A stretch of DNA of 64,000 bases from Streptomyces sp. MA5143a (GTDB taxonomy: Bacteria; Actinomycetota; Actinomycetes; Streptomycetales; Streptomycetaceae), in the NCBI RefSeq assembly GCF_900290235.1, contig NZ_OLMK01000009.1, positions 124,001 through 188,000 on the forward strand, read 5' to 3'. This document shows, in pieces, positions 1 through 64,000 of this stretch; positions within the stretch are counted from its first letter, which is position 1, and each line of letters opens with the position of its first letter. A model generated the notes under the pieces. It ran no database searches. It was not told where the DNA came from and saw only the letters and a program-made list of their open reading frames with translations. Both the position numbers and the translations under genes were made by a program.

Positions 1-741
1 GTCGAAGACGTGGTGCAGCGTGCCGTGGTGCCACGGGCTCGGCTGGTCGTGGGGCTGCGCCGTGGGCGACTTGTCGAACGGCTTCACACCGATCATGTGC
101 GTGAACAGGCAGCGCGAGTGTGTCCGGGCACGCGTGGGCGTCTCGCGCAGATCGAACTTCTCCGCGAGAGGCGAGCGGAACCCGCTGCCGTCCACCACGT
201 AGGAAGCCCGGAACTCCTCGCCGTGCTCCGTGCGCAGGACCGCGCCCTCGTCCGGGTCGATGTCGATCTCGGTGACCCGGGTCGCGAGCCGCGCCTCGGC
301 TCCGTACCTGAGCGCGACGTGGAACAGATGCGCGTCGACGTCCTGCCGGAACAGGTGGGTCTCGGTGCGCAGATCGATGGGGACCACCAGCTGGTTGATC
401 TCCTGCGGATTCTGCGGCTGTCCCTCCCGGTGGTAGACGAAGCCGAAGTTCTGCTTCTGGCCGCAGTTGGGGGAGATCTCCTCGATGGTCCCCTTGTAGT
501 TCGACAGGGCCTTCAGCTCGGGCACGTCGTAACGCTTGGCGATGAGCCGCGCCATGCCCGAGGTGTACGGGATGGTCGACTCGCCGACCGCGAAGCGCGG
601 GTGGGTGCCGGCGTCGAGGATGAGGGTCTTCACCCCGTTGCGGGCGAGCACCGCACCCAGCATGCCACCGGCCATACCGCTGCCGAGGATCACCACGTCG
701 TACCGGTCTGCCGCCGCGGAGGCGGAGTTCTTGCCTTGCAC
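1..741 (-). CDS. flavin-dependent halogenase, CtcP-like (C-terminus outside window)
   Basis: Reads leftward for 247 codons without a stop, so the 3' end lies beyond the window. The GTG start is preceded by AAGGAAG at a normal distance. The N-terminus has a Rossmann FAD-binding motif GSGMAG at residues 18-23 and the halogenase-type GESTIPYTS string near residue 53. The family (FADH2-dependent halogenases and related oxidoreductases of the chlortetracycline type) chlorinates activated aromatic rings using FADH2, O2 and halide. It starts 36 bp after the stop of a second halogenase on the same strand, so the two form one operon divergent from the PKS genes. Substrate is not deducible; a tailoring role on the aromatic polyketide is inferred. 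A non-halogenating FAD monooxygenase remains possible because the C-terminal half is not visible. Confidence 0.8.
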   Translation of the reverse strand, partial: MQGKNSASAAADRYDVVILGSGMAGGMLGAVLARNGVKTLILDAGTHPRFAVGESTIPYTSGMARLIAKRYDVPELKALSNYKGTIEEISPNCGQKQNFGFVYHREGQPQNPQEINQLVVPIDLRTETHLFRQDVDAHLFHVALRYGAEARLATRVTEIDIDPDEGAVLRTEHGEEFRASYVVDGSGFRSPLAEKFDLRETPTRARTHSRCLFTHMIGVKPFDKSPTAQPHDQPSPWHHGTLHHVFD

Positions 742-777
742 CAGTTCTTCCTTCCCTTTGACGTTCGTCCGGTCGGC

Positions 778-2055
778 TCAGTTCTCGGTGGTGGCGGAGG
801 GCTCGGTCTCCGGGACCAGGTCGTCGACAGTGATGTCCAGCGCGAGGTGCTTGCCGCGCAGGCCGGCGAGGAGCGTGACGAAGTCGTTCGCCGGAGTGTT
901 CTTCTCCTCCGGGTCGATGATCGACTGGGCCAGCCTGTGGTAGTCCTCCTTCTTCAGCGACCGGTCGTAGAAGCGCTCCACGAAGGAACGGACCTCGTTG
1001 AAGAAGCTCAGGTAGGCGGTGGCGTAGCGCTTGAGCGCCACTTCCTCGATCTCCGGGTACAGGAGGATCTTGTCGATGACCCGGGACAGGATGCTCCCCG
1101 CGGTCGTCGCCAGCGCGACGCCGGTCGAGATCAACGGGTCGACGAAGGCGGCCGAGTCGCCGACGGCGGCCCAGCCCTTCCCGTAGACGGTCTGGTTCGT
1201 GTACGACCAGTCGCGGGCACTGCGGAACCCGGCCGACTGGCGGGCGTCCCGCAGCATGTGCTTGAGCTTCGTGGTCTTCTCGACCTCGTCGCGGAACAGC
1301 TGCTCGAGGTTCTGGTCGGACTCGCCGGCGACCGAGCTCGGCGTCACGAAACCGACGCTGACCGTCCCCTTGTCGAGCGGAATCCCCCAGAACCATCCGT
1401 TCTCGATGCCCTCGATGAGGATGTTGGTGTACTGGTCGCCGGGCAGCCGCTCGCAGTTGTCGAAGTACGTCCACACGGCGACGTTGCGGAGCTTGTCGTG
1501 CCAGTGGATCTCCGAGTACTTACGGGTGAGGACGCGGGCCTGGCCCGACGCGTCCACCACCATGGAGGCCTTGACCTCGTTGACCTCCTTGGCGCCGCGC
1601 ACGGTGAAGCGGACACCCGTGACCCGGTCGTCCTCCTCGATGGGCTCCTTCACTGTGGCGTCCTCGACGACGAACGCCCCCAGCTCCCGCGCCCGGTCGA
1701 GGATCACCGAGTCCAGGTCGGCGCGCCGGGTGTGGTAAGCGAACGGATAGTCACCGCCGTCGACGAAGGAGAAGTCCCAGGCCGCCTGCTCGCTTCCCCA
1801 GACGAAGGTCCCGCCGTACTTGCGCTCGAATCCACGCTGTTCAAGGCGCTCGGTCAGCCCCATTTCCTCCATGGGGGCCATCACGACCGGAATAAGGGAT
1901 TCGCCGACGTGGTAACGCGGAAAACGCTCGCGGTCGAGAATCAATACCTTGTGTCCGCGCTTGGCCAGAAGACCGGCGGTGGTGGCACCGGCCGGCCCAC
2001 CACCGATAACGATGACATCGAATTCAGTGGGTATGCCAGTGAGAGTGGACGGCAT
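778..2055 (-). CDS. flavin-dependent halogenase (PltA/CndH-like)
   Basis: A 425-residue FADH2-dependent halogenase. The ATG at 2055 has GGGAAGG six bases upstream; an in-frame extension further upstream lacks a better ribosome site. Residues 18-23 are the FAD motif GGGPAG, followed by RFPRYHVGESLIP. At about residues 221-226 lies GWFWGIP, matching the WxWxIP signature that separates halogenases from flavin monooxygenases. Members of this branch chlorinate phenol or pyrrole rings, often while the substrate is tethered to a carrier protein. It is the promoter-proximal gene of a leftward operon with another halogenase and faces the PKS genes across a 269-bp intergenic region. Product and regiochemistry are not deducible. 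Confidence 0.9.
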   Translation of the reverse strand: MPSTLTGIPTEFDVIVIGGGPAGATTAGLLAKRGHKVLILDRERFPRYHVGESLIPVVMAPMEEMGLTERLEQRGFERKYGGTFVWGSEQAAWDFSFVDGGDYPFAYHTRRADLDSVILDRARELGAFVVEDATVKEPIEEDDRVTGVRFTVRGAKEVNEVKASMVVDASGQARVLTRKYSEIHWHDKLRNVAVWTYFDNCERLPGDQYTNILIEGIENGWFWGIPLDKGTVSVGFVTPSSVAGESDQNLEQLFRDEVEKTTKLKHMLRDARQSAGFRSARDWSYTNQTVYGKGWAAVGDSAAFVDPLISTGVALATTAGSILSRVIDKILLYPEIEEVALKRYATAYLSFFNEVRSFVERFYDRSLKKEDYHRLAQSIIDPEEKNTPANDFVTLLAGLRGKHLALDITVDDLVPETEPSATTEN

Positions 2056-2324
2056 GCTCGACCTTCCCGATCCGAAACGTGCCACATCCCGCCGAGCGGG
2101 CATCCGCAGCACTGCGTTGGCTGGACTCAGCCAGGTTCGAGCAGGCGTGCTGAACGCCTTCTGTACAGCCTCTGGACGACTCCTTGTGAAATTCGGAAGG
2201 CGTACTGGATCAGGGGGAGAAATAGGGGTTGTATTCCCTGTCCCGGACTTTCTAGCGTTACGCAAGGTGTGCTCGCCTCTCACGGCAGAGGTGCGAGCAA
2301 GCTCAAGCAGGCAGGAGCGTACGA
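2056..2324. promoter_or_regulatory. divergent promoter region, halogenase / PKS
   Basis: This 269-bp gap separates the leftward halogenase operon from the rightward PKS operon and must carry both promoters. Eight-base inverted arms ACGCCTTC (2154-2161) and GAAGGCGT (2196-2203) are present, and a shorter GCGT-t-ACGC lies near 2257. No convincing -35/-10 pair was identified by eye. No pathway-specific regulator is encoded in the window. Confidence 0.4.
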
Positions 2325-5300
2325 GTGACGCAAGTCGAAGACATCCGGCCACTTTCCAGGGCGCTGCGAGACCATGCCCTCGACCGCCCGGACAAAGTCG
2401 CCTTCGCCGACGAGGAGCGCGAGGTCACCTACGGGCGGCTCGCCGACCGGACGGGGCGGCTGGCCGGCCACCTGGCCGGGTTCGGGGTGGAGCGCGGCGA
2501 CCGGGTCGCGATCCTCCTCGGCAACAGCGTCACGACCGTCGAAAGCTACCTCGCGGTCACTCGCGCCGCCGCAGTGGGCGTGCCGGTCAATCCCCAGTCG
2601 TCGGACGCCGAACTGGCGCATCAACTGGACGACAGCGGAGCGCGGTTCGTCATCACCGACGGCGTCCACCTGGAGCAGGTCGAGCGCATGAGGGCGACGC
2701 GGAAGGCAATGATCGTCGTCCTCGCGCACGGCAGCGCCTCCGGCCGCGGCATCCTCGCCTTCGAGGAGCTCGCCGAGAGCGAACCCGAGCAAGGGCCCCG
2801 AGACGACCTCGGCCTCGATGAGCCGGCCTGGATTCTCTACACCTCCGGCACCACCGGGGCAGCCAAGGGCGTGGTCTCCCACCAGCGGGCCTGTCTGTGG
2901 TCGGTCCACTCCTCCTACCAAGGAGTCCTCGGTCTCGGCCCCGACGACCGGGTGTTGTGGCCGCTGCCGCTCTTCCACAGCCTCGCGCACATCCTCTGCG
3001 TCCTGGGTGTGACCGTCACCGGAGCCACCGCGCGCATCCTCCCCGGCTTCGGCGCCCGTGACGTGCTGGAGGCCTTGCACGCCGAGCCGTTCACCATGCT
3101 GCTCGGTGTCCCGTCCATGTACTTCCAGCTGGTGGAGGAGGTGGAGGCGGCCGAGGAGGCCGGCCGGACGATTCCGAAGCCGCGGGTCTGCGTGGTCACC
3201 GGTGCGGCGACCGGCGCGGCGCTCGCATCAGCCGTCGAGCGCGTGCTCGGCGCACCTCTCGTGAACAGCTACGGCTCGACCGAGACCTGCGGCGCGATCA
3301 CCATGAGCCGCCCCGACTCCCCGCGGCCGCCCGGTACCTGCGGAACCGCGGTGCCCGGCAGCGAGCTGCGCCTGATCGACCCACGCACCGGCCTCGACGT
3401 GCCCACCGGCGACGAGGGAGACGTCCTCGTCAAGAGCCCGAGCCTGCTGCTCGGGTACCACGGGCGACCGGAGGAGACCGCGGCCGCGTTGCGCGACGGT
3501 TGGTACCACACCGGAGACCTGGCCCGGATGGACGCCGCAGGACGCCTGACCATCACCGGCCGCGTCAAGGAGCTCATCATCCGGGCGGGCGAGAACATCC
3601 AGCCCGGCGAGATCGAAGAGGCCCTGCGGAGCGTGCCGGGCATCGACGACGTGGCCGTGACCGGCCGACCGGACGAGGCGCTCGGTGAAGTCCCCGTGGC
3701 CTACGTGGTACCCGGGTCCGAAGGGTGGTCGCCCGCCGAGGCGCTGGCAGCGTGCCGGGACCGGCTCAGCTACTTCAAGGTCCCGACGGAGATCTATGAG
3801 ATCGCCGCCCTGCCGCTCACCGGCTCCGGCAAGGTCAGCCGCCGCAGGCTGTCGCGGCTTCCGGCCCGGCTGCGGGGCGTCGGCACAAGCCACCACGAAC
3901 ATCTGTGGCGCATGGGATGGATTCCGTGGGAGCCGCAGCGGGAGCCGACAGGCTCGGACGGGGCACCGGCGGGAGCGGACGCCATGGCGTGGCGCTGGGC
4001 CGTGATCGGACCCGGGGATCCGGCATTCGCAGAGGCCGTGCGCCGGGCCGGCGGCTTCACCGAGGTCTTCCCGGACATGGCGACCGCTCGTGCCGCCGGG
4101 GCGTTCGACGGCTACCTGCTTGTCTCCCGCGCGCCGGACACCGGCTCGCTGCACGACGCGATCGCCGCGCCTCCCGCCTGGGGAACGGACGGCATACCCG
4201 AGGGCCGGATCGTCGTCCTCACCCGGGGCGCCGTGGCCGGCCGCCCCGGGGACCGGCTGGTTCCGGCCGCCGCAGCCGCGCACGCCCGGATGCTTGCCGA
4301 GGGGGCCGGCCGGACCGTCCTGGTCGACCTGGAGCCGGGGGAGGGGACCGGGGAGGCGTACGTCACCGCTTGGCGTGCAATCCTGGAAGCCCCCGCGGAG
4401 GAGACCGAGTTCGCCATCCGCGCCGGGGAGATCCTCGTGCCGCGGCTCAGGCGCGCACGGGCGTCGGCCGAGGTCACCGCGGTCCCGCCGCGAGCCGGAG
4501 GGACGGCCCTCGTGACGGGGGCGGGCAGTACCCTCGCACGGATTCTCGCCACCCACCTCGTCGTGGACCACGGGGTCCGCGACATCGCCGTGACCGACAC
4601 CGACCCGGCCGCGGCCGAGTCTCTGGCCGCCCGGCTGACGCGGCTCGGCGCCACCGTGACCGTACGCACCGAACTGCCGGACACGCCCGAGGGCGCCGCC
4701 GCCCTGATCGCCGCCTCGGGGCCGGACCGCCCGCTCGACACGATCATCCACACGGTGGCCACCCCCGCCGACGCGACGGCCGCGGACCGGCTGATCACCC
4801 TGACCCGCGAATCAGGGCACACGACGCTGACCCTCTGCGGCACGCTCAGCCACCCCGGCGTCCATCCCGTCGCCCCCGCCGCGGCGGCGGCCGCGGCCTG
4901 TGCCGCCGCGCTCGCCGACGACGCCGCCCACGTCACCCTCCTGGCCTTCGGCCCGATCACCACGGACGGGGAGGCCCCCGAGGCCATGCCGCCGGGCCTC
5001 GCGGCACTCACCGGACGGGAGGCGGGCGACGCCTTCGACGCCGGGCGGGCGACCGGGGGCCATGCGCTGGTGATGCGCATCGACCCGCGGACCGTGCGGT
5101 CCACGGGGGCTGCTCGACTTCGCCGTCTGCTCCACGCTCCCGCCGATGCCGGCGCCGACCCGGCGGTCGTCGAGGGGCTACGGGAACGGCTGAGCGGGTT
5201 GCCTGCCAGGGCGCGTGAGCGGGCGCTGACCGAACTCGTACGGGACGAGGTGGCGCGCGTGCTCGGACTCGACGAGCCCGGGCGCATCGAGGCCGACCGC

Positions 5301-8300
5301 GCGTTCACCCACCTCGGGCTCACCTCGCTCACCGCTGTCGCCCTGCGCGACCGGCTGGCCGCGCGGACCGGCCTGCGATTGCCCGTGACGACGGCCTTCG
5401 ACCGTCCCACGACCTCCGTGCTGGCCGCGGCCCTGGACCGCGAGCTGTTCGGCCACAGGCCGGACGACGACACCGGGCCATACCCCCCGCGCGCGGACGA
5501 CGACGATCCCGTCGTCATCGTCGGTATGAGCTGCCGCTACCCGGGGGGCGTCGCATCCCCCGAGGACCTTTGGCGGCTCGTCGCCGAAGGCCGCGACGCC
5601 ATCGGCTCCTTCCCCACCGACCGCGGTTGGGACCTGGAGCGGCTGCTGTCCGGCGACGGCAGTGAGGCCGGCACCTCGGCCACCGGCAACGGCGGATTCC
5701 TCGACGCACCGGGCGACTTCGACGCCGCGTTCTTCGGTATCAGCCCGCGCGAGGCCCTCGCCATGGACCCGCAGCAACGACTGCTTCTGGAGGTCGGCTG
5801 GGAGGCGGTGGAACGTGCCGGCATCGACCCGACCGCCCTGCGGCAGACGGACACCGGCGTGTACGTCGGGCTGATGTTCCACGACTACGCCAAGAACCCC
5901 GGCCGCCTCCCCGAGGACCTGGAACGACTCCTCGGCACCGGCACCGCGGGCAGTGTCGCCTCCGGGCGCCTCGCCTACACGCTGGGCCTCAACGGCCCGG
6001 CTCTCACGGTCGACACCGCCTGTTCCTCTTCGCTCGTCGCCCTGCACCTGGCCTCGCAGGCCCTGCGCCGCGGCGAATGCTCGCTCGCCCTGGCCGGTGG
6101 CGTGGCGGTAATGGCGACGCCCAGCACCTTCGTGGAGTTCAGCCGCCAGCACGGCCTGGCACCCGACGGTCGGTGCAAAGCCTTCGGCGCGGACGCCGAC
6201 GGAACCGGCTGGTCCGAGGGCGTCGGCGTCGTCGTCCTGGAACGGCTCTCCGACGCACGTCGCAACGGCCGTCCCGTCCTCGCTGTGATCCGCGGCAGCG
6301 CGGTGAACCAGGACGGCGCCAGCAACGGCCTCACCGCACCGAGCGGACCGGCACAGCAGCAGGTCATCCGCCGGGCCCTGGCCGACGCGGGCCTGAATCC
6401 CGCCGACGTGGACGCCGTCGAGGCCCACGGCACGGGGACCGTCCTCGGTGACCCGATCGAGGCCAACGCGCTTCTCGCGACCTACGGTCGGGGCCGGGAC
6501 CCGGAACGCCCGTTGCTCGTCGGCTCGTTCAAGTCCAACATCGGCCACGCCCAGTCCGCGGCCGGCGTCGGCGCCGTGATCAAGATGGTGCAGGCGATCC
6601 GGCACGGCGAACTGCCCCGCACCCTGCATGCCGACCGGCCGACCTCGGCCGTGGACTGGGCCTCGGGCGCGGTTCGCCTGCTCCAGAAGCACACCGCCTG
6701 GCCCGAGACCGCGGATCGCCGACGTGCCGCTGTGTCCTCCTTCGGGGTCAGCGGCACGAACGCCCACCTCATCCTGGAACAGGCCCCGGACCCCCTGCCC
6801 GTCGCCTCTCCGGCCGGACGGCCCGACACCGTGCCGGTGGTCCTGTCGGCCCGCACCGGGCCGGCGCTGCGCCGCCAGGCCGAACTCCTGCTGGACGTGG
6901 TCCGCGCCGATCCCGGCCTCCGCGTCCCCGCCCTCGCGGCCGCCCTGGCCACCACGCGTACCGCTTTTCCGCGTCGCACCGCGTTCGTCGTGGAAGGGGT
7001 GGCGGAACTGGAGCGCCGACTGGCGGCCGTCGCCGCCGGCGAGGATGCGGGATTCGCGCCGGACGGGGCCCGTGGCGAGGCGTCGCTGGCCATCGGATTC
7101 ACCGGCCAGGGCAGCCAGCGCCCAGGAATGGGGCAGGAGTTGTACGCCGCCTACCCCGTCTTCGCCGCAGCGCTCGACGCGGCCTGTGCCGCCCTCGACC
7201 CGTACCTGGACCGTCCGTTGCGCGACGTCATGTGGGTTGCCGGGGGCACGTCCGAGGCCGGGCTCCTCGACCGTACCGACTTCACGCAGGCCGCGTTGTT
7301 CGCCCTGGAGAGCGCGCTCTTCCGGCTCGTCGAGTCCTGGGGCATCGTTCCCGATCTCGTCATGGGACATTCGATCGGGGCGCTGACGGCCGCACACGCG
7401 GCCGGGGTGTTGTCCCTCCAGGACGCGGCCTCGCTCGTCGCGTCCCGCGGCCGGCTGATGGCCGCGCTGCCGCCCGGTGGCGCCATGGCGGCGATCGAGG
7501 CGACCGAGGACGAGGTCCGTACCGCGCTCGAGACCCGTGCCGGGTCAACCGCCGGATCCGTGGCCGTCGCCGCGCTCAACGGTCCGCGCTCGGTCGTGGT
7601 GTCCGGTGACGAGGAGGCGGTACGAGCGGTCGGCGAGGCGTTCCGGGCGCGGAAGCGCCGGGTGACCGGGCTCCGGGTCAGCCACGCCTTTCACTCGCCG
7701 CTCATGGATCCCATGCTGGAGGAGTTCAGGGCGGCGGCGCGGAAGGTGACCTACCGCCCGCCCGCCGTCCCGATGATCTCCGACCTGACCGGGCGGCCTG
7801 CCGATACGGCCCAACTCTGCTCGCCCGACTACTGGGTGAGCCACGTCCGAGAGGCCGTTCGCTTCGCGGACGCCGTGACCGCCCTCCCGGCCCAGGGCGT
7901 CACCTCCTTCCTCGAACTCGGACCCGACCGTCAGCTCACCACGATGGCGAGCGAGTGCGTGCCCGGCGGCGAACTGCACCTGTGCGGAGGACTGCGCCGC
8001 GGACGGTCCGAGGTGCGCTCACTGCTCGACGCGGTGGCCCGGGCCCATGTGCACGGCGTTCCCGTCGACTGGCGGAAGTTCTTCGCCGGACGTCCCGCGC
8101 GCCCGCTCGACCTGCCCGTCTACCCCTTCGAGCACCGGCGATACTGGCTCGCGTCCGTGCCGGAGGGAACCACTGCGGCGCAGGCGCAGGCTGAGGCTTC
8201 GGGCCCTCCGTCCCCGCCGGACGACCCCTCGGTCGTGGACCGGCTGCGCGCCGAACTGTCGCGTCTCTCCGACGAGCTGAGGGAAAGGAAGCTGACCGAT

Positions 8301-8798
8301 CTCGTACGAGGAGAGGTCGCCGAGGTGGCCGGCTTCGACGGCCCCCACGAGGTCGAGGCCGACAGCAGCATGACCGACTTAGGGCTCGACTCCGTCTCCG
8401 TCCAGGACCTGAGCAATCGCCTCGGCGCGCGGAGCGGACTCGAACTGCCCGCCTCACTGGCCTTCGACCACCCGACGTCGACGGCCATCGCGCGCCACAT
8501 GCTCGCCGCGCTCCACGCCTCGGGCTTCGCCCGGGAAGACGGGGACGTACGGGCACCGCAAGGCACGGTCTTCGGGGAACTGGCCCGGCTCGAAGCATCC
8601 GTCGAACGAGACCGCCCAGACGCCGCCGCGCGCGACCGGCTCGTCGAGCGGCTGCGCGCCCTCACCACGCAACTCGTCGAGGGCTCGTCGGGGTACTCCG
8701 AGAGCGCGGAGGAGACCTCGCTCGGCGAGCGGATCGTCGAGGCCGCGACGGTCGACCAGCTCTTCGACCTCATCGACAACGAACTGAAGGGATCGTGA
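2325..8798 (+). CDS. modular type I PKS: CoA ligase-(inactive KR)-ACP-KS-AT-ACP
   Basis: A 2157-residue loading-plus-first-extension PKS, started at GTG 2325 with AGGAG seven bases upstream. Order: acyl/aryl-CoA-ligase-type adenylating domain about 1-510 ([11 protein letters not shown] near 172, [25 protein letters not shown] near 412, terminal [10 protein letters not shown]); degenerate ketoreductase about 700-930; ACP with Ser1001 (LGLTSL); KS about 1060-1480 (Cys1233 in TACSSS, later HGTGT and SNIGH); AT (GQGSQ, GHSIG with Ser1683, malonyl-type HAFH at 1787-1790); ACP with Ser2023 (LGLDSV); C-terminal docking tail ending in FDLIDNEL. The KR region lacks the catalytic Tyr. A TTA leucine codon lies at 8379-8381. 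Inferred role: activate a carboxylic acid starter and add one unreduced malonyl unit, then pass to the next gene, one base downstream. Confidence 0.93.
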
Positions 8799-8799
8799 C

Positions 8800-11700
8800 G
8801 TGACGGGCAACGAGGAGAAGCTGGTCGACTACCTCAAGAAGGTCACCGCCGAGTTGCAGGAGACCCGTCGGCAGCTTCGCAACGCCACGGCGGCGAGCCG
8901 TGAGCCGATCGCCATCGTGGGCATGGCATGCCGCTATCCCGGCGGAGTACGTTCCCCCGAGGACCTGTGGCGGCTGGTCCTGGAGGAGCGGGACGCCATT
9001 TCCGGATTCCCGACGAACCGGGGCTGGGACATCGAGGGTATCTACGACCCCGATCCCGACCGGCCCGGGACCTGCAATGCCCGTGAGGGAGGCTTCCTGC
9101 ACGACGCCGCCCTGTTCGACGCCGAGTTCTTCGGGGTCTCGCCCCGGGAGGCGCAGGCGATGGACCCGCAGCAGCGGCTGCTCCTGGAGACCGCTTGGGA
9201 GGCGTTCGAGCGCGCCGGGATCGACCCGACCTCGCTGCGTGGCAGCGACACGGGCGTGTTCACCGGAGTCGTGCACCACGACTACGCGACCGCTCAGGTG
9301 CCGGACACGCTGGAGCCCTATCTCGTCACCGGCCTTTCCGGGGGCGTGGCCTCGGGCCGCATCGCGTACACGTTCGGCTTCGAGGGGCCGGCGGTGACGG
9401 TGGACACCGCGTGCTCGTCGTCGCTGGTCGCCCTGCATCAGGCGGCGCACGCGCTGCGCTCCGGGGAGTGCGGGATCGCGCTGGCCGGCGGAGTCACGAT
9501 CATGGCGACACCACGCGCCTTCCTTTCCTTCAGCCGACAGCGGGGTCTGTCGCCCGACGGCCGGTGCCGGGCGTTCGGTGCCGGGGCCGACGGCACGGGC
9601 TGGGCCGAGGGTGTGGGAATGCTGCTCGTCGAGCGGCTGTCGGACGCCCAGCGCAACGGCCACCCCGTTCTCGCGGTCCTGCGCGGGTCGGCGGTGAACC
9701 AGGACGGCGCCTCCAACGGACTCTCGGCTCCCAACGGCCCGTCCCAGCAGCGGGTGATCCGCAAAGCCCTGGCCCATGCGGGGCTCGCGGCGCGGGACGT
9801 CGACGTCGTCGAGGGCCACGGCACCGGCACGAAGCTCGGAGACCCGATCGAGGCCCAGGCGCTCCTGGCCACGTACGGCCAGGAACACGACGCCGGCCTG
9901 CCCCTGTACCTGGGGTCGATGAAGTCGAACGTGGGTCACACGCAGGCCGCGGCCGGAGTCGGCGGAGTGATCAAGATGGTCGAGGCGATGCGGCACGGCA
10001 TCCTGCCCAAGACCCTGCACGCGGACGAGGCCACGCCGCACGTCGACTGGTCTGCGGGAGCGGTGGAGCTCCTGACAAGCCGACGCGCATGGCCCGAGGC
10101 GGGCCGGCCCCGCCGAGCGGCGGTGTCCTCGTTCGGAATCAGCGGCACGAACGCCCATGTGATCCTCGAAGCGCCGCCCAAGACTGATGAGCAGGTCATC
10201 ATCACCGACACAGCAGAAGGGCCCGCCGTCAGCCGCACCTTCGCCGGCCCGACCGGCGAAGGCCCTCGGGACGCCGCACCGTCCCCGGTGCCCTGGCCGC
10301 TGTCCGGGCGGGACGCCGGGGCGCTACGGCAACAGATCACGCGCCTGCGGGCTTCCGCCGAGGCGGCGCCGAACGACACCCTGGACGTGAGTTACACGCT
10401 CGCACGGCGCGCGGTCTTCCGGCACCGGGCGGTGCTCCTCCGGGGCGGCGCCACCACCCGGGAGATCCTCGGCACAGCGCGGCCGGGCGGCACAGCGCTT
10501 CTCTTCTCCGGCCAGGGCAGCCAATACCTGGGCATGGGACGGGGACTGTACGAGGCCCATCCGGTTTTCGCGGAGTCGTTCGACGCGATCGCGGAGCACA
10601 CCGGGCTGCCCTTGCAGGACGTGGTCTTCGGCGCCGTGCAGGACGGCGTCCTCGACCAGACACGCTATGCACAGGTGGCCCTCTTCGCGGTGGAGGTCTC
10701 CCTGTACCGGCTGATACGCAGCCTGGGCGTCGACGTCCACGCTGTCGTGGGCCACTCGGTGGGCGAGGTGGCCGCGGCCCATGTGGCCGGTGTGATGTCC
10801 CTCGAGGACGCGTGCCGCCTGGTGGAGGCACGGGGCCGTCTGATGCAGGCGCTGCCGCAGGGCGGCGCCATGGCGGCGGTGGAGGTCTCCGAAGGCGAGG
10901 CGTCGGCGGCACTGGCAGGCCTGGAGGACCGGGTGGCACTGGCGGCGATCAACGGCCCCGGCTCCGTCGTGCTGTCCGGCGAGGAGGTCGAGGTCCAAAA
11001 GCTCGTGGATGCCTGGCGCGAACGAGGCGTGCGGACCCATTGGCTGACGGTCAGCCACGCCTTCCACTCGCCGCTGATGGACCCGATGCTGGCGGAGTTC
11101 CGTCGGGTCGTGGCAGGTCTCGAACTGCACGAACCCGTGCTGGCCGGTCTGCCTGCCGAGGTGGTGGACCCTGAGTACTGGGTACGGCACGTGCGCCGCC
11201 CTGTGCGCTTCGCCGACGCCGTGGCACGGGCACGCGAGTCCGGCGCCGTACGCTGGCTGGAGGTGGGACCGGGCGGCGTCCTGACCGCCCTGGCGCAGCG
11301 GATCGTGCCCGCCGACGAGGAGCAAGTCTTCGCGGCGGCACTGCGCACGGATCGCCCGGAGACCGAATCGCTCCTGATAGCCCTGGCCCAGGTGCACGTC
11401 GACGGCGGTACGGTCGACTGGAGCCGGCTGACGGAGGGGCGCGGCACGCTGGTAGACCTCCCCACGTACCCCTTCCAGTACCGGCCCTACTGGATCGAGG
11501 ACCACCTTCCCACGACGACGGCCCCCTCGCCGTCCGCAAACCCGTCCCTCGACCACCAGGCCGACGACGCGACCGGAAGCCGGTCGGGCGAGGCGGACGG
11601 AGGCGGAGCGGTCGGACCTCTCGCCGGTCTGACGGGCGCCGAACGGCTGGCCGCGGTGACGGAGCTCGTACGGACCGGGGCCTCCGAGATCCTCGGTCAC

Positions 11701-12732
11701 ACCGGCACGACCATCACGGCGGACCGTACCCGCCAGGAACTGGGCTTCGACTCGCTGACCGCGATCGAGCTGCGCAACAGGCTCAGCCGTACCCTGGGTC
11801 TCCGACTGCCCGCCACGCTGGTCCTGGACCACGAGGACCTGGCCTCCGTCGCGGCCTTCATCGACGCCCGCCTGGAGGATGTCTCCTCCGGACGATGCGC
11901 GGACGACGGCCAGTTCGGGGTGGACGGTTCCGGGCTGCTCACGGAGCTGTTCCGGGAGTCGGCCGCAGCCGGGCGTATCGAGGACGCCGTGACGCTGACC
12001 GAAGCCGCCGCACGGATGCGGAAGACCTTCACCGACCCCGAGGACCCCGCCGTTCGGCGCGTTCCGGTCTGGCTCGGGCGACGGGCGGCCCGCCCCACGG
12101 CCGTATGCCTGCCCTCCTTCAGCGCGATAGCCGGCGTGCACGTGTACGCCCGCTTCGCGGACGGGTTCAGCGACGCGTGGAAGGTGGCGGCGTTGGCTCA
12201 CCCGGGGTTCTTCCCGGGCGAGCCGCTGCCGGGTTCGGTGGAGGCCCTGGCGGAACTGCACGCGCGGACGATCCTCGAGATGGCGGAAGGAGCCCCGCTC
12301 CTGCTGATCGGCCGCTCCGCGGGCGGTTGGGTGGCTCACGAGGTGGCAGCCGTCCTGGAGCGGATGGGTGGGACACCCACCGGCGTCGCCCTTCTCGACA
12401 CCCCCGCGGGCGGGGACGACCCGCGGGGGCACGGAGTGATGGTCGGCGGCATGCTGGAGCGCGACAGTCGGCTCGTCACGATCGACGACTACCGGCTGAC
12501 CGCGATGGGGGCCTATGCGCGTCTCTTCCGCGACTGGAAGCCCGAACCGATCGCGGCCCCCACCCTGCTGGTGCACGCCGCCACGCCGTACGGGACCGAC
12601 GAAACGCGGATCGCCTCCTGGCATCTCCCTCATGAGGTCGCCGAGGTGTCGGGTGATCACTTCACCATGCTGGAGGATCACTCCACGACCACGGCCGAGG
12701 CGGTGGAGAGGTGGGCGAGGTCATTGATGTGA
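8800..12732 (+). CDS. modular type I PKS: KS-AT-ACP-TE (release module)
   Basis: A 1310-residue second extension and release module. It starts at GTG 8800, one base after the previous stop, with its ribosome site in the end of that gene. The N-terminal charged coiled coil ([20 protein letters not shown]) is a typical docking segment for the preceding C-terminal tail. KS: Cys205 in TACSSS, HGTGT with glycine before the His, SNVGH. AT: SGQGSQ, GHSVG Ser653, malonyl-type HAFH 753-756. ACP: Ser985 in LGFDSL. Thioesterase: GRSAGG with Ser1173 and a late GDHF His1287. There is no KR, DH or ER, so the beta-keto group is retained. With the previous module this predicts a starter plus two malonyl units released as a beta,delta-diketo acid or cyclised to a pyrone or ring; the cyclisation is inference. 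Confidence 0.93.
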
Positions 12733-13240
12733 CACGGCGACGGCCGCGGCAGAACCGGGGGCGGCCCGGACGTCGGTCAGGGACCAGCCCGGCACCGAGG
12801 CCGGTTCCGGCCCCATCCCGACGTATGTCCGCCCGAGTCCACCGCCCAGCCCCTTTCCCGTGCCCTTCAGGTACGCCTCCTCGCGTGCCCGGCAGCGGGT
12901 GAACGCCGCCGACCGGGTCTTGGGGGCCAGCAGGGCGAACTCCCCCGTAGCGCGGACAGGCATCCCTGACGAACGCCACGTCGTGTGCCTGAATCCCCAG
13001 GTACCGCCCGAGCGGACGCCGCAACCCGCCGTGCGCGGCGAGATACCGCGTCCGGTGGTCCTCTCGTGTCAGTGCCTTCCACCGACGCCGTTCCTCGGCG
13101 TCGAGGAGGCCTTAGGCATCAGTGTCGTCCCCCGCCCTCAACAGCCAGAGCGCCACCGTTCCGGCGGCGAGCGGCGGCACGTCCGACTCCGGCATGCCGC
13201 CGCTCCGTAACGCCTGTAGGGGCCCGATCTCGATGGTCAT
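12721..13240 (-). pseudogene. decayed Sfp-type 4'-phosphopantetheinyl transferase
   Basis: Three minus-strand pieces in different frames align to one Sfp-type PPTase. The first, from ATG 13240 (MTIEIGPL, then VALWLLRAGDD), hits a TAA near 13113. The next frame continues with LLDAEERRRW, RYLAAHGGLRRPLGRYLG and AFVRD. The last (12963-12721) carries TRSAAFTRCRAREEAYLKG, then PGWSLTDV. The third piece matches the conserved Mg/CoA-binding KEAxxK-like motif. The central part of the family, including the GVD(I/V)E motif, is missing, and total length is about 170 codons against the usual 220-250. At least one frameshift plus an internal deletion make it non-functional. Its end overlaps the 3' end of the PKS by 12 bp. 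Such an enzyme would once have activated the ACPs here. Confidence 0.8.
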
Positions 13241-13294
13241 GCCCGTCAGTCCGCACCGATGAGCCGAACACACGCGAAGAATGAGGAATGACGG

Positions 13295-14098
13295 ATGCTC
13301 GACGCCTTGCAGTGCGTCCGCTACGAGAAGCGCGATCGCGTCGCGTACATCACCCTGGACCGTCCGCAGGTGCTCAACGCCATGAATCTGCGGATGCACG
13401 CCGAACTGGCTGCGGTCTGGGACGATTTCGAGGCCGATGACGACATCTGGGTAGGTGTGCTCACCGGAGCCGGCGAGCGGTCCTTCTCCGTGGGGCAGGA
13501 CCTCAAGGAGCTGGTCCGCCGGGTCGACGAGGGCACCGCCACATCGACCTTCGGCAGCCGGGACAAGCCGGGCTGGCCCCGGCTGACCGAACGGTTCTCG
13601 ATGTTCAAGCCGCTGATCGCCCGGGTGAACGGTTACGCCCTCGGCGGTGGCTTCGAGCTGGCCCTGGCCTGCGACATCGTGATCGCCGCGGAACATGCCC
13701 AGTTTGCGCTGACCGAGGCGAAGCTGGGCCTCATCGCGGGTGCGGGAGGCTTGTTCCGGCTGACCAGGCAGGCGCCCTTCCGGGCAGCGATGGGACACCT
13801 GCTGACCGGCCGCCGCATGACCGCGGCGCGCGCGTACGAACTGGGCCTGGTCAACGAGGTGGTGGCGGCCGACGAGTTGGACGCCTGCCTGACGGGCTGG
13901 ATGGAGGACGTACTCAGCTGTGCGCCGCTGTCCCTGCGCGCCGCCAAGGAGGCCGCGACCGTCTCAGCCACGATGCCGCTGGACCGCGCGTTCGCCACTC
14001 GGTACGCGTGGGAGGAGCGGCGCATGCACAGCCAGGACGCACTGGAAGGCCCACGAGCCTTCGTCGAGAAGCGCCCCCCGAAGTGGACCGGAAGCTGA
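13295..14098 (+). CDS. enoyl-CoA hydratase/isomerase (crotonase) family protein
   Basis: A 267-residue crotonase. GAGGAATG lies just before the ATG. The oxyanion-hole segment [15 protein letters not shown] at 113-127 contains Glu121, and LTEAKLGL contains Glu141, so both acidic residues used by true hydratases are present. The typical AGAGGLFRL segment follows. The family hydrates enoyl-CoAs or performs isomerisation, decarboxylation or C-C cleavage on acyl-CoA or acyl-ACP. It lies in the same direction between the PKS and the transporter, so it may prepare the starter acyl-CoA or process the PKS product; the specific reaction is not visible. About 560 bp, holding the dead PPTase, separate it from the PKS, so it may have its own promoter. 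Confidence 0.85.
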
Positions 14099-14186
14099 CC
14101 GAGCCGGACCGGATGGCACCGAGCGCAGTCCAGCCACCTGACCGTCGACGCGTATGCAGACACCGCCCAATGGAAGGTCCTTTCCC

Positions 14187-15596
14187 ATGCCTCTCGACTC
14201 CCTGCCGGACTCCGGACGGGCTCCCGCGCCACAACAGAGCGTTGAGGAGTTCATCGACTCGGCCCCCATGGGGCCGCGACAAAGGCTCATCGCCCTGCTC
14301 GGCCTCGCGGTGATGGTCGCGGAAGGCCTCGACATCACCATCGCGAGCTTCGTCTACCCCCATGTCATGCATGACTGGGGCACGCCGATGAGCGCGGTGA
14401 CCACGGTCGTGACAGCCGGGGTGCTGAGCATGGCGATCGGGGGCGCGGTGGCCGGACCGTTGGCCGACCGGTACGGGCGCAAGGGCGTGACCACAGCCGG
14501 AATCCTCGTCTTCGGCACGGCCACGGCGGCGATGGCGCTCGCCCCCGGCATCTGGATCTTCGCGCTCCTGCGCGTCGTGGCGTGCGTGGGACTGGGCGCC
14601 GTTGCCCCGGGCGTCATGGCGATCGTCGCCGACTCGACGCCGGCGGCTCGCCGCGCACCGGTCGTGGCCCTCGCCTTCTCCGGCATCGCGGCGGGGACGG
14701 TCGCAGGGGGATTTCTCGCATCAGCGGTCATACCGGGCCACGGCTGGCCGGCTCTCCTCGCTGTCTGCGGTCTCGCTCCCCTTCTGCTCGTCCCGCTTGT
14801 CGTGGCCTGTATTCCGGAATCGGTGAGCGTTCTCATCGCACGCGGACGACCGGTCGAGGAGATTTACGCGAGCCTTGCCCTGCTGGTGCCGGGCCGGGAC
14901 GCCTCCGACGTCGGTCTGACGCATGCCCAGCGCGACGAGCCGGAACCAACTCAGAAGCTCAGCGTGATCGTGCTGTCCCGCTCCTACGCGCTGACCACGC
15001 TTCTGATCTGGCTCTGCTACTTCGCCCTGCTGGGCGTGGTCTATCTCCTCCTCAACTACCTGCCGCTCATGGCAGCGGGCGCGGGACTGACAGCGTCGCG
15101 CACAGGGGCCGTCGTCGGGCTGTTCGGCGCGGGAACCCTGTGCGGACAGCTCCTCGCGTCGCTCGGCCTCAGCAGGTACGACCGCTTCCGCGTCCTCGCA
15201 CTCGCGACGGCGCTCAGTGCGGTCGCCGTCTGCGTCGCCGCGGCCGCGGACACGGGGCATTCTGGGATGTTCGTCCTCGTCTTCGTCCTCGGAGTGTGCC
15301 TGGGCGCTTCCATGGGCTCTCTCCAGGCAGTCGGGGCACTGGCCTACCCGGCGACGCTGCGCGCCACAGGCATGGGATGGATGAGCGGCGTCGGCCGCGT
15401 CGGCACGCTCGCCAGTGGCCTGCTCGGCGGCATCATGATCAGTGCAGGATGGGGCATCTCCGGAATCTTCTACGTCCTGTGCGCCCCGCTCGCCCTCACC
15501 GGCGCGGCCGCGTTGCTGCTCCGCAACGAGGTGCGCCGACCGGTTCGTAGCCTGCCCCGGCGGACTGGCCGTGCGACAGAGGTGAAGGCTGACTGA
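14187..15596 (+). CDS. MFS transporter, aromatic acid:H+ symporter type
   Basis: A 469-residue, about 12-helix major facilitator. GGAAGG upstream supports ATG 14187 over an in-frame ATG at 14154. Helix 1 has GLDITIASFVYP, followed by the cytoplasmic loop motif GPLADRYGRKG after helix 2, as in AAHS transporters (PcaK/BenK type) that move benzoate-like acids. It follows the crotonase by 88 bp and is the last gene of the rightward cluster. Family membership fits import of an aromatic starter acid for the CoA-ligase domain, but export of the halogenated product is an equally reasonable inference. Confidence 0.85.
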   Translation: MPLDSLPDSGRAPAPQQSVEEFIDSAPMGPRQRLIALLGLAVMVAEGLDITIASFVYPHVMHDWGTPMSAVTTVVTAGVLSMAIGGAVAGPLADRYGRKGVTTAGILVFGTATAAMALAPGIWIFALLRVVACVGLGAVAPGVMAIVADSTPAARRAPVVALAFSGIAAGTVAGGFLASAVIPGHGWPALLAVCGLAPLLLVPLVVACIPESVSVLIARGRPVEEIYASLALLVPGRDASDVGLTHAQRDEPEPTQKLSVIVLSRSYALTTLLIWLCYFALLGVVYLLLNYLPLMAAGAGLTASRTGAVVGLFGAGTLCGQLLASLGLSRYDRFRVLALATALSAVAVCVAAAADTGHSGMFVLVFVLGVCLGASMGSLQAVGALAYPATLRATGMGWMSGVGRVGTLASGLLGGIMISAGWGISGIFYVLCAPLALTGAAALLLRNEVRRPVRSLPRRTGRATEVKAD

Positions 15597-15748
15597 CGGA
15601 GCCCACGGCGGCGGTCCAGCCAGAGATCCCTCCCCGACTGTCACGCTTGGTTACTATGCTCACTTCATGCCAGAGGTCGCAAGCAACGGCTGCATCGCTT
15701 TGGGGTGGCCATGGAATACAAGGCAAGTAGGCGATAGGACCTTAGGAA

Positions 15749-16663
15749 ATGTTGAGAGAGGTCGCCGCGACCCGCTACATCGCACCCCTGCGCTCTGGCG
15801 GCTCCGTGCCCGGGCTCGTCGAGGCCGACGACCTGGGCACCTACGTCGTGAAGTTCACCGGCTCCGCGCAGGGCCACAAGGCGCTGGTCGCCGAGGTGAT
15901 CGTGGGTGAGCTGGCCCGCGCGCTCGGGCTGCGGTTCCCGGAGCTGGTCCTCGTCCACTTCGATCCGGCGATCGCCGACGACGAGCCCCACCAGGAGGTG
16001 CGGGAGCTGCACGGGGCGAGCGCGGGACTCAACCTCGGCATGGACCATCTGCCGGGCGCGAAGGACTTCACCCCCGAGGTCGCCGAGGTGTTCCCCGTGG
16101 ATCCGGTCGAGGCGGGCCGGATCGTCTGGCTCGACGCCCTCACCGTCAACGTCGACCGCACGGTCCACAGCTCGAACCTCATGGTCTGGCCCACCCTCGG
16201 CACCGTCCCCCCGCGGCTGTGGCTCATCGACCACGGCGCCGCCCTCGTCTTCCACCACCGCTGGGACGCCTCGGACCCCACGAAGGCGTACGACTTCCGG
16301 CACCACGCCCTCGGCCACTACGCACCCGACGTCCGGGCCGCCGACGCGGAGCTGGCGCCCAAGGTCACCGAGCGCCTGCTGCGGCGGATCGTGGCGGAGG
16401 TCCCCGACGCCTGGCTGGCCGCCGAGGACGGCTTCGCGACGCCCGACGCGGCGCGCACGGCGTACGTCGACTACCTCCACGCGCGCGTACGGGCCTCCGC
16501 GGCCTGGCTCCCCACGGACTTCCCCTCCCGGGAGGAACTCGCCGCCGAGGAGGCGCTCCGCGCGGCGAGGACACGGCGAGGCCGCCCGGACTGGCTCAAG
16601 CGGGTTCCCGACCTGCACGGCAAACCGGCGGCGGAACAGGATTGGTCGGTGCATCTCGGATGA
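15749..16663 (+). CDS. HipA-like kinase-fold protein
   Basis: A 304-residue protein resembling the HipA_2-type kinase-fold family found widely in Streptomyces. Visible family features are the N-terminal YVVKFTGSAQGHKALVAEV segment with a conserved Lys, the central WLDALTVNVDRT catalytic-loop-like stretch, and LWLIDHGAALVFHH, which resembles the metal-binding DxG segment. No HipB antitoxin gene is adjacent, so a classical toxin-antitoxin pair is unlikely. The stop overlaps the next ATG by four bases, so the two genes are translationally coupled. Substrate is unknown. The start is the first ATG; GATAGGA upstream is a modest ribosome site. Confidence 0.75.
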   Translation: MLREVAATRYIAPLRSGGSVPGLVEADDLGTYVVKFTGSAQGHKALVAEVIVGELARALGLRFPELVLVHFDPAIADDEPHQEVRELHGASAGLNLGMDHLPGAKDFTPEVAEVFPVDPVEAGRIVWLDALTVNVDRTVHSSNLMVWPTLGTVPPRLWLIDHGAALVFHHRWDASDPTKAYDFRHHALGHYAPDVRAADAELAPKVTERLLRRIVAEVPDAWLAAEDGFATPDAARTAYVDYLHARVRASAAWLPTDFPSREELAAEEALRAARTRRGRPDWLKRVPDLHGKPAAEQDWSVHLG

Positions 16664-16995
16664 CGGACAGCGCGGGCATGACGGACAGCACGGGCATGAC
16701 GGACGCGGCGACCGGCACGCCCCCGGCCCCCCGGCGCGTGTCGATCGAGTACTGCACCCAGTGCCGCTGGCTGCCCCGCGCGGCCTGGCTCGCCCAGGAG
16801 CTGCTCACGACGTTCGAGGCCGAACTGACGGAGCTGTCCCTGAAGCCCGGCACCGGTGGGGTCTTCGTCGTCCGGGTCGACGACGAGATCGTCTGGGACC
16901 GCCGCGAGCAGGGCTTCCCCGAGCCGACGGCGGTGAAGAGGCTCGTACGCGACCGAGTGGCCCCGGGCAAGACCCTGGGCCACTCGGAGCGGTGA
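16660..16995 (+). CDS. SelT/SelW/SelH (Rdx) family selenoprotein-like redox protein
   Basis: An 111-residue thioredoxin-like Rdx protein with CTQC at residues 32-35, the all-cysteine form of the CxxU/CxxC redox motif. The C-terminal half has the expected GTGGVFVVRVDDEIVWDR and GFPEPTAVKRLVRD segments. The ATG overlaps the HipA-like stop (ATGA). The first 19 residues contain a threefold six-residue repeat (MTDSAG, MTDSTG, MTDAAT), so the true start may be any of three in-frame ATGs; the fold begins near residue 26. Function in bacteria is not settled; thiol redox or adaptor roles are proposed for the family. Confidence 0.85.
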   Translation: MTDSAGMTDSTGMTDAATGTPPAPRRVSIEYCTQCRWLPRAAWLAQELLTTFEAELTELSLKPGTGGVFVVRVDDEIVWDRREQGFPEPTAVKRLVRDRVAPGKTLGHSER

Positions 16996-17008
16996 GGTTT
17001 GGCGGGCC

Positions 17009-18643
17009 TCAGCCGCGCAGCCGCTCGTAGGCCGGCAGGGTCAGGAAGTCCGCGTAGTCCTCGTCGAGGGCGACCTGGAGGAGCAGGTCGTGGGCCTGCT
17101 GCCAGTGACCGGCGGCGAAGGCCTCCTCGCCGATCTCGGCGCGGACGGCGGCCAGCTCCTGGGCGGCGACCTCGCGGGCCAGCTCGGGCGTGGCCTTCAC
17201 GGATTCTCCGGCGTGCTCGAACTCGACGCCCGCGTTGATCCACTGCCAGATCTGGGAGCGGGAGATCTCCGCGGTGGCCGCGTCCTCCATCAGGTTGAAG
17301 ATCGCCACGGCGCCGAGGCCGCGCAGCCACGCCTCGATGTAGCGGATGCCGACCTGGACGGCGTTGACGAGGCCGTCGTAGGTGGGCCTGGCGTCGAGCG
17401 AGTCGACGGCGATCAGGTCGGCGGCCTCGACATGGACGTCCTCACGCAGCCGGTGCTTCTGGTTCGGCCTGTCGCCGAGGACCTTGTCGAAGGACTCCAT
17501 GGCGATCGGCACGAGGTCGGGGTGGGCCACCCAGGAGCCGTCGAAGCCGTCGTTCGCCTCGCGGTCCTTGTCGGCGCGGACCTTCTCGAACGCGACCTTG
17601 TTGACCTCGGGGTCCTTGCGGGACGGGATGAACGCCGCCATGCCGCCGATCGCGTGCGCGCCGCGCTTGTGGCAGGTGCGGACGAGGAGTTCGGTGTACG
17701 CCCGCATGAACGGGGCGGTCATCGTGACCGCGTTGCGGTCCGGGAGGACGAACCGGGTGCCGCCGTCACGGAAGTTCTTCACGATGGAGAACAGATAGTC
17801 CCAGCGGCCCGCGTTCAACCCGGAGGCGTGGTCGCGGAGTTCGTAGAGGATCTCCTCCATCTCGTACGCGGCCGTGATCGTCTCGATCAGCACCGTGGCA
17901 CGGATCGTGCCCTGCGGGATGCCGACGTATTCCTGGGCGAAGACGAACACCTCGTTCCAGAGGCGGGCCTCCAGGTGCGACTCCGTCTTCGGGAGGTAGA
18001 AGTAGGGGCCCTTGCCGAGGTCGAGCAGCCGCTGGGCGTTGTGCAAGAAGTACAGGCCGAAGTCGACGAGGGCCCCGGGCACGGGCGTGCCGTCGGCGTC
18101 GACGAGGTGACGCTCATTCAGATGCCAGCCGCGCGGGCGCATGACGACCGTCGCCAGCTCCTCGTTCGGGCGCAGCGCGTACGACTTGCCGGTGCGCTCG
18201 TCGGTGAAGTCGATGTTCCGGGTGAACGCGTCGGCCATGTTCACCTGGCCGAGGACGACGTTCTCCCAGGTCGGGGCGGAGGCGTCCTCGAAGTCCGCGA
18301 GCCACACCCGGGCGCCCGAGTTGAGCGCGTTGATGGTCATCTTGCGGTCGGTGGGGCCGGTGATCTCGACCCGGCGGTCGTCCAGGGCGGCGGGCGACGG
18401 GGCCACCTTCCAGGAGTCGTCGGCGCGGATCGCGGCCGTCTCCGGGAGGAAGTCGAGCGTGGAGGTGCGGGCGATCTCCGCGCGGCGTTCGGCGCGGCGG
18501 GCGAGCAACTCGTCACGCCGGGGCGTGAACCGGCGGTGCAGCTCGGCCACGAAGGCGAGGGCCGCGTCGGTGAGGATCTCTTCCTGGCGGGGCAGGGGCT
18601 CGGCGTCGACGATGGCCAGCGGGGACGGCGCTGGTGCGGACAT
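17009..18643 (-). CDS. aceB: malate synthase A
   Basis: A 544-residue malate synthase of the A type, condensing glyoxylate with acetyl-CoA to give malate. Supporting stretches include ITGPTDRKMTINALNSGA, WLADFEDASAPTW, VVMRPRGWHL, VLIETITAAYEMEEI, LNAGRWDY and IGGMAAFIPSR, which hold the Mg-, glyoxylate- and CoA-contacting residues. The length is normal. GAAGGAAG lies eight bases before ATG 18643. The gene sits near the ureide catabolic genes rather than isocitrate lyase, which fits use of glyoxylate released from allantoin. An inverted repeat about 107 bp upstream resembles one before allB. Confidence 0.96.
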   Translation of the reverse strand: MSAPAPSPLAIVDAEPLPRQEEILTDAALAFVAELHRRFTPRRDELLARRAERRAEIARTSTLDFLPETAAIRADDSWKVAPSPAALDDRRVEITGPTDRKMTINALNSGARVWLADFEDASAPTWENVVLGQVNMADAFTRNIDFTDERTGKSYALRPNEELATVVMRPRGWHLNERHLVDADGTPVPGALVDFGLYFLHNAQRLLDLGKGPYFYLPKTESHLEARLWNEVFVFAQEYVGIPQGTIRATVLIETITAAYEMEEILYELRDHASGLNAGRWDYLFSIVKNFRDGGTRFVLPDRNAVTMTAPFMRAYTELLVRTCHKRGAHAIGGMAAFIPSRKDPEVNKVAFEKVRADKDREANDGFDGSWVAHPDLVPIAMESFDKVLGDRPNQKHRLREDVHVEAADLIAVDSLDARPTYDGLVNAVQVGIRYIEAWLRGLGAVAIFNLMEDAATAEISRSQIWQWINAGVEFEHAGESVKATPELAREVAAQELAAVRAEIGEEAFAAGHWQQAHDLLLQVALDEDYADFLTLPAYERLRG

Positions 18644-18749
18644 GAGCTGTCACTTCCTTCAGCGGGCGTGGCACCGGGGGTCAGTCGACCCGGGTAGGGC
18701 GGGAGCGCCCACGGGTTCACCAGTGCGCTTCTGAACAGTGGATAGTAGT

Positions 18750-18764
18750 TTCCTCATGGTGGAA
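18750..18764. promoter_or_regulatory. candidate AllR operator upstream of aceB
   Basis: TTCCTCATGGTGGAA has inverted TTCC/GGAA ends with seven bases between. The pattern TTCCnnnnnGTGGAAGT recurs at 22096-22112 upstream of allB. Shared position and sequence suggest binding by the IclR-family regulator encoded at 21089-21886; no binding data are available here. Confidence 0.5.
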
Positions 18765-18841
18765 GTTCAATGTTTTGTTGATGTCGAGATTCTCCGGGTC
18801 GAGGCAAGGTGGCGCCGGGTGCCACTCCGCTCACGCACCGC

Positions 18842-19516
18842 TCATTCGAGATGGGTGAGGTCGGCCTCGGTGTCGATGTCGTACGGCCGTGCCACGTCCC
18901 CGCACTCGACGAGCGTGATCTCCTCCGCGTGCGCCTTCAGGTAGGCGCGTGCCCCCCGATCGCCGGTGGCAGTCGCCGCGATGCCGGCCCAGTGCCCGGC
19001 GCCGAAGAGGACGGGGTGGCCCCGTTCCCCGTCGTAGGCGGCGGCCACGAGCGCCTGGCCCGCGCCGGCCGGTTCGTACGCGGCGAGCACCCGGGCCACG
19101 GCCTCCGGTCCGATGCCCGGCTGGTCCACGAGCGACACGAGCGCCGCCTCGGCACCCGTCCCGGCGAGCGACTCCAGTCCCGTCCGCAGCGACGAGCCCA
19201 TGCCGTCGGCCCACCGCGGGTTGTCCACCAGGACACAGCCGGGCAGTTCGGCCCGGGCGCGTACGGTCGCCGCCTCCGCCCCCAGGACCACATGGATCCG
19301 TGAACAGCCGGCCGCCCGCAGCACCGCGACCGCGTGTTCGACCAGGGGGCGCCCACGGTGGGGGAGCAGCGCCTTGGGGCGTCCTCCGAGACGCCGCCCG
19401 CCGCCCGCGGCGAGCAGCAGCGCCGCGACACGAGGTGACGGGCCGCCGCCGTGTGCGCCCTGACCCGCGGGCCCTGTGTCGTCTCGGCCCGAGGGCCGTC
19501 GGTGGTCGTGTGCCAT
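18842..19516 (-). CDS. MobA-like nucleotidyltransferase (molybdenum cofactor type)
   Basis: A 224-residue NTP transferase. After a 28-residue disordered leader comes LLLAAGGGRRLGGRPKALLPHRG, the nucleotide-binding GxG loop with conserved Arg and Lys of the MobA/MocA fold. VDNPRWADGMGSSLRTGL and LVDQPGI supply the metal and substrate region. The family attaches CMP or GMP to molybdopterin, as used by xanthine dehydrogenases. A location beside ureide genes fits a purine-catabolism link, because xanthine oxidation precedes allantoin. Start ATG 19516 has only a weak GCAGGG site; the conserved fold begins later, so the exact start is uncertain. Confidence 0.8.
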   Translation of the reverse strand: MAHDHRRPSGRDDTGPAGQGAHGGGPSPRVAALLLAAGGGRRLGGRPKALLPHRGRPLVEHAVAVLRAAGCSRIHVVLGAEAATVRARAELPGCVLVDNPRWADGMGSSLRTGLESLAGTGAEAALVSLVDQPGIGPEAVARVLAAYEPAGAGQALVAAAYDGERGHPVLFGAGHWAGIAATATGDRGARAYLKAHAEEITLVECGDVARPYDIDTEADLTHLE

Positions 19517-19753
19517 GCGCCCTGCATACCCGAACCGGCGTGCACGTGCCCGTGAACCGCGGATCGGTGACGCCCGTTGGACGGGGAATCCTTGGGGCTG
19601 AATTTCGGTCCTCGGTGTGGCGCTCGCCATAGCGTTGGCGTTTACTGGCCCGCGCCACCCCCGGCGGACGACCTGCGCCAGGGGCGGCCGGTCGTGCGAC
19701 GGGGCGCGGCCGGGTCTCGCGCGCGACGGTGTGCGTGAGGGGGGAGAGCTGGG

Positions 19754-20065
19754 TTGCGGAGCTTGGGGCAGAGGCCAGTGACCGGCAGTGGCGAGGATGC
19801 GAGGGTGGCGGAGCTGCGGTCCGCCGTGTCCCGGTTGCGTCGTGAACTCGCCGCGCATCCCGCGGAGTTCCCGGACCGGGGCATCGCGGAGGACGAGTTG
19901 GCCGCGCTGGCGGCGATGGTCGTGAGCGGCCTGCCCGAGGTCCCGCGGTTACGACGGTCCCTGCTGCTGATCGCGGGGGCGATCGGATCGGTCAGCGCGC
20001 TCGCGCGAGGGCTGGCGGAGGTCCGCACGGCGGTCGACCTGTTCGGCGAACCGCCGGGCCGGTGA
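19754..20065 (+). CDS. small conserved Streptomyces protein (DUF5955-like)
   Basis: A 103-residue, mostly helical protein with no catalytic motif. GGGGAGAG six bases upstream favours the TTG start at 19754; an in-frame GTG at 19779 is an alternative. The core has VAELRSAVSRLRRELAAHP, then ALAAMVVSGLPEVPRLRRSLLLIAGAIGS, which together suggest a helical hairpin. It resembles small DUF5955-type proteins from memory. It is divergent from the MobA-like gene and convergent with the DinB-type gene. Function unknown. Confidence 0.6.
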   Translation: MRSLGQRPVTGSGEDARVAELRSAVSRLRRELAAHPAEFPDRGIAEDELAALAAMVVSGLPEVPRLRRSLLLIAGAIGSVSALARGLAEVRTAVDLFGEPPGR

Positions 20066-20131
20066 CTGCCCGGCCGGTGACTGGCCGACCAGTGACTGCC
20101 CGGCCGGTGACTGGCGCGCCGGTGGCCACGG
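20057..20131. repeat. 15-bp tandem repeat between convergent genes
   Basis: Four near-perfect copies of GGCCGGTGACTGCCC (units at 20057, 20072, 20087 and 20102) and a decayed fifth run from the stop of the 103-residue gene towards the end of the opposite gene. The unit length keeps frame, but the stop codon lies inside the first unit, so most copies are untranslated. Confidence 0.85.
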
Positions 20132-20167
20132 GGCCCCCTCACCGATGGGCCGCCTCCTGGCCGGCCG

Positions 20168-20959
20168 TCACTCCTCCGGTTCCCAGGCGCGGAGCAGGTC
20201 GAGGAGCCCGGCGTCCCCGTCTATCCGCACGGCGTCCGCCGCGACGCGGTCGTACAGGAAGAGGACCAGCTCGCCGGCCGTACCCCGGACGGAGACGCCG
20301 GCCGCTTCCGGGCCCTCGTCGACGGCGGTGACGGGCAGGCGGTCGGAGCGTGCGCCGTCCCCGTCGACCGTGAGGCGCCAGGAGGAACCCTCCGTGGCGT
20401 GGAAGTCGAAGGTCGCGGGCTTGTGCGGCCAGGGGGCCGTCGTCGCGCAGCAGGTGGAGAGGAACTCGTCGACGCCGTCGAGCGCCACCGTGTCCGGCAG
20501 CGGTCGCGGAGCCCCCAGGGTGACCTGGACGTCGTAGGTGTGGACGGCGGTCTCCTGGACCCGGTGCCGGGCGACGCCACCGGAGGTGCGCGGCGACTGC
20601 GACGCACTCCACCACGTCCAGCAACCGGCGTCCGGGCCGGCCTCTCGCAGCGCGCCCAGCAGCAGCTCGGTCGACGCGGCCAACCAGGCCGACAGGGCCT
20701 CGGGTTCGCGCGGCGCGGCCAGGGCGGCGCGCTCGACGACGGCCTCGGCCGCCGGAGCGTCAGCGGGTCCCGCGGCGACGAGGGCGGCCCAGAAGCGGTC
20801 GCCTCCGCCCAGGTGCTGCGCCAGGTCGAACAGCGTCCACTCGGGACAGGTCGGCACCCGCGCGTCGAGGTCGGACGCGGCGGCGACCGCGCCCCGGAAC
20901 GCGATCGACCGTTCGTCGATCAGCCGCAGCAGGTCGGAGAACTCAAGTGTCATGGCCAC
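20168..20959 (-). CDS. DinB/mycothiol-dependent maleylpyruvate isomerase-like protein
   Basis: A 263-residue protein of the maleylpyruvate isomerase/TIGR03083 type. The N-terminal four-helix region has VPTCPEWTLFDLAQHLGGGDRFW, with the family's Cys-Pro-x-Trp and first metal His, then ARHRVQETAVHTYDVQ, which supplies the later acidic and His ligands. The C-terminal domain resembles the SCP2-like half of MDMPI proteins. Such enzymes use mycothiol with a bound divalent metal; many paralogues have unknown substrates. GTG 20959 or ATG 20953 could be the start. It is convergent with the preceding small gene. Confidence 0.75.
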   Translation of the reverse strand: MAMTLEFSDLLRLIDERSIAFRGAVAAASDLDARVPTCPEWTLFDLAQHLGGGDRFWAALVAAGPADAPAAEAVVERAALAAPREPEALSAWLAASTELLLGALREAGPDAGCWTWWSASQSPRTSGGVARHRVQETAVHTYDVQVTLGAPRPLPDTVALDGVDEFLSTCCATTAPWPHKPATFDFHATEGSSWRLTVDGDGARSDRLPVTAVDEGPEAAGVSVRGTAGELVLFLYDRVAADAVRIDGDAGLLDLLRAWEPEE

Positions 20960-21052
20960 ATCGGGTATCTACCACCGAACCCCGGCGCCCGGACAACGAT
21001 TTTCGGCGGCGGCCGCAGGGCCGTTCCTTCCAGGGGTGCGAGGCTGTGGCCC

Positions 21053-21075
21053 ATGCGGCTCCGCCGCGTGGGCGC
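21053..21075. repeat. dispersed intergenic repeat, copy 1
   Basis: A 23-base stretch containing GCGGCTCCGCCGC, which can fold as a 5-bp stem. An identical 23-base copy lies at 32912-32934. Both are intergenic and lie at the 3' side of a gene. Confidence 0.75.
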
Positions 21076-21088
21076 ACGCGCCCGGCCC

Positions 21089-21886
21089 TCAACTCCCCGT
21101 GTTGGCGAGCGCCTCCGACAACTCCACCGCCACCTGGCGCAGCACCGGCACGATCCGTTCCGTCGCCGCCTCGGTGACCCGCCCCGCCGGACCGGAGATG
21201 GAGATCGCGGCGGCGGTGGGGGAGTCGGGGACGGAGACGGCGAGACAGCGGACGCCGATCTCCTGCTCGTTGTCGTCGACGGCGTACCCCAGGTCGCGCA
21301 CCTCGGCGAGCGCGGCGAGGAAACCGTCGGGGGTCGTGATCGTCTTCTCCGTCGCGGCGGGCATCCCCGTACGGGACAGCAGGGCCCGGACCTCGTCGGC
21401 GGGAAGGTCGGCGAGCAGGGCCTTGCCGACACCCGTGGAGTGGGGCAGCACGCGGCGGCCGACCTCCGTGAACATCCGCATGGAGTGCTTGGACGGCACC
21501 TGCGCCACGTACACGATCTCGTCGCCGTCGAGCAGGGCCATGTTCGCCGTCTCGCCCGTCTCCTCGACCAGTCGCGCCAGATAGGGGCGGGCCCAGGTGC
21601 CGAGCAGCCGGGACGCCGACTCGCCGAGGCGGATCAGGCGCGGGCCGAGGGCGTAGCGCCGGTTGGGCTGCTGGCGCACATAGCCGCACACCACCAGGGT
21701 GCGCATCAGCCGGTGGATCGTGGGCAGCGGCAGCCCGCTGCTCGCGGACAGCTCGCTGAGGCCGACCTCGCCGCCGGCGTCCGCCATCCGCTCCAGCAGG
21801 TCGAAGGCGCGCTCGAGGGACTGGACGCCGCCGCTCGACGAGGACGACCTGGTGGAGTCGGTGGTGCTGGCGCTGGACGTCGGCAC
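21089..21886 (-). CDS. allR: IclR-family regulator of ureide/glyoxylate genes
   Basis: A 265-residue IclR regulator. A Ser-rich leader (about 20 residues) precedes the winged helix (SLERAFDLLERMADAGGEVGLSELSASSGLPLPTIHRLMRTL), followed by the C-terminal effector domain (MRMFTEVGRRVLPHSTGVGKALLA, EQEIGVRCLAVSVP, AAAISISGP). GTG 21886 has AAAGGAC upstream. It is divergent from allantoinase, and in Streptomyces and E. coli AllR-type members of this family repress allantoin genes with glyoxylate or ureide effectors. Three inverted repeats lie in the 276-bp intergenic region. The symbol rests on context; the protein could answer to another effector. Confidence 0.82.
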   Translation of the reverse strand: MPTSSASTTDSTRSSSSSGGVQSLERAFDLLERMADAGGEVGLSELSASSGLPLPTIHRLMRTLVVCGYVRQQPNRRYALGPRLIRLGESASRLLGTWARPYLARLVEETGETANMALLDGDEIVYVAQVPSKHSMRMFTEVGRRVLPHSTGVGKALLADLPADEVRALLSRTGMPAATEKTITTPDGFLAALAEVRDLGYAVDDNEQEIGVRCLAVSVPDSPTAAAISISGPAGRVTEAATERIVPVLRQVAVELSEALANTGS

Positions 21887-21976
21887 GGCGCGGGTCCTTT
21901 CACGAAGGCGGGCGAAGTCGCAGCCTACCGGGCAGTTCGTTGACTGCTCGCTTGCGCGTCACTATGTTCTGCCTGA

Positions 21977-21992
21977 CGGAATTCTTATTCCG
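21977..21992. promoter_or_regulatory. inverted repeat in allR-allB intergenic region
   Basis: CGGAAT-tctt-ATTCCG is a perfect six-base inverted repeat about 90 bases from the allR start. Its GGAA/TTCC ends match those in the other candidate sites, so autoregulation of allR is a reasonable inference. Confidence 0.45.
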
Positions 21993-22078
21993 AGTTGTGA
22001 AAATGTCCAGAGCGGCGGGGTGTGGAGCAGAGTGGGGGAGGGGGCCCTTGACGGGGCCCGACCTGGAGTGAAGACTCC

Positions 22079-22095
22079 TTCAACGGAACGTTGAA
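22079..22095. promoter_or_regulatory. perfect inverted repeat upstream of allB
   Basis: TTCAACG-gaa-CGTTGAA, seven-base perfect arms with three bases between, 68 bp before the allB GTG. It abuts the TTCC...GGAA site at 22096, and the two may form one composite operator. Confidence 0.55.
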
Positions 22096-22110
22096 TTCCG
22101 TTACGTGGAA
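22096..22110. promoter_or_regulatory. candidate AllR operator upstream of allB
   Basis: TTCCGTTACGTGGAA shares TTCC, a five-base gap and GTGGAA with the site upstream of aceB. It lies 53 bp before the allB start, where a repressor would block transcription. Confidence 0.5.
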
Positions 22111-22162
22111 GTAAATCCCGCGGACGCGGAAGAGAAACGACGGCAGGACGAGAGGGGTCCGG

Positions 22163-23500
22163 GTGTCCGACGCTGAACTGGTGCTGCGCTCGACGCGGGT
22201 CATCACGCCCGAGGGAGCGCGCCCCGCCTCGGTCGCGGTCGCGGACGGCCGCATCACGGCCGTCCTCCCGTACGACGCCGACCTGCCCCCCGGCGCCCGT
22301 CTGGAGGATCTCGGCGACGACGTCCTGCTGCCGGGCCTGGTCGACACCCATGTGCACGTCAACGATCCGGGCCGTACCCACTGGGAGGGCTTCTGGACCG
22401 CGACACGGGCCGCGGCCGCCGGCGGCATCACCACCCTCGTCGACATGCCCCTCAACTCCCTGCCGCCGACCACGACCGTCGACCACCTCCGTACGAAGCG
22501 GGAGGTCGCCGCCGACAAGGCGCACATCGACGTCGGCTTCTGGGGCGGCGCGCTGCCCGACAACGTCAAGGACCTGCGCCCGCTGCACGACGCCGGCGTC
22601 TTCGGCTTCAAGGCGTTCCTGTCCCCGTCCGGTGTCGACGAGTTCCCGCACCTCGACCAGGAGCGGCTCGCCCGCTCCCTGGCCGAGATCGCGGGCTTCG
22701 GCGGACTGCTCATCGTGCACGCCGAGGACCCGCACCACCTCGACACCGCCCCCCAGCGTGGCGGCCCCCGGTACGCCGACTTCCTCGCCTCCCGCCCGCG
22801 CGACGCCGAGGACAGCGCCATCGCGGCCCTCATCGACCAGGCCCGACGGTTCGACGCCCGCGTCCACGTCCTGCATCTGTCCTCCAGCGACGCGCTGCCG
22901 CTGATCGCCGCCGCCAAGGCCGACGGCGTACGGATCACCGTGGAGACGTGCCCCCACTACCTCACCCTGACCGCCGAGGAGGTCCCGGACGGGGCGAGCG
23001 AGTTCAAGTGCTGCCCGCCGATCCGTGAGTCCGCCAACCAGGACCTGCTGTGGCGGGCGCTCGCCGACGGCACGATCGACTGCGTGGTCACCGACCACTC
23101 CCCGTCCACGGCCGATCTGAAGACCGACGACTTCGCCACCGCCTGGGGCGGTATCTCGGGCCTCCAGCTGAGCCTCGCCGCGGTCTGGACGGCGGCCCGC
23201 GAACGCGGCCACACCCTGGAGGACGTGGTCCGCTGGATGTCGACCCGCACGGCCGGCCTCGTCGGCCTCGACCACAAGGGCGCCATCGAGGCGGGCCGCG
23301 ACGCCGACTTCGCCGTGCTCGCCCCGGACGAGACGTTCACCGTCGACCCGGCGGCCCTCCAGCACCGCAACCGGGTGACGGCGTACGCGGGCCGGACGCT
23401 GTACGGCGTCGTCAGATCCACCTGGCTGCGCGGCGAACGCATCGTCGCCGACGGCGAGTTCACCGCGCCGAGGGGACGGCTCCTCACCCGCACCCCCTGA
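22163..23500 (+). CDS. allB: allantoinase
   Basis: A 445-residue cyclic amidohydrolase that opens allantoin to allantoate. Metal-site motifs are in order: [13 protein letters not shown] (first two His), [15 protein letters not shown] (the Lys that is carboxylated), LIVHAED, HVLHLSS, TCPHYL, and CVVTDHSPS (last Asp). Length and order match AllB rather than dihydroorotase or hydantoinase; the neighbouring allantoicase supports this. The GTG start has GAGAGGGG upstream. It is the first gene of a rightward unit with allantoicase, 51 bp apart, under probable control of the divergent IclR regulator. Confidence 0.95.
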
Positions 23501-23551
23501 TCCACTCCCGCACCCGCAGCGGCCCACGACCGAGAGGCAGACCTGATCAAC

Positions 23552-24667
23552 GTGACGGCGATCGTGAACTTCACCGGCGACGCGAACCCGTACGGAGGCG
23601 GTGACCCGTACGCGGACTACCGCACCGCCGACCTCCCCTTCACCCACTACGCCGACCTCGCCGACCGCCGGCTCGGTGCCGGTGTCATCGCCGCCAACGA
23701 CGAGTTCTTCGCCCAGCGGGAGAACCTGCTGCTGCCCGAGCGGGCCGAGTTCGACCCGGAGCACTTCGGGCACAAGGGCAAGATCATGGACGGCTGGGAG
23801 ACCCGGCGCCGCCGGGGCGTCTCGGCCGAGCACCCCTGGCCGACCGCCGAGGACCACGACTGGGCGCTGGTCCGCCTGGGCGCGCCCGGCGTCGTCCGGG
23901 GCATCGTCGTCGACACCGCCCACTTCCGCGGCAACTACCCGCAGGCGGTCTCGGTCGAGGCCACCTCGGTGCCGGGCACCCCCTCACCCGAGGACCTCCT
24001 CGCCTCCGACGTGAAGTGGACGACCCTCGTACCGCGCACCCCCGTCGGCGGCCACGCGGCGAACGGCTTCGCCGTCGCCGTCGAACAGCGCTTCACCCAT
24101 CTGCGTGTCAACCAGCACCCCGACGGCGGCATCGCCCGCCTGCGGGTGTACGGCGAGGTCGTCCCGGACCCCGTGTGGCTGGACGCCCTCGGCACCTTCG
24201 ACGTGGTCGCCCTGGAGAACGGCGGCCGGGCGGAGGACGCCTCCAACCTCTTCTACTCACCGGCCACCAACACCATCCAGCCCGGCCGCGCCCGGGTCAT
24301 GCACGAGTGCTGGGAGACCCGTCGCCGCCGTGACCAGGGCAACGACTGGATCCGCTACCGCCTGGCCGCGCAGTCCGAGATCCGGGCCCTGGAGATCGAC
24401 ACGGCCTGCCTGAAGGGCAACGCGGCGGGCTGGGCCAGTGTCTCGGTCCGGGACGGCGAGGACGGCACCTGGACGGAGATCCTCCCGCGCACCCGCCTCC
24501 AGCCCGACACCGACCACCGCTTCGTCCTCCCCGAGCCCGCGGTGGCCACCCACGCCCGCGTCGACATCTACCCGGACGGCGGCATCTCCCGCCTGCGCCT
24601 GCACGGCTCACTGACGGACGAGGGCAGGACGGGACTGGCGGCACGCTTCCGGGAACTGGGCGCCTGA
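23552..24667 (+). CDS. alc: allantoicase
   Basis: A 371-residue allantoicase that splits allantoate to ureidoglycolate and urea; the ureidoglycolate later yields glyoxylate. It shows the family's two-fold repeat of jelly-roll domains: KIMDGWETRRRR near residue 77 matches MHECWETRRRR near 250, and HLRVNQHPDGGIARLRVYGE matches HARVDIYPDGGISRLRLHGS. GTG 23552 is used; a CTG at 23543 is closer to the GAGAGG ribosome site and cannot be excluded. It follows allB in the same unit. Confidence 0.95.
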   Translation: MTAIVNFTGDANPYGGGDPYADYRTADLPFTHYADLADRRLGAGVIAANDEFFAQRENLLLPERAEFDPEHFGHKGKIMDGWETRRRRGVSAEHPWPTAEDHDWALVRLGAPGVVRGIVVDTAHFRGNYPQAVSVEATSVPGTPSPEDLLASDVKWTTLVPRTPVGGHAANGFAVAVEQRFTHLRVNQHPDGGIARLRVYGEVVPDPVWLDALGTFDVVALENGGRAEDASNLFYSPATNTIQPGRARVMHECWETRRRRDQGNDWIRYRLAAQSEIRALEIDTACLKGNAAGWASVSVRDGEDGTWTEILPRTRLQPDTDHRFVLPEPAVATHARVDIYPDGGISRLRLHGSLTDEGRTGLAARFRELGA

Positions 24668-24760
24668 CCACACCCGTCCTGGCCGCACCGATGAGTTGCG
24701 GGCGCCCGCGGGGTCTGAGGTGATGACAACAGATCCCGCACCAGGAAGCAGGCGATCGCC

Positions 24761-25387
24761 ATGGGCAAGCTCGTCTCGACCGTCTTCGTCACCCTCGACG
24801 GCGTCTACCAGGCCCCCGGTGGCCCCGAGGAGGACACCCGCGGCGGCTTCGAGCACGGCGGCTGGAGCTTTCCGTACGCCGACGACGACTTCGGGAAGTT
24901 CGTCGAGGAGAGTTTCGGCAGGGTCGGCGCGTTCCTCCTCGGCCGCCGCACGTACGACATCTTCGCCTCGTACTGGCCGAAGATGACCGACCCGGCCGAC
25001 CCCGTCGCCGGCAAGCTGAACACGCTGCCGAAGTACGTCGCCTCCACGACCCTCACGGACCCCGAGTGGTCCGGTACCACGGTCCTCGGCGGCGACCTCG
25101 CCGAAGAGGTCACCGCCCTCAAGGAGCGCACCGACGGCGAACTCCAGGTGCACGGCAGCGGGGCGCTGGTCGGGTCCCTGATCGACCTCGGCCTCCTCGA
25201 CACCCTGCACCTGCTGACCTTCCCGGTGGCGCTCGGCTCCGGCCTCCGGCTGTTCCGGGAGGGAGCCGTGCCGACGGCCTTCCGGCACGCGGGAGGCCGG
25301 ATCACCGGCAAGGGCGTCTCGATCCAGACCTACGAGCGGGAGGGGCGCCCCTCCTACGGCAGTTTCGCCCTGCCCGAGGACGCCTGA
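24761..25387 (+). CDS. RibD-C/dihydrofolate-reductase-like family protein
   Basis: A 208-residue protein of the RibD C-terminal/DHFR-like fold common in actinobacteria. Supporting stretches are MGKLVSTVFVTLDGVYQAPG at the N-terminus, AFLLGRRTYDIFASYWP, YVASTTL, and a nucleotide-binding LQVHGSGALVGSLIDLGLLD near residue 128. The family binds NADPH, but physiological substrates of these stand-alone copies are generally unknown. AGGAAG near 24746 supports the ATG. It begins 93 bp after allantoicase and is followed by a strong hairpin. Confidence 0.8.
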   Translation: MGKLVSTVFVTLDGVYQAPGGPEEDTRGGFEHGGWSFPYADDDFGKFVEESFGRVGAFLLGRRTYDIFASYWPKMTDPADPVAGKLNTLPKYVASTTLTDPEWSGTTVLGGDLAEEVTALKERTDGELQVHGSGALVGSLIDLGLLDTLHLLTFPVALGSGLRLFREGAVPTAFRHAGGRITGKGVSIQTYEREGRPSYGSFALPEDA

Positions 25388-25456
25388 CGGGACGTCGTAT
25401 GTGAAGAAGGGCGTCATCGATCGACCACGACTGCTGATCACCGCGGGGGCACCCCT

Positions 25457-25494
25457 CGGGCCGTCCGTCCTCCCCCCACCGAACGGACGGCCCG
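25457..25494. terminator. bidirectional hairpin terminator
   Basis: CGGGCCGTCCGT (25457-25468) pairs perfectly with ACGGACGGCCCG (25483-25494) over a 14-base loop; a flanking T/A pair extends the stem to 13. It lies between convergent genes ending at 25387 and 25506, so it can serve both. Confidence 0.85.
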
Positions 25495-25505
25495 ACGGGC
25501 CCGAG

Positions 25506-25709
25506 TCATCTGGCCTTCCGGCTGTCGGCCGCCGCGAACAGGGCGAGCCCCAGCACGATCAGCGCGATGCTGACGTACAGCTCGTAGCCGTCCAGGACGG
25601 CCCACCGCTGGGTCACCCCCCACCGCAGCTTGCCCGTGAGTTCGTACACCAGACCGCCCGAGCCCTGTAGCAGGGCGAGGAACCCGATCAACTCCAAGAA
25701 CTGCTTCAT
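25506..25709 (-). CDS. small two-helix membrane protein
   Basis: A 67-residue protein from ATG 25709 with GGGAGGA upstream. Two hydrophobic segments are visible (FLELIGFLALLQGSGGLVY and LYVSIALIVLGLALFAAAD), separated by a charged loop, and the C-terminus is basic. No family was recognised. It is divergent from the sensor kinase gene across about 180 bp, which could mean shared regulation. Confidence 0.65.
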   Translation of the reverse strand: MKQFLELIGFLALLQGSGGLVYELTGKLRWGVTQRWAVLDGYELYVSIALIVLGLALFAAADSRKAR

Positions 25710-25887
25710 GGCAGGGATCCTCCCGCCGCGGCCCCCTCCCGCCCATCGGCCGCGGGGCCCTGTCCGGCCGACCGCGGTAGCGATCCGCAGGGCCCCCGGC
25801 CACCGAAAGTCGACGAGGTCACGACTTTGGTCGCGATCCCCGGCGGAAGGCGCCCACGGGGGCCGACTCTGCGTAGATTTGTCGACC

Positions 25888-27141
25888 GTGAGTGGTGACC
25901 CACCGGTGCCCGAACCACCGGCCTTCCCCGGGCGGCGCTGGCTGTTGCCGTCCGCCGTCCTCGACCCCGCCCAGAACTCCGGCCCCGGGCGCCCGGAGCG
26001 GCGACCCCGGCGCACCGCGCGCGACTGGGTCGTCGACTTCACCTGCTTCCTGCTCGCGGTGGGCATCGGCCTCCTCGCGTTGGACACGGTGCAGAAGGAG
26101 GTCGGCCTCCCCGACGCCTACGCCGCCCTCGACCAGGTGCTCGGCGCGCTCGCCTGCGCCGCGGTCTGGCTGCGCCGACGCCGGCCGACCGGGCTCGCCG
26201 TCGCGATGGTCCCGGTCTGCTTCGTGTCCGCGACCGCGGGCGGCGCCGGCCTCGTCGCCCTCTTCACCCTCACCGTCCACCGGCCCTTCCGGTACGTGGC
26301 CGGGGTGGCCGGTGTCTCCGCGCTGCTGAACCCGGTCTTCTACTTGCTGCGCCCCGACCCCGACGTCAGCTACCCCTGGGCGGTCTTCCTCTCCGTCCTG
26401 CTCACCGGCGCCGTCGTCGGCTGGGGCATGTTCGTGCGCTCCAAGCGACAGCTGATGCTGAGCTTCCGGGACCGCGCCCGGCGGGCCGAGACGGAGGCGG
26501 CCCTGCGGGCCGAGAAGGCGCAGCGCCTGGCCCGCGAGGCCATCGCCCGCGAGATGCACGACGTCCTCGCCCATCGGCTGACCCTGCTCAGCGTGCACGC
26601 GGGAGCCCTGGAGTTCCGGCCCGACGCGCCCCGCGCGGAGATCGTCCGTGCGGCGGGCGTCATCCGGGAGAGCGCCCACGAGGCGCTCCAGGACCTGCGG
26701 GAGATCATCGGTGTGCTGCGCGCGGGCGACTCCGACGACGCCGGACGCCCCCAGCCGACGCTCGCCGCCCTGGACGGCCTCGTCGCCGAGTCCCGTGTGG
26801 CCGGCATGAAGGTCGTCCTCGACAACCACGTCACCGACCCCGCCGCCGTCCCCGCCTCCGTGGGCCGCACCGCGTACCGCATCGTCCAGGAATGCCTCAC
26901 CAACGCCCGCAAGCACGCGCCCGACGCCGAGGTCACCGTCACGGTCTCGGGCGCCCCGGCCGAGGGACTCTCCGTCCGCGTCCGCAATCCCGCCCCACCG
27001 GGGGAGGTCCCGCCCGTGCCCGGCTCCGGACAGGGGCTGATCGGCCTGACCGAGCGGGCCACCCTCGCCGGTGGCCGCCTGGAGCACGGCCCCGAGGCGG
27101 ACGGCGGCTTCGAGGTGCGGGCCCGGCTGCCCTGGGCCTGA
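25888..27141 (+). CDS. sensor histidine kinase (NarL/DesK class)
   Basis: A 417-residue membrane sensor kinase from GTG 25888; longer in-frame starts run into GC-rich noncoding sequence. The N-terminal half has several transmembrane helices (FTCFLLAVGIGLLALDT, LAVAMVPVCFVSATAG, AVFLSVLLTGAVVGWG). A HisKA_3 domain follows with REMHDVLAHRLTLLSVH, phospho-acceptor His224, then a HATPase with RIVQECLTNARKHAP (N box) and GSGQGLIGLTERATLAGG (G box). It should pair with the LuxR-type response regulator at 28387-29058, from which it is separated by an oppositely oriented aldo/keto reductase. The signal is unknown. Confidence 0.9.
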   Translation: MSGDPPVPEPPAFPGRRWLLPSAVLDPAQNSGPGRPERRPRRTARDWVVDFTCFLLAVGIGLLALDTVQKEVGLPDAYAALDQVLGALACAAVWLRRRRPTGLAVAMVPVCFVSATAGGAGLVALFTLTVHRPFRYVAGVAGVSALLNPVFYLLRPDPDVSYPWAVFLSVLLTGAVVGWGMFVRSKRQLMLSFRDRARRAETEAALRAEKAQRLAREAIAREMHDVLAHRLTLLSVHAGALEFRPDAPRAEIVRAAGVIRESAHEALQDLREIIGVLRAGDSDDAGRPQPTLAALDGLVAESRVAGMKVVLDNHVTDPAAVPASVGRTAYRIVQECLTNARKHAPDAEVTVTVSGAPAEGLSVRVRNPAPPGEVPPVPGSGQGLIGLTERATLAGGRLEHGPEADGGFEVRARLPWA

Positions 27142-27218
27142 GAACGAGGTGCGCGCGGGGAACCGCGCGAGAGACCACGAACCACCCGCACCCGCCGAAC
27201 AGACAGCGCACCCCCGAG

Positions 27219-28262
27219 CTATGAGGCGCCCCGGCCCCACCCCCGCGGCACCACCCGTTGGCCCGCCGAGCCGTACACCCACGCCGACGCCTCGTCGATG
27301 AAGTCGCCGGGGAAGCCGAGCCGGAAGCCGGTCGTGTCCTCCAGACGGGCCAGGACCTCCTCCGGCAGGACCAGCCGCGCCCCGCCCAGGTTGTCCGCGA
27401 GCTGTTCGGCCCTGCGGGCGCCCAGGACGGGGTGGACGGCGGGGGAGTGCGCCATGGTCCAGGCGATGGCGACCTGCGCGGGCGTGGCACCGAGCTCGTC
27501 CGCGGCGGACTGCACGGCCTGCGCGACCGCCCGCTCCCGCCGCCCGATGGTCTCCGCGGACAGCCGGGTCGCCGTACCCGGCGCCGGCCCGCCCGCCCGC
27601 GTGTACTTGCCGGACAGGATGCCGTTCTGCAACGGGCTCCACGCCGCGACCGACATCCCGAACGCCTCCGCCATCGGCAGCAGCTCACGCTCGATGTCCC
27701 GGTTGAGCAGGCTGTACGGCACCTGGAGCGCCGACAGCGGGGACCAACCCCGCCACTCCGCGAGGGTGTTGGCCCGGGCCACCACCCACGCCGGGGCGTC
27801 CGAGATCCCGACGTACAGCACCTTCCCGGACCGTACGGCGTCGTCCAGCGCGCGCATCGTCTCCTCGAGAGGGGTGTTCCGGTCCCAGATGTGCACCCAG
27901 TACAGGTCGATGTAGTCGGTCTCCAGACGCCGCAGACTGGTCTCCAGCGACAGGGCCAGGTTCTTGCGGTGGTTGCCCGCCGCGTTGGGGTCGGTGCCGT
28001 CGCGCGAGACGGTGTACTTCGTGGACAGCACGAACCGGTCCCGCTGCCCCTTGAGCAGCTCGCCGACGATGCGCTCGCTCTCCCCGCCCCGGTAGTTGAC
28101 GGCCGTGTCGATCACATTGCCGCCGGCCTCCGCGTACACGTCGAGGATGCGCGCGCACTCCGCCCGGGGCGCCCCCACACCGCCCTGCTCGCCGAACGTC
28201 ATGGCGCCGAGGAACAGCTCGGAGACACGGAGCCCGGTCCGGCCCAGGAGTCGGTAACGCAC
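27219..28262 (-). CDS. aldo/keto reductase
   Basis: A 347-residue aldo/keto reductase of the voltage-gated K-channel beta subunit/YghZ-like branch. The catalytic tetrad is recognisable: Asp and Tyr in VIDTAVNYRGGES, Lys in VLSTKYTV, and His in DLYWVHIWD. NADPH-binding segments near the C-terminus (GATPAQVAIAW, PVLGARRAEQL) are present. Substrate cannot be told. It lies on the opposite strand between a histidine kinase and its likely response regulator, suggesting that it was inserted into, or captured by, the two-component locus. Its start is 124 bp from the response regulator's. Confidence 0.88.
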   Translation of the reverse strand: MRYRLLGRTGLRVSELFLGAMTFGEQGGVGAPRAECARILDVYAEAGGNVIDTAVNYRGGESERIVGELLKGQRDRFVLSTKYTVSRDGTDPNAAGNHRKNLALSLETSLRRLETDYIDLYWVHIWDRNTPLEETMRALDDAVRSGKVLYVGISDAPAWVVARANTLAEWRGWSPLSALQVPYSLLNRDIERELLPMAEAFGMSVAAWSPLQNGILSGKYTRAGGPAPGTATRLSAETIGRRERAVAQAVQSAADELGATPAQVAIAWTMAHSPAVHPVLGARRAEQLADNLGGARLVLPEEVLARLEDTTGFRLGFPGDFIDEASAWVYGSAGQRVVPRGWGRGAS

Positions 28263-28386
28263 CCAAAACCTCCGTCAGTTGAATGCCGTACCGGCCGACA
28301 CTAACGGGTCGCCCCGGCGGAAGACGTCGGTCCGTGACGCGGCGTCATTACGGTAGACCCATGACCGACTTCCGAACGGCGGGCCG

Positions 28387-29058
28387 ATGACCCCCATCCG
28401 ACTGCTCCTCGTCGACGACGACCCCCTCGTCCGCGCCGGACTCTCCTTCATGCTGGGCGGCGCCGACGACATCGAGATCGTGGGCGAGGCCGCCGACGGC
28501 GCCGAGGTGGACGCCCTGGTCGACCGCGTCCGCCCCGACGTCGTCCTCATGGACATCCGGATGCCCACCGTCGACGGCCTCTCGGCCACCGAACGGCTCC
28601 GCCGCCGCGCGGACGCCCCCCAGGTGGTCGTGCTCACCACCTTCCACGCCGACGACCAGGTGCTGAGGGCCCTGCGCGCGGGCGCCGCCGGGTTCGTCCT
28701 GAAGGACACCCCGCCCGCCGAGATCGTCGACGCGGTACGCCGGGTCGCCGCCGGTGATCCCGTGCTGTCTCCCGCCGTCACCCGCCGGCTGATGGAGCAC
28801 GCGGCGGGCGGCGCCCCCGACACCCGCCGTACGACGGCCCGTTCCCGGGTCGCCGCCCTCAACGACCGGGAGCGCGAGGTCGCCGTCGCGGTCGGCCGGG
28901 GTGCCTCCAACGCCGAGATCGCCGCCGAACTCTTCATGAGCGTCGCCACCGTCAAGACCCACGTCTCCCGCATCCTCGCCAAGCTCGACCTCAACAACCG
29001 TGTGCAGATCGCCCTGTTGACGTACGACGCCGGGCTGCTGGAGGAGGGCGGACGCTAG
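28387..29058 (+). CDS. LuxR/NarL-family response regulator
   Basis: A 223-residue response regulator. The receiver domain has LLLVDDDPLVRAGL, the phospho-acceptor Asp56 in VVLMDIRMP, VVLTTF and GFVLKDTPP. The C-terminal LuxR helix-turn-helix is LNDREREVAVAVGRGASNAEIAAELFMSVATVKTHVSRIL. It is the likely partner of the HisKA_3 kinase at 25888-27141. A nine-codon reading frame from ATG 28361 ends by overlapping this ATG (ATGA), so a tiny leader peptide coupled to the gene is possible. Confidence 0.92.
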   Translation: MTPIRLLLVDDDPLVRAGLSFMLGGADDIEIVGEAADGAEVDALVDRVRPDVVLMDIRMPTVDGLSATERLRRRADAPQVVVLTTFHADDQVLRALRAGAAGFVLKDTPPAEIVDAVRRVAAGDPVLSPAVTRRLMEHAAGGAPDTRRTTARSRVAALNDREREVAVAVGRGASNAEIAAELFMSVATVKTHVSRILAKLDLNNRVQIALLTYDAGLLEEGGR

Positions 29059-29177
29059 CGCCCGCCGCCAGGGCGGGGAGCCCCGGCCGGGGGCGGTCGC
29101 CCGGTGGGCGGGGAATCCGGTGCCTGGTGCGGGCACTCGCGCGGGGGCCCGTGCGTTGTGCGGGTGAGGGGGGATTC

Positions 29178-30368
29178 ATGAGGAACACACAGGTGATCGA
29201 TCTGCGGGAGTACGGGGCCCGGTTCAACGAGGACCCGTATCCCGTGTACGCCGAGCTGCGCGCGCTCGGCCCGGTGCACCGGGTCCGGCTGCCCGGACAC
29301 GACACGCAGAACGAGGTGTGGCTGGTCGTGGGGTACGAGGAGGCGCGGGCGGCGCTCGCCGACCCCCGGCTGGCGAAGGACGCATCGAAGATCGGCATCA
29401 CCTTCCTCGACGAGGAGCTGATCGGCAAGTACCTGCTGGTCTCCGACCCGCCACAGCACACCCGGCTGCGGGGGCTCATCACCCGCGAGTTCACCGCCCG
29501 CCGTGTGGAGCGACTGCGGCCCCGGATCCAGCAGATCACCGACGACCTGCTCGATGCGGTGCTCCCGCTCGGCAGCGCCGACCTGGTGGAGTCCTTCGCC
29601 TATCCGCTGCCGCTCACCGTCATCTGCGAACTGCTCGGCGTGCCCGAGTTCGACCGCGCCGCCTTCCGCGAGATGTCGACGGAGACGGTGGCCCCCACCA
29701 GCGCGGAGAGCGAGTACGACGCCTTCGTCCGACTCGCCGCGTACCTGGGCGAGTTGATCGAGGACAAGCGGTGCTCCCCGCCCGCCGACGACCTGCTCAG
29801 CGCGCTGATCCGCACCACCGACGAGGACGGCGACCGGCTGTCCCCGGACGAGCTGCGCGGCATGGCCTTCATCCTGCTCATCGCCGGTCACGAGACCACG
29901 GTCAACCTCATCACCAACGCCGTGCGCAACCTGCTCGCCCACCCGGGCCAACTCGCCGAGGTACGGGCCGACATGAGCCTGGTGGACGCGGTGGTGGAGG
30001 AGACCCTGCGCTACGAGGGCCCCGTGGAGAACGCGACGTTCCGCTTCGCCGCCGAGCCCCTCGTCATCGCCGGGACACCCATCGAGGCGGGCGACTCCGT
30101 GCTGGTCGGCCTGGCCGCCGCCGACCGCGACGACAGCCGCTGCCCCGCCGCCGACCGCTTCGACATCCACCGCGACACCCGCGGCCACCTCGCCTTCGGG
30201 CACGGCATCCACTACTGCCTGGGCGCGCCCCTGGCCCGGCTGGAGGCCCGCGTCGCCCTCCGCACCCTCCTCGACCGCTGCCCCGACCTCGCCCCGGACG
30301 GCCCGCCGGGCCCCTGGCTGCCGGGCATGCTGATACGCGGCGTACGGAGCCTGCCGGTCCGCTGGTGA
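29178..30368 (+). CDS. cytochrome P450
   Basis: A 396-residue P450 monooxygenase. Oxygen-activating I-helix AGHETT lies at 236-241, the K-helix ExxR at 275-278 (ETLR), and the heme loop FGHGIHYCLG contains ligand Cys347. Size and motifs fit soluble bacterial class I enzymes (CYP105/107-like), which need a ferredoxin and reductase; none is adjacent. GAGGGGGG just before ATG 29178 fixes the start. Substrate is unknown; the gene is 120 bp after the response regulator and may be under its control. Confidence 0.92.
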   Translation: MRNTQVIDLREYGARFNEDPYPVYAELRALGPVHRVRLPGHDTQNEVWLVVGYEEARAALADPRLAKDASKIGITFLDEELIGKYLLVSDPPQHTRLRGLITREFTARRVERLRPRIQQITDDLLDAVLPLGSADLVESFAYPLPLTVICELLGVPEFDRAAFREMSTETVAPTSAESEYDAFVRLAAYLGELIEDKRCSPPADDLLSALIRTTDEDGDRLSPDELRGMAFILLIAGHETTVNLITNAVRNLLAHPGQLAEVRADMSLVDAVVEETLRYEGPVENATFRFAAEPLVIAGTPIEAGDSVLVGLAAADRDDSRCPAADRFDIHRDTRGHLAFGHGIHYCLGAPLARLEARVALRTLLDRCPDLAPDGPPGPWLPGMLIRGVRSLPVRW

Positions 30369-30423
30369 GTACGCTCTCCCCGCCCGCGCACGCCGCCCCC
30401 GAGCCCCGCAGGAGAACCCCACC

Positions 30424-30924
30424 ATGCAGCGCACCGCGGAGATCACGGCGGCCCTCACCCGGCCGCCGGGCGGCAAGGAGAGCCATCAGCTGTACTGGGG
30501 GCCCACCCTGGAGTTCAGCCTGGACTGCTTCGTCTGCGAGCGCCTCGGCCGCACCACGTCCTTCGAGCGGGGCGCGGAGAAGGCCCTGTGCTCCGGTACC
30601 CGCAGCGGTCTCGGCCGGCATCACGCGCCGGCCCGCATCGCCGCGTTCGACAGCACCTCCGGCGACGAACGGCTCGCGGTGCGGATCCTGGTCGACTTCT
30701 GGTGGGCGCCCTTCGAGGACGGCCGTGACGGCCGCCGCTCCGCTGCCCCGACCAGCCACCCCTGGGTGCGACTGCACCTCGGCTACTACTGCCACGAGAC
30801 CAGGGAGTCCGGCAAGCCCAGCATCCAGACCAACGTGAGCCGCCCGTGGGACCTCCGCTGCGGCGACTGCGACCAGCTCCTGGCCACCGACACGCAGACC
30901 CCGGCGGTACGGCTGCTCGTGTGA
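30424..30924 (+). CDS. uncharacterised zinc-ribbon-like protein
   Basis: A 166-residue protein of unknown function. Two cysteine pairs, CFVC near residue 35 and CGDC near residue 148, could form a split zinc ribbon that brings the N- and C-termini together. Between them is an aromatic-rich beta-type region (VDFWWAPFEDG, WVRLHLGYYCHE). AGGAG upstream of ATG 30424 supports the start. It follows the P450 by 55 bp in the same direction, so co-transcription is likely, but no functional link is evident. Confidence 0.65.
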   Translation: MQRTAEITAALTRPPGGKESHQLYWGPTLEFSLDCFVCERLGRTTSFERGAEKALCSGTRSGLGRHHAPARIAAFDSTSGDERLAVRILVDFWWAPFEDGRDGRRSAAPTSHPWVRLHLGYYCHETRESGKPSIQTNVSRPWDLRCGDCDQLLATDTQTPAVRLLV

Positions 30925-30966
30925 CCCGCGCGCAGGAAGCCCCCGGCGGTCCGGCCGCCGGGCGGC

Positions 30967-31983
30967 TCAGTCGCGGCCGCCCGGGATCTCGCCGAGGTTC
31001 ACCGGCCGGTGCTCCCGGCGGGACAGCTCGCAGGCCTCGGCGACGCGCAGCGCCTGCAGTGCCTCACGGCCGTCGCAGGGGTTGGCCCGCTCGCCGCGCA
31101 CCACCTCGACGAACGCGGCGACCTCGGCCTCGTACGCGGCGGCGAAACGCTCCAGGAAACCGGTCCACGGCTTGTCGGCGGGCGGCGGCCCGGCCGGCTC
31201 GGTGGACGCGACCGGCGTACGGTCGTCCAGCCCGACCACCACGGTGTCCAGCTCCCCGGCCAGCTCCATGCGGACGTCGTAGCCCGCCCCGTTCACCCGC
31301 GCCGCCGTCGTCGTGACGAGGGTGCCGTCCTCCAGCGTCAGCACGGCGGCCGCCGTGGCGCAGTCGAAGGCATGCGCCTCCCGGAACATCGGGTTCCCGG
31401 CGTCCGACCCCGTGGCGTACGCGGTGACGACCTCGCGTCCCGTCACCCAGCGCACGGCGTCCAGGTCGTGGATCATGCAGTCCCGGAAGATCCCGCCGGA
31501 GACCGTCAGGTACCCGGCGGGCGGCGGCGCCTGGTCGGCGCTCAGCGCCCGCACGGTGTGCAACCGCCCCAGCCGGCCCGAGCGCACGGCCTCACGGGCG
31601 GTGACATAGCCGGAGTCGAAGCGTCGCTGGAAACCCATCTGCAGCACGGTTCCGGCGGCGTCGACCTCGGCGAGCGCGTTTAAGGTGCCCTGCATGTCCA
31701 CGGCGATGGGTTTCTCGCAGAACACCGGGAGCCCCGAGCGTGCTGCCCGACCGATCAGTTCGCCGTGGGCCGACGTGGCGGCCGTGATGACCACGGCGTC
31801 CACACCCCAGGTGAAGATCTCGTCCACTCCCGGTGCGACCGTCTCGCCCAGGCGGTCCGCCAGGTCGTGGGCCCGAGCCGTGTCGACGTCCGTGATGATC
31901 AGGGAGCCGACGTCGCGGTGGCGGCTGAGCGTGGTCGCGTGAATCGTCCCGATTCGACCCGCTCCGATAAGTCCGATGCGCAT
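30967..31983 (-). CDS. Gfo/Idh/MocA-family oxidoreductase (inositol dehydrogenase-like)
   Basis: A 338-residue NAD(P)-dependent oxidoreductase. The Rossmann motif GAGRIG is at residues 7-12, the conserved FCEKPIA with the catalytic-region Lys follows, then GFQRRFD, and FRDCMIHDLDAVRW with the His/Asp pair of this family. These features match myo-inositol 2-dehydrogenase and relatives, though scyllo-inositol or other sugar substrates are equally possible. It is divergent from a GntR/HutC regulator with a perfect palindrome between them, a normal pattern for a sugar-responsive gene and its repressor. Confidence 0.87.
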   Translation of the reverse strand: MRIGLIGAGRIGTIHATTLSRHRDVGSLIITDVDTARAHDLADRLGETVAPGVDEIFTWGVDAVVITAATSAHGELIGRAARSGLPVFCEKPIAVDMQGTLNALAEVDAAGTVLQMGFQRRFDSGYVTAREAVRSGRLGRLHTVRALSADQAPPPAGYLTVSGGIFRDCMIHDLDAVRWVTGREVVTAYATGSDAGNPMFREAHAFDCATAAAVLTLEDGTLVTTTAARVNGAGYDVRMELAGELDTVVVGLDDRTPVASTEPAGPPPADKPWTGFLERFAAAYEAEVAAFVEVVRGERANPCDGREALQALRVAEACELSRREHRPVNLGEIPGGRD

Positions 31984-32024
31984 GAGAAACAAAGTGCGGT
32001 CGCACCCGCCGCCGTGTCAATGCT

Positions 32025-32036
32025 TTGTCCGGACAA
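32025..32036. promoter_or_regulatory. palindromic operator between oxidoreductase and GntR gene
   Basis: TTGTCCGGACAA is a perfect 12-base palindrome 42 bp upstream of the oxidoreductase ATG and 49 bp from the GntR GTG. Its form and place suit a GntR/HutC dimer that represses both genes. Confidence 0.6.
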
Positions 32037-32085
32037 CCGAACGACGCGGCTTCCCGTCATCCGGCACCGGGACTACGCTCGGCCC

Positions 32086-32850
32086 GTGCCGAAACCAGAA
32101 GTGGATCCGACCGTGTCGCTCCAGCTCAGCGTCGACCGCAGCAGCCCGGTCCCGCTCTACTTCCAGCTGTCGCAGCAACTGGAGGCCGCGATCGAGCACG
32201 GCGCGCTGACCCCGGGCAGTCTGCTGGGCAACGAGATCGAGCTGGCCGCCCGCCTCGGCCTGTCCCGCCCGACCGTCCGCCAGGCCATCCAGTCCCTCGT
32301 CGACAAGGGCCTCCTCGTCCGCCGCCGCGGCGTGGGCACGCAGGTCGTCCACAGCCAGGTCAAGCGCCCCCTGGAGCTCAGCAGCCTCTACGACGACCTG
32401 GAGGCCGCCGGCCAGCGCCCCGAGACCCGGGTCCTGCTCAACACGACGGTCCCCGCCTCCGCCGAGGTCGCCGCCGCCCTCGCGGTCGCCGAGGGCGCAG
32501 AGGTCCACCGGATCGAGCGACTCCGTCTGGCCCACGGCGAGCCCATGGCCGCCCTGTGCAACTACATCCCGACCGGCCTCCTGGACCTCGACTCGCCCCA
32601 GCTGGAGTCGACGGGCCTCTACCGCCTGATGCGCTCCGCGGGCATCACCCTGCACAGTGCCCGCCAGACCATCGGTGCGAGAACGGCCACACCGGCGGAA
32701 GCCGAACGCCTGACCGAACCCAACGGTGCCCCCCTCCTGACCATGCAACGCACCACCTTCGACGACACGGGCAGAGCGGTCGAATACGGCACCCACATCT
32801 ACCGGGCCTCCCGCTACTCGTTCGACTTCCAGCTGCTGGTGAGGGCGTAG
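32086..32850 (+). CDS. GntR/HutC-family transcriptional regulator
   Basis: A 254-residue regulator. The winged helix lies near the N-terminus (VPLYFQLSQQLEAAIEHG, LLGNEIELAARLGLSRPTVR, GLLVRRRGVGTQVV), followed by a UTRA ligand domain (HRIERLRLAHGEPMAALCNY, ATPAEAERLTEPNGAPLLTM). UTRA domains usually bind sugar phosphates or related small acids. GTG 32086 is chosen; longer in-frame sequence overlaps the divergent gene. It probably represses the Gfo/Idh gene and itself through the palindrome between them. Confidence 0.88.
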   Translation: MPKPEVDPTVSLQLSVDRSSPVPLYFQLSQQLEAAIEHGALTPGSLLGNEIELAARLGLSRPTVRQAIQSLVDKGLLVRRRGVGTQVVHSQVKRPLELSSLYDDLEAAGQRPETRVLLNTTVPASAEVAAALAVAEGAEVHRIERLRLAHGEPMAALCNYIPTGLLDLDSPQLESTGLYRLMRSAGITLHSARQTIGARTATPAEAERLTEPNGAPLLTMQRTTFDDTGRAVEYGTHIYRASRYSFDFQLLVRA

Positions 32851-32911
32851 GCGACTTCCCGTCCCCTCGATGGCGGCGCAGCCGCCGAATGGGGGCGCGG
32901 GACTGTGACAT

Positions 32912-32934
32912 ATGCGGCTCCGCCGCGTGGGCGC
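32912..32934. repeat. dispersed intergenic repeat, copy 2
   Basis: Identical over 23 bases to 21053-21075. It lies in the 179-bp gap between the GntR gene and the ROK kinase gene. Confidence 0.75.
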
Positions 32935-33029
32935 GACCAGCCCCCACCGGACCCGCACCCGAAAAACAACCCATGGCACCCCCCGCCCCCACGCCGCACC
33001 AAGCGGAGCGCTAAGGCAGAATCGGCCCG

Positions 33030-34175
33030 ATGAGCACTTACCGCGACTTCACCCACCGCGGCTCCGCGCGGGCCACCGTCCTGCGTACCGTCGGCACGCG
33101 CGAGCGCCGCTCGCACCTGACGGCGCCCCGCGTCCCCACCGTCGGCATCGACATCGGCGGTACGAAGGTGATGGCGGGCGTCGTGGACGCCGACGGCAAC
33201 ATCCTGGAGAAGCTCCGCACGGAGACCCCGGACAAGTCCAAGAGCCCCCAGGTCGTCGAGGACACGATCGTGGAGCTGGTGCTGGACCTCTCCGACCGGC
33301 ACGACGTGCACGCCGTCGGCATCGGCGCCGCCGGCTGGGTCGACGCGGACCGAAACCGCGTGCTGTTCGCCCCGCACCTGTCCTGGCGCAACGAACCGCT
33401 GCGCGACCGGCTCGCCGGCCGCCTCGCCGTGCCCGTGCTGGTCGACAACGACGCCAACTCCGCCGCCTGGGCCGAGTGGCGTTTCGGCGCCGGCCGTGAC
33501 GAGGACCACCTGGTCATGATCACGCTCGGCACCGGCATCGGCGGCGCGATCCTGGAGGACGGCCAGGTCAAGCGCGGCAAGTTCGGGGTCGCCGGAGAGT
33601 TCGGCCATATGCAGGTCGTGCCCGGCGGACACCGCTGCCCGTGCGGCAACCGCGGCTGCTGGGAGCAGTACAGCTCCGGGAACGCGCTGGTCAGAGAGGC
33701 CCGCGAGCTGGCCGCGGCGGACTCCCCGGTCGCGTACGGGATCATCGAGCACGTCAAGGGCAACATCGGGGACATCACCGGCCCGATGATCACCGAGCTG
33801 GCCCGTGAGGGCGACGCGATGTGCATCGAGCTGCTCCAGGACATCGGCCAGTGGCTCGGCGTCGGCATCGCCAACCTGGCCGCCGCCCTCGACCCGTCGT
33901 GCTTCGTCATCGGCGGCGGTGTCTCGGCCGCCGACGACCTCCTCATCGGCCCCGCCCGCGACGCCTTCCGCCGCCATCTCACCGGCCGCGGCTACCGCCC
34001 CGAGGCCCGTATCGCCCGCGCCCAGCTCGGCCCCGAGGCCGGCATGGTGGGCGCCGCCGACCTCGCCCGCCTCGTCGCGCGCCGCTTCCGCCGGGCCAAC
34101 CGCCGCCGGGTCGAGCGCTACGAGCGGTACGCGCGGTACGTGGAGGCCCGCCGCACCACCGAGGACTCCGCATGA
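33030..34175 (+). CDS. ROK-family sugar kinase (glucokinase-like)
   Basis: A 381-residue ROK kinase. After a basic leader of about 37 residues comes VGIDIGGTKVMAGVV (phosphate loop), then PVLVDNDANSAAWAEW with the catalytic Asp, TLGTGIGGAI, and GHRCPCGNRGCWEQY, the Cys/His zinc motif of ROK proteins. Without an N-terminal DNA-binding winged helix, it is a kinase rather than an NagC-type repressor. Glucose is the commonest substrate, but this is not provable here. The gene overlaps the next ATG by four bases. Confidence 0.88.
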   Translation: MSTYRDFTHRGSARATVLRTVGTRERRSHLTAPRVPTVGIDIGGTKVMAGVVDADGNILEKLRTETPDKSKSPQVVEDTIVELVLDLSDRHDVHAVGIGAAGWVDADRNRVLFAPHLSWRNEPLRDRLAGRLAVPVLVDNDANSAAWAEWRFGAGRDEDHLVMITLGTGIGGAILEDGQVKRGKFGVAGEFGHMQVVPGGHRCPCGNRGCWEQYSSGNALVREARELAAADSPVAYGIIEHVKGNIGDITGPMITELAREGDAMCIELLQDIGQWLGVGIANLAAALDPSCFVIGGGVSAADDLLIGPARDAFRRHLTGRGYRPEARIARAQLGPEAGMVGAADLARLVARRFRRANRRRVERYERYARYVEARRTTEDSA

Positions 34176-34753
34176 CCGCCTCCGTGCCCCGCCAGGGCAC
34201 CTCACCCGAGGAACCCGAGCAGCCCGCCGAGGACCGCCGCCACAAGATCCGCCGGCGCGCGCTCACCCTGGCGATCATCGTGCTGCTCATCGGCGTCCCC
34301 GCCGGCTACCTGGTGATCTCCGCGAACCAGAGCCGGGACAGCGGCAAGGACAAGGAGGAGAAGTACTCGGCGACGGGCCTCACCGCGCACTGGCCCTCCC
34401 GGCTCCAGCAGCGCCTGTACGACGTCCCGGTCCCGCCGTACTCGAAGCACCTCGCGTACTACGAGACCAACAACTGGCGGACCAGCCGTCTGTACGTGCA
34501 GTTCTACACGAGCAACGAGGGCCTCGAACGCTTCCTCGACCAGATCGGCACCAGCACGGCGGCGCTGAAGAAGGGCGAGATGGCCATCCACGCCCGCGAC
34601 CGGCGGATCGTCGGCTGGGACTTCGGCGGCCCCGGCCCCTGGTACGGCCTCGTCAACAAGCGGAAGAGTCCCGCGCCCACCCACGACATCGTCGTGAACC
34701 GGTCCAACCCGGACCATCCGATGGTGTACGTGGTGTCCCGGACCGTGCCCTGA
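34172..34753 (+). CDS. membrane-anchored protein coupled to ROK kinase
   Basis: A 193-residue protein with a charged cytoplasmic N-terminus (about 30 residues), one transmembrane helix (ALTLAIIVLLIGVPAGYLVIS) and an extracytoplasmic domain. The domain has conserved-looking aromatic stretches (YYETNNWRTSRLYVQFYT, DFGGPGPWYGLV) but no known catalytic motif. ATGA overlap with the ROK stop means translational coupling. Function unknown. Confidence 0.7.
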   Translation: MTASVPRQGTSPEEPEQPAEDRRHKIRRRALTLAIIVLLIGVPAGYLVISANQSRDSGKDKEEKYSATGLTAHWPSRLQQRLYDVPVPPYSKHLAYYETNNWRTSRLYVQFYTSNEGLERFLDQIGTSTAALKKGEMAIHARDRRIVGWDFGGPGPWYGLVNKRKSPAPTHDIVVNRSNPDHPMVYVVSRTVP

Positions 34754-34765
34754 CCTGCGTGTGTC

Positions 34766-34783
34766 CGGGCCCGCGCGGGCCCG
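34766..34783. terminator. palindromic GC hairpin after membrane gene
   Basis: CGGGCCCGCGCGGGCCCG is a perfect 18-base palindrome beginning 13 bases after the stop. No T-run follows, as is usual in Streptomyces. It may terminate the kinase-membrane operon before the helicase gene. Confidence 0.5.
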
Positions 34784-34866
34784 CGCACGGCCGGCGGGAC
34801 CGATTGTCAGACCCCGCCCGTAGAGTCGGAGACAGCTGATCGGAGCCGGGGACGGCTCATCCGACC

Positions 34867-37767
34867 ATGGGCGGGGAGGTGACCGGACGCATGCGGGACC
34901 CGGCTGTTCCCGAGGCCGACACGGCGGTTGGCGGGGCCGTCACGGCCGTTCCCGTGACACCGGCCGTCATCGATCCCCTGACCGTCCCGGTGCGGCTGGC
35001 CGCCGTCTTCCTGCCGGCGCCCCTGCCCCGTCACGGCCGGGTCGCCTTCTGGGACCCGGACAGCGACAAACCACCGCCAGGCACCAGCGAGGACCTCACC
35101 GTCGTCCGACGGCACGGCGCCACCGGCGTCCGCAGAGGCACCGTCCCCGCCCTGTCCCTGCCCGTCGCCGCCGCCCTGCCCCTGCTCGCCCGGGCCCGCC
35201 GCGACCCCGCAGCCCACCCCGCGACGGCCTGCTGGGGTGCCGCCGCCCTGCACGCGCTGCGGCTCGTCGCCCGGGGGCGCCTGCTGCCGGGGCTCACCGC
35301 CGACGGGTTCGACGCCTGGCGGGCCGGACCGCTCGACCCCGGCGACATCGCCCACCTCAGAGCCGTCGCCGCCGCACTGCCGTACGAGGGCCACGCCGCT
35401 CCCCTGCCCGGCAAGGGCCCCCTCCGGCTGCCCGAACCCGAAGCACTGATGCGCTCCTTCCTGGACGCCGTGGCCGACACCCTGCCCCGCGGCCCGGCCG
35501 CGCCGTACGTCTCCGGCAAGCCCTTCGCGGCGAGCACCGGCCAGCGGCTTCCCGGCGCCCGCGACTGGGCCGCCGAGGTCGCCGCCGGCATGGACGCGGG
35601 CGTACGGATCTCCCTGCGCCTCGACCTGGCGGCGTACGACCTGTTCGACGACAGCGAAGGGGGCCGCCGGGCCGGCGCGGCCGTCGTGCAGGTGCACAGC
35701 CTCGCCGACCCCACGCTGGTCGTCGACGCGGCGGCGCTGTGGGCGGGCGACGCGGACGAGGCGTTCGGGCCCCGCGCACGGGTGGACGCCGCCCTCGCCG
35801 TGCGCCGCGCGGCCCGCGTCTGGCCGCCCCTGGACCGGCTCGCCGACCAGGACGTCCCCGACGTCCTCGCGCTCTCCGAGGACGAGCTGTCCGACCTCCT
35901 CGGCGTGGCCGCGACGCGGCTGGCCGCGGCCGGGGTCGCCGTGCACTGGCCCCGCGACCTCGCCCAGGACCTGAGCGCCCGCGCCGAGGTGAGCCCGGCG
36001 CCCGGCTCGGCCACGGACGGCACGGGCTTCTTCGAGAGCGAGGAACTGCTCAGCTTCCGCTGGCAGTTGGCGCTCGGCGGCGACCCGCTCACCGACGCCG
36101 AGATGGACGCCCTGGCCGAGGCCCACCGCCCGGTCGTCCGTCTGCGCGACCAGTGGGTCCTCGTGGACCCGGCTCTCGTCCGCAAGGCCCGCCGACGCGA
36201 ACTGGGCCTGCTGGACCCGGTGGACGCCCTGTCCGCGGCCCTGACCGGCACGGCCGACGTGGACGGCGAGACCGTGGAGGCGGTCCCGGTGGGCGCGCTG
36301 GCCGCGCTCCGCGACCGGCTGACGGCCGGCGTCGGCCCGGTCGATCCGCCCCCGGGCCTCGCGGCCACCCTCCGCGACTACCAACTCCGCGGCCTGGCCT
36401 GGCTGGACCTCATGACCTCCCTCGGCCTCGGCGGCTGCCTCGCCGACGACATGGGCCTCGGCAAGACCATCACCGTCATCGCCCTGCATCTGCGCCGGGC
36501 CCGCCCCGAGCCCACCCTCGTCGTCTGCCCCGCCTCCCTGCTGGGCAACTGGCAGCGCGAGATCACCCGCTTCGCCCCCGGCGTGCCCGTCCGCCGCTTC
36601 CACGGCCCCGACCGCTCCCTGGACGACCTCGGCCCCGGCTTCGTCCTCACCACGTACGGCACGATGCGCTCGGCGGCTCCCCGACTCGCCGAGCGGCGAT
36701 GGGGGATGGTCGTCGCCGACGAGGCCCAGCACGTCAAGAACCCCTACTCGGCGACCGCGAAGGCCCTGCGCACCATCCCGACGCCCGCCCGGGTCGCCCT
36801 CACCGGCACCCCCGTGGAGAACAACCTCTCCGAGCTGTGGGCCCTCCTCGACTGGACCACCCCCGGCCTCCTCGGCCCCCTCAAGTCCTTCCGCGCCCGC
36901 CACGCCCGAGCCGTGGAGAACGGCGAGGACGAGGAGGCCGTGACCCGACTCGCCCGGCTGGTCCGCCCCTTCCTGCTCCGCCGCAAGAAGTCCGACCCCG
37001 GTATCGTCCCCGAACTCCCGCCCAAGACCGAGACCGACCACCCCGTCCCTCTCACCCGTGAACAGGCCGCGCTCTACGAGGCCGTCGTCCGCGAGTCGCT
37101 GCTGGCCATCGAGACGGCGGAGGGCATCGCCCGCCGGGGCCTGGTCCTGAAACTGCTGGGCGCCCTCAAACAGATCTGCGACCACCCGGCGTTGTATCTG
37201 AAGGAGGAGGCGGCCGGCCACGGCGACCGCCTGTCCGCCCGCTCCGGCAAACTCGCCCTCCTCGACGAACTGGTGGACACCCTCCTCTCCGAGGACGGCT
37301 CGGCCCTGGTCTTCACCCAGTACGTCGGCATGGCCCGCCTGATCACCGCGCACCTCGCCGCTCGAGCGATCCCCGTCGAACTGCTCCACGGCGGCACCCC
37401 CGTCAAGGACCGCGAGGACATGGTGGACCGCTTCCAGAGCGGAGCGACCCCCGTCCTCGTCCTGTCCCTCAAGGCGGCCGGCACCGGCCTGAACCTCACC
37501 CGGGCCGGCCATGTCATCCACTTCGACCGCTGGTGGAACCCCGCGGTCGAGGAACAGGCCACCGACCGGGCCTACCGCATCGGCCAGACCCAACCCGTCC
37601 AGGTCCACCGCCTCATCACCGAGGGCACCGTCGAGGACCGCATCGCCGAGATGCTCGAAGCGAAGCGGGCCCTCTCCGACGCGATCCTCGGCTCCGGCGA
37701 GGCGGCCCTCACGGAACTGACCGACCGCGAACTGACCGACCTCGTCTCGCTGCGGAGGTCGACATGA
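34867..37767 (+). CDS. SNF2-family helicase/ATPase
   Basis: A 966-residue SWI2/SNF2 ATPase. The first half is an uncharacterised family-specific region. The helicase core follows: LADDMGLGKTI (motif I, near residue 527), VADEAQHVKN (motif II, near 616), ALTGTPVENN (III), VFTQYVGMA, and VI-type AYRIGQTQPVQVHRLI near the C-terminus. Such bacterial proteins translocate on duplex DNA and may remodel protein-DNA complexes. The next gene, encoding a SWIM zinc finger, overlaps by four bases, a common pair. ATG 34867 is given; ATG 34891 has a stronger GGGGAGG site and is an alternative. Confidence 0.93.
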   Translation: MGGEVTGRMRDPAVPEADTAVGGAVTAVPVTPAVIDPLTVPVRLAAVFLPAPLPRHGRVAFWDPDSDKPPPGTSEDLTVVRRHGATGVRRGTVPALSLPVAAALPLLARARRDPAAHPATACWGAAALHALRLVARGRLLPGLTADGFDAWRAGPLDPGDIAHLRAVAAALPYEGHAAPLPGKGPLRLPEPEALMRSFLDAVADTLPRGPAAPYVSGKPFAASTGQRLPGARDWAAEVAAGMDAGVRISLRLDLAAYDLFDDSEGGRRAGAAVVQVHSLADPTLVVDAAALWAGDADEAFGPRARVDAALAVRRAARVWPPLDRLADQDVPDVLALSEDELSDLLGVAATRLAAAGVAVHWPRDLAQDLSARAEVSPAPGSATDGTGFFESEELLSFRWQLALGGDPLTDAEMDALAEAHRPVVRLRDQWVLVDPALVRKARRRELGLLDPVDALSAALTGTADVDGETVEAVPVGALAALRDRLTAGVGPVDPPPGLAATLRDYQLRGLAWLDLMTSLGLGGCLADDMGLGKTITVIALHLRRARPEPTLVVCPASLLGNWQREITRFAPGVPVRRFHGPDRSLDDLGPGFVLTTYGTMRSAAPRLAERRWGMVVADEAQHVKNPYSATAKALRTIPTPARVALTGTPVENNLSELWALLDWTTPGLLGPLKSFRARHARAVENGEDEEAVTRLARLVRPFLLRRKKSDPGIVPELPPKTETDHPVPLTREQAALYEAVVRESLLAIETAEGIARRGLVLKLLGALKQICDHPALYLKEEAAGHGDRLSARSGKLALLDELVDTLLSEDGSALVFTQYVGMARLITAHLAARAIPVELLHGGTPVKDREDMVDRFQSGATPVLVLSLKAAGTGLNLTRAGHVIHFDRWWNPAVEEQATDRAYRIGQTQPVQVHRLITEGTVEDRIAEMLEAKRALSDAILGSGEAALTELTDRELTDLVSLRRST

Positions 37768-40055
37768 GCACCCCCGACCACCCCACCCCCCGCCCCGCGG
37801 ACGCGGCCCGCCAGGCCCTGCGCGCGGCCCGGGAACGGGCACTGCGCGGCGAGGACCAGGGGGAGACCGCGACGCCACCGACGGCGAGCGGCGGGGGTGC
37901 TGCGTCCGGCGGAGCCGGTCAGGCGGATGAGGCGTCGGGGCGCGGCGTGGAGATGACGTCCGGCCGTGGCAGCGCGGGGAGTGAGGTCAGGGGGGCGCGG
38001 GGTGCCCGGCCGGGTGATGTGGCCCGGGCAGCGCTGTGGCGGGCCACGGGCGCCAGGGCGGCGGCCTCGCCACAGGAGCCGTCAGGGGAGCGTGTGTCAC
38101 ACACCCCCGAGGCCCCGCGTGCCGGTGGGACCGCCGCACCGGGCGGTGCCCGGCCCGGCGACATCGCCCGTGCCGCGCTGCGCGCCGCTCGGAGCGCGGC
38201 GGAGCGGGCCCGCGCGGAGGCCGAGGAGGAGTCCAAGGCCAAGGCTGATACCCGGGCCAGAACTGATGCCGATGCCGTTGCCGATGCTGGGGCCGAGGCC
38301 AGGATCGATGCCGATGTCGATGCCGTTGCCGATGTCGATGCTGGGGCCGGTGTACGGGGAGCCGTATCTGAGGCATCGGCGGCATCGGCAGCATCGGCGG
38401 CAGCGGGAGCAGCCGGTGCCGGGCAGCGGGCTGCCCCCTCGCCCCGTGCCGCGGACCGGGCCCCGGGCCGCCGCAGCGGGAGGCTGGAAGGGAGGGGCCG
38501 CAGCGCTGACCGAGGTGAGGGCGCTGACCCGAGCGAGGGCCCCCGCCCGGTCCGGGACGTACGCGCCGTGCTCGCCGGTGCCTTCGAGCTGCCCTCGGAG
38601 GACCTTGCGCCGAGAGCCGAAGCAGAACCTCCCACCCGAGGCGAAGCCGATGCCCACGTCGGCGACCGGTCTGTCGGCCGTGTCGTCGACCACCCCGGGG
38701 AGACCCGGTCCGGAGGCGGCGGCGCCACGCCCCTCGTCCCCGGCACCATGGCCGCCCCCTCCCGTGACGGCGAACTCCGCCGTACCTTCGGGGCGTTTCC
38801 GCCCCGGACCTCGGGTGGGGAGGCGTTCGCGGAGAGCTGGTGGGGGAACGCGTGGGTGACGGCGTTGGAGGAGGGCGCCCTGGACGCGGCCCGGCTCACG
38901 CGAGGGCGGGCGTACGCAGACAAGGGCAACGTGGACGCGATCACGGTCACGCCGGGGCTGGTGCTGGCGTACGTCCATGGCAGCCGGCCCCGGCCCTACC
39001 GGGTGCAGGTCCGGCTGCGCACACTGGACGACGACGAGTGGGACAGTTTCCTGGACACGGCGGCCGAACGCCCCGCCGACATCGCCGCCCTGCTCGACAA
39101 GGAACTCCCGCAGTCCCTGGCTGGTGGTGCCACACCCTCACCCGCACCCGCGTCCGGCGGTCGGAGCCCTCGCGGGACGCGGCTGCTGCCCGGACCGGGG
39201 GAGTTGGAGCCGCACTGCAGTTGCCCGGACCGAGGGCATCCCTGCAAGCACGCGGCGGCGCTCTGCTATCAGACGGCGCGGCTGCTGGACGAGGACCCGT
39301 TCGTTCTGCTGCTTCTGCGGGGTCGGGGCGAGCGGGAGTTGCTCGACGCGCTGTCGCGGCGCAACGCCGCTCGGGCGGCGCGTGCCGCGCAGGAGCAGCG
39401 GCCCACGGCACTCCCCGGTGTCCGGGCGAGCGAGGCCCTCTCCCCGCGCACGCTTCCGCCGCTGCCCGCACCGCTGCCCCCGCCCCCGCACCCGGAGCAG
39501 CCCCCGGTGTATCCGGGGGCGCCGGGCGGCCCGGACCCGTTCGCGCTGGACCAGTTGGCCACCGACGCGGCGGCCCGGGCGCACGCACTGCTCACCACCG
39601 GACGGGACCCGGTCGCCGAGCTGACACTCTGGCAGGACGCGGTACGGCTGGCCGCGGCCCGCCCCGGCTCCGGTCTGACCGCCACCACCCGCGCCCTGTA
39701 CTCGTCACTGGCCGCCGCCACCGGCCGCACCGCGGCCGACCTGGCCCGCGCCGTCGCCGCCTGGCGCCAGGGCGGCATCGAAGGGCTCGCCGTCCTGGAG
39801 GAACCGTGGGACCCGCCGGCGGGCCGCTTCGACCGTGCCCGCCCGCTGCTCCTCGCCGCCGACCTGCCGGCGTTCCGCCCCTGGCACAACCACCTCACCC
39901 ACCCCCTCGGCCACGTCCAACTCCGCCTCGGCCGGGACGGCCTGTGGTACGCCTACGAGTCCGACCCGGGCCACGACGACTGGTGGCCCAGAGGAACACC
40001 CGACCTCGACCCGGTGGGAGCCCTGACGGGCCTGGGCTCGACCGACGGCCTCTGA
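37764..40055 (+). CDS. SWIM zinc-finger protein partner of SNF2 helicase
   Basis: A 763-residue protein, ATG overlapping the helicase stop. The N-terminal about 330 residues are low complexity, rich in Ala, Gly, Arg and Asp, and differ sharply from the rest. A conserved domain starts near residue 335 (AESWWGNAWVTALEEG, LDAARLTRGRAYADKGNV) and holds the SWIM motif near residue 485: CSCPDRGHPCKHAAAL, fitting CxCxnCxH. A C-terminal domain with DLPAFRPWHNHLTHPLGHVQLRLG closes it. SWIM domains bind DNA or proteins, and partnership with SNF2 ATPases is well established. Likely cytoplasmic, DNA-associated. Confidence 0.9.
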   Translation: MSTPDHPTPRPADAARQALRAARERALRGEDQGETATPPTASGGGAASGGAGQADEASGRGVEMTSGRGSAGSEVRGARGARPGDVARAALWRATGARAAASPQEPSGERVSHTPEAPRAGGTAAPGGARPGDIARAALRAARSAAERARAEAEEESKAKADTRARTDADAVADAGAEARIDADVDAVADVDAGAGVRGAVSEASAASAASAAAGAAGAGQRAAPSPRAADRAPGRRSGRLEGRGRSADRGEGADPSEGPRPVRDVRAVLAGAFELPSEDLAPRAEAEPPTRGEADAHVGDRSVGRVVDHPGETRSGGGGATPLVPGTMAAPSRDGELRRTFGAFPPRTSGGEAFAESWWGNAWVTALEEGALDAARLTRGRAYADKGNVDAITVTPGLVLAYVHGSRPRPYRVQVRLRTLDDDEWDSFLDTAAERPADIAALLDKELPQSLAGGATPSPAPASGGRSPRGTRLLPGPGELEPHCSCPDRGHPCKHAAALCYQTARLLDEDPFVLLLLRGRGERELLDALSRRNAARAARAAQEQRPTALPGVRASEALSPRTLPPLPAPLPPPPHPEQPPVYPGAPGGPDPFALDQLATDAAARAHALLTTGRDPVAELTLWQDAVRLAAARPGSGLTATTRALYSSLAAATGRTAADLARAVAAWRQGGIEGLAVLEEPWDPPAGRFDRARPLLLAADLPAFRPWHNHLTHPLGHVQLRLGRDGLWYAYESDPGHDDWWPRGTPDLDPVGALTGLGSTDGL
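38256..38402 (+). repeat. degenerate hexanucleotide repeat inside SWIM gene
   Basis: GATGCC/GATGTC-type units (Asp-Ala, Asp-Val codon pairs) run from about 38256 to 38345, followed by GCATCGGCG-type units to about 38402. They encode a DADVDAVADVDAG-like stretch and then alternating Ala/Ser. The repeat keeps frame and is a likely site of length variation. Confidence 0.75.
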
Positions 40056-40251
40056 CTCCCCCCACGAATTCCGACACGCTGGGAAGTCTGTTCGACGGAT
40101 GGTCCGTCGTCGTGCCCCGTTCCCGCGCCCGCGGCGTGACCTGCGCTTCGGTGAAGACCGTGTGGAAGTTGCCCGTCGATGTTCGGGAGCCGCGCGGGCG
40201 GATTCCGGTCCCCGGGACGGAGCACCGAGGGCGGGACGTTAGCGTGTAGCG

Positions 40252-40359
40252 GTGAGTGAGACGACGACCCCTGCCCTCCAGTACCGCTTCGACGGGCCGG
40301 ACGACGCCCCGGTCCTCATCCTCGGGCCCTCGCTCGGTACGACATGGCACAGGTTGTAG
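40252..40359 (+). pseudogene. pcaD: truncated 3-oxoadipate enol-lactonase (PcaD/PcaL N-terminus)
   Basis: GTG 40252 opens a frame encoding YRFDGPDDAPVLILGPSLGT and TW, the standard N-terminus of beta-ketoadipate enol-lactonase. The match ends at about 40350, and the frame then runs into TAG at 40357 after 35 codons, against about 250 or more in the family. The remainder is absent from the window. The break coincides with a change in gene content and base use, so it marks the left junction of the inserted island. Confidence 0.8.
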
Positions 40360-40692
40360 AGACCGTCCAGGGGCGTCTACGCCAGTCCAGCGCGGGCACG
40401 AAGTAGCAGGTCAGGGCCTCCTGGTCCAGGAGGGGCCGCCCAGTTGGTGATGGCTGTGTGATAGGCGGGTGATACGGCGAGGCCCCGCCGGGGCCCATCC
40501 TGCTGGCGCCTGCGCGCGGAGCGGTGAGACGACGAAGCCGCACCGGAGCTCTCCGGTGCGGCTTCGTCGTGAGTGCGGCTGCGTTGTCGGGCGCGATGTG
40601 GTCGGTGCCTCATGCGGACTGGCCCTATGACCCTTTTTGGGTGCACCTACTTTGCGATTGCACTCGCCTATGCGCCTAAGAAGCCGGCTTCG
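40360..40692. other. island junction region with inverted repeats
   Basis: This 333-bp segment between the broken enol-lactonase and the STAND gene contains no convincing gene. It holds CCTCCTGG-t-CCAGGAGG (40417-40433), GGCCCCG-c-CGGGGCC (40481-40495) and a 42-base hairpin. No tRNA gene, integrase or clear attachment repeat was seen. Confidence 0.6.
40529..40570. terminator. long perfect hairpin terminator
   Basis: A 19-bp perfect stem with loop GCTC: left arm 40529-40547 (starting ACGACGAAGCC), right arm 40552-40570 (ending GGCTTCGTCGT). It lies 122 bases past the stop of the leftward STAND gene and could terminate that transcript. Confidence 0.85.
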
Positions 40693-43600
40693 TCAGGTGT
40701 TCCGTTGTGCTGAGCTGCGGATGGTGCAGTCGAGGACGAACGCTCGGACGTTCAGGTTCCTACTCTCGTTGAGCTGAGTGGCCTGGGCATCGTAGGTCTC
40801 CTTTAAGCTGGCAGGCGTCTGCCTTGCAGCTGGCCGCTTGCGTTCCTTCGCCGTCCACTGGTCGGTGGGGAAGAAGGCGATCAGGTAGATGCCGTTGCGA
40901 GTGCCCAGCGCGGCGAGGTAGTCGTCGGCGAGCTGGGTTTGCATGGCGGTTTTGATCTTGTCGTGCCAGTTGCCCTTTACTTCGATAGCGACCTGGGCCA
41001 CGGACTCTTCCTGCCGCTGCGGTGAGGAGTGAGTCGCCGCAGCGGTGGGCGCTTGCAGGAGCAGGTCGATGCGGTCGCCTGCTCCCTTGATGTTGCGGTA
41101 CACCTGCACTTCTCGGTTGATGAGAATGCCGCCTTCGACGAGGTCTCGTCGTAAGGCGTAAGCGAGGTAGTCGGACACCAGGTTCTCGTCTTTGGGGAAG
41201 CGCAGCCGTTGCTTTCCGCTCTGGCCATTCGGCAGGGTTTCCAGCTCGGTTTCGTTCCACAGAATTGCCGCGGGGAGAGTCCCCTGGGTCAGGTCTTCCT
41301 GCATTTTGTTCAGGAGAGCGATGACGACGTCCATCAGATCCGTTCCGTCCCTGACAAGTCGTCGACGTGGGTCGTGGATCAGCTGACTGAGTTCGTCGGG
41401 GGTGGGGCGGACCCAGGAACCTTCCCTGTGCGCTTGCACGGCTTTCTGTGCCGCCGCTCGGATAATGCTGGTCTTGGGCCAATCGGCCGCCAACTCTCGC
41501 AGGAGACGGATGGCCTCACCGGTGCCCCGCGAGGCGAGGTGGTCGAGTACGACATCAATGTGCGTCTGCGCAGCAGTCGCACCCGGCGGGGACGAGCCAG
41601 ACGAGTCCGTCGAGGGGAAGCGGCCCAGGAGGATGCGGGCGATTTCGGCCAGTGCCGGTTCGGACAGTTTGAAAAGCCACGCCTGAGTGCTGTGAGAGCG
41701 GGAAAAGGCGCCGGAAACGGCTACGAGCGCGGTGCCGTCGGTACGAAGACGGTGCTCTGCTGTCGGCCAGATTTCTGTGGGTGTCTCCAACAGGAAGACA
41801 CGCAGATAAGCGGCGTCCAGACGCTCGTCGCGTGCTGGGCTGGGCTCGCGCAGCGGCGCACCGAGTCGGTCCCGTACCTGGTGGCAGACACGGGGGCTGC
41901 CTTGACGTAGAAGGATGGTGAGGACACGAGCGAGGACATCGTGGCCGCCAGGGCCGATGGCGGGGGCCCTTTCGTGAGCTTGCGTGGTGAGGTCGGTGAG
42001 TGTCTGCAACAACCTGGTCTCCAGCTCCGGTGTCCAGATGTAGGAGGCCAGGTCGAGGACGGGCGAGGTCTCTTCCGCCTCGTACAACGCCCGGACCAGC
42101 GAGTCGTAGGTGGTCTCGAGTTGCAGCGCGGCGTGGAGGAGGGCCATTTCCAGCAACTGACCGCGCGGGCCGATGTGGCGGGCCGCAGTGCTGGTGAGGG
42201 GGAAGGCCAGGAGTGTCGGTGCCCAGGCTTGCCACTGGCCTGAGGGCAGCGTGGCCAGTATCTCGCCGTCGTCGTTGAGGAGTGCTGTGAAGGCAAGGAC
42301 GGCTGCCCATGGACGGGCGGGAAGGCTGTTGGTGCCGATCCAGCTGCTGCCGGTGGGTAGGCCGTTCGTGACGAACCTGCGTGCTACGGCCAGCAAGCGG
42401 TGTTCGTAGCCGTCGGCGAGGATGACGGTACCGGGAAGAGACGGCAGATCGGTGAGCAACTCGTTGGCCGCGAACCTGCCTGTGTCCGGATCACATTGCA
42501 GGTTCCAGCACAGGGCCACGAAGCTGTCGTGGTCGCCCGACTCCGCATGTGCGAGAAACTCGCGGGTGGTGGTGATGTACTCGTCGCGGCCCTGCCATGG
42601 CTCCGTTCGCGACTGACGTCTTGCCGCCTGGGCCCTGAGCTGGTCAGCGCGAGGGCCGTCGATGGGAATGGCCTCAAGGTCTTGAGCGAACACCTGTGAC
42701 CAGACTCTGGTGCCTTGAGTGGACCATGCCGTGTTTTGCCCGGCGTCTGTCGTCCTGGCCATGGACCACACGTGCTGCAGCATGGGCCAGGCATGCGGCG
42801 CCTTTTCGTCGCTGAGGCTCTGTTCGAGTTTTACGAGCCAGGCGAGATCTGCGGCGTCGAGCAGGCTGGTGCGCTGTTCTCGTTCAGGGCCGACGGAGGT
42901 CTCAAAATGCGAGCGGACGGTCCGTGTGGGATGCGGGTCCCATCCCTCGGCCAGCTGGAAGGCATCCTCTGCGTCTTGGGCGACGTTGATGAGGTGTCGG
43001 GTGAGCGTGTGGCGCAGATGGTGAGCGTGCTGGTTTTCAGGGTCGTCCAACGGTGCGCACAGCGGCGCGGGAACGGCCAACTGTGGGTACGTCTGCAGGT
43101 AGATACGCAGCCACATAGCCACAACGGGAACACGCGCCTCGGCTTCCGGCCCGCTCAGTGCACGGTCGAGGAGGCCCTGGACCATGGCTGCTTCGTCGGA
43201 CCAGCCGACCCACAAGGAATCGGGATCCATGAGATGCGATCCGGCCCAGTCCAGAAATGGCGCGACCTGGTCCTCCGAGAGAGAAGCAGGCAGACGGCGG
43301 CAGAAAGAGGTGTAGAGGCTGGGGTCGGTTCGTGGCGGCGTCAGGGCTGCGAGGAGTTCATCGAGGGTGAGCCAGGGCTGGCATGTTTGTAGGACAGCAC
43401 CGCGCAAGCCGTCGGCGGGATCGTGCTCGGGCTGTTGAGCTAGTTCGGCGAGGATGGGCTTGAGTAGTGGAGCAGCCTCTGCCTGGTTCAGCATGCCAGC
43501 ACACTGGGCAGCCAGGCGGCGCAGCCGGTGAGGATACTGGGCATCACAGGCAATGGACGCTACTGCCTGCAGAAGTTCCCCGACCTCGTTCTCGGCGATC

Positions 43601-45081
43601 AGGTTGAGGATGAGTTCGAGTTCGTGTGTGATGTGGGGCGCGCGGTTCACGGCTTCGTGAAGAGCCTGCTTCAACTGGTCGGCAAGGCCGGGGTGTCGCA
43701 GTGGCGCCATGTGCCACCAGGGCAGGCCGTCGCCAGGCGTGTCCTGTCGGGCTTGGCGCAGCAAGCCATCGACGATGAGTTCGGTGCAGCGTAAGTCCTC
43801 GAGGTAAGAGCTGTAGGAGGCGATGGCCTGCGGGTCGACCTCGATCAGCCAGGGGCCGAGTTCTGGACGCAGGGAGATGAGCCAGGCAGCCAGCTCATGA
43901 AGGTCTGTGGGAATGCCAGGCTCGCCGACCTCCCCCCGGTGGACGAGAAGTCCCTGCAGTTGTTCGCGGGGGACCTGGTGGTCGGTGAGGTATCGAGCGG
44001 CGAGGTAGGAGGCGATGGAGGCGTGAGCAGGACCAGCGGCTGCAGCGCCGCGGCTGCTGAACAGCGAGCTGTTCAAAACCCCCTCAACGATGGGGCGCTC
44101 GATCGTGAAGGTGTCACCGGGGGTGCCCTCTTGTGCGCCGAGGAAGGTGTCGATGGCCAGCAGGGCCAGGCCGGGCTCGGTTCGGCGCCTTGTGGTGATG
44201 CCCTCGGCGCCGGTGAGCACGCAGTAACAGGCGAGGCGGGCTGCGGTGGCGAACCTCTGGGACTGGCTTCCAGCAAGGTCGTCAGGGGTACGGTCATGGC
44301 CTTGGTGCATGACGGCGTGTGGGAGGGCGAACGCGTAGAGGCTGGCGCGGCTGGCAGGCAGTGTGCTGTGTTCCAGAAACGTGTCGAGCAACAGGTCCAG
44401 AGTCAAAGGGGTACGCGCGAGGGCTTGGGCGCCGGCTTCGGTCACAGCTTCGAGAAAGAGCTTGGGATCCACGCCCTTGGCGGAGGCGGCTGAGACCAAG
44501 TCGCTTCGGCGTAGTGGTGCCAGGGTGTAGGTGCGGGATTCGTCGATACCGAAGGCGGCGATCACTGCCTGGCTCAGGACGTCGGTGTAGGCCATGCTGC
44601 GGCAAGCGATCAGTACTTGTAGCCGACGGCAGTCATAGGTGGCGGCCAAGTCGGTAAACCAGCCGGCAATTTCTTTGCCGGTGGCCCGGCATTCATCAAC
44701 GCCGTCCAGGACGAGAAGATGCGCATGCCCCGCCTCGGCATCGGACGAGCTGGCAGCGGGCGTATGTCCTCTGGGGCCAAGTCGGCTGAGTACTGAATCA
44801 GCCTTGCGAGTCAGGTCCTCCCAGGACCGGACCTGGCCGAGATCAACCCGCACTTGTGCATCCCAGCCCCGGCTCGTCTGGGTTGCATCGAGAACGGTAT
44901 TCAGCGCGGATGACTTGCCGATGCCAGCTTCGCCGAGCAGCACCGCAGAAGCGGAACAGGCGTCAATCAGCGGCACAACCGACGGCGGCTGGTGATACCA
45001 GCTCGATGTGTCCATGAGGAACCCATGGGAGTCGACAGGGAGGTCCTCTCCCACAGGGACGCAGAATCTGTCCAGTCGCAT
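40693..45081 (-). CDS. NACHT/STAND-like NTPase with C-terminal PD-(D/E)xK nuclease
   Basis: A 1462-residue protein. The NTPase is at the very N-terminus: Walker A GEAGIGKS at 50-57 and Walker B HLLVLDGVDE at 121-130, a DGxDE form typical of NACHT ATPases. About 900 helical residues with no clear motif follow, likely a solenoid. Near the C-terminus the segment from 1310 to 1420 resembles a PD-(D/E)xK nuclease: DRIDLLL (Asp1339), then VAIEVKGNW (Glu1367, Lys1369). STAND ATPases with nuclease effectors (Avs-type) act in phage defence, but there the nuclease is usually N-terminal, so this order is inverted. TTA codons lie at 41152-41154 and 40804-40806. Substrate and trigger are unknown. It stands alone, ending in a strong hairpin. 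Confidence 0.8.
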   Translation of the reverse strand: MRLDRFCVPVGEDLPVDSHGFLMDTSSWYHQPPSVVPLIDACSASAVLLGEAGIGKSSALNTVLDATQTSRGWDAQVRVDLGQVRSWEDLTRKADSVLSRLGPRGHTPAASSSDAEAGHAHLLVLDGVDECRATGKEIAGWFTDLAATYDCRRLQVLIACRSMAYTDVLSQAVIAAFGIDESRTYTLAPLRRSDLVSAASAKGVDPKLFLEAVTEAGAQALARTPLTLDLLLDTFLEHSTLPASRASLYAFALPHAVMHQGHDRTPDDLAGSQSQRFATAARLACYCVLTGAEGITTRRRTEPGLALLAIDTFLGAQEGTPGDTFTIERPIVEGVLNSSLFSSRGAAAAGPAHASIASYLAARYLTDHQVPREQLQGLLVHRGEVGEPGIPTDLHELAAWLISLRPELGPWLIEVDPQAIASYSSYLEDLRCTELIVDGLLRQARQDTPGDGLPWWHMAPLRHPGLADQLKQALHEAVNRAPHITHELELILNLIAENEVGELLQAVASIACDAQYPHRLRRLAAQCAGMLNQAEAAPLLKPILAELAQQPEHDPADGLRGAVLQTCQPWLTLDELLAALTPPRTDPSLYTSFCRRLPASLSEDQVAPFLDWAGSHLMDPDSLWVGWSDEAAMVQGLLDRALSGPEAEARVPVVAMWLRIYLQTYPQLAVPAPLCAPLDDPENQHAHHLRHTLTRHLINVAQDAEDAFQLAEGWDPHPTRTVRSHFETSVGPEREQRTSLLDAADLAWLVKLEQSLSDEKAPHAWPMLQHVWSMARTTDAGQNTAWSTQGTRVWSQVFAQDLEAIPIDGPRADQLRAQAARRQSRTEPWQGRDEYITTTREFLAHAESGDHDSFVALCWNLQCDPDTGRFAANELLTDLPSLPGTVILADGYEHRLLAVARRFVTNGLPTGSSWIGTNSLPARPWAAVLAFTALLNDDGEILATLPSGQWQAWAPTLLAFPLTSTAARHIGPRGQLLEMALLHAALQLETTYDSLVRALYEAEETSPVLDLASYIWTPELETRLLQTLTDLTTQAHERAPAIGPGGHDVLARVLTILLRQGSPRVCHQVRDRLGAPLREPSPARDERLDAAYLRVFLLETPTEIWPTAEHRLRTDGTALVAVSGAFSRSHSTQAWLFKLSEPALAEIARILLGRFPSTDSSGSSPPGATAAQTHIDVVLDHLASRGTGEAIRLLRELAADWPKTSIIRAAAQKAVQAHREGSWVRPTPDELSQLIHDPRRRLVRDGTDLMDVVIALLNKMQEDLTQGTLPAAILWNETELETLPNGQSGKQRLRFPKDENLVSDYLAYALRRDLVEGGILINREVQVYRNIKGAGDRIDLLLQAPTAAATHSSPQRQEESVAQVAIEVKGNWHDKIKTAMQTQLADDYLAALGTRNGIYLIAFFPTDQWTAKERKRPAARQTPASLKETYDAQATQLNESRNLNVRAFVLDCTIRSSAQRNT

Positions 45082-45277
45082 ACGGCACCCCTTCGGCCAT
45101 GGACACCGAACCTACCGCCGTAGGGATACGCCTGGCACTCCGCTCATCCAACAACCCGCGCCTGACTCTGGCGGACCAACAGCCGCCTGAGCCGCCTGCA
45201 CGCAGCGAATGCCGAGTGCAGTCGCCACCCACGCAGCTCAGAGCAGGTGAGTCACAGCCTGCCGACGGGGCAACGCG

Positions 45278-45550
45278 GTGGGGAGGGCCGCGGCTACGCC
45301 GACAGACGACCTCATGGCTGGCGTGCAGTCGCCTACCCCTACCGGGGGCCCGCGGCTCACGCTCGCCAGGCAGGCACTCGCCGCGAACCCGGGTGCCAAG
45401 AACGCCGACCGCATCGAGGCCCTCCAGGCACAGACGGAGAAGACGTACGCCCGCGCCGTCTGGAACCTGATCCTGAAGTCCGCCCGCGAGCGTCCCGAGG
45501 AGCGGCCCTGCGCCCGACACACGCTGCGGGCTGTGTCACCTGCTTGGTAA
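45278..45550 (+). CDS. uncertain small ORF
   Basis: A 90-codon frame, conceivably starting at ATG 45314 (MAGVQSP). The middle (ALAANPGAKNADRIEALQAQTEKTYARAVWNLILKSARERPEE) looks like an amphipathic helical protein. No family was recognised. The following bases in another frame read CGLCHLLGNGW and then CTDRDVFVCTT, so it could be the front of a frameshifted gene. It is divergent from the STAND gene at the edge of a region full of mobile-element remnants. Confidence 0.3.
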   Translation: MGRAAATPTDDLMAGVQSPTPTGGPRLTLARQALAANPGAKNADRIEALQAQTEKTYARAVWNLILKSARERPEERPCARHTLRAVSPAW

Positions 45551-47224
45551 CGGCTGGCACGCTCTCGGCTGCACCGACCGCGACGTCTTTGTCTGCACTA
45601 CATGACGAGGCCGTACGCGAAGCCACCGGGCAGACGCCCGTGCCCTTCGGCGACTGGCCGGTGAAGTAGCAACTGCGCGAAGAGAGGTGCCTCCGCCCCT
45701 GCGTGGGTGGAGGCATCTCTCTCGCATGTGAGGTGTTGTCGGATCAGGACCGCGGCCGAATCGGAATTCTCCGTGCTTCCTCCACGTCGTCGGGCTCGCT
45801 CGGCGGGGGCTCCGTGAGCAGGCTCAACAGCCGACGTCGGAGCTGAGGCGAGGAACCTCAACTTCGAACGCGACCCCCACGACCTGCAGCGCCGTGAGAA
45901 CCGACGCGCACGGACGCCGTGCCACCAGATTGCAATGGGCAACAGCAGCAGGTAGGGGAGTAGCCAGGAGGACAACTGCACGATTAACCTCACGAGGGTC
46001 TTGGCGCCCTCGCGCAAGGCTATGCAGCGAGGGCGAATCCAGTTGGGCCGGCAACCTGGGTCGATCCCAGAGCCCGGGGTACTCGTGGGGCGGCAGTCGC
46101 AGGAGGCCACACGGTGAAGACGCGGTGGGCGGGACAGTGACGACTTCTAGGAGAAACCTGACGCAGCCGGTGAGAAGGCGTTGCGTGAGAACCAGCAACA
46201 GATCTGAGAGGGCCCGGGCGGCGTCGGCGATGCCCCCGACTTGAGCCGCTGTGGGACGGTGACTGTTGACGCGGCCCATCCGCTGAGTCAGCAGGTCGAC
46301 GAGCGTCAGCGCTATCGTTGCTGTCTTACCGGAGCCTGCGGCGTGGTGAATCACGGACTGCAGTTCCGAGAGCCGGTGGTGGCCAACGGCCACCGCCGAG
46401 GCCCTGGCAGCCAGCGTTGGCTCCGGCTTGTGTAGCAGGCCGGAAGTGCTGCACGGGAAGCCGGAGGCTTCCTCTGCGGTTCGGAGAAGAGCTATGTCCA
46501 GACCTTCTGAAAGGCTGGAGTTGGCCATCGGCCCGACGATGAGCCAGGGCACATCCACCAATTCGCGCAGACGAACGGCGGCTGAGTGCAGAAGGCCCAC
46601 AGGGCTTCGACCGACGCCGACGGATAGCGGTTGCCGGCCGAGGTCGCCCTCGGCCTCCGACCGACCGTTCCCCGGCCGTCAACCGGACAGACGAGCCCCT
46701 CGGGAACCTGCCCTTCGCCCTTAGCTTCGCCTCCAAGGTGGCTGACCCGTACGGCCCCGACAGGGCCATCCGCTTCGGCACAACGGACGGCTCCGACGCC
46801 TGGCCCGTTCGCCTGCGGCCCGACGGCTTCCCGCCGGCGTGCAGATGCAGGGCGTGCACGGCAACGCGCGGTTGCTTGGCGGCCGGCAGGGGTGGGGTGT
46901 CGGGGTCGCGGTCGGGCCGGGGGTGCGGTCGCTGGGTTCTCGGACTCCCTCGCTGATCTTCCCGGATTCTCGGGGAACCGGGGCCGACGCCACCGAAGCC
47001 GGCAAGACGGTCGGCGGTGCCAAAGACCGTCATGTCGCCGCCCGTGGCGGCCATGAACTCGGCACCGAGGATGACGCCCAGACCGGGCATGCTGGTGATG
47101 GCGGACGTCGGCACCAAGCTGATCCGGCGGTGGCTGATCTGGTCGGCGGTGACGATGGCGACAATGTGCGACCGCAAGGCATCGGCATGGTGTTGACGCC
47201 TGCCTGTGATCCTCACTCTCGGGG
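45551..47224. other. degenerate region with mobile-element remnants
   Basis: No intact gene is convincing in these 1.7 kb. A minus-strand frame 46600-45824 contains AAGSGKTATIALTLVDLLTQ, a Walker-A-like string reminiscent of type I restriction helicases, but the rest is not family-like. A different minus frame near 45985 reads VQLSSWLLPYLLLLPIAIWW, a possible membrane helix. A short plus-strand stretch (46690-46850) reads LSFASKVADPYGPDRAIRFG and looks coding but has no start or end. Frames shift repeatedly, as in decayed genes. Confidence 0.45.
46950..47190 (-). pseudogene. IS110-family transposase fragment
   Basis: The minus strand encodes TSMPGLGVILGAEFMAAT, then FGTADRLAGFGGV, the conserved C-terminal (Transposase_20) region of IS110/IS116 transposases. 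A frameshift near 47000 moves the match into the frame reading VASAPVPRESGKISEG. Only about 80 codons remain. It is a different lineage from the intact IS110 at 62850. Confidence 0.75.
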
Positions 47225-47596
47225 TTGTCACTGTCCTGGGCTTCTGGGGCGTTCGTCGACCTCATCGACGCCGAGATCGGCATCCCGAATCTTTGGTGGA
47301 TGGGCGACCGGCCCTGGTACTACGAACTCGTCGGCGGGCTGTCAGCCGCGGTCGTGATCCCGCTACTACTGGCGGTGCTCTGGGGCCGTTTCTGGATCGC
47401 CGGCGCGGTCGTGGGAGTGAGTATGGGGGTGCTGCTGTACGGCACGGTCGTGCTGCTCTTCATCACCGGCCTCTACCAGCTCGTGGAGTGGGTCATGACG
47501 TGGATGCCGAAGCCGGTGGCCATCGTGCTGACAGGTGCCGCGGCAGTGGTGGCGGCACTCACGGCGGCCGCCTTCAGCTTCAAACTCTGGCCCTAG
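47225..47596 (+). CDS. small multi-helix membrane protein
   Basis: A 123-residue protein from TTG 47225, the only start after an in-frame stop at 47207. Hydrophobic segments include LVGGLSAAVVIPLLLAVLWG, WIAGAVVGVSMGVLLYGTVV, LLFITGLYQLVEWVMTW and AIVLTGAAAVVAALTAAAF, so three to four membrane helices. Codon use is Streptomyces-like. No family was recognised, and the N-terminus may be missing because an IS110 remnant ends just upstream. Confidence 0.6.
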   Translation: MSLSWASGAFVDLIDAEIGIPNLWWMGDRPWYYELVGGLSAAVVIPLLLAVLWGRFWIAGAVVGVSMGVLLYGTVVLLFITGLYQLVEWVMTWMPKPVAIVLTGAAAVVAALTAAAFSFKLWP

Positions 47597-47610
47597 CCGG
47601 ACGGGTCGAC

Positions 47611-47693
47611 TGTTCCAGCTCCCCGGGCGACGGCTCAGTGGCGAACCGCCTATAGCGGGCCTTTTGCTCAGCAGACAGGTACTCAACAGGCAT
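47611..47693 (-). pseudogene. Tn3-family transposase N-terminal fragment
   Basis: From ATG 47693 the minus strand encodes MPVEYLSAEQKARYRRF and then PSPGELEQ, the characteristic start of Tn3-type transposases (DUF4158 region). Similarity stops after about 28 codons. The remaining roughly 950 residues of the family are absent. Confidence 0.7.
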
Positions 47694-47789
47694 GCCTACG
47701 CCCTCGGCTACCACCACGTCACCACAACTCGCCTTGCCTCGGAGGCTGGTGGGACCTGGAGCCGATACGCCTCCGGTGACCACACACGG

Positions 47790-48053
47790 TCACCGGCAGG
47801 GTGGGTTATGCGGGAAACTGGCGAGACTTGAATAGGCGAGCCCACCAGTATCAACCCCCAGCGACGGCTCGGCCACCGGCTGGTCCGACGACGGTGACCC
47901 GTTGCGCCGCGCCCGCGACACCCAGCTGTGCAACGTCTCCGGGTGGATGCCCAGATCCTCAGCCACCTCCGGAATCGGCTTCCCGGTCTCCGTCACGATC
48001 CGTACTGCTCACTCGCGGAACTCAGCGTCGTAGATGCGCTTCCTGGATGCCAT
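47790..48053 (-). pseudogene. IS3-family transposase OrfA remnant with internal stop
   Basis: From ATG 48053 the minus strand reads MASRKRIYDAEFRE, then TGA at 48009-48011, then AVRIVTETGKPIPEVAEDLG and HPETLHSWVSRARR, an IS3-type OrfA helix-turn-helix. The TGA sits where homologues usually have a tryptophan or similar codon, so the gene is dead. No OrfB follows; the frame ends in unrelated sequence at 47790. Confidence 0.75.
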
Positions 48054-48102
48054 GACCCCCAACTATCCCGCCGATCACGGACTCCACAGTAGGAGGGGAA
48101 CC

Positions 48103-51100
48103 TTATATCCGATCTTGCGTGACCCGAGCAGGAGTGCTGGCCGACCCTCGCGACAGCTGGGCTTCCGTAGGCGGCACGAAGTCTTCAGCAACGAGGGCCG
48201 CGAGGTCGAAGTATGCCTCCCGCGCCTTCGGCCGCACCATGTCGAGGTCCACCTCGGCACCGGCAGCCAGGTGCTCGTCGAACGGAACCACAATGACACC
48301 CCGGCACCGCGTCTCGAAGTGCGCCACCATGTCCTCCTCCTTGACCATCTTGCCGGTCTCGCGTACCCCGGAGATGACGGTGATGGACCGCGCGACCAGG
48401 GCCGCGTACCCGTGCGCCGACAGCCAGTCCAACGTCGTACTCGCGCTGCTTGCCCCGTCGACCGACGGCGTGGAAATGATGATGAGCTGGTCGGCGAGGT
48501 CGAGCACACCGCGCATCGCGCTGTACAGCAGACCCGTGCCCGAGTCGGTCAGGATGATCGGGTACTGCTTGCCGAGTACGTCCATCACGCGCCGGTAATC
48601 CTCGTCGTTGAACGTCGTGGTGGCGGCCGGGTCAATGTCATTGGCGATGACCTCCAGACCGGAGGGGGCCTGTGAGGTGAACCGCCGGACGTCCATGTAC
48701 GAATTGACGTGCGGGATCACCTGGACCAAATCACGGATCGTGGTATCGGTCTCGCGCCGTACACGGCGACCGAGCGTACCGCCGTCCGGGTTGGCATCAA
48801 TCGCGAGGATCTTGTCCTGCCGCTCACTGGCATATGTGGCACCTAGGGCAAGCGTGGTTGTTGTTTTACCGACGCCGTCCTTGAGACTGATCACGGCGAT
48901 CCGGTAGTTGGAAAGCACCGGCGTACGAATCAACTCCAGCTTCCGCCGACGATCGGCGGTGCTTGTAGCGCTGACGCGCAGTTCTACGCCTTCCTTCTTT
49001 AGGACTCGATCGAGGGCGCGCAGGATGTTCTTCCATTCCGTCGCCGGAATCCCGTCCGCCTCGAAGGACCGACGTATGTCATCGCCGGTGACGAACCCAC
49101 TGGCCTTTCCATGCTGGATAAGCCTGGTCAAGTGAACGAAGTTGGCCAGTTCGGAAGGGGGCGTGACGGGCGCAACGGGCAGAGCGCCGGAGGAAGACGG
49201 ATCGGAAATTGCGTATCCGTAGATTCGGAGCTGCTCCAAAGCGCGTCGTACAGTGCTGCGGGAGACGGAGAACCGTTCGGCAAGGGTCTGCTGCGCGGGA
49301 AGGCGTTCCCCCACTGGGAATGCTCCGCTCTGAATGTCTTCAATGAGAGCTTCCACCACGACTTCGTACGCCTTTTTTCGAGGAGGGCGCGCCTCAATTC
49401 GGAGCTCTATACCCGACTCCTCCAAGAATTGGTTGAGAGTACGCAAGACGTTCTTCCAGTCAGTCACCGGAATGCGGTCAGCCTCGAACGCTCGACGCAC
49501 GCTATCACCTATGATGTAGCCTTCGGCCCTGCCTTCTTCAATCAGTGCTGTCAGGTGGCCGAACTGTGTGAGATCGGCTGGAATGTGAAATTCAAGACTG
49601 TTAGGCGAACTTCCGAATATCCCTACATCCTGTGGAGGTGCAGGGTACCCGTCTTGTTGCAGGCGCGCGATGACGCGCCGTACGGCCGCTGAGAATTGCT
49701 TGGCAAGTGCCCTTTGTGTAAGGAGTTGGTTGCTCTCGGGGGCAACGCCGGACGTGATGCCGGAGTGCGGCCCCTTTGCTATCTCTGGAGAGGAAGGTCC
49801 TGTGGGTTCTGTCGCGCCGTCAGTGGCGCCGAGATACGCGAAAGGCCGGCGATAAGCTGGGAACTCTTTACTGGAGGCCAAGTCGTGCCGGACGGCGGAA
49901 ATGCCGTCCGGTGCGTACGGGTGAGCGTCGAGATACCGACTGAGGGCGCGTCGCGCCTGCCACATGTCGTAGGCGGTCGCGTGAGCACGGAGCCGGTCGC
50001 GCGCACCGGAGTGAAGGGCCAAGACCGGGTCGTGTCCGGCCGTGTGGGTGATGGTCAGCAGACCGCTGGTAAGGAATTCGGCGATATCGGCCAGGGTGCC
50101 CTCAGGCGCCGCCTGCTCGCGGAGCGCGTGGAGGAGCGGCACGGTGAGTTTCGGCAGGTTGGAACAGAGGACAGCAAGACGGATTGCGGAAGCTGAAGCG
50201 GTGTGGAGGAAGGCGTCTGCGATGACCGCAGGGTCTGTTCGGGTGAGGGAAGTCCTAGCGCGCGAGGGGGTGGGAGGGGAGAGCCTTCCTGTTGCCGGAA
50301 TGAGTATGGCGTCGCATCCGTGCGGATCCGGCCGCATCATGGTGCGCGACCATGCGCCAATTGACCGAGGGGTACAGGAGATGACCGGCAGGGGCAGCCA
50401 CTGGGGTTGCTGAGCCTGGCGTCCGGGAGGCTGCTGCAGCCGCATGGGGAGGCGGTATCGCAGAACAGCGTTCCGCTCGCCGGCCTGTGAGGCGGTCACG
50501 CGCACAGCGGGCAGATTGAGCGCGGAACGCCGCCACAGGCGGCGGGGCAGGGGGTTGATGAGCGCGACAGGGACATGCTTTCCCCACGTGTGCAGGAGCT
50601 GCCACACTCGTGGTTGCTGCCAGCCTGCCGAGGCACAGTCGGAGAAGACGAGAATGAGACGTCTTCCGCGGGATCCGCTGCCGTGGTGCGGGACTCGATC
50701 GGCTACGACGACGCCACCGAGCTGATCATGAACGTGCGGGTGCTCGTCCTCCCACGTCAGTTGCCAGTCGTGCACAGCCCGGAACACACCGAGGCCCCGC
50801 ATCAACTTCGTCAGCGCCTGAGCTGTATCGCCCCACACCCGCATCGAGACGGAGGTGTCTACCACAACGACGGCCTCGAACCATGCTTCCGGTGCCGCGC
50901 TGAACACCGGAACCAGGGGTCCCCCTCTGGAGTGGTGGTCGACTGTCGCGTCTATGTCCAGGCGGGTACGGCTCCCTCGGAGCCAAGGACGCCGGAACGG
51001 CTGGAGCGACCGGCCGATGGCCAGGGCCTCCGAGAGGGGCTCGGAGCGGCCGATGGAGAGCGGTTCGCCGCGTACGCGTGCGTCGCCCTCAGGATGGAGT

Positions 51101-51417
51101 GCCGACACCCCGGTGATCCCGATCGGCTTGTCGGCCTGGTGAGCCGTCAGTGGAGTGGGATCGGTGGGTGTCCCCGCCTCGGTCGTGCTATCGCCAATTG
51201 AGTCGGCAGACGTCGGCCTAACGACGGGTACGGACAGATCGGGGCGACCGCCGCTTTCGCCGGAACGAGCAGCAGCCAGCCAGATCGCGTCGGCAAGTGT
51301 TCGAGCGTCAGTGCCTGCCGGAGAAGTCGCGGCCAGCACGTCCAGCAGCCTGCGCAGATCCTTACGCACGGGAGAGCTCGCGGGTGAGCAACTCATGCAG
51401 ACTTTCTCGTTGCTCAC
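48103..51417 (-). CDS. vWA - sigma-1.1-like x2 - GntR HTH - ParA/MinD ATPase fusion (SAV_2336-like)
   Basis: A 1104-residue protein with an unusual domain string. (1) N-terminal SAV_2336-type region and vWA domain with MIDAS DTSVS near residue 186. (2) Two repeats resembling sigma-70 region 1.1: [18 protein letters not shown] near 615 and [18 protein letters not shown] near 757, each followed by WKN(V/I)LR and GIELR/GVELR. (3) Between the repeats, a GntR winged helix, [20 protein letters not shown], about 677-740. (4) From about 837 a ParA/MinD-type ATPase, [16 protein letters not shown] (deviant Walker A with D for the usual G), AIDANPDGG, and LTDSGTG. It is last in a leftward operon; its start overlaps the MoxR stop. 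GTG 51417 is used, with ATG 51396 or GTG 51369 possible. A sensor and regulatory hub is inferred. Confidence 0.85.
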
Positions 51418-52330
51418 CCTGCAGTTCCTGGGTGCCGCTCAGCAAGGCCACGGCGTTCAACAGCTGGTCGATAGCGAGATGGTTCCCGCCGGCCACGCGA
51501 TCGGCGAACTCCTGAATCAGCTGCTCGCTCTCACCGGTGATCTCTCCATCGAAGTGTGCTTGGACGATGTTTCGGAGTAGTGGCGCCGTCAGCTGGGGCA
51601 TGGTGTAGCGAATGCAGCGGCGCAGGAATGGCGGTGGAAAGTCGCGTTCACCGTTGCTGGTGAGCACGATGAACGGGAACTGAGTGCACTGCACCTTCCC
51701 GCTCTCGATTGTGTGGGTGTTCCTGTTGCTCCAGAGACGGATCTCCGCCCGGTGACGCCTGTAGCGTACGAGTTCGGGAATTTCATACTCGCCGCGTTCC
51801 AGTACCTCCAGCAGGTCACTGGGGAGGTCGAGGTCGCTCTTGTCGATCTCGTCGATGAGGAGTGCACGGGGTCGCTCCGCGGGCAGGAGTGCGGTGCCCA
51901 GAGGACCGAGTTGCAGGAACGGAGCGATGTCGTCACGGCTGCGGGCGCTGCCCTTGCGCCCCGCGCGCAGGTGTGAGCGCCGACTGACGGTGTTCTGGAG
52001 GTTCTGGGCGTGAATCCGTCCCAGAGCGTCGTAGCGGTACAGGGCCTCACTGAGGTTGCTTCGAGATGTGATGTGCCAGCGCAACACGTCACCCAGATCC
52101 AGTTCGTGAGCGACCTGTTCGATCACCGTGGACTTCCCAGACCCTGCAGGACCGGTCACCAGGAGCGGGCGGCGCAGGTGGAGCGCGGCGTTGACCGCGT
52201 CGATAAGGCCGGCTGGCGGTTGGTACTGGCCATGCTGTGAGTTGCGCGGGAAGGTCCGCCATGGGGGCGGGGCAGCCAAAGGCACCTCTCGCTGCTTGCC
52301 GTCACCCTGGTAGTAGGGCCTCCACGTCAT
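51362..52330 (-). CDS. MoxR-type AAA+ ATPase of VMAP operon
   Basis: A 322-residue AAA+ ATPase. Walker [10 protein letters not shown] lies near residues 59-67, Walker [13 protein letters not shown] near 155, a sensor-1-like [20 protein letters not shown] near 225 with the arginine-finger pair, and a short lid domain. These match MoxR ATPases, which partner vWA proteins; here the vWA gene follows directly with overlap. The ATG overlaps the caspase-gene stop by four bases (ATGA). In vWA-MoxR-VMAP conflict systems the ATPase is thought to gate or remodel the effector. Confidence 0.92.
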
Positions 52331-54387
52331 GCTTCCTCCTCAGGCGTGGTGACCACGCGGTATTCAAAGGGCCGGCAGAACTCCAGCCACCCCTCGTCGT
52401 GCCAGACGGTACGGATGTCACCGAGACAGGCCACGCCGTGCTGGTGTGCTCCCCACCGATGGCGATACGCAGCTGCCAAGCCGTCCGGTAGTTCGTGCCA
52501 GCGCTCCTGTACCAGGCCGCGTAACTGGCCCTGATCGGGGCGGGTATCGCTGCGGGGCCACAAGACGATGGGCGCGAAGGGCAGTAGCAACTCCAGGACC
52601 TCTTCGAGGTCATCGGGAGAGTGATCGACACCGATGACCGCGTCGTACTGTCCGGCGGAGAGTCGGTACTCAAGTGCCGACCGGTCGAGCAAAGCATCCG
52701 AGTCAATCCACTCCACTGGAGCGGCAGCGCAGGAGGACTTCTTCTTCAGCGCTTTCCGGGCAGCATCGTTGATCTCCGCGTTGTCCTCGGCTTCGTCGAG
52801 GCGGCCGCTCCAGCGCGGTATGACGGAATACTTGGCCCCGAGTAGATACCGGCCGACTTTTTCCTCCTCGGGGTACCAGCGGGCAAGGAGGTGAGCCGGG
52901 GCTGCAATGTCGACGTGCTCCAGGAGTTCCGGATATGGAAGCTCCCTGCGGGCCCAGATCATGGCGGCTCCGATGGCCTTTGCCACACCATGCGCCCCTC
53001 CGGGTTCGCAAGGGAAGCGCTGGTGCAACGGAAGGTCTGCGCTGCCATGCAGAAGCCATGCGTCCACCTCTTCGGGCCATTCGGTCCAGGCACCGACCAG
53101 ACTGACGACTAGGCGCAACGCCCGGCGCTGCCGGTCTTCGGCGAACTCGCCGAAGGCGTCGTTGACTTCGGTTACAATATGCAAGCGCCGAGCCCATTCC
53201 TGGAGACGGGGATCGACGTGCGAGATCCCTGACTCGTGGAGGAGCGCAGCCACGAACCGGGCCAGCCCCTTCCATGGTGCTCCGTCAAGAGGTTGAGCCC
53301 GTAACACGGCGTACTCAAGCAGGTCCCGCAACGGAACCGTGCCTTCCGCGCGTGAGGGGAAGCCCGCCAACCGGCCGGCAGATCGGAGTAGATCACTGGT
53401 CAGAGAGCCAGCGAGGACGTCCGCGAGAAACTCCTTTGTCCGGAAGACCTCCAGCAGGGCCGTCACCACGTCGTCGACCCACGCCCGTGCAGCCGAGTCC
53501 AGCTCATCGTCGACCCGGCTGCAGGCGATGAATTTCTCCAGCTCCAGAAGTGTGGAACGGGTGAGACGCCCGGGTGAGCGTCGGGGGCCCCGCCACATCT
53601 CCACGCTCTGGCCTAGGTCCTGGAGTCCCAGTGGTCCGACGACATCTCCATGGGCGTTCGCGATGTTCGACGGATTCCGAGCCAGCCACAGACCCTCGAG
53701 AGGGAACGGATCCTGGTCATACTCGGCCCGCCCGATGACCTGTCCGCTTACCTGATCGCGCAGCGTTTCAGCCAGCGTTCTGTCGATGTACAGCGCCGGC
53801 CCGGCGCCGGGAACACCGTCTTTCAGGGTCCTGGCCAGGGAAAGGCTGAGGCTCATATCACGAGCTGGCTGATCGGCCGCGGCGGCCGTGAGAATAGCCA
53901 GCCGAGACCTGCCCGCACGGACGCCACCTGCCAGCCTTCCGGCGTCCGGAACTCCGCCAGCCGCATGGCAGGTGTCGACAATGGCGATCACACCGTCAAT
54001 CCCCGGCTCGTCTGCGGCCTCGGTTATCAGGCGTCCGACATCCACGGCGGACCGGAGGCTCTGCGTCGTTGAGTTACGGACCATGAAATAGAGATCGGTG
54101 CGCTGTGGCGGAGTGAAGCCGTGCCCCAACAGGGCCAGCACGAGAACAGCGCCGTCGGCCTTCGCCTGCCGGACCACAGTGTCCACCGCCTTGCCGATGT
54201 CCTGTGGCGTCAGGTCGTCCCCGATCAACAAGGAGGGATACTCCCCGGTTCGGGCCTGGCAGCCTCCCAGCATCGGGTCCGTCAAGGCGTCGTGTAATTC
54301 CCGGGCGGCCTTCTCCAGTTGGCTGAGCGGCCCCATTGCCGTGCACTGCGCCGCGATCACCTGCACGTGTCGTACAGCCTTGGCCAT
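52327..54387 (-). CDS. caspase-like VMAP effector protein
   Basis: A 686-residue protein from ATG 54387, which shares one base with the upstream stop. The N-terminal about 250 residues form a caspase/metacaspase-like (C14) domain: catalytic His89 in LALLGHGF and Cys140 in IVDTCHAAG, the DxCHxG-type signature, with LTAAAADQPA after it. The remaining 430 residues lack motifs known to me and occupy the place of the VMAP C-terminal domain in vWA-MoxR-associated proteins (LPLHQRFPCEPGG and VDHSPDDLEEVLELLLPFAPIVLWPR are notable). The gene immediately precedes the MoxR ATPase, as expected for a VMAP ternary system. A protease released on sensing invasion is the inferred role. Confidence 0.85.
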   Translation of the reverse strand: MAKAVRHVQVIAAQCTAMGPLSQLEKAARELHDALTDPMLGGCQARTGEYPSLLIGDDLTPQDIGKAVDTVVRQAKADGAVLVLALLGHGFTPPQRTDLYFMVRNSTTQSLRSAVDVGRLITEAADEPGIDGVIAIVDTCHAAGGVPDAGRLAGGVRAGRSRLAILTAAAADQPARDMSLSLSLARTLKDGVPGAGPALYIDRTLAETLRDQVSGQVIGRAEYDQDPFPLEGLWLARNPSNIANAHGDVVGPLGLQDLGQSVEMWRGPRRSPGRLTRSTLLELEKFIACSRVDDELDSAARAWVDDVVTALLEVFRTKEFLADVLAGSLTSDLLRSAGRLAGFPSRAEGTVPLRDLLEYAVLRAQPLDGAPWKGLARFVAALLHESGISHVDPRLQEWARRLHIVTEVNDAFGEFAEDRQRRALRLVVSLVGAWTEWPEEVDAWLLHGSADLPLHQRFPCEPGGAHGVAKAIGAAMIWARRELPYPELLEHVDIAAPAHLLARWYPEEEKVGRYLLGAKYSVIPRWSGRLDEAEDNAEINDAARKALKKKSSCAAAPVEWIDSDALLDRSALEYRLSAGQYDAVIGVDHSPDDLEEVLELLLPFAPIVLWPRSDTRPDQGQLRGLVQERWHELPDGLAAAYRHRWGAHQHGVACLGDIRTVWHDEGWLEFCRPFEYRVVTTPEEEA

Positions 54388-55355
54388 CACTGCTTCAGCG
54401 CCTCGACTATCGGCCCGGCCACGGCTGGCTGCTTGAGGTATTTGGTCGCCGTGTGAACCCAGATACCGTCGGAGTCCACCCGGCGTGTCAATGGCACGAC
54501 TCCCGAGGAGTTCGGCAACATCCAGTCCTTTATGCGCGGGCGACACACCACGATGTCGTCCCGATCCCAGAAGTTCAGCCATCGCTCCACCGATTCCGGT
54601 GTGCGCGCCGGCCGGGGCTGGGCCCGCTGCAGGACCACTCCGGCTGTCGCCAGCGGAGAGCCCAGTGTGACGAACAATCGGTTGGGCTGGGCCATGTGGT
54701 GCAGCGCTTCATAAGCGACTACAGACCCGAGTGAATGCGCCACGACAACCAGAGGAAGCCCCGGCTCCACGGAGCTCAGCACTCGTTCCCGAATCAGGAC
54801 GTCCAGTGGCTGACCCTGACGGCCTTGCACCTTTCGGTCCAGGTACCGCCCGACTTGGGCCAGGCTTCCCAGCAGAGGCCATCCACTGGCCCATTGGCCA
54901 GCCAGTCGCAGTCCGGGGAGCTGGAGAAGAGTGGTCAGTATCCGTGCAACCATACGTAGGGGCTCTCCTACTCCCTGAAGCTCCCCCGTGCTGTTGCGGG
55001 ACTGGGACCGAGCGTCCTCGATCACGCGGAGCGCTCGACGATCGCCTTGCGCCTGCGCTTGTAAGAGCAGTTCATCCGTCAGTTCGCAAACCAGGGTGTC
55101 CAAGAAGGCGAGCTGCTCGCCGTCGAGATGCTCTGAAGCTCCCTGCTCACCGTCCGTGGCGAACAGATCACTGTAGTTTGCGAAATGTGTCTTCGCCAGC
55201 CACCCTTGCGTCAGCCCTGACACGGCATCGGCATGTCCGGCATGGCGAGCGCCTTCAGCGAGTGCTTCCAGCCAGGCGCGTTTCTCCGCCACGGCGTCTC
55301 GTACGCCACCGATACCGTGCACGAACACCAACTGTGCTCTGCCAGGCGTGTCCAT
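54387..55355 (-). CDS. alpha/beta hydrolase leading the VMAP operon
   Basis: A 322-residue alpha/beta hydrolase. FVHGIGG near the N-terminus supplies the oxyanion loop; the nucleophile elbow is VVVAHSLGSVVAYEAL with Ser208; NFWDRDDIVV probably carries the acidic residue and GIWVHTATKYL the late His. The insertion between strand and elbow is long and helical. The start ATG 55355 follows the GC-rich GGGGGGCGCGGG. The stop shares a base with the caspase-gene start, so the two are tightly coupled. It could be a lipase/esterase effector or a signalling enzyme; the substrate is not deducible. Confidence 0.85.
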   Translation of the reverse strand: MDTPGRAQLVFVHGIGGVRDAVAEKRAWLEALAEGARHAGHADAVSGLTQGWLAKTHFANYSDLFATDGEQGASEHLDGEQLAFLDTLVCELTDELLLQAQAQGDRRALRVIEDARSQSRNSTGELQGVGEPLRMVARILTTLLQLPGLRLAGQWASGWPLLGSLAQVGRYLDRKVQGRQGQPLDVLIRERVLSSVEPGLPLVVVAHSLGSVVAYEALHHMAQPNRLFVTLGSPLATAGVVLQRAQPRPARTPESVERWLNFWDRDDIVVCRPRIKDWMLPNSSGVVPLTRRVDSDGIWVHTATKYLKQPAVAGPIVEALKQ

Positions 55356-55726
55356 CCCGCGCCCCCCATGCTGGCCCCCGACTGCTCTCGGAACCATAGC
55401 CAAACTCATCGTGTGCTGGACGAATAATCCATGGAAGAGGTATGGACACACGCCCTCTCACGAACACGCGATGGGTGCGGTTGCGTCCCGAGTGATGGTG
55501 CAAGTGATCATGGCACGGGCGGGTGCCCGAGCGTGTACCCGGTGACGGTCTTCGCTCCCGGCTTCCTCAGCAGCGCTTCTGCTCGACTACGGCATCGCTG
55601 GCCACTCCCTGAGAGGACGGCGCTCATTGTGGTGATGCACAGATAACATCCAGCTTCCAGGCGTGGGCGCACCCTTTCGGCGCGCGTCCGGCCTTTCACG
55701 CTCTGCGGTGAAGGAGAACGGAAGCC
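55356..55726. promoter_or_regulatory. divergent promoter region, VMAP operon / Ser-Thr kinase
   Basis: A 371-bp gap with no convincing gene; short frames here are not coding-like. It must contain the leftward VMAP-operon promoter and the rightward kinase promoter. A small hairpin CGGGC-gggt-GCCCG lies near 55516. AAGGAGAACGG before 55727 is the kinase ribosome site. Confidence 0.5.
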
Positions 55727-57703
55727 GTGAGCAGTTCCCGCTCCGGCGGGCGGGTGTTGCCCGCCCGTCCTGGTGACCCGAAGCGGGTCGGTCCCTACCG
55801 GATCATCGGCCGTCTCGGCTCGGGCGGTATGGGTACAGTTCACGCTGGCCTCGACGCCGTCGGCCTCCGTGTCGCGGTGAAGGTCGTTCATTCCGCGCAG
55901 GCCGAGGATCCCGAGTTTCGGGCCCGGTTCCGCCGTGAGGTTCAGCTGTCCGCGCGTGTGCAGGGGCCGTTTCTCATACCTCTGCTTGCCGCCGATCCGG
56001 ATGCCGATTCGCCGTGGTTGGCCACTGCATACGCCCCAGGGCCCACCCTCGACCGGCACCTCGCGAGCTACGGACCGCTGGCCGAGAGCACCTTGTACGC
56101 TTTCGCGACAGGCACCGCACAGGCTCTCGCGGCCATCCACGCTGCTGGCGTCGTCCATCGGGATGTCAAGCCGCAGAACGTCATACTCACCCCTGCCGGC
56201 CCCCGCGTTCTGGACTTCGGCATTGCCCACGCCGACGACGGTACGTCCGTGACCCGCACCGGCATCATGACCGGCACCCCCGGTTGGATCAGCCCGGAGT
56301 ATTACCGCGCCGGCAGCGCCGGCCCCGAAGGTGACGTGTTCGCCTGGGGCGCGCTCGTTGCCTACGCTGCCACCGGACGCCTGCCCTTCGGCACGGGAGC
56401 CCTTGACGTGGTCGCCTACCGCGTCATGTCCGAGGAACCCGACCTCCATGGCCTTCCCGACGAACTCCGCACCATTGCGGAGAGCGCCCTTGCCAAGGAG
56501 CCGGGCAGCCGAACCACCGCGAGTGAGGCCGCCGAGGAATGCGCGGTTCTTCTCGCGGCTCAGGCCACACAGGTCATCCCGGCCGGTGGGGAACCGACGC
56601 TGGTCGGTGATCTTGTCGCGGCTGAGTGGGACGTGCCCGCCGTGGACGACCCGGCCTGGCACTCTCCCGCCCGTTCAAGCAGACGCATGGTGGGCATCGC
56701 CGTGGCCGCGGGCGTCGTCATCGGTGGCCTGACGGGCGGAGCGCTCGCTCTTCAGCCCGGCGGGACGGAGACACTCCCCTCGAGTTCCCGCCGCGACGTC
56801 AGCGCGTCCTCCACGACGATCACCGATATACCCTCTCCCGCTTCACCGACGGCAAGTCACCAGACGCCGGGCACATCACCGCCCGTGAACGCCGGCGAGG
56901 CGACGACCAGCACATGGCGTGCGGCCCGCCGCGCCAAGGGAGAGGCTGAGATCGAGACCGAGGCCGCACTCGGCCACGATGTCGGCCTGGGAGTCGGCGA
57001 GGAGTACAACTACAGCGGCCGGTACGACGTGAGCTACGCCCAGCCGAGGAAAGAGATCTACATCGCCATCAGCGGCCCGACCATCGAGTCACGCGTCATC
57101 CAGGGAGCGGCCAAGGACACCTGTCTCACCCTGCGCATGATGGCGGACATCTACAAGGACCTTCCGTACGACGAGTATGTCCTGGTGGACAACACCACTC
57201 CCACGGCGCCCGCGATCGTGTGGGAAGACGACTTCCGCACCAACACTGGCTGCGTCACACAGACCATCGAACGCACCACCACCGACCAGGGGCAGGATCC
57301 GAACTGGAATCCCAGCGAAGCCGGCCTGAAGGCGGCGCGGATCCCGAGTGCCGACAAGGACGAGATCCGAGTGGCAACTGAGGCGGTCCACCAGCTTTTC
57401 GTGGAGTGGAACGGCAATTCCCGGCTGTTCCACGACCCCCGCTACATCAGCGACGAGAACACCAGTATCGGCTTCGCCCCGCAGGAAGGCGTGATGTACG
57501 TTTGGGCGACCAAGCCCGAGTGGGACCAGAGCACGCGGGAGGATTGGGGGAACATCGCCGCAGGTGTGGCCTGCCAGTCAATCCTCACCGAGTCCCGCGC
57601 CCGGCCGGCATGGCGCTATGCCCAGTACGCGGTTGCGGTTCTCGACGGCACCGGTGGTACGGACTTTCTTCGCTGGGGTTCCGTCGGCAGTTGCGCGAGC
57701 TGA
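55727..57703 (+). CDS. transmembrane Ser/Thr protein kinase (PknB-like)
   Basis: A 658-residue Hanks-type kinase from GTG 55727. The kinase domain covers about 22-285: glycine loop IGRLGSGGMGTV, Lys52 in VAVKVV, catalytic HRDVKPQN at 144-151, DFG near 165, GTPGWISPEYY activation segment. Thr/Pro/Ser-rich linkers flank one transmembrane helix near 321-343 (MVGIAVAAGVVIGGLTGGALAL). The C-terminal about 290 residues lie outside the membrane and form an uncharacterised sensor-like domain with cysteines that may pair (CLTL, GCVTQ, ACQS, SCAS). It is divergent from the VMAP operon, so a signalling link is plausible but unproven. Confidence 0.92.
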   Translation: MSSSRSGGRVLPARPGDPKRVGPYRIIGRLGSGGMGTVHAGLDAVGLRVAVKVVHSAQAEDPEFRARFRREVQLSARVQGPFLIPLLAADPDADSPWLATAYAPGPTLDRHLASYGPLAESTLYAFATGTAQALAAIHAAGVVHRDVKPQNVILTPAGPRVLDFGIAHADDGTSVTRTGIMTGTPGWISPEYYRAGSAGPEGDVFAWGALVAYAATGRLPFGTGALDVVAYRVMSEEPDLHGLPDELRTIAESALAKEPGSRTTASEAAEECAVLLAAQATQVIPAGGEPTLVGDLVAAEWDVPAVDDPAWHSPARSSRRMVGIAVAAGVVIGGLTGGALALQPGGTETLPSSSRRDVSASSTTITDIPSPASPTASHQTPGTSPPVNAGEATTSTWRAARRAKGEAEIETEAALGHDVGLGVGEEYNYSGRYDVSYAQPRKEIYIAISGPTIESRVIQGAAKDTCLTLRMMADIYKDLPYDEYVLVDNTTPTAPAIVWEDDFRTNTGCVTQTIERTTTDQGQDPNWNPSEAGLKAARIPSADKDEIRVATEAVHQLFVEWNGNSRLFHDPRYISDENTSIGFAPQEGVMYVWATKPEWDQSTREDWGNIAAGVACQSILTESRARPAWRYAQYAVAVLDGTGGTDFLRWGSVGSCAS

Positions 57704-57747
57704 CCCTCCTCACATTTCGGCTCACCGTCATCGGTGTCCACCGTTCT

Positions 57748-57981
57748 GTAAGGCGGGCCACACGGCTGCCCGTCAACGTCGGTCACGAGTGAGCGAGAAG
57801 TCAACTCACTGTCAGACCGTCCGGGCCAGGTTGAGCGCCGGTTCGGACGAAGCCATCCGGCAGTGATCGAGTCATGCCGTTGTGCCGGGGGCCAATGGGA
57901 CGGTTGCGCAGTGCCGTCCCGGACGAGGGTCTGACTCATGACATCTATGACCGAAGCGTCCAGTCACAGGCTTGTCGACTG
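57748..57981 (+). repeat. direct repeat R1 (IS110 left-end remnant plus flank)
   Basis: About 234 bp closely resemble 62469-62700, with roughly four of five bases the same by eye and a two-base length difference. The part from about 57839 matches the left end of the intact IS110; no transposase follows here, so this is a solo end or deletion remnant. Confidence 0.8.
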
Positions 57982-58020
57982 GGGCCTCCCCCCGCCTCGG
58001 CCCATGTGGTGAAGCCCCAG

Positions 58021-58191
58021 TCAACGACTCCGTACCCACCAGGTGAGCCAGGCTGTCAGCGTTGCGCCCAACGCGGTCGCCGCACCGCGGAGCACGAACC
58101 GGCCGAATAGCAGCCAGGCCCGGCGGATCATCCGACGCGCACGTCGGGAATTCCGAGGGGAGATCTTCGACTTCGTTGGACGCTTTCGCAT
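58021..58191 (-). CDS. 56-residue basic membrane protein
   Basis: ATG 58191 is preceded by AGGAAGG at six bases, an excellent ribosome site. The product starts MRKRPTKSKISPRNSRRARR, a strongly basic leader, followed by AWLLFGRFVLRGAATALGAT and LTAWLTWWVRSR, giving one or two membrane helices; the stop is TGA at 58021-58023. It is too short for standard gene calls. It is divergent from the HTH-Z1 gene across the palindrome cluster, so the two might share control. Function unknown; the form recalls small membrane toxins, but this is only a resemblance. Confidence 0.55.
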   Translation of the reverse strand: MRKRPTKSKISPRNSRRARRMIRRAWLLFGRFVLRGAATALGATLTAWLTWWVRSR

Positions 58192-58287
58192 CGTTCGCCT
58201 TCCTCACGTGCGTGACGCGCACATCGGGTCAGGGCCACGGGCATGGCCGAGCCCCGACCTTTTCGCACGAGACTCTGGTGCACCCGT

Positions 58288-58301
58288 GGCAACGCGTTGC
58301 C
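58288..58301. promoter_or_regulatory. palindrome GGCAACGCGTTGCC
   Basis: A perfect 14-base palindrome 84 bp before the HTH-Z1 start. Its half-sites GGCAAC/GTTGCC recur in the larger inverted repeat 22 bp downstream, so both are likely operators for one protein. Confidence 0.6.
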
Positions 58302-58323
58302 GGATCACAGCGCAACAGGCCAG

Positions 58324-58351
58324 GTCTGTTGCCAAAACCCTGGCAACAGAC
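58324..58351. promoter_or_regulatory. 11-bp inverted repeat operator
   Basis: GTCTGTTGCCA (58324-58334) and TGGCAACAGAC (58341-58351) form a perfect inverted repeat around AAACCC. It ends 33 bp before the GTG of the HTH-Z1 gene, where binding would block transcription. It shares GTTGCC/GGCAAC half-sites with the upstream palindrome. Confidence 0.65.
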
Positions 58352-58384
58352 ACGAGTCAGCCCAACAACCGGTAAGACTGTCTG

Positions 58385-61300
58385 GTGCCGTCAGAACACT
58401 GGGCAGGCGGAAACCTGCGCGAGTTGAGCAAGGAGCTGCCTGAACTCCATCAAGCCCTGGCCAAAGCCCTACGCGGTGCGTTCGAGGTCATGCAGATCAC
58501 CCTGAGGGAATACGCCAGGCGACATCACCTGAGCGTGTCGGTGGTGAGCCGATATCTGAGCGGGAACCGTCTTCCGTCCAAAGACTTCATCGAGAAGACC
58601 ATCGAGCTGGCCGGCACCCGTCTCACCGCGGAAGACGCCACCACTTTGCGGAACCTCCACAGCCAGCGGGCTGAGGAGAAGGCGGAGCACGGAGCAGGCA
58701 GCATCCGGACACTGACGGCGCGCATGCTCAATCAGAAAGTGCAGTACGAGACGGCGACCCGCCAGCACTTGGCCACGATGGGCGCCTTGGATCGGGCCCA
58801 AACAGAAAACCACAGGCTGAAGACTCAGCTGCGCCTTTCCACCGGACCGCTGGCCGACACCTCCGATGACCTCCTCAGCGAACTGGAGCGGTATGCCGCG
58901 CTACGCGCGGCAGGTGCACGCGATGCCGTCACCTCCATCTCACACGACACCCATCGCAGCTGGCGCACTGCGCTGAACCAATACGATCGCGCCCCGGCCT
59001 TGACTTGGACGGACACCGGACCGTGCACCCCCGAGCGCCGCGTGGCCAGCTATCGGCGTCTAGGGCTGGATCAGCTGCATCGCGACGCGCTCGACGAACT
59101 CGTACCGTTACAGGTCGGCGGCGACGCCGCTGTCGATGACGTTGCGCTCGAGGTGCATTCCCTGGCGCTGGGAGCCATGCACGCCAACGGCCCCCGTCCG
59201 CTCGCCCGCGCCCTCGAATACTGGTCCGAGGACCATCCGTCTGTATCGGGTGCCGGTGCTCTGGACGCGAGCCAGTTCACTTTCCGCAGCCACCTGGCGT
59301 CAGGCGAAACCGCTGCCCCGCTCCTGGCTCTGTGGCGACGAAGCCTCACCGAATGGGACCACGCGGAACGGCCTGCTTGGACATCCACCCCACCCCGTAC
59401 CGCCGAGCGCCGCATCGCGGTGTATGAGCGCCTCGGACTGGAGCCCGCGACCCGCAGGGTGCTCACGGAGCTGATCCCGATCTCCTTCGCTGAAGGACCG
59501 ATCATCATCAGTAGCGAGTTCACCCAGTGGTACACACCCACCCACCAGTCCGGCCGCCCCTGGTACTGGCCCGCCTACCAGAGCTACCTGGCACAAATCA
59601 AGGGATGGACCGCCGAGGCGGTGGCCACCGTGGGAGAGAGCGCTGCCCAAGTGGTCGCGCGTCTCGCGGACCCCACTGATGCTGCCGCCTACCAGTCCAA
59701 GGGTTTGGTCATCGGTTACGTCCAGTCCGGGAAGACCGCCAGCATTACTGGGGTCGTCGCCAAGGCTGTCGATGCCGGCTACCGATTGGTCATCATTCTC
59801 AGCGGCTCTCTCAACATCCTTCGCGCCCAGACACAACGGCGTATCGACAAGGAGTTGGTCGGTCGCGAGAACATTCTGCGCGGAGCCCCCGAAGAGGACT
59901 GCGAGTACGCCTTGGACCCGGAGTGGAGGGCGGGAGAGTTCTTGACTCACGGCGGGCTTCCATCCCTCCACGGATCGTTCGACGTTCTCCGACTCACGAC
60001 CCTGAGCAGCGACTACCAGTCCCTGCAACAGGGGATCACCGCGCTCGAGTTCGAGAAGCGTGACGCCACGCTGCCGCTGTACCACCCGGCCAACCTGCAT
60101 CGCACGGCCGCCCGGCTCATGGTGGTCAAGAAGAACAAGGCCGTGCTCGGCTCGGTTATCAGAGACTTGCGCAGAGTCGGTGCCCAGTTGCAGGAGATTC
60201 CGGCACTGATCGTGGACGACGAGTCCGACTACGGATCGGTTAATACGCTGCACCCCGGGCATCAACGTGAAGGCCGTGAGCGCAGCGCCATCAACGCACT
60301 CCTCTCCGAACTGCTTGGCCTGCTTCCCCGAGCCCAGTACGTTGCGTATACGGCTACGCCGTTCGCCAATGTCCTCATTGATCCGCACGATGCGGAGGAC
60401 GTCTTCCCTAAGGACTTCGTGCTCTCGTTGCCCCGCCCGGCTGGGTACATGGGGGCGCGCGACTTCCACGACGTGGACTCTGCCATTCCTCCTGAGGAGC
60501 GAACGGTCGCCAACTCCCAGGAGATGGCCCATGTACGCGCCATCCACGAAGCCGAACCGGGCGACGACTCCTCTCTGCAACAGGCCCTCGATGCCTTTGT
60601 CCTGTCGGGCGCCATCAAGCTGTATCGCGAAGCCCTCGACCCGAGAAGTTTCGCTTACCGTCACCACACCATGCTGGTACACGAGTCCGTGCGCATCGCC
60701 GACCACCGCGAGCTCATGGATCGTCTCCTTAAGCTCTGGTACGTCCCCGGCCCACTCGAGGCCGAGGCTCTTCATCGGCTGAGGGCGCTCTACGACCTGG
60801 ACTTTGCCCCCGTATCCGCCCACCGGGCCGAAGACCTCGCACGCCCTGTCTCGTTCGACGAGCTGATCCCGTATATCGATGCCGCGCGTACCCGCATCGC
60901 CGGCGGCTCAGAGAAGCCTGTGATCACCGTCAACGGGGACAGGGATATCGAGCGCGCCAGCGTGGACTTCGACCAGCGCCCCGTATGGAAGATCCTAGTC
61001 GGGGGCGCCAAGCTCGCTCGAGGCTTCACCGTCGAGGGCCTCACCATCAGCTACTACCGCCGTGCCGCCTCGCAGGCGGACACCCTGATGCAGATGGGCC
61101 GCTGGTTCGGCTTCCGCGAAGGCTATGCCGACCTGGTCCGGCTCTACATCAGTCGCGGTGAAGCTGCTGGGAACAAAGAGATCGATCTCTACAAGGCGTT
61201 CGCAACGATGTGCCGCGATGAGGAGGAGTTCCGGTCTCAACTCGCCGACTACGCACACCTGGTCGACGGGAAGCCGATGATCACTCCGGCGCAACTCCCG

Positions 61301-62071
61301 CCATTGGTGGCCCAGTACCTGCCCTGGCTCAAGCCGACGAGTCCCACCAAGATGTACAACGCCGAACTCGTGGAGGTCCGGTCACCGGGGAGATGGATCG
61401 AACCGTCGGGCTACCCCGTGGACATCGGCGCGAAGCGCCGAAACACGGAGCGGTGGCGCGCGATCCTTAGCACCTTCCAGAGCCCCCTGGTCCCCGTCTC
61501 CGTGCCGGCTGACGGCAGCCGGCAGGAGACCTCCTTCTCCGCGTACACGACTGTCATCGGACACACGCAGTTCCTTGAGGTGCTCAGCAGGCTGGAGTGG
61601 CTGGCCCCTGGGAATTTTGCACCGCACCTCGCCTATCTGCAGACCGCAAGCACGACGGGGGCAAGCATCGAGGATTGGCTCATCCTCGCCCCCCAGCTAG
61701 CTCCGCCGCAGCGCCGGGCTGGATCTGTGCTGGAGTCTCCGGAGCTCTCACTCTTCGTCCGCAGTCGGCGTAGGGGGCCGCTCTTCGGCGCCATCAGCGG
61801 CCCCGCACATCGCCTGGCCGCCCGGGCTCTTCGTGCGAGCCTTCCGGATCGCAGGGGGATCGCATTGCTCTACCCGGTCCTGGAGGCGGGTGACGCCTAC
61901 CAACACACTGCGTATCTGCCCGGCACATCGGTCGACCCGTCCCAGGTCTCTCTTGCCTTCACCCTGCTCCCGCCTGGCGACTCGAAGGACGAAGCGGCTC
62001 CGCAACCTCCTCTGGTCCGATTCCGCGCCAGGGACTCCTCGTTGCCCGATCGCCCCATCATCGACAGGTAG
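58385..62071 (+). CDS. HTH-fused Z1-domain helicase-like ATPase
   Basis: A 1228-residue protein from GTG 58385. Residues about 36-78 form an XRE-like helix-turn-helix (ITLREYARRHHLSVSVVSRY, NRLPSKDFIE), followed by a coiled coil to about 150. Two repeats of the form TPERRVASYRRLGL and TAERRIAVYERLGL lie near 215 and 340. The Z1 helicase-like core has Walker A GYVQSGKTAS near 444, VDDESD at 610-615, YTATPFANV near 660, KLARGFTVEGL, and DTLMQMGRWFGFREGY near 900. Z1 ATPases usually sit in restriction-like or defence clusters with a methyltransferase and nuclease; none is visible here. A TTA codon is at 59108-59110. The inverted repeats upstream suggest autoregulation by the HTH. Confidence 0.85.
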   Translation: MPSEHWAGGNLRELSKELPELHQALAKALRGAFEVMQITLREYARRHHLSVSVVSRYLSGNRLPSKDFIEKTIELAGTRLTAEDATTLRNLHSQRAEEKAEHGAGSIRTLTARMLNQKVQYETATRQHLATMGALDRAQTENHRLKTQLRLSTGPLADTSDDLLSELERYAALRAAGARDAVTSISHDTHRSWRTALNQYDRAPALTWTDTGPCTPERRVASYRRLGLDQLHRDALDELVPLQVGGDAAVDDVALEVHSLALGAMHANGPRPLARALEYWSEDHPSVSGAGALDASQFTFRSHLASGETAAPLLALWRRSLTEWDHAERPAWTSTPPRTAERRIAVYERLGLEPATRRVLTELIPISFAEGPIIISSEFTQWYTPTHQSGRPWYWPAYQSYLAQIKGWTAEAVATVGESAAQVVARLADPTDAAAYQSKGLVIGYVQSGKTASITGVVAKAVDAGYRLVIILSGSLNILRAQTQRRIDKELVGRENILRGAPEEDCEYALDPEWRAGEFLTHGGLPSLHGSFDVLRLTTLSSDYQSLQQGITALEFEKRDATLPLYHPANLHRTAARLMVVKKNKAVLGSVIRDLRRVGAQLQEIPALIVDDESDYGSVNTLHPGHQREGRERSAINALLSELLGLLPRAQYVAYTATPFANVLIDPHDAEDVFPKDFVLSLPRPAGYMGARDFHDVDSAIPPEERTVANSQEMAHVRAIHEAEPGDDSSLQQALDAFVLSGAIKLYREALDPRSFAYRHHTMLVHESVRIADHRELMDRLLKLWYVPGPLEAEALHRLRALYDLDFAPVSAHRAEDLARPVSFDELIPYIDAARTRIAGGSEKPVITVNGDRDIERASVDFDQRPVWKILVGGAKLARGFTVEGLTISYYRRAASQADTLMQMGRWFGFREGYADLVRLYISRGEAAGNKEIDLYKAFATMCRDEEEFRSQLADYAHLVDGKPMITPAQLPPLVAQYLPWLKPTSPTKMYNAELVEVRSPGRWIEPSGYPVDIGAKRRNTERWRAILSTFQSPLVPVSVPADGSRQETSFSAYTTVIGHTQFLEVLSRLEWLAPGNFAPHLAYLQTASTTGASIEDWLILAPQLAPPQRRAGSVLESPELSLFVRSRRRGPLFGAISGPAHRLAARALRASLPDRRGIALLYPVLEAGDAYQHTAYLPGTSVDPSQVSLAFTLLPPGDSKDEAAPQPPLVRFRARDSSLPDRPIIDR

Positions 62072-62243
62072 GCGAAAGCGTCTTGTGCGCTTCAGGCAGT
62101 CCCGACGGTCCGCGGTCAGCGGCCTGCCGTCTCCGCCCCGGGGGACCCTTCGTTCCAGGACCCGCCGAACGACGTCACAGTCAGGCAGGGGAGGGACATC
62201 CTCCAGTCTCCCCCAGCCCTCGCCCAGGAGAGCGGAGACCATC

Positions 62244-62400
62244 ATGGCCGACACCGGCCAGCAGCCCGGCGAGAAGTACCTCGCAGCCCTGGAGGCCCGC
62301 GTGCTGCCGTAGACAGCCAGAGCCCAGGCCCGCCGGGCGCGGGAACGCCGACAGTGCGCCGAGTCCGCCGCATCGCGGGTCGTCGGCGCCCGCTACATGA
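62244..62400 (+). pseudogene. remnant of a small gene interrupted by TAG
   Basis: ATG 62244 encodes MADTGQQPGEKYLAALEARV, then LP and a TAG stop at 62310. The same frame continues TARAQARRARERRQ with basic coding-like character. The segment ends where the repeat and IS110 sequences begin. It looks like a nonsense-interrupted gene cut by the insertion; no family was recognised. Confidence 0.4.
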
Positions 62401-62468
62401 CTTGTGGACAGCCGTGCACCAGGAAGAGGACTCGAAGCCGTTCCTGCGATGGTCGATGAAGGACGACC

Positions 62469-62700
62469 GTAAGGCGGGCCACACGGCTGCCTGTCATTGC
62501 CGGTCACGAGTGGGCGGGGAGTCAACTTATTGTCAGCCTGCGCCGGCCAGGTTGGGCACTGGTTCGGGCGAAGCCATCCGGCTGTGGTCGGGACGCGCTG
62601 TTGCGTCGGGGCAATGGGAGGGTTGCGCGATGCCGTCCCGGACGGGGGTCTGACTCATGAGATCTATGACCGAAGTGTCCAGGCACGGGCTTGTCGACTG
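62469..62700 (+). repeat. direct repeat R2 (IS110 left end plus flank)
   Basis: The second copy of the repeat at 57748-57981. R1 and R2 flank the HTH-Z1 gene and the small membrane gene. A third copy, matching only from the presumed left end of the element, starts at 63964. Confidence 0.8.
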
Positions 62701-62849
62701 TCGTTGCGGGACGGCGTCTGCTGGTACCGAGCCACAGGGCGTGTCCCAATAGGGGCCTTGCCTGACGATCAGGCGCCATCACGGTTCAGACCGCCCGAGC
62801 GGGCCGGTGCCATCCACCAAGCACGTCACCATGCGGGAGGCGAACCACC
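62562..62849 (+). ncRNA. candidate IS110 bridge RNA region
   Basis: In IS110-group elements the noncoding 5' region encodes a structured bridge RNA that pairs with target and donor DNA. This 288-bp stretch upstream of the transposase is noncoding and largely conserved with R1. No fold was calculated; the call rests on family knowledge and position. Confidence 0.4.
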
Positions 62850-63956
62850 ATGACGACCAGAGAGCGCAGCACCTCCTCCAGCACGGATCCACCCGTTCTG
62901 GGCGAGGTCGTCCTGGGTGTGGACACGCACGGCGAGCTTCATGTTGCGGCCGTGGTCTCCCCGCTGGGGAAGGTCCTGGGTACCGAGTCCTTTCCGGCGA
63001 CGGCGGCCGGGTATCGCCGGCTGCTTGTCTGGGCCCGCAAGCGGGGGACGGTGCGCCGGGCCGGTGTGGAGGGCACGGGTACCTTCGGAGCGGGCCTGTC
63101 GCGCTACCTGCTGGCTCAGGACGTCCAGGTGTACGAGGTGAACCGGCCCGACCGCGCAGCCCGTCGGCTGCTCGGGAAGTCGGACCCGCTGGATGCGCAG
63201 GCTGCTGCGCGGGCCGTGCTCAGCGGTCGCGCCCGGGCCCGCGCCAAGACTGGCGACGGTCCGGTGCAGAGCGCCCGGATGTTCAAACTCGCCAAGGACT
63301 CCGCGGTCAAGGCCCGTACCCAGGCGATCAACCAGCTCAAAGCCGTCCTCGTCATCGCCGATCCGGCCCTGCGGGAGCAGCTGTCCAGTCTGGGCAACCG
63401 CGAGCTGTTCCGCACCTGCGCGCGCCTCAGCCCGCTCGACGGCGACGACAGCGAGGGCGATGAGGACGCCGTGGCCCAGGCCACCCGCATCACCCTGAGC
63501 CTGCTGGCCCAGCGCATCGAACAGCTCACCGCACAGATCGATGAGCTGAACCGGCGGCTGACCCGGCTCGTCGAACGACGCGCCCCGCAGCTGCTCGTGC
63601 CGGTGGGCATCGGCCCGGACAGCGCCGTCACTCTCCTGATCACCATGGGAGGCAACCCCGAGCGGCTGAACACCGAGGGGTCCTTCGCCGCTCTGTGCGG
63701 AGTCAGTCCCATCGAGTACTCCTCGGGCCGCCGGACCTCGCGTCGCCTCAACCACGGCGGCGACCGGCAGGCGAACGCCGCCCTGCACCGCATCGTGTTC
63801 ACCCGGCTGCGCCACGACCCGCGCACCCAGGCGTACTACGAACGCCGCACCCAGGAGGGCAAGACCCGCCGTGAGATCATCCGATGCCTCAAGCGGTATG
63901 CCGCCCGCGAGGTCTTCAACCTGGTCAGGACGGTACCCACCAAAGCCCCGTTATAG
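62850..63956 (+). CDS. IS110-family transposase (DEDD recombinase), intact
   Basis: A 368-residue full-length transposase. The RuvC-like DEDD domain has Asp25 (LGVDTHGE), Glu74 (GVEGTGTFG), and Asp111/Asp114 in KSDPLDAQAAARAV. The C-terminal Transposase_20 domain has VPVGIGPDSAVTLLI, then CGVSPIEYSSGR with the likely catalytic Ser291 or Ser292. GCGGGAGGCG lies before the ATG. The DEDD acids and the serine are present, so it may be active. IS110 enzymes act with a bridge RNA and move without terminal inverted repeats. Confidence 0.93.
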   Translation: MTTRERSTSSSTDPPVLGEVVLGVDTHGELHVAAVVSPLGKVLGTESFPATAAGYRRLLVWARKRGTVRRAGVEGTGTFGAGLSRYLLAQDVQVYEVNRPDRAARRLLGKSDPLDAQAAARAVLSGRARARAKTGDGPVQSARMFKLAKDSAVKARTQAINQLKAVLVIADPALREQLSSLGNRELFRTCARLSPLDGDDSEGDEDAVAQATRITLSLLAQRIEQLTAQIDELNRRLTRLVERRAPQLLVPVGIGPDSAVTLLITMGGNPERLNTEGSFAALCGVSPIEYSSGRRTSRRLNHGGDRQANAALHRIVFTRLRHDPRTQAYYERRTQEGKTRREIIRCLKRYAAREVFNLVRTVPTKAPL

Positions 63957-63963
63957 GGGCGTC

Positions 63964-64000
63964 TGTTCGGACGAGGCCATCCTGCTGCGGTCGGGGCATG
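63964..64000 (+). repeat. third copy of IS110 left end, cut by window edge
   Basis: The last 37 bases (starting TGTTCGGACGAGGCC and ending GGGGCATG) match the left-end part of R1 near 57838 and of R2 near 62562. They start only eight bases after the transposase stop, which suggests a second IS110 copy or end in tandem. Confidence 0.65.

Follow-up and report, generated by a model that had tools for sequence, protein, structure and literature searches.

The window analysed here is a stretch of 64,000 nucleotides from Streptomyces sp. MA5143a. At 48103-55355 it contains four leftward open reading frames (minus strand) encoding an alpha/beta hydrolase, a caspase-VMAP protein, a MoxR ATPase and a vWA protein, numbered genes 1 to 4 below. 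A single base, 54387, is common to the hydrolase stop and the VMAP start, the VMAP 3' end and the MoxR start overlap by 4 bases (52327-52330), and the MoxR/vWA overlap amounts to 56 bases if the GTG at 51417 is used or to 35 if the ATG at 51396 is. The layout given in the earlier note, four leftward genes with overlaps of 1, 4 and tens of bases, is thereby confirmed. Up to the tail of gene 4, the features are:

54387..55355, minus strand: gene 1, alpha/beta hydrolase, 322 aa; Ser208 nucleophile in HSLG, Asp264/266/267, His301
53788..54387, minus strand: gene 2, N-terminal caspase-fold peptidase, about residues 1-200; His89, Asp138, Cys140
53152..53805, minus strand: gene 2, VMAP-M2 middle region, residues 195-412; PF19965, E 2.1e-52
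52327..53151, minus strand: gene 2, conserved C-terminal region in the VMAP-C position; conserved columns, no Pfam family matched
51362..52330, minus strand: gene 3, MoxR-type AAA+ ATPase; Walker A GPAGSGKS, Walker B LLIDEID, N-terminal WxPxYxG and PPWRTF
49921..51309, minus strand: gene 4 (48103-51417 in full), N-terminal SAV_2336 region including the vWA domain; MIDAS-like DTSVS, residues 187-191

A caspase and hydrolase VMAP operon

Gene 1 encodes an alpha/beta hydrolase, as the earlier note had it. Its predicted structure has the alpha/beta-hydrolase fold (pLDDT 79.6), and Ser208, Asp264, Asp267 and His301 are kept in 39/39 aligned rows, the window included. Pfam matches are all below cut-off. 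In fold searches Foldseek gave weak matches (best E 4e-3) and VIA-align a best Z of 13.4; the nearest folds, SOBER1, Nir2 DDHD and acyl-protein thioesterases, are almost tied. The enzyme is probably a lipid esterase. Sequence searches of solved structures with the hydrolase profile and with the VMAP profile returned no match for either.

The N-terminal part of gene 2 had been read as caspase-like with His89 and Cys140. The two residues lie in ...LLGHG... and ...DTCHAAGG..., and 37 of the 38 aligned rows keep them (the window and 36 relatives; the other row, L049, is gapped there). Structure prediction, whose failure to support the domain would have counted as a refutation, supports the caspase fold: the AlphaFold2 model has a mean pLDDT of 73, residues 1-140 being mostly at 80-95 with a dip to about 60 at 141-160, and Foldseek neighbours of the domain include MALT1 paracaspase (best E 9.7e-6), bacterial GSU0716, metacaspase 9 and caspases 7 and 9. 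Asparaginyl ligases are interspersed among these matches. Among the HMM searches that had been proposed, those for VMAP and SAV_2336 succeeded, the former through VMAP-M2, and the Pfam C14 (Peptidase_C14) model found no match in the whole genome at E 1e-3; the caspase assignment is therefore established from motif, conservation and fold. Against the NCBIfam model NF047832 (caspase_w_EACC1) the domain scores 51.7 bits (E 7.4e-14), far under the cut-off of 140, and membership of the EACC1 systems was rejected. These have a similar caspase domain, whereas the partners in the window are MoxR, vWA and VMAP-M2. Pfam matched VMAP-M2 in 18/18 sequences; VMAP-C was not among the families matched by the same 18, despite the conserved C-terminal region. 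The C-terminal third is predicted with low confidence (pLDDT below 50 in most of 507-555 and in 633-686).

Genes 3 and 4 had been assigned as MoxR and vWA proteins, and both assignments hold. In MoxR, PPWRTF fits the family motif PsWRxa, and WRPYYQG, which has one residue more than WxhapG, only resembles it. Both the W and the PPWR positions are conserved in 90% or more of the 35 aligned rows, a set that includes the window. Gene 4 matches NF041121 (SAV_2336_NTERM) with E 9.6e-93 and 311.6 bits (cut-off 200), and Asp187 of its vWA domain is invariant in 36/36 rows including the window. We take SAV_2336 to be the vWA part of VMAP ternary systems.

The earlier note had proposed a VMAP-type ternary conflict system, and the matches to VMAP-M2 (E 6.6e-52) and SAV_2336_NTERM bear this out: we assign the operon to the VMAP ternary systems, in the subtype with a caspase and an alpha/beta hydrolase. 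The role of VMAP systems in biological conflict is still a prediction. Forty-six related Streptomyces loci were fetched, of which 33 have all four genes; the four-gene order, which the earlier note had wished to see sought in relatives, is the same in 33/33, including the 5' to 3' order VMAP-MoxR-vWA found in the window. The composition had been called unusual, with an extra hydrolase in first position. The first position stands, but the hydrolase is not extra: it comes first in all 33 four-gene relatives, and caspase-VMAPs are always accompanied by a neighbouring alpha/beta-hydrolase gene (Kaur et al. 2020, PMC7159879). As the same gene set is described there and recurs in 33/46 relatives, the idea of an unusual composition was abandoned. 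The operon also shares with the systems of Kaur et al. the fixed VMAP-MoxR-vWA order, the caspase at the VMAP N-terminus and the separate hydrolase gene. PADLOC matched no defence model as a whole to the four proteins; its short, weak matches fell on the MoxR P-loop (best mad8, E 1.4e-4, 36 residues) and, in gene 4, on HTH or MinD (E 0.008 and 0.035).

Host-derived modules in the vWA tail

About half of the 1104 residues of gene 4 form a tail of GntR, sigma-1.1 and MinD segments, absent from the earlier note:

49390..49761, minus strand: tail unit 1, a degenerate GntR-like segment and, after it, sigma-1.1 copy A (copy A 49387-49584)
49204..49368, minus strand: tail unit 2, intact GntR-type winged helix; PF00392, E 5.6e-16
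48964..49161, minus strand: tail unit 2, sigma-1.1 copy B; matches HrdB and NF004561 (the latter E 6.2e-10)
48103..48945, minus strand: tail MinD/ParA-type ATPase domain; P-loop KDGVGKTT

Units 1 and 2 are 44% identical over residues 13-136 of the unit. Copies A and B share 34/66 residues with each other and 38/66 and 37/66 (56-58%) with region 1.1 of HrdB, the principal sigma factor of this genome. A search with copy B recovered copy A (53%, E 8e-21), the own HrdB (58% identity over 64 aa, E 2.5e-20) and HrdB among the PDB sequences (E 3e-19), so that a chance match was rejected. Copy B scores 17.8 bits against Pfam PF03979 (cut-off 22.5), and the own HrdB likewise stays under the cut-off (19.2 bits). 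By sequence, both segments are homologous to principal-sigma-factor region 1.1.

The tail MinD shares 87% identity with the MinD encoded in this genome's type VII secretion locus, where WXG100, EccB and EccE lie beside it; in other genomes the type VII label rests on identity, the secretion genes having been checked at the own locus. In a MinD tree of 27 rows, in which G129_b and G129_c represent one copy since their loci overlap, the tail MinDs of the window and of one relative (genome G140) are sisters on long branches inside the clade of Streptomyces host MinDs; the sister grouping could owe something to these branches. For the 12 of 22 MinD sequences with both anchor motifs (2 tails and 10 host copies, a further 10 host copies being dropped), dN/dS is 0.10-0.16 for the tails against a host-copy median of 0.09. 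The tail MinD is thus under purifying selection and retained rather than decaying. Its P-loop retains the signature Lys and GKTT and differs at one position, with KDG in place of the KGG still present in the G140 tail; given this near-intact P-loop the domain may be an active ATPase rather than an inert mimic.

The sequence originals of the tail modules are region 1.1 of the own HrdB and the type VII MinD; in the tail these pieces stand outside their original proteins, attached to a vWA domain. Long variable vWA tails are known from the systems of Kaur et al., and MinD/ParA and winged-helix tail domains are listed in PMC7159879. Two features set the window apart from these: two sigma-1.1 (HrdB) modules in GntR-sigma-1.1 units, the terms 'sigma' and 'RNA polymerase' having no occurrence in the main text of PMC7159879, and a near-intact MinD P-loop, the MinD/ParA tails described there being predicted inactive. 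The loci of Dore et al. 2024 (PMC10907252) likewise combine a vWA protein of variable C-terminal part with MoxR and a VMAP peptidase, but their tail is a C-type-lectin domain that a retroelement diversifies, whereas here it consists of copies of host proteins. What is unusual is the tail of sigma-1.1 and host MinD; the four-gene caspase and hydrolase set was known already.

Rarity of the sigma-1.1 tail

Among the matches listed, sigma-1.1 occurs in a vWA tail in the window and in G140 only, that is in 2 of 392 Streptomyces genomes. The survey profile, A3, was built from the two copies of the window, the own HrdB and the two G140 segments, all of which it therefore recovers by construction, and up to 15 candidates were scored per genome. 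At least 31/392 genomes gave more than one A3 match (G000, G140 and 29 others). Seven second copies from these 29 were fetched and proved to be five full-length principal-sigma-like factors and two fragments at contig ends, on which grounds we rejected the view that sigma-1.1 copies are common in other tails; the remaining 22 were classed by frame length and score alone, and single-match genomes were taken as HrdB. One plasmid match is HrdB itself, and the 13 others are weak and, where annotated, mostly GntR regulators. None of the phage records searched gave a match. When a GntR-sigma-1.1 query was run against 394 genomes of the class, it found the own genome alone at E 1e-24, a level that would miss weaker relatives, perhaps G140 itself. 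Being so rare, the sigma-1.1 tail cannot account for the general working of the VMAP family.

Possible roles of the operon and its tail

Built of two copies of HrdB region 1.1, GntR segments and a copy of the type VII MinD, the tail appears as a host-protein mimic. Our preferred reading, held with moderate confidence, is a predicted VMAP system of the abortive-infection type, in which the tail mimics host proteins either as a decoy sensor or as a dominant-negative effector. It builds on the observed gene content and order, on the catalytic residues and predicted folds, and on the host proteins to which the tail modules trace back. The products of genes 2-4 would form a complex that is inactive at rest. 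Upon invasion the MoxR and vWA pair would rearrange this complex and switch on the caspase, and caspase and hydrolase would then damage or kill the infected cell. The tail may serve as bait, bound mistakenly by invader proteins that attack the host's RNA polymerase or its division or secretion ATPases; alternatively it may be a module that occupies RNA polymerase once released.

Taken by itself, the bait version, with an invader protein targeting HrdB/RNA polymerase or MinD being bound by the tail and MoxR relaying the signal to caspase and hydrolase, is tentative and falls short of an even chance. The tails of relatives vary (55 Pfam families over 36 vWA proteins), as a sensor's might, and the host-copy modules have changed faster than their originals under purifying selection, although this may be plain relaxed constraint. 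Many tails of the family are enzymes (TIR_2 in 12/36 and NaeI in 5/36 vWA proteins), a better fit to effectors. We know of no phage protein directed against Streptomyces sigma-1.1, which also counts against bait. In phage T7, full inhibition of E. coli RNA polymerase by Gp2 requires sigma region 1.1, so that this region is a proven point of phage interference in E. coli. A sensor role of the vWA tail is argued by Dore et al. (PMC10907252), and inactive host-like modules are discussed as decoys by Kaur et al. (PMC7159879). The latter authors also predict proteolytic release of vWA-linked modules and a dominant-negative action of inactive copies. Along these lines, the caspase would free the sigma-1.1/GntR/MinD tail, which would act as a dominant negative on RNA polymerase and MinD-dependent processes and shut down the infected cell; we regard this as somewhat unlikely. 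It is in keeping with PMC3778932, according to which region 1.1 of E. coli sigma-70 occupies the downstream DNA channel of RNA polymerase and, isolated and added in trans, restores Gp2 inhibition. Copy A retains a net charge of -4 (HrdB -5), but copy B has +1, which counts against copy B as a DNA-mimic blocker of RNA polymerase. To our knowledge, no high-affinity grip on RNA polymerase has been described for a lone region 1.1, a further point against release.

The tail could also be a plain DNA-binding regulator. The vWA protein would then control its own operon or silence invading DNA at promoters, with MinD providing ATP-dependent multimerisation. The second GntR helix-turn-helix is intact, and two relatives have tails with further components of transcription: in L056 an ECF-like sigma factor, and in L061 a HATPase_c_2 domain that is presumably RsbW-like. 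We nevertheless judge a regulator unlikely: the first GntR unit is unrecognised by Pfam, and for an operon regulator it is odd that the tail gene comes last and that most relatives have unrelated tails (GntR in 2/36).

Multicellular bacteria widely carry VMAP systems, and published accounts disagree on whether their vWA tail acts as sensor or as effector. A tail of recognisable host copies with known partners (RNA polymerase, HrdB, MinD) makes this question testable, since bait and dominant-negative models predict differing binding partners and differing effects of tail deletion. In plants, some NLR receptors carry integrated domains and so guard host targets. By analogy, the copies of HrdB region 1.1 and type VII MinD might be the bait of an integrated-decoy receptor that triggers, through MoxR, suicide by caspase and lipase, a speculative and rather doubtful proposal; if the bait model were true, the system would be a bacterial counterpart of these plant receptors.

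A cell-death or signalling module of mycelial life, with no part in defence, is improbable. VMAP systems do correlate with multicellularity (Table 1, PMC7159879), and no phage test of any VMAP system was found in the literature searched, judged by titles and abstract openings. A core developmental pathway would hardly show variable tails, so patchy a presence (VMAP-M2 over cut-off in 39/392 Streptomyces) or occurrence on plasmids (10 PLSDB records). The operon had been placed beside other defence-type genes, a reasonable description: nearby are genes for a NACHT protein, a Z1 protein resembling MzaC and a ZorD/DpdE-like SNF2 helicase.

A caspase-type VMAP operon and its relatives

The four leftward open reading frames of the operon (48103-55355, reverse strand) lie where the earlier note had placed them, and successive genes overlap by 1, 4 and 56 (or 35) bases. 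Pfam and NCBIfam profiles place gene 2 among the VMAP proteins (middle region M2, E 6.6e-52) and gene 4 among vWA proteins of the SAV_2336 type (E 9.6e-93). Gene 3 matched several AAA families, and the hydrolase matches of gene 1 were all sub-threshold. The alpha/beta hydrolase identity of gene 1 is borne out by conserved residues, Ser208, Asp264, Asp267 and His301 being present in all 39 aligned rows including the window, and by a predicted fold whose neighbours are SOBER1, Nir2 DDHD and acyl-protein thioesterase 1 (Z 12.4-13.4; Foldseek E-values weak by themselves, best 4e-3). Motif, conserved residues and fold likewise uphold the caspase part of gene 2: His89, Asp138 and Cys140 are kept in 37 of 38 rows including the window (L049 has a gap), and the predicted structure resembles MALT1, GSU0716, metacaspase 9 and caspases 7 and 9.

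Concerning the composition of the operon, which the earlier note had called unusual, section 9 of Kaur et al. 2020 (PMC7159879) describes caspase-VMAP as always accompanied by an alpha/beta hydrolase encoded next to it; the gene order stated there is VMAP-MoxR-vWA. The window operon shares this order, the caspase and the hydrolase neighbour; as measured against that section, the four-gene set is therefore the standard caspase subtype, and the operon belongs to a known kind.

VMAP-M2 is found above cut-off in 39 of 392 Streptomyces genomes, our own genome counted in, and in 47 at E 1e-3. The comparison set comprised 46 relative loci, each from a different genome; G049 has a second place that was left out. 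The four-gene order was present in relatives as well: all four genes were matched in 33 of the 46 loci, in every case in identical order on a single strand. In one locus MoxR has no match, in another both the hydrolase and the caspase part of VMAP are missing, two consist only of hydrolase and short VMAP, and nine weak matches are without the system, two of them with a hydrolase relative. All four genes also occur in 16 of 19 named loci from Streptomyces, Actinomadura, Micromonospora and Catenulispora, a set that is not independent of the first since at least 10 of the 19 are identical to loci among the 46; in the other three only hydrolase and VMAP are present, and two of these loci are truncated at the end of a contig. 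Ten plasmid records carry relatives too, every one from Streptomyces.

The relatives L066, L067 and L093 (the latter two being one locus) encode a hydrolase and a short caspase-VMAP-M2 protein of about 480 aa, and their fetched stretches hold no MoxR or vWA match. They possibly represent a stand-alone hydrolase-caspase pair.

Host-protein copies in the vWA tail

The tail of gene 4 (about residues 540-1104) consists of two GntR-sigma-1.1 units, the GntR of the first being degenerate, and a MinD domain. The two sigma-1.1 segments, copies A and B, are 66 aa each and have 34 residues in common; they share 38 and 37 of the 66 residues with HrdB of the own genome, by sequence a full-length principal sigma factor. 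Used as query in the own genome, copy B retrieved HrdB (58% over 64 aa, E 2.5e-20), and solved HrdB chains in the PDB match it at E 3e-19. The tail copies have drifted far, whereas HrdB region 1.1 hardly varies: among the 29 other genomes with the best scores, a set biased to high scores, it is identical to our own in 24 and differs by one change in five.

The tail of the nearest relative, G140 (VMAP 75% identical, vWA 62%), likewise combines GntR and MinD with two sigma-1.1 segments, which are more divergent (31 and 38% identity with copy B). Among the matches listed for the 392 Streptomyces genomes, sigma-1.1 lies outside a sigma factor only in the own genome and G140; for the other 29 second copies the check was made on sequence in seven cases and on frame length and score in the remainder. 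The HrdB-region-1.1 tail is a rare variant. Kaur et al. (PMC7159879) do not use the word "sigma" in their main text, and a literature search of titles and starts of abstracts found no report of such a tail. Their paper does mention winged-helix tails and MinD/ParA tails, the latter predicted inactive, and in 2021 the group noted ECF-sigma-like domains in other conflict systems (PMC8195603). Some Streptomyces carry a second full-length principal-sigma-like factor (five confirmed by sequence; the number of matches allows for at most 29 of 392 genomes).

The tail MinD is 87% identical to an own-genome MinD located in a type VII secretion locus with two WXG100 genes, EccB and EccE. A tree with 27 rows, representing 26 distinct copies, places the window and G140 tail copies as sisters on long branches inside a clade of 20 conserved host copies. 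The P-loop reads KGGVGKTT in all 20 host copies and the G140 tail, and KDGVGKTT in the window tail. On the 12 of 22 sequences that were usable, dN/dS is 0.16 between the two tail MinDs and 0.10-0.14 between these and the two own host copies, as compared to a median of 0.09 over 45 host pairs, so selection maintains the tail domain, though in somewhat relaxed form. G129, G119, G343 and G209 contain additional MinD paralogs with 52-70% identity (L168-L172); these lie in other reading frames, and one has an internal stop.

Tails of other relatives and possible modes of action

Over 36 vWA proteins, TIR_2 is the commonest tail domain (12), followed by NaeI and Z1 (five each); CbiA (MinD) occurs in three and GntR in two. 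HATPase_c_2 is a kind of domain found in anti-sigma kinases. Of seven relatives whose vWA proteins were scanned singly, three show a transcription theme: L056 with ECF-like sigma regions 2 and 4 plus TIR and trypsin domains, L061 with HATPase_c_2, and L060 (the G140 locus) with its GntR/MinD tail. None of these was present in the other four.

Section 35 of PMC7159879 proposes that the tail is an effector released after proteolysis; a proposal by Dore et al. 2024 (PMC10907252) makes it a sensor relaying to the VMAP peptidase. A tail made of host-protein copies is compatible with both. In E. coli, sigma region 1.1 is described as occupying the RNA polymerase channel for downstream DNA, and phage T7 Gp2 as needing it to inhibit the enzyme fully (PMC3778932). 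On one reading, the tail copies would block this channel. Net charge is -4 in copy A and -5 in HrdB versus +1 in copy B, which weakens the channel-blocking reading for copy B. With low confidence, we slightly favour bait over blocker as the role of the tail.

Neighbourhood of the operon

2325-12732: polyketide synthase genes, left end of the window
34867-40055: SNF2 helicase similar to DpdE/ZorD models, then a SWIM zinc-finger protein
40693-45081: 1462-aa NACHT protein, located downstream of the operon
55727-57703: gene for a serine/threonine kinase, oriented divergently to the hydrolase gene
58385-62071: stand-alone HTH + Z1 protein, MzaC-like (E 2e-55)
62850-63956: IS110-type transposase, right edge of the window

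At E 1e-5, the NACHT protein had no PADLOC match and phmmer detected no relatives of the kinase in the other fetched VMAP loci. The Z1 protein also resembles Z1 segments in the vWA tails of several VMAP loci (L053, L047, L043 and L049).

What the first reader, a model, noticed from the sequence alone, without database searches (positions are those of the whole stretch)
58385..62071. Orphan Z1 ATPase fused to a DNA-binding HTH
Z1-domain ATPases normally occur with methyltransferase, Vsr/PD-(D/E)xK or AIPR partners. Here none is adjacent on either side within the window, and the protein has gained an XRE-like HTH, a coiled coil and a two-copy xERRxAxYxRLGL motif. It may be a single-gene defence protein that senses or regulates through its own DNA-binding domain.
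Basis: partly seen in the sequence, partly recalled or inferred. Interest (0 to 1): 0.72.

Follow-up and report, generated by a model that had tools for sequence, protein, structure and literature searches.

The report
DNA-binding Z1 motor plus membrane peptide
A motor protein that normally helps bacterial enzymes cut foreign DNA has, in a few Streptomyces, lost its cutting partners and been joined to a gene-switch domain beside a tiny membrane-protein gene, which may make a new kind of phage alarm but has not been tested.

Summary
The protein is real and largely as described: an intact 1228-aa ORF with an XRE-type HTH, one long coiled-coil helix, a duplicated helical module and a complete SF2/Z1 ATPase. 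Its usual R-M partners are missing nearby, and the two tested (MutL-like, PD-(D/E)XK) are missing genome-wide. The HTH is rare: 29 of 29 sampled HTH-less Streptomyces relatives lie beside a MutL-like (GHKL) gene in R-M-type operons; none of four HTH-Z1 fusions does, where visible.

It is not a single gene. A divergent 56-aa, very basic, membrane-type ORF (58191-58021, minus) is conserved in two other species, and the promoter between the two genes carries an array of GTTGC/GCAAC half-sites. The same operator and small divergent membrane ORFs recur beside many unrelated proteins sharing this HTH-coiled-coil start (response regulator, DnaA, TIR-TPR, solenoid). So a defence ATPase has been recruited into a Streptomyces regulator/small-membrane-peptide module. 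One other fusion has a Z1 with broken ATPase motifs, which fits a sensor or bait role.

Most likely mechanism: the HTH represses both genes, and engagement of the Z1 part by invading DNA or an anti-defence protein releases a membrane-acting peptide. Architecture and operators are shown; repression, toxicity and trigger are inferred.

The parts
58385..62071 (+). HTH-coiled-coil-duplicated module-SF2/Z1 ATPase fusion, 1228 aa
   Evidence: ORF; Pfam Z1; 58% identical full-length homologue in Streptomyces sp. ISL-66 and an N-terminal part in S. pyxinicus LP11
58442..58621 (+). XRE/Cro-type HTH (aa 20-79)
   Evidence: AlphaFold pLDDT about 96, helical HTH; Foldseek ClgR, ImmR, HigA (E not significant); alignment with the HTH-coiled-coil family
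58628..58843 (+). single long coiled-coil helix (aa 82-153)
   Evidence: model
58943..59104 (+). helical module copy 1 (aa 187-240), only in the own/ISL-66/LP11 fusions
59303..59476 (+). helical module copy 2 (aa 307-364), shared with HTH-less Z1 proteins
59714..59740 (+). Walker A GYVQSGKTA (aa 444-452), intact
60203..60229 (+). Walker B / motif II ALIVDDESD (aa 607-615), intact
60572..61312 (+). Pfam Z1 domain (aa 730-976), with motif VI QMGRWFGFR at 61091-61117
58288..58348 (.). operator array: GGCAACgcGTTGCC (58288-58301), GCAAC (58312-58316), perfect inverted repeat TGTTGCCaaaaccctGGCAACA (58327-58348)
58021..58191 (-). divergent small ORF, 56 aa, net charge +16, one moderately hydrophobic C-terminal segment
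   Evidence: 20 of 34 C-terminal residues identical to the ISL-66 62-aa ORF; BLOSUM 112 in frame against 69 or less in other frames
57748..57981 (+). solitary IS110 left-end remnant (84% to the IS110 left end near 62468-62700) bounding the module upstream
62850..63956 (+). IS110 transposase bounding the module downstream; a second IS110 copy follows beyond the window

Best explanation
This is a two-gene, autoregulated module on mobile DNA. An XRE-HTH/coiled-coil head is fused to a catalytically intact SF2-Z1 ATPase taken from MTase/MutL-like/PD-(D/E)XK defence operons. The dimeric fusion protein binds inverted TGTTGC/GCAACA repeats in the divergent promoter and represses itself and a small, strongly basic, membrane-type peptide gene (58191-58021). 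When the Z1 motor engages invading DNA, or a phage anti-restriction factor, the repressor leaves the operator; the peptide is made and acts on the cell membrane (growth arrest or abortive infection). Shown: architecture, intact ATPase motifs, loss of R-M partners, conserved divergent small ORF, operator array shared by the HTH-coiled-coil family. Inferred: repression, dimeric binding, membrane toxicity, the trigger, defence.
For: ATPase motifs intact and matching those invariant in HTH-less relatives; SF2 translocase fold, best Z 15.7 to FANCM, also RIG-I/MDA5 and Mfd. Three species share the fusion, the small divergent ORF and the promoter. The small ORF is conserved in its reading frame. Half-sites: 5, 6 and 6 against about 1.0, 0.6 and 0.5 in shuffles. 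The inverted pair is found at 3 places in 9.8 Mb, 0 in the control. Family-wide: inverted GTTGC-N7..12-GCAAC in 23 of 51 HTH-coiled-coil promoters against 1 of 319 other promoters, p about 2e-21. A divergent small membrane-type ORF by one mechanical rule: 30 of 51 against 17 of 212 controls. The Z1 domain dimerises N.CglI (PMC4267653), which suits inverted-repeat operators. The ISL-66 and LP11 copies lie near integrase genes.
Against: Nothing shows that the small ORF is translated, membrane-inserted or toxic; its hydrophobicity is moderate (best 19-residue mean 1.28), and the three Z1-linked copies fall under the cut-off used for the family-wide count. No phage link: PADLOC and PHROGs do not know the small ORF. 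An activator rather than a repressor HTH would leave the same sequence marks. The long form is rare (2 of 393 Streptomyces genomes). Between ISL-66 and LP11 the HTH, coiled coil and small ORF show no excess of third-position changes, unlike the motor.
Confidence: 0.42

Rival explanations
1. Orphan remnant: a Z1 subunit left over from an R-M/MZA-like operon broken up by IS110 elements, now without function.
For: Flanked by an IS110 remnant and two IS110 copies; all normal partners missing nearby.
Against: 1228-aa open frame with all ATPase motifs intact; the same fusion, small ORF and operators in two other species in different surroundings; the motor is under purifying selection between ISL-66 and LP11 (5, 6 and 29 changes at codon positions 1, 2 and 3 over 157 codons).
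Confidence: 0.1
2. Single-protein defence: the Z1 motor with its HTH acts alone on invading DNA, and the HTH only targets or autoregulates; the small ORF is accessory or irrelevant.
For: Z1 ATPases are defence subunits; motor intact; no nuclease or methyltransferase partner nearby.
Against: No nuclease domain found in the protein; the divergent small ORF is kept in all three relatives and small membrane ORFs recur beside the HTH-coiled-coil family; in CglI the Z1 subunit needs a separate nuclease (PMC4267653).
Confidence: 0.15
3. Non-defence regulator: the HTH-coiled-coil family are Streptomyces developmental or envelope-stress regulators, each controlling a small membrane protein; the Z1 part senses DNA or nucleotide state and the peptide adjusts the membrane, without phage involvement.
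For: Other members carry response-regulator, histidine-kinase, SpoIIE/GAF and DnaA domains; the module is multi-copy in Streptomyces genomes.
Against: Other members carry TIR plus NB-ARC/TPR parts; the Z1 part comes from R-M-like operons; patchy distribution, near integrases or IS elements.
Confidence: 0.25
4. Works in trans with R-M partners encoded elsewhere in the genome.
For: Some paraMORC3 GHKL genes are reported as standalone and possibly acting with unlinked systems (PMC2292703).
Against: No relative of the usual GHKL or PD-(D/E)XK partner in the own, ISL-66 or G492 genomes, while the positive control G021 rang; no second Z1 in the own genome.
Confidence: 0.05

Closest known systems
MzaABCDE / Dcm-Vsr-MORC-like R-M operons (MzaC Z1 subunit)
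   Same: Z1/SF2 ATPase core, about 50-58% identical to operonic Streptomyces relatives; PADLOC MzaC and NCBIfam MzaC are the best models.
   Different: No MutL-like, PD-(D/E)XK, Vsr, MTase or AIPR gene nearby; extra HTH, coiled coil and duplicated module; far below the NCBIfam MzaC equivalog cut-off (233 against 1500 bits).
N.CglI / N.NgoAVII (Z1 ATPase subunit of CglI-type R-M, PMC4267653)
   Same: DEAD/SF2 ATPase followed by a Z1 domain; Z1 dimerises N.CglI.
   Different: No R-protein nuclease or MTase here; DNA-binding HTH added.
Z1C helicases as effectors in multicellular-bacteria conflict systems (PMC7159879)
   Same: Z1 SF2 helicase used outside plain R-M; HTH domains also occur among those effectors; a VMAP system lies about 4 kb away.
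   Different: The neighbouring VMAP genes are on the other strand and separated by a kinase gene; I did not find this HTH-coiled-coil head or the divergent membrane peptide in the passages read.
Streptomyces HTH-coiled-coil-X proteins (unnamed; X = response regulator, solenoid, DnaA, TIR-TPR, SpoIIE, histidine kinase)
   Same: Same N-terminal HTH and coiled coil, same GTTGC/GCAAC operators, divergent small membrane ORFs.
   Different: X is a Z1 ATPase here.
XRE repressor-controlled toxin modules
   Same: XRE-type repressor, inverted-repeat operators, linked small effector (comparison from general knowledge).
   Different: The repressor is fused to a large motor; no toxin activity is known.

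Membership tests
Z1-domain ATPase (MzaC/N.CglI-like) | Pfam Z1 above cut-off plus SF2 motifs (Walker A, DExD-like, motif VI) | tested here: met
   Z1 164.6 bits against cut-off 25; motifs GKT, DDE, QMGRWFGFR intact; SF2 fold
MzaABCDE / GHKL-Z1 R-M system | MutL-like GHKL partner beside Z1 | tested here: not met
   absent from the neighbourhood and from the whole genome with a working positive control; present beside 29 of 29 HTH-less relatives
MzaABCDE / GHKL-Z1 R-M system | PD-(D/E)XK (DUF4420/MzaD-like) nuclease | tested here: not met
   none in the own genome, control rings in G021
MzaABCDE / GHKL-Z1 R-M system | DNA methyltransferase / Vsr / AIPR adjacent | tested here: not met
   neighbouring genes scanned; a genome-wide search for these was not done
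Streptomyces HTH-coiled-coil-X family | N-terminal HTH plus coiled coil homologous to the other members | tested here: met
Streptomyces HTH-coiled-coil-X family | GTTGC/GCAAC inverted operators upstream | tested here: met
   5 half-sites, perfect 22-bp inverted repeat
Streptomyces HTH-coiled-coil-X family | divergent small membrane ORF | tested here: met
   56-aa ORF, related to the small ORFs beside solenoid-type members; translation untested
Toxin-antitoxin / abortive-infection module | toxicity of the small peptide and neutralisation or repression by the partner | not testable with these tools
   needs an expression assay

The most novel reading that the evidence does not exclude
The HTH-coiled-coil-X proteins of Streptomyces are an undescribed modular alarm family: one shared repressor head and operator, a set of divergent small membrane peptides as effectors, and interchangeable X domains copied from host machinery or defence systems (Z1 ATPase, DnaA, TIR-TPR, response regulators) that serve as sensors or baits for phage factors. 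The HTH-Z1 fusion with broken ATPase motifs (L131) would be a pure bait, like integrated decoys in plant immune receptors.
Probability: 0.25. Interest if true: 0.88.

Novelty: new variant of a known kind. Interest (0 to 1): 0.62.

Why it matters
It shows a restriction-type ATPase cut loose from its nuclease and rewired to a transcription switch with its own operator and a candidate membrane effector. The operator (TGTTGC/GCAACA repeats) and the divergent small membrane ORFs tie dozens of unrelated Streptomyces proteins into one testable family. If the sensor/effector reading holds, it is a new way of building defence: one repressor head with exchangeable sensors. Even if not, it gives a predicted binding site for a large set of Streptomyces proteins that no library used here names as a family.

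Tried and rejected
MTase/nuclease set beyond the IS110s: none. R-M partners in trans: no GHKL or DUF4420 relative; the first DUF4420 family search was uninformative because no control genome rang, so it was repeated with proteins and a positive control. HTH universal in Z1: rejected. One origin of all HTH-Z1 fusions: own and ISL-66 form one clade (100/100), but L131 is a long branch and one or two origins cannot be told apart. Membership in the nearby VMAP system: opposite strand, separated by a kinase gene. Solved-structure sequence search: nothing significant. IMG/VR was not scanned for the fusion. Literature: no description found of the HTH-coiled-coil/small-membrane-ORF pairing; the library lacks most subscription papers. 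Small-ORF searches at E up to 1 return many chance hits; only those beside HTH-coiled-coil genes or with the shared motif were used. The other two exact matches of the operator in the own genome lie inside a leucyl-tRNA-synthetase-like gene and at the start of a glycosyltransferase-like gene, so no regulon is claimed there.

Full report
WHAT IS THERE. The window is G000:C119:124001-188000 of a Streptomyces-type genome (9.8 Mb; the nearest relatives that carry names are Streptomyces). ORF 58385-62071 (+) codes for 1228 aa. Pfam finds Z1 at aa 730-976 (164.6 bits, cut-off 25) and only a sub-threshold HTH_31 at 38-78. AlphaFold on aa 1-400 gives a helical HTH (20-79, pLDDT about 96), one 72-residue coiled-coil helix (82-153) and two copies of a helical module at 187-240 and 307-364. 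The rest models as an SF2 motor, best Z 15.7 over 366 residues to FANCM, with RIG-I, MDA5 and Mfd close behind. Walker A, motif II and motif VI are intact.

ORPHAN STATUS. Upstream on the window lie a Ser/Thr kinase and, on the other strand, an alpha/beta-hydrolase-like ORF, a VMAP-M2 protein and an AAA (MoxR-like) ATPase. Downstream are two IS110 copies, then a fatty-acid desaturase, CorA, a GNAT-AAA protein, Band-7 and SpoIIE. The genome has no other Z1 and no relative of the usual MutL-like or PD-(D/E)XK partner; the same queries ring in their source genome G021. Among Streptomyces relatives, 29 of 29 sampled HTH-less Z1 genes have the GHKL gene within two genes upstream, many with a PD-(D/E)XK gene, and a cytosine MTase, Vsr or a SEC-C protein nearby. 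These operons are MZA-like (MzaB, MzaC and MzaD models) and fit the GHKL/Vsr/SF2 R-M operons of Iyer et al. 2008 (PMC2292703). The HTH-less proteins hold only one copy of the duplicated module.

HOW RARE IS THE FUSION. In 393 Streptomyces genomes the long form is found only in the own genome and G046. A scan of GTDB contigs gave Streptomyces sp. ISL-66 (the same 20,082-bp contig as G046) and S. pyxinicus LP11, where the gene is cut by the contig end. A fourth, shorter HTH-coiled-coil-Z1 fusion, L131 (G492), lacks the duplicated module and has lost catalytic residues: QSGKT to QSGVS, RGFT to HGGT, QMGRWFGFR to GMGRWAGFR. Own and ISL-66 form a supported clade; whether L131 is a separate fusion is unresolved.

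THE MISSED PARTNER. Directly upstream, on the opposite strand, lies a 56-aa ORF (58191-58021). ISL-66 and LP11 have a 62-aa counterpart in the same divergent place. Own and ISL-66 share 20 of 34 C-terminal residues (RRAW....R..LRGAA..LG.TL.AWL.WW...R). The BLOSUM score in frame is 112, against at most 69 in the other five frames. The peptide is very basic (+16, +15 and +13) with one moderately hydrophobic C-terminal segment. Relatives occur divergently beside other HTH-coiled-coil genes, mainly the solenoid type.

THE OPERATOR. The 193 bp between the two genes hold five GTTGC/GCAAC half-sites (six in ISL-66 and LP11) against 0.5-1 in shuffles, including a perfect TGTTGCC-N8-GGCAACA at 58327-58348. 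The pattern TGTTGC-N7..12-GCAACA occurs at three places in the whole genome and not at all in the reversed control. Across 51 promoters of HTH-coiled-coil genes, TGTTGC is seen 74 times against 6.9 expected. Inverted pairs occur in 23 of 51 against 1 of 319 control promoters, and in 0 of 75 upstream regions of the HTH-less operon genes. These loci were chosen for having the HTH, not for the motif. Some loci are close relatives, so the p-value is optimistic, but the contrast is very large.

THE WIDER FAMILY. The same HTH-coiled-coil head is fused to response-regulator, solenoid, DnaA (ATPase plus DNA-binding domain), TIR plus NB-ARC/AAA plus TPR, SpoIIE/GAF and histidine-kinase parts ('solenoid' is my reading of repetitive sequence, without a Pfam hit). 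By one mechanical rule, 30 of 51 have a divergent small ORF with a hydrophobic segment, against 17 of 212 control genes. These small ORFs fall into five sets, three of them with five or more members. The three Z1-linked small ORFs are not in that count because their hydrophobicity is under the cut-off. I found no description of this pairing in the paper library.

MECHANISM. Shown: anatomy, intact motor motifs, missing partners, conserved divergent ORF, operator array. Known from elsewhere: N.CglI uses its Z1 domain to dimerise and hydrolyses ATP on DNA together with its nuclease (PMC4267653); here no nuclease is present. Inferred: the dimeric fusion sits on the inverted operators and represses both genes; engagement of the motor releases it; the basic membrane-type peptide is the effector. 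The degenerate L131 protein, with the same promoter layout and a divergent small ORF, suggests that ATP turnover is not always needed, which favours a sensor or bait role for the Z1 part. I put about 0.8 on operator binding by the HTH, about 0.5 on the peptide being a membrane effector, and about 0.42 on the whole account.

EVOLUTION. Between ISL-66 and LP11 the motor shows strong third-position bias (5, 6, 29), while the HTH (11, 10, 10), coiled coil (6, 13, 12) and small ORF (7, 6, 6) do not. This would fit fast change of the switch and effector, but it rests on one pair. The LP11 and ISL-66 copies lie near integrase genes; the own copy lies between an IS110 left-end remnant (57748-57981) and two IS110s.

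VERDICT. It is a new variant: a defence ATPase recruited into a Streptomyces regulator/small-membrane-ORF module.

Noticed in passing
window 48103-54582 (minus): A VMAP-type conflict system: VMAP-M2 protein, AAA (MoxR-like) ATPase and a large ORF with GntR-HTH and ParA-like parts, next to an alpha/beta-hydrolase-like ORF.
   Followed up: partly
L131 4888-7926 (minus), small ORF 8077-8232: HTH-coiled-coil-Z1 fusion whose ATPase motifs are degenerate, with six GTTGC half-sites and a divergent small membrane-type ORF.
   Followed up: partly
L066, L067, L120, L136: HTH-coiled-coil proteins of the DnaA type (Pfam and NCBIfam DnaA on L120; the others cluster with it); L120 and L136 have divergent small membrane ORFs of a family separate from the Z1-linked one.
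   Followed up: partly
L122, L125, L126: HTH-coiled-coil fused to TIR plus AAA/NB-ARC plus TPR parts (L122, L126; L125 clusters with them); L126 scores as an FxSxx-COOH system TPR protein.
   Followed up: no
L156, L160, L162, L163: Relatives of the small basic membrane ORF in a conserved cluster with a ~300-aa protein and, in some, a further ~450-aa protein, without the HTH-coiled-coil gene.
   Followed up: no
window 57748-57981 and L002 4480-7607: Two tandem IS110 copies and a lone left-end remnant; the module lies between them.
   Followed up: partly
L036 and L092, codons 1-365 of the fusion: HTH, coiled coil and small ORF show no third-position bias between two species, while the motor does.
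   Followed up: partly
L005 7182-17386 (Arthrobacter plasmid p2MP): MTase, ATP-binding protein, PD-(D/E)XK and Z1 gene cluster, the closest plasmid-borne Z1 relative.
   Followed up: no
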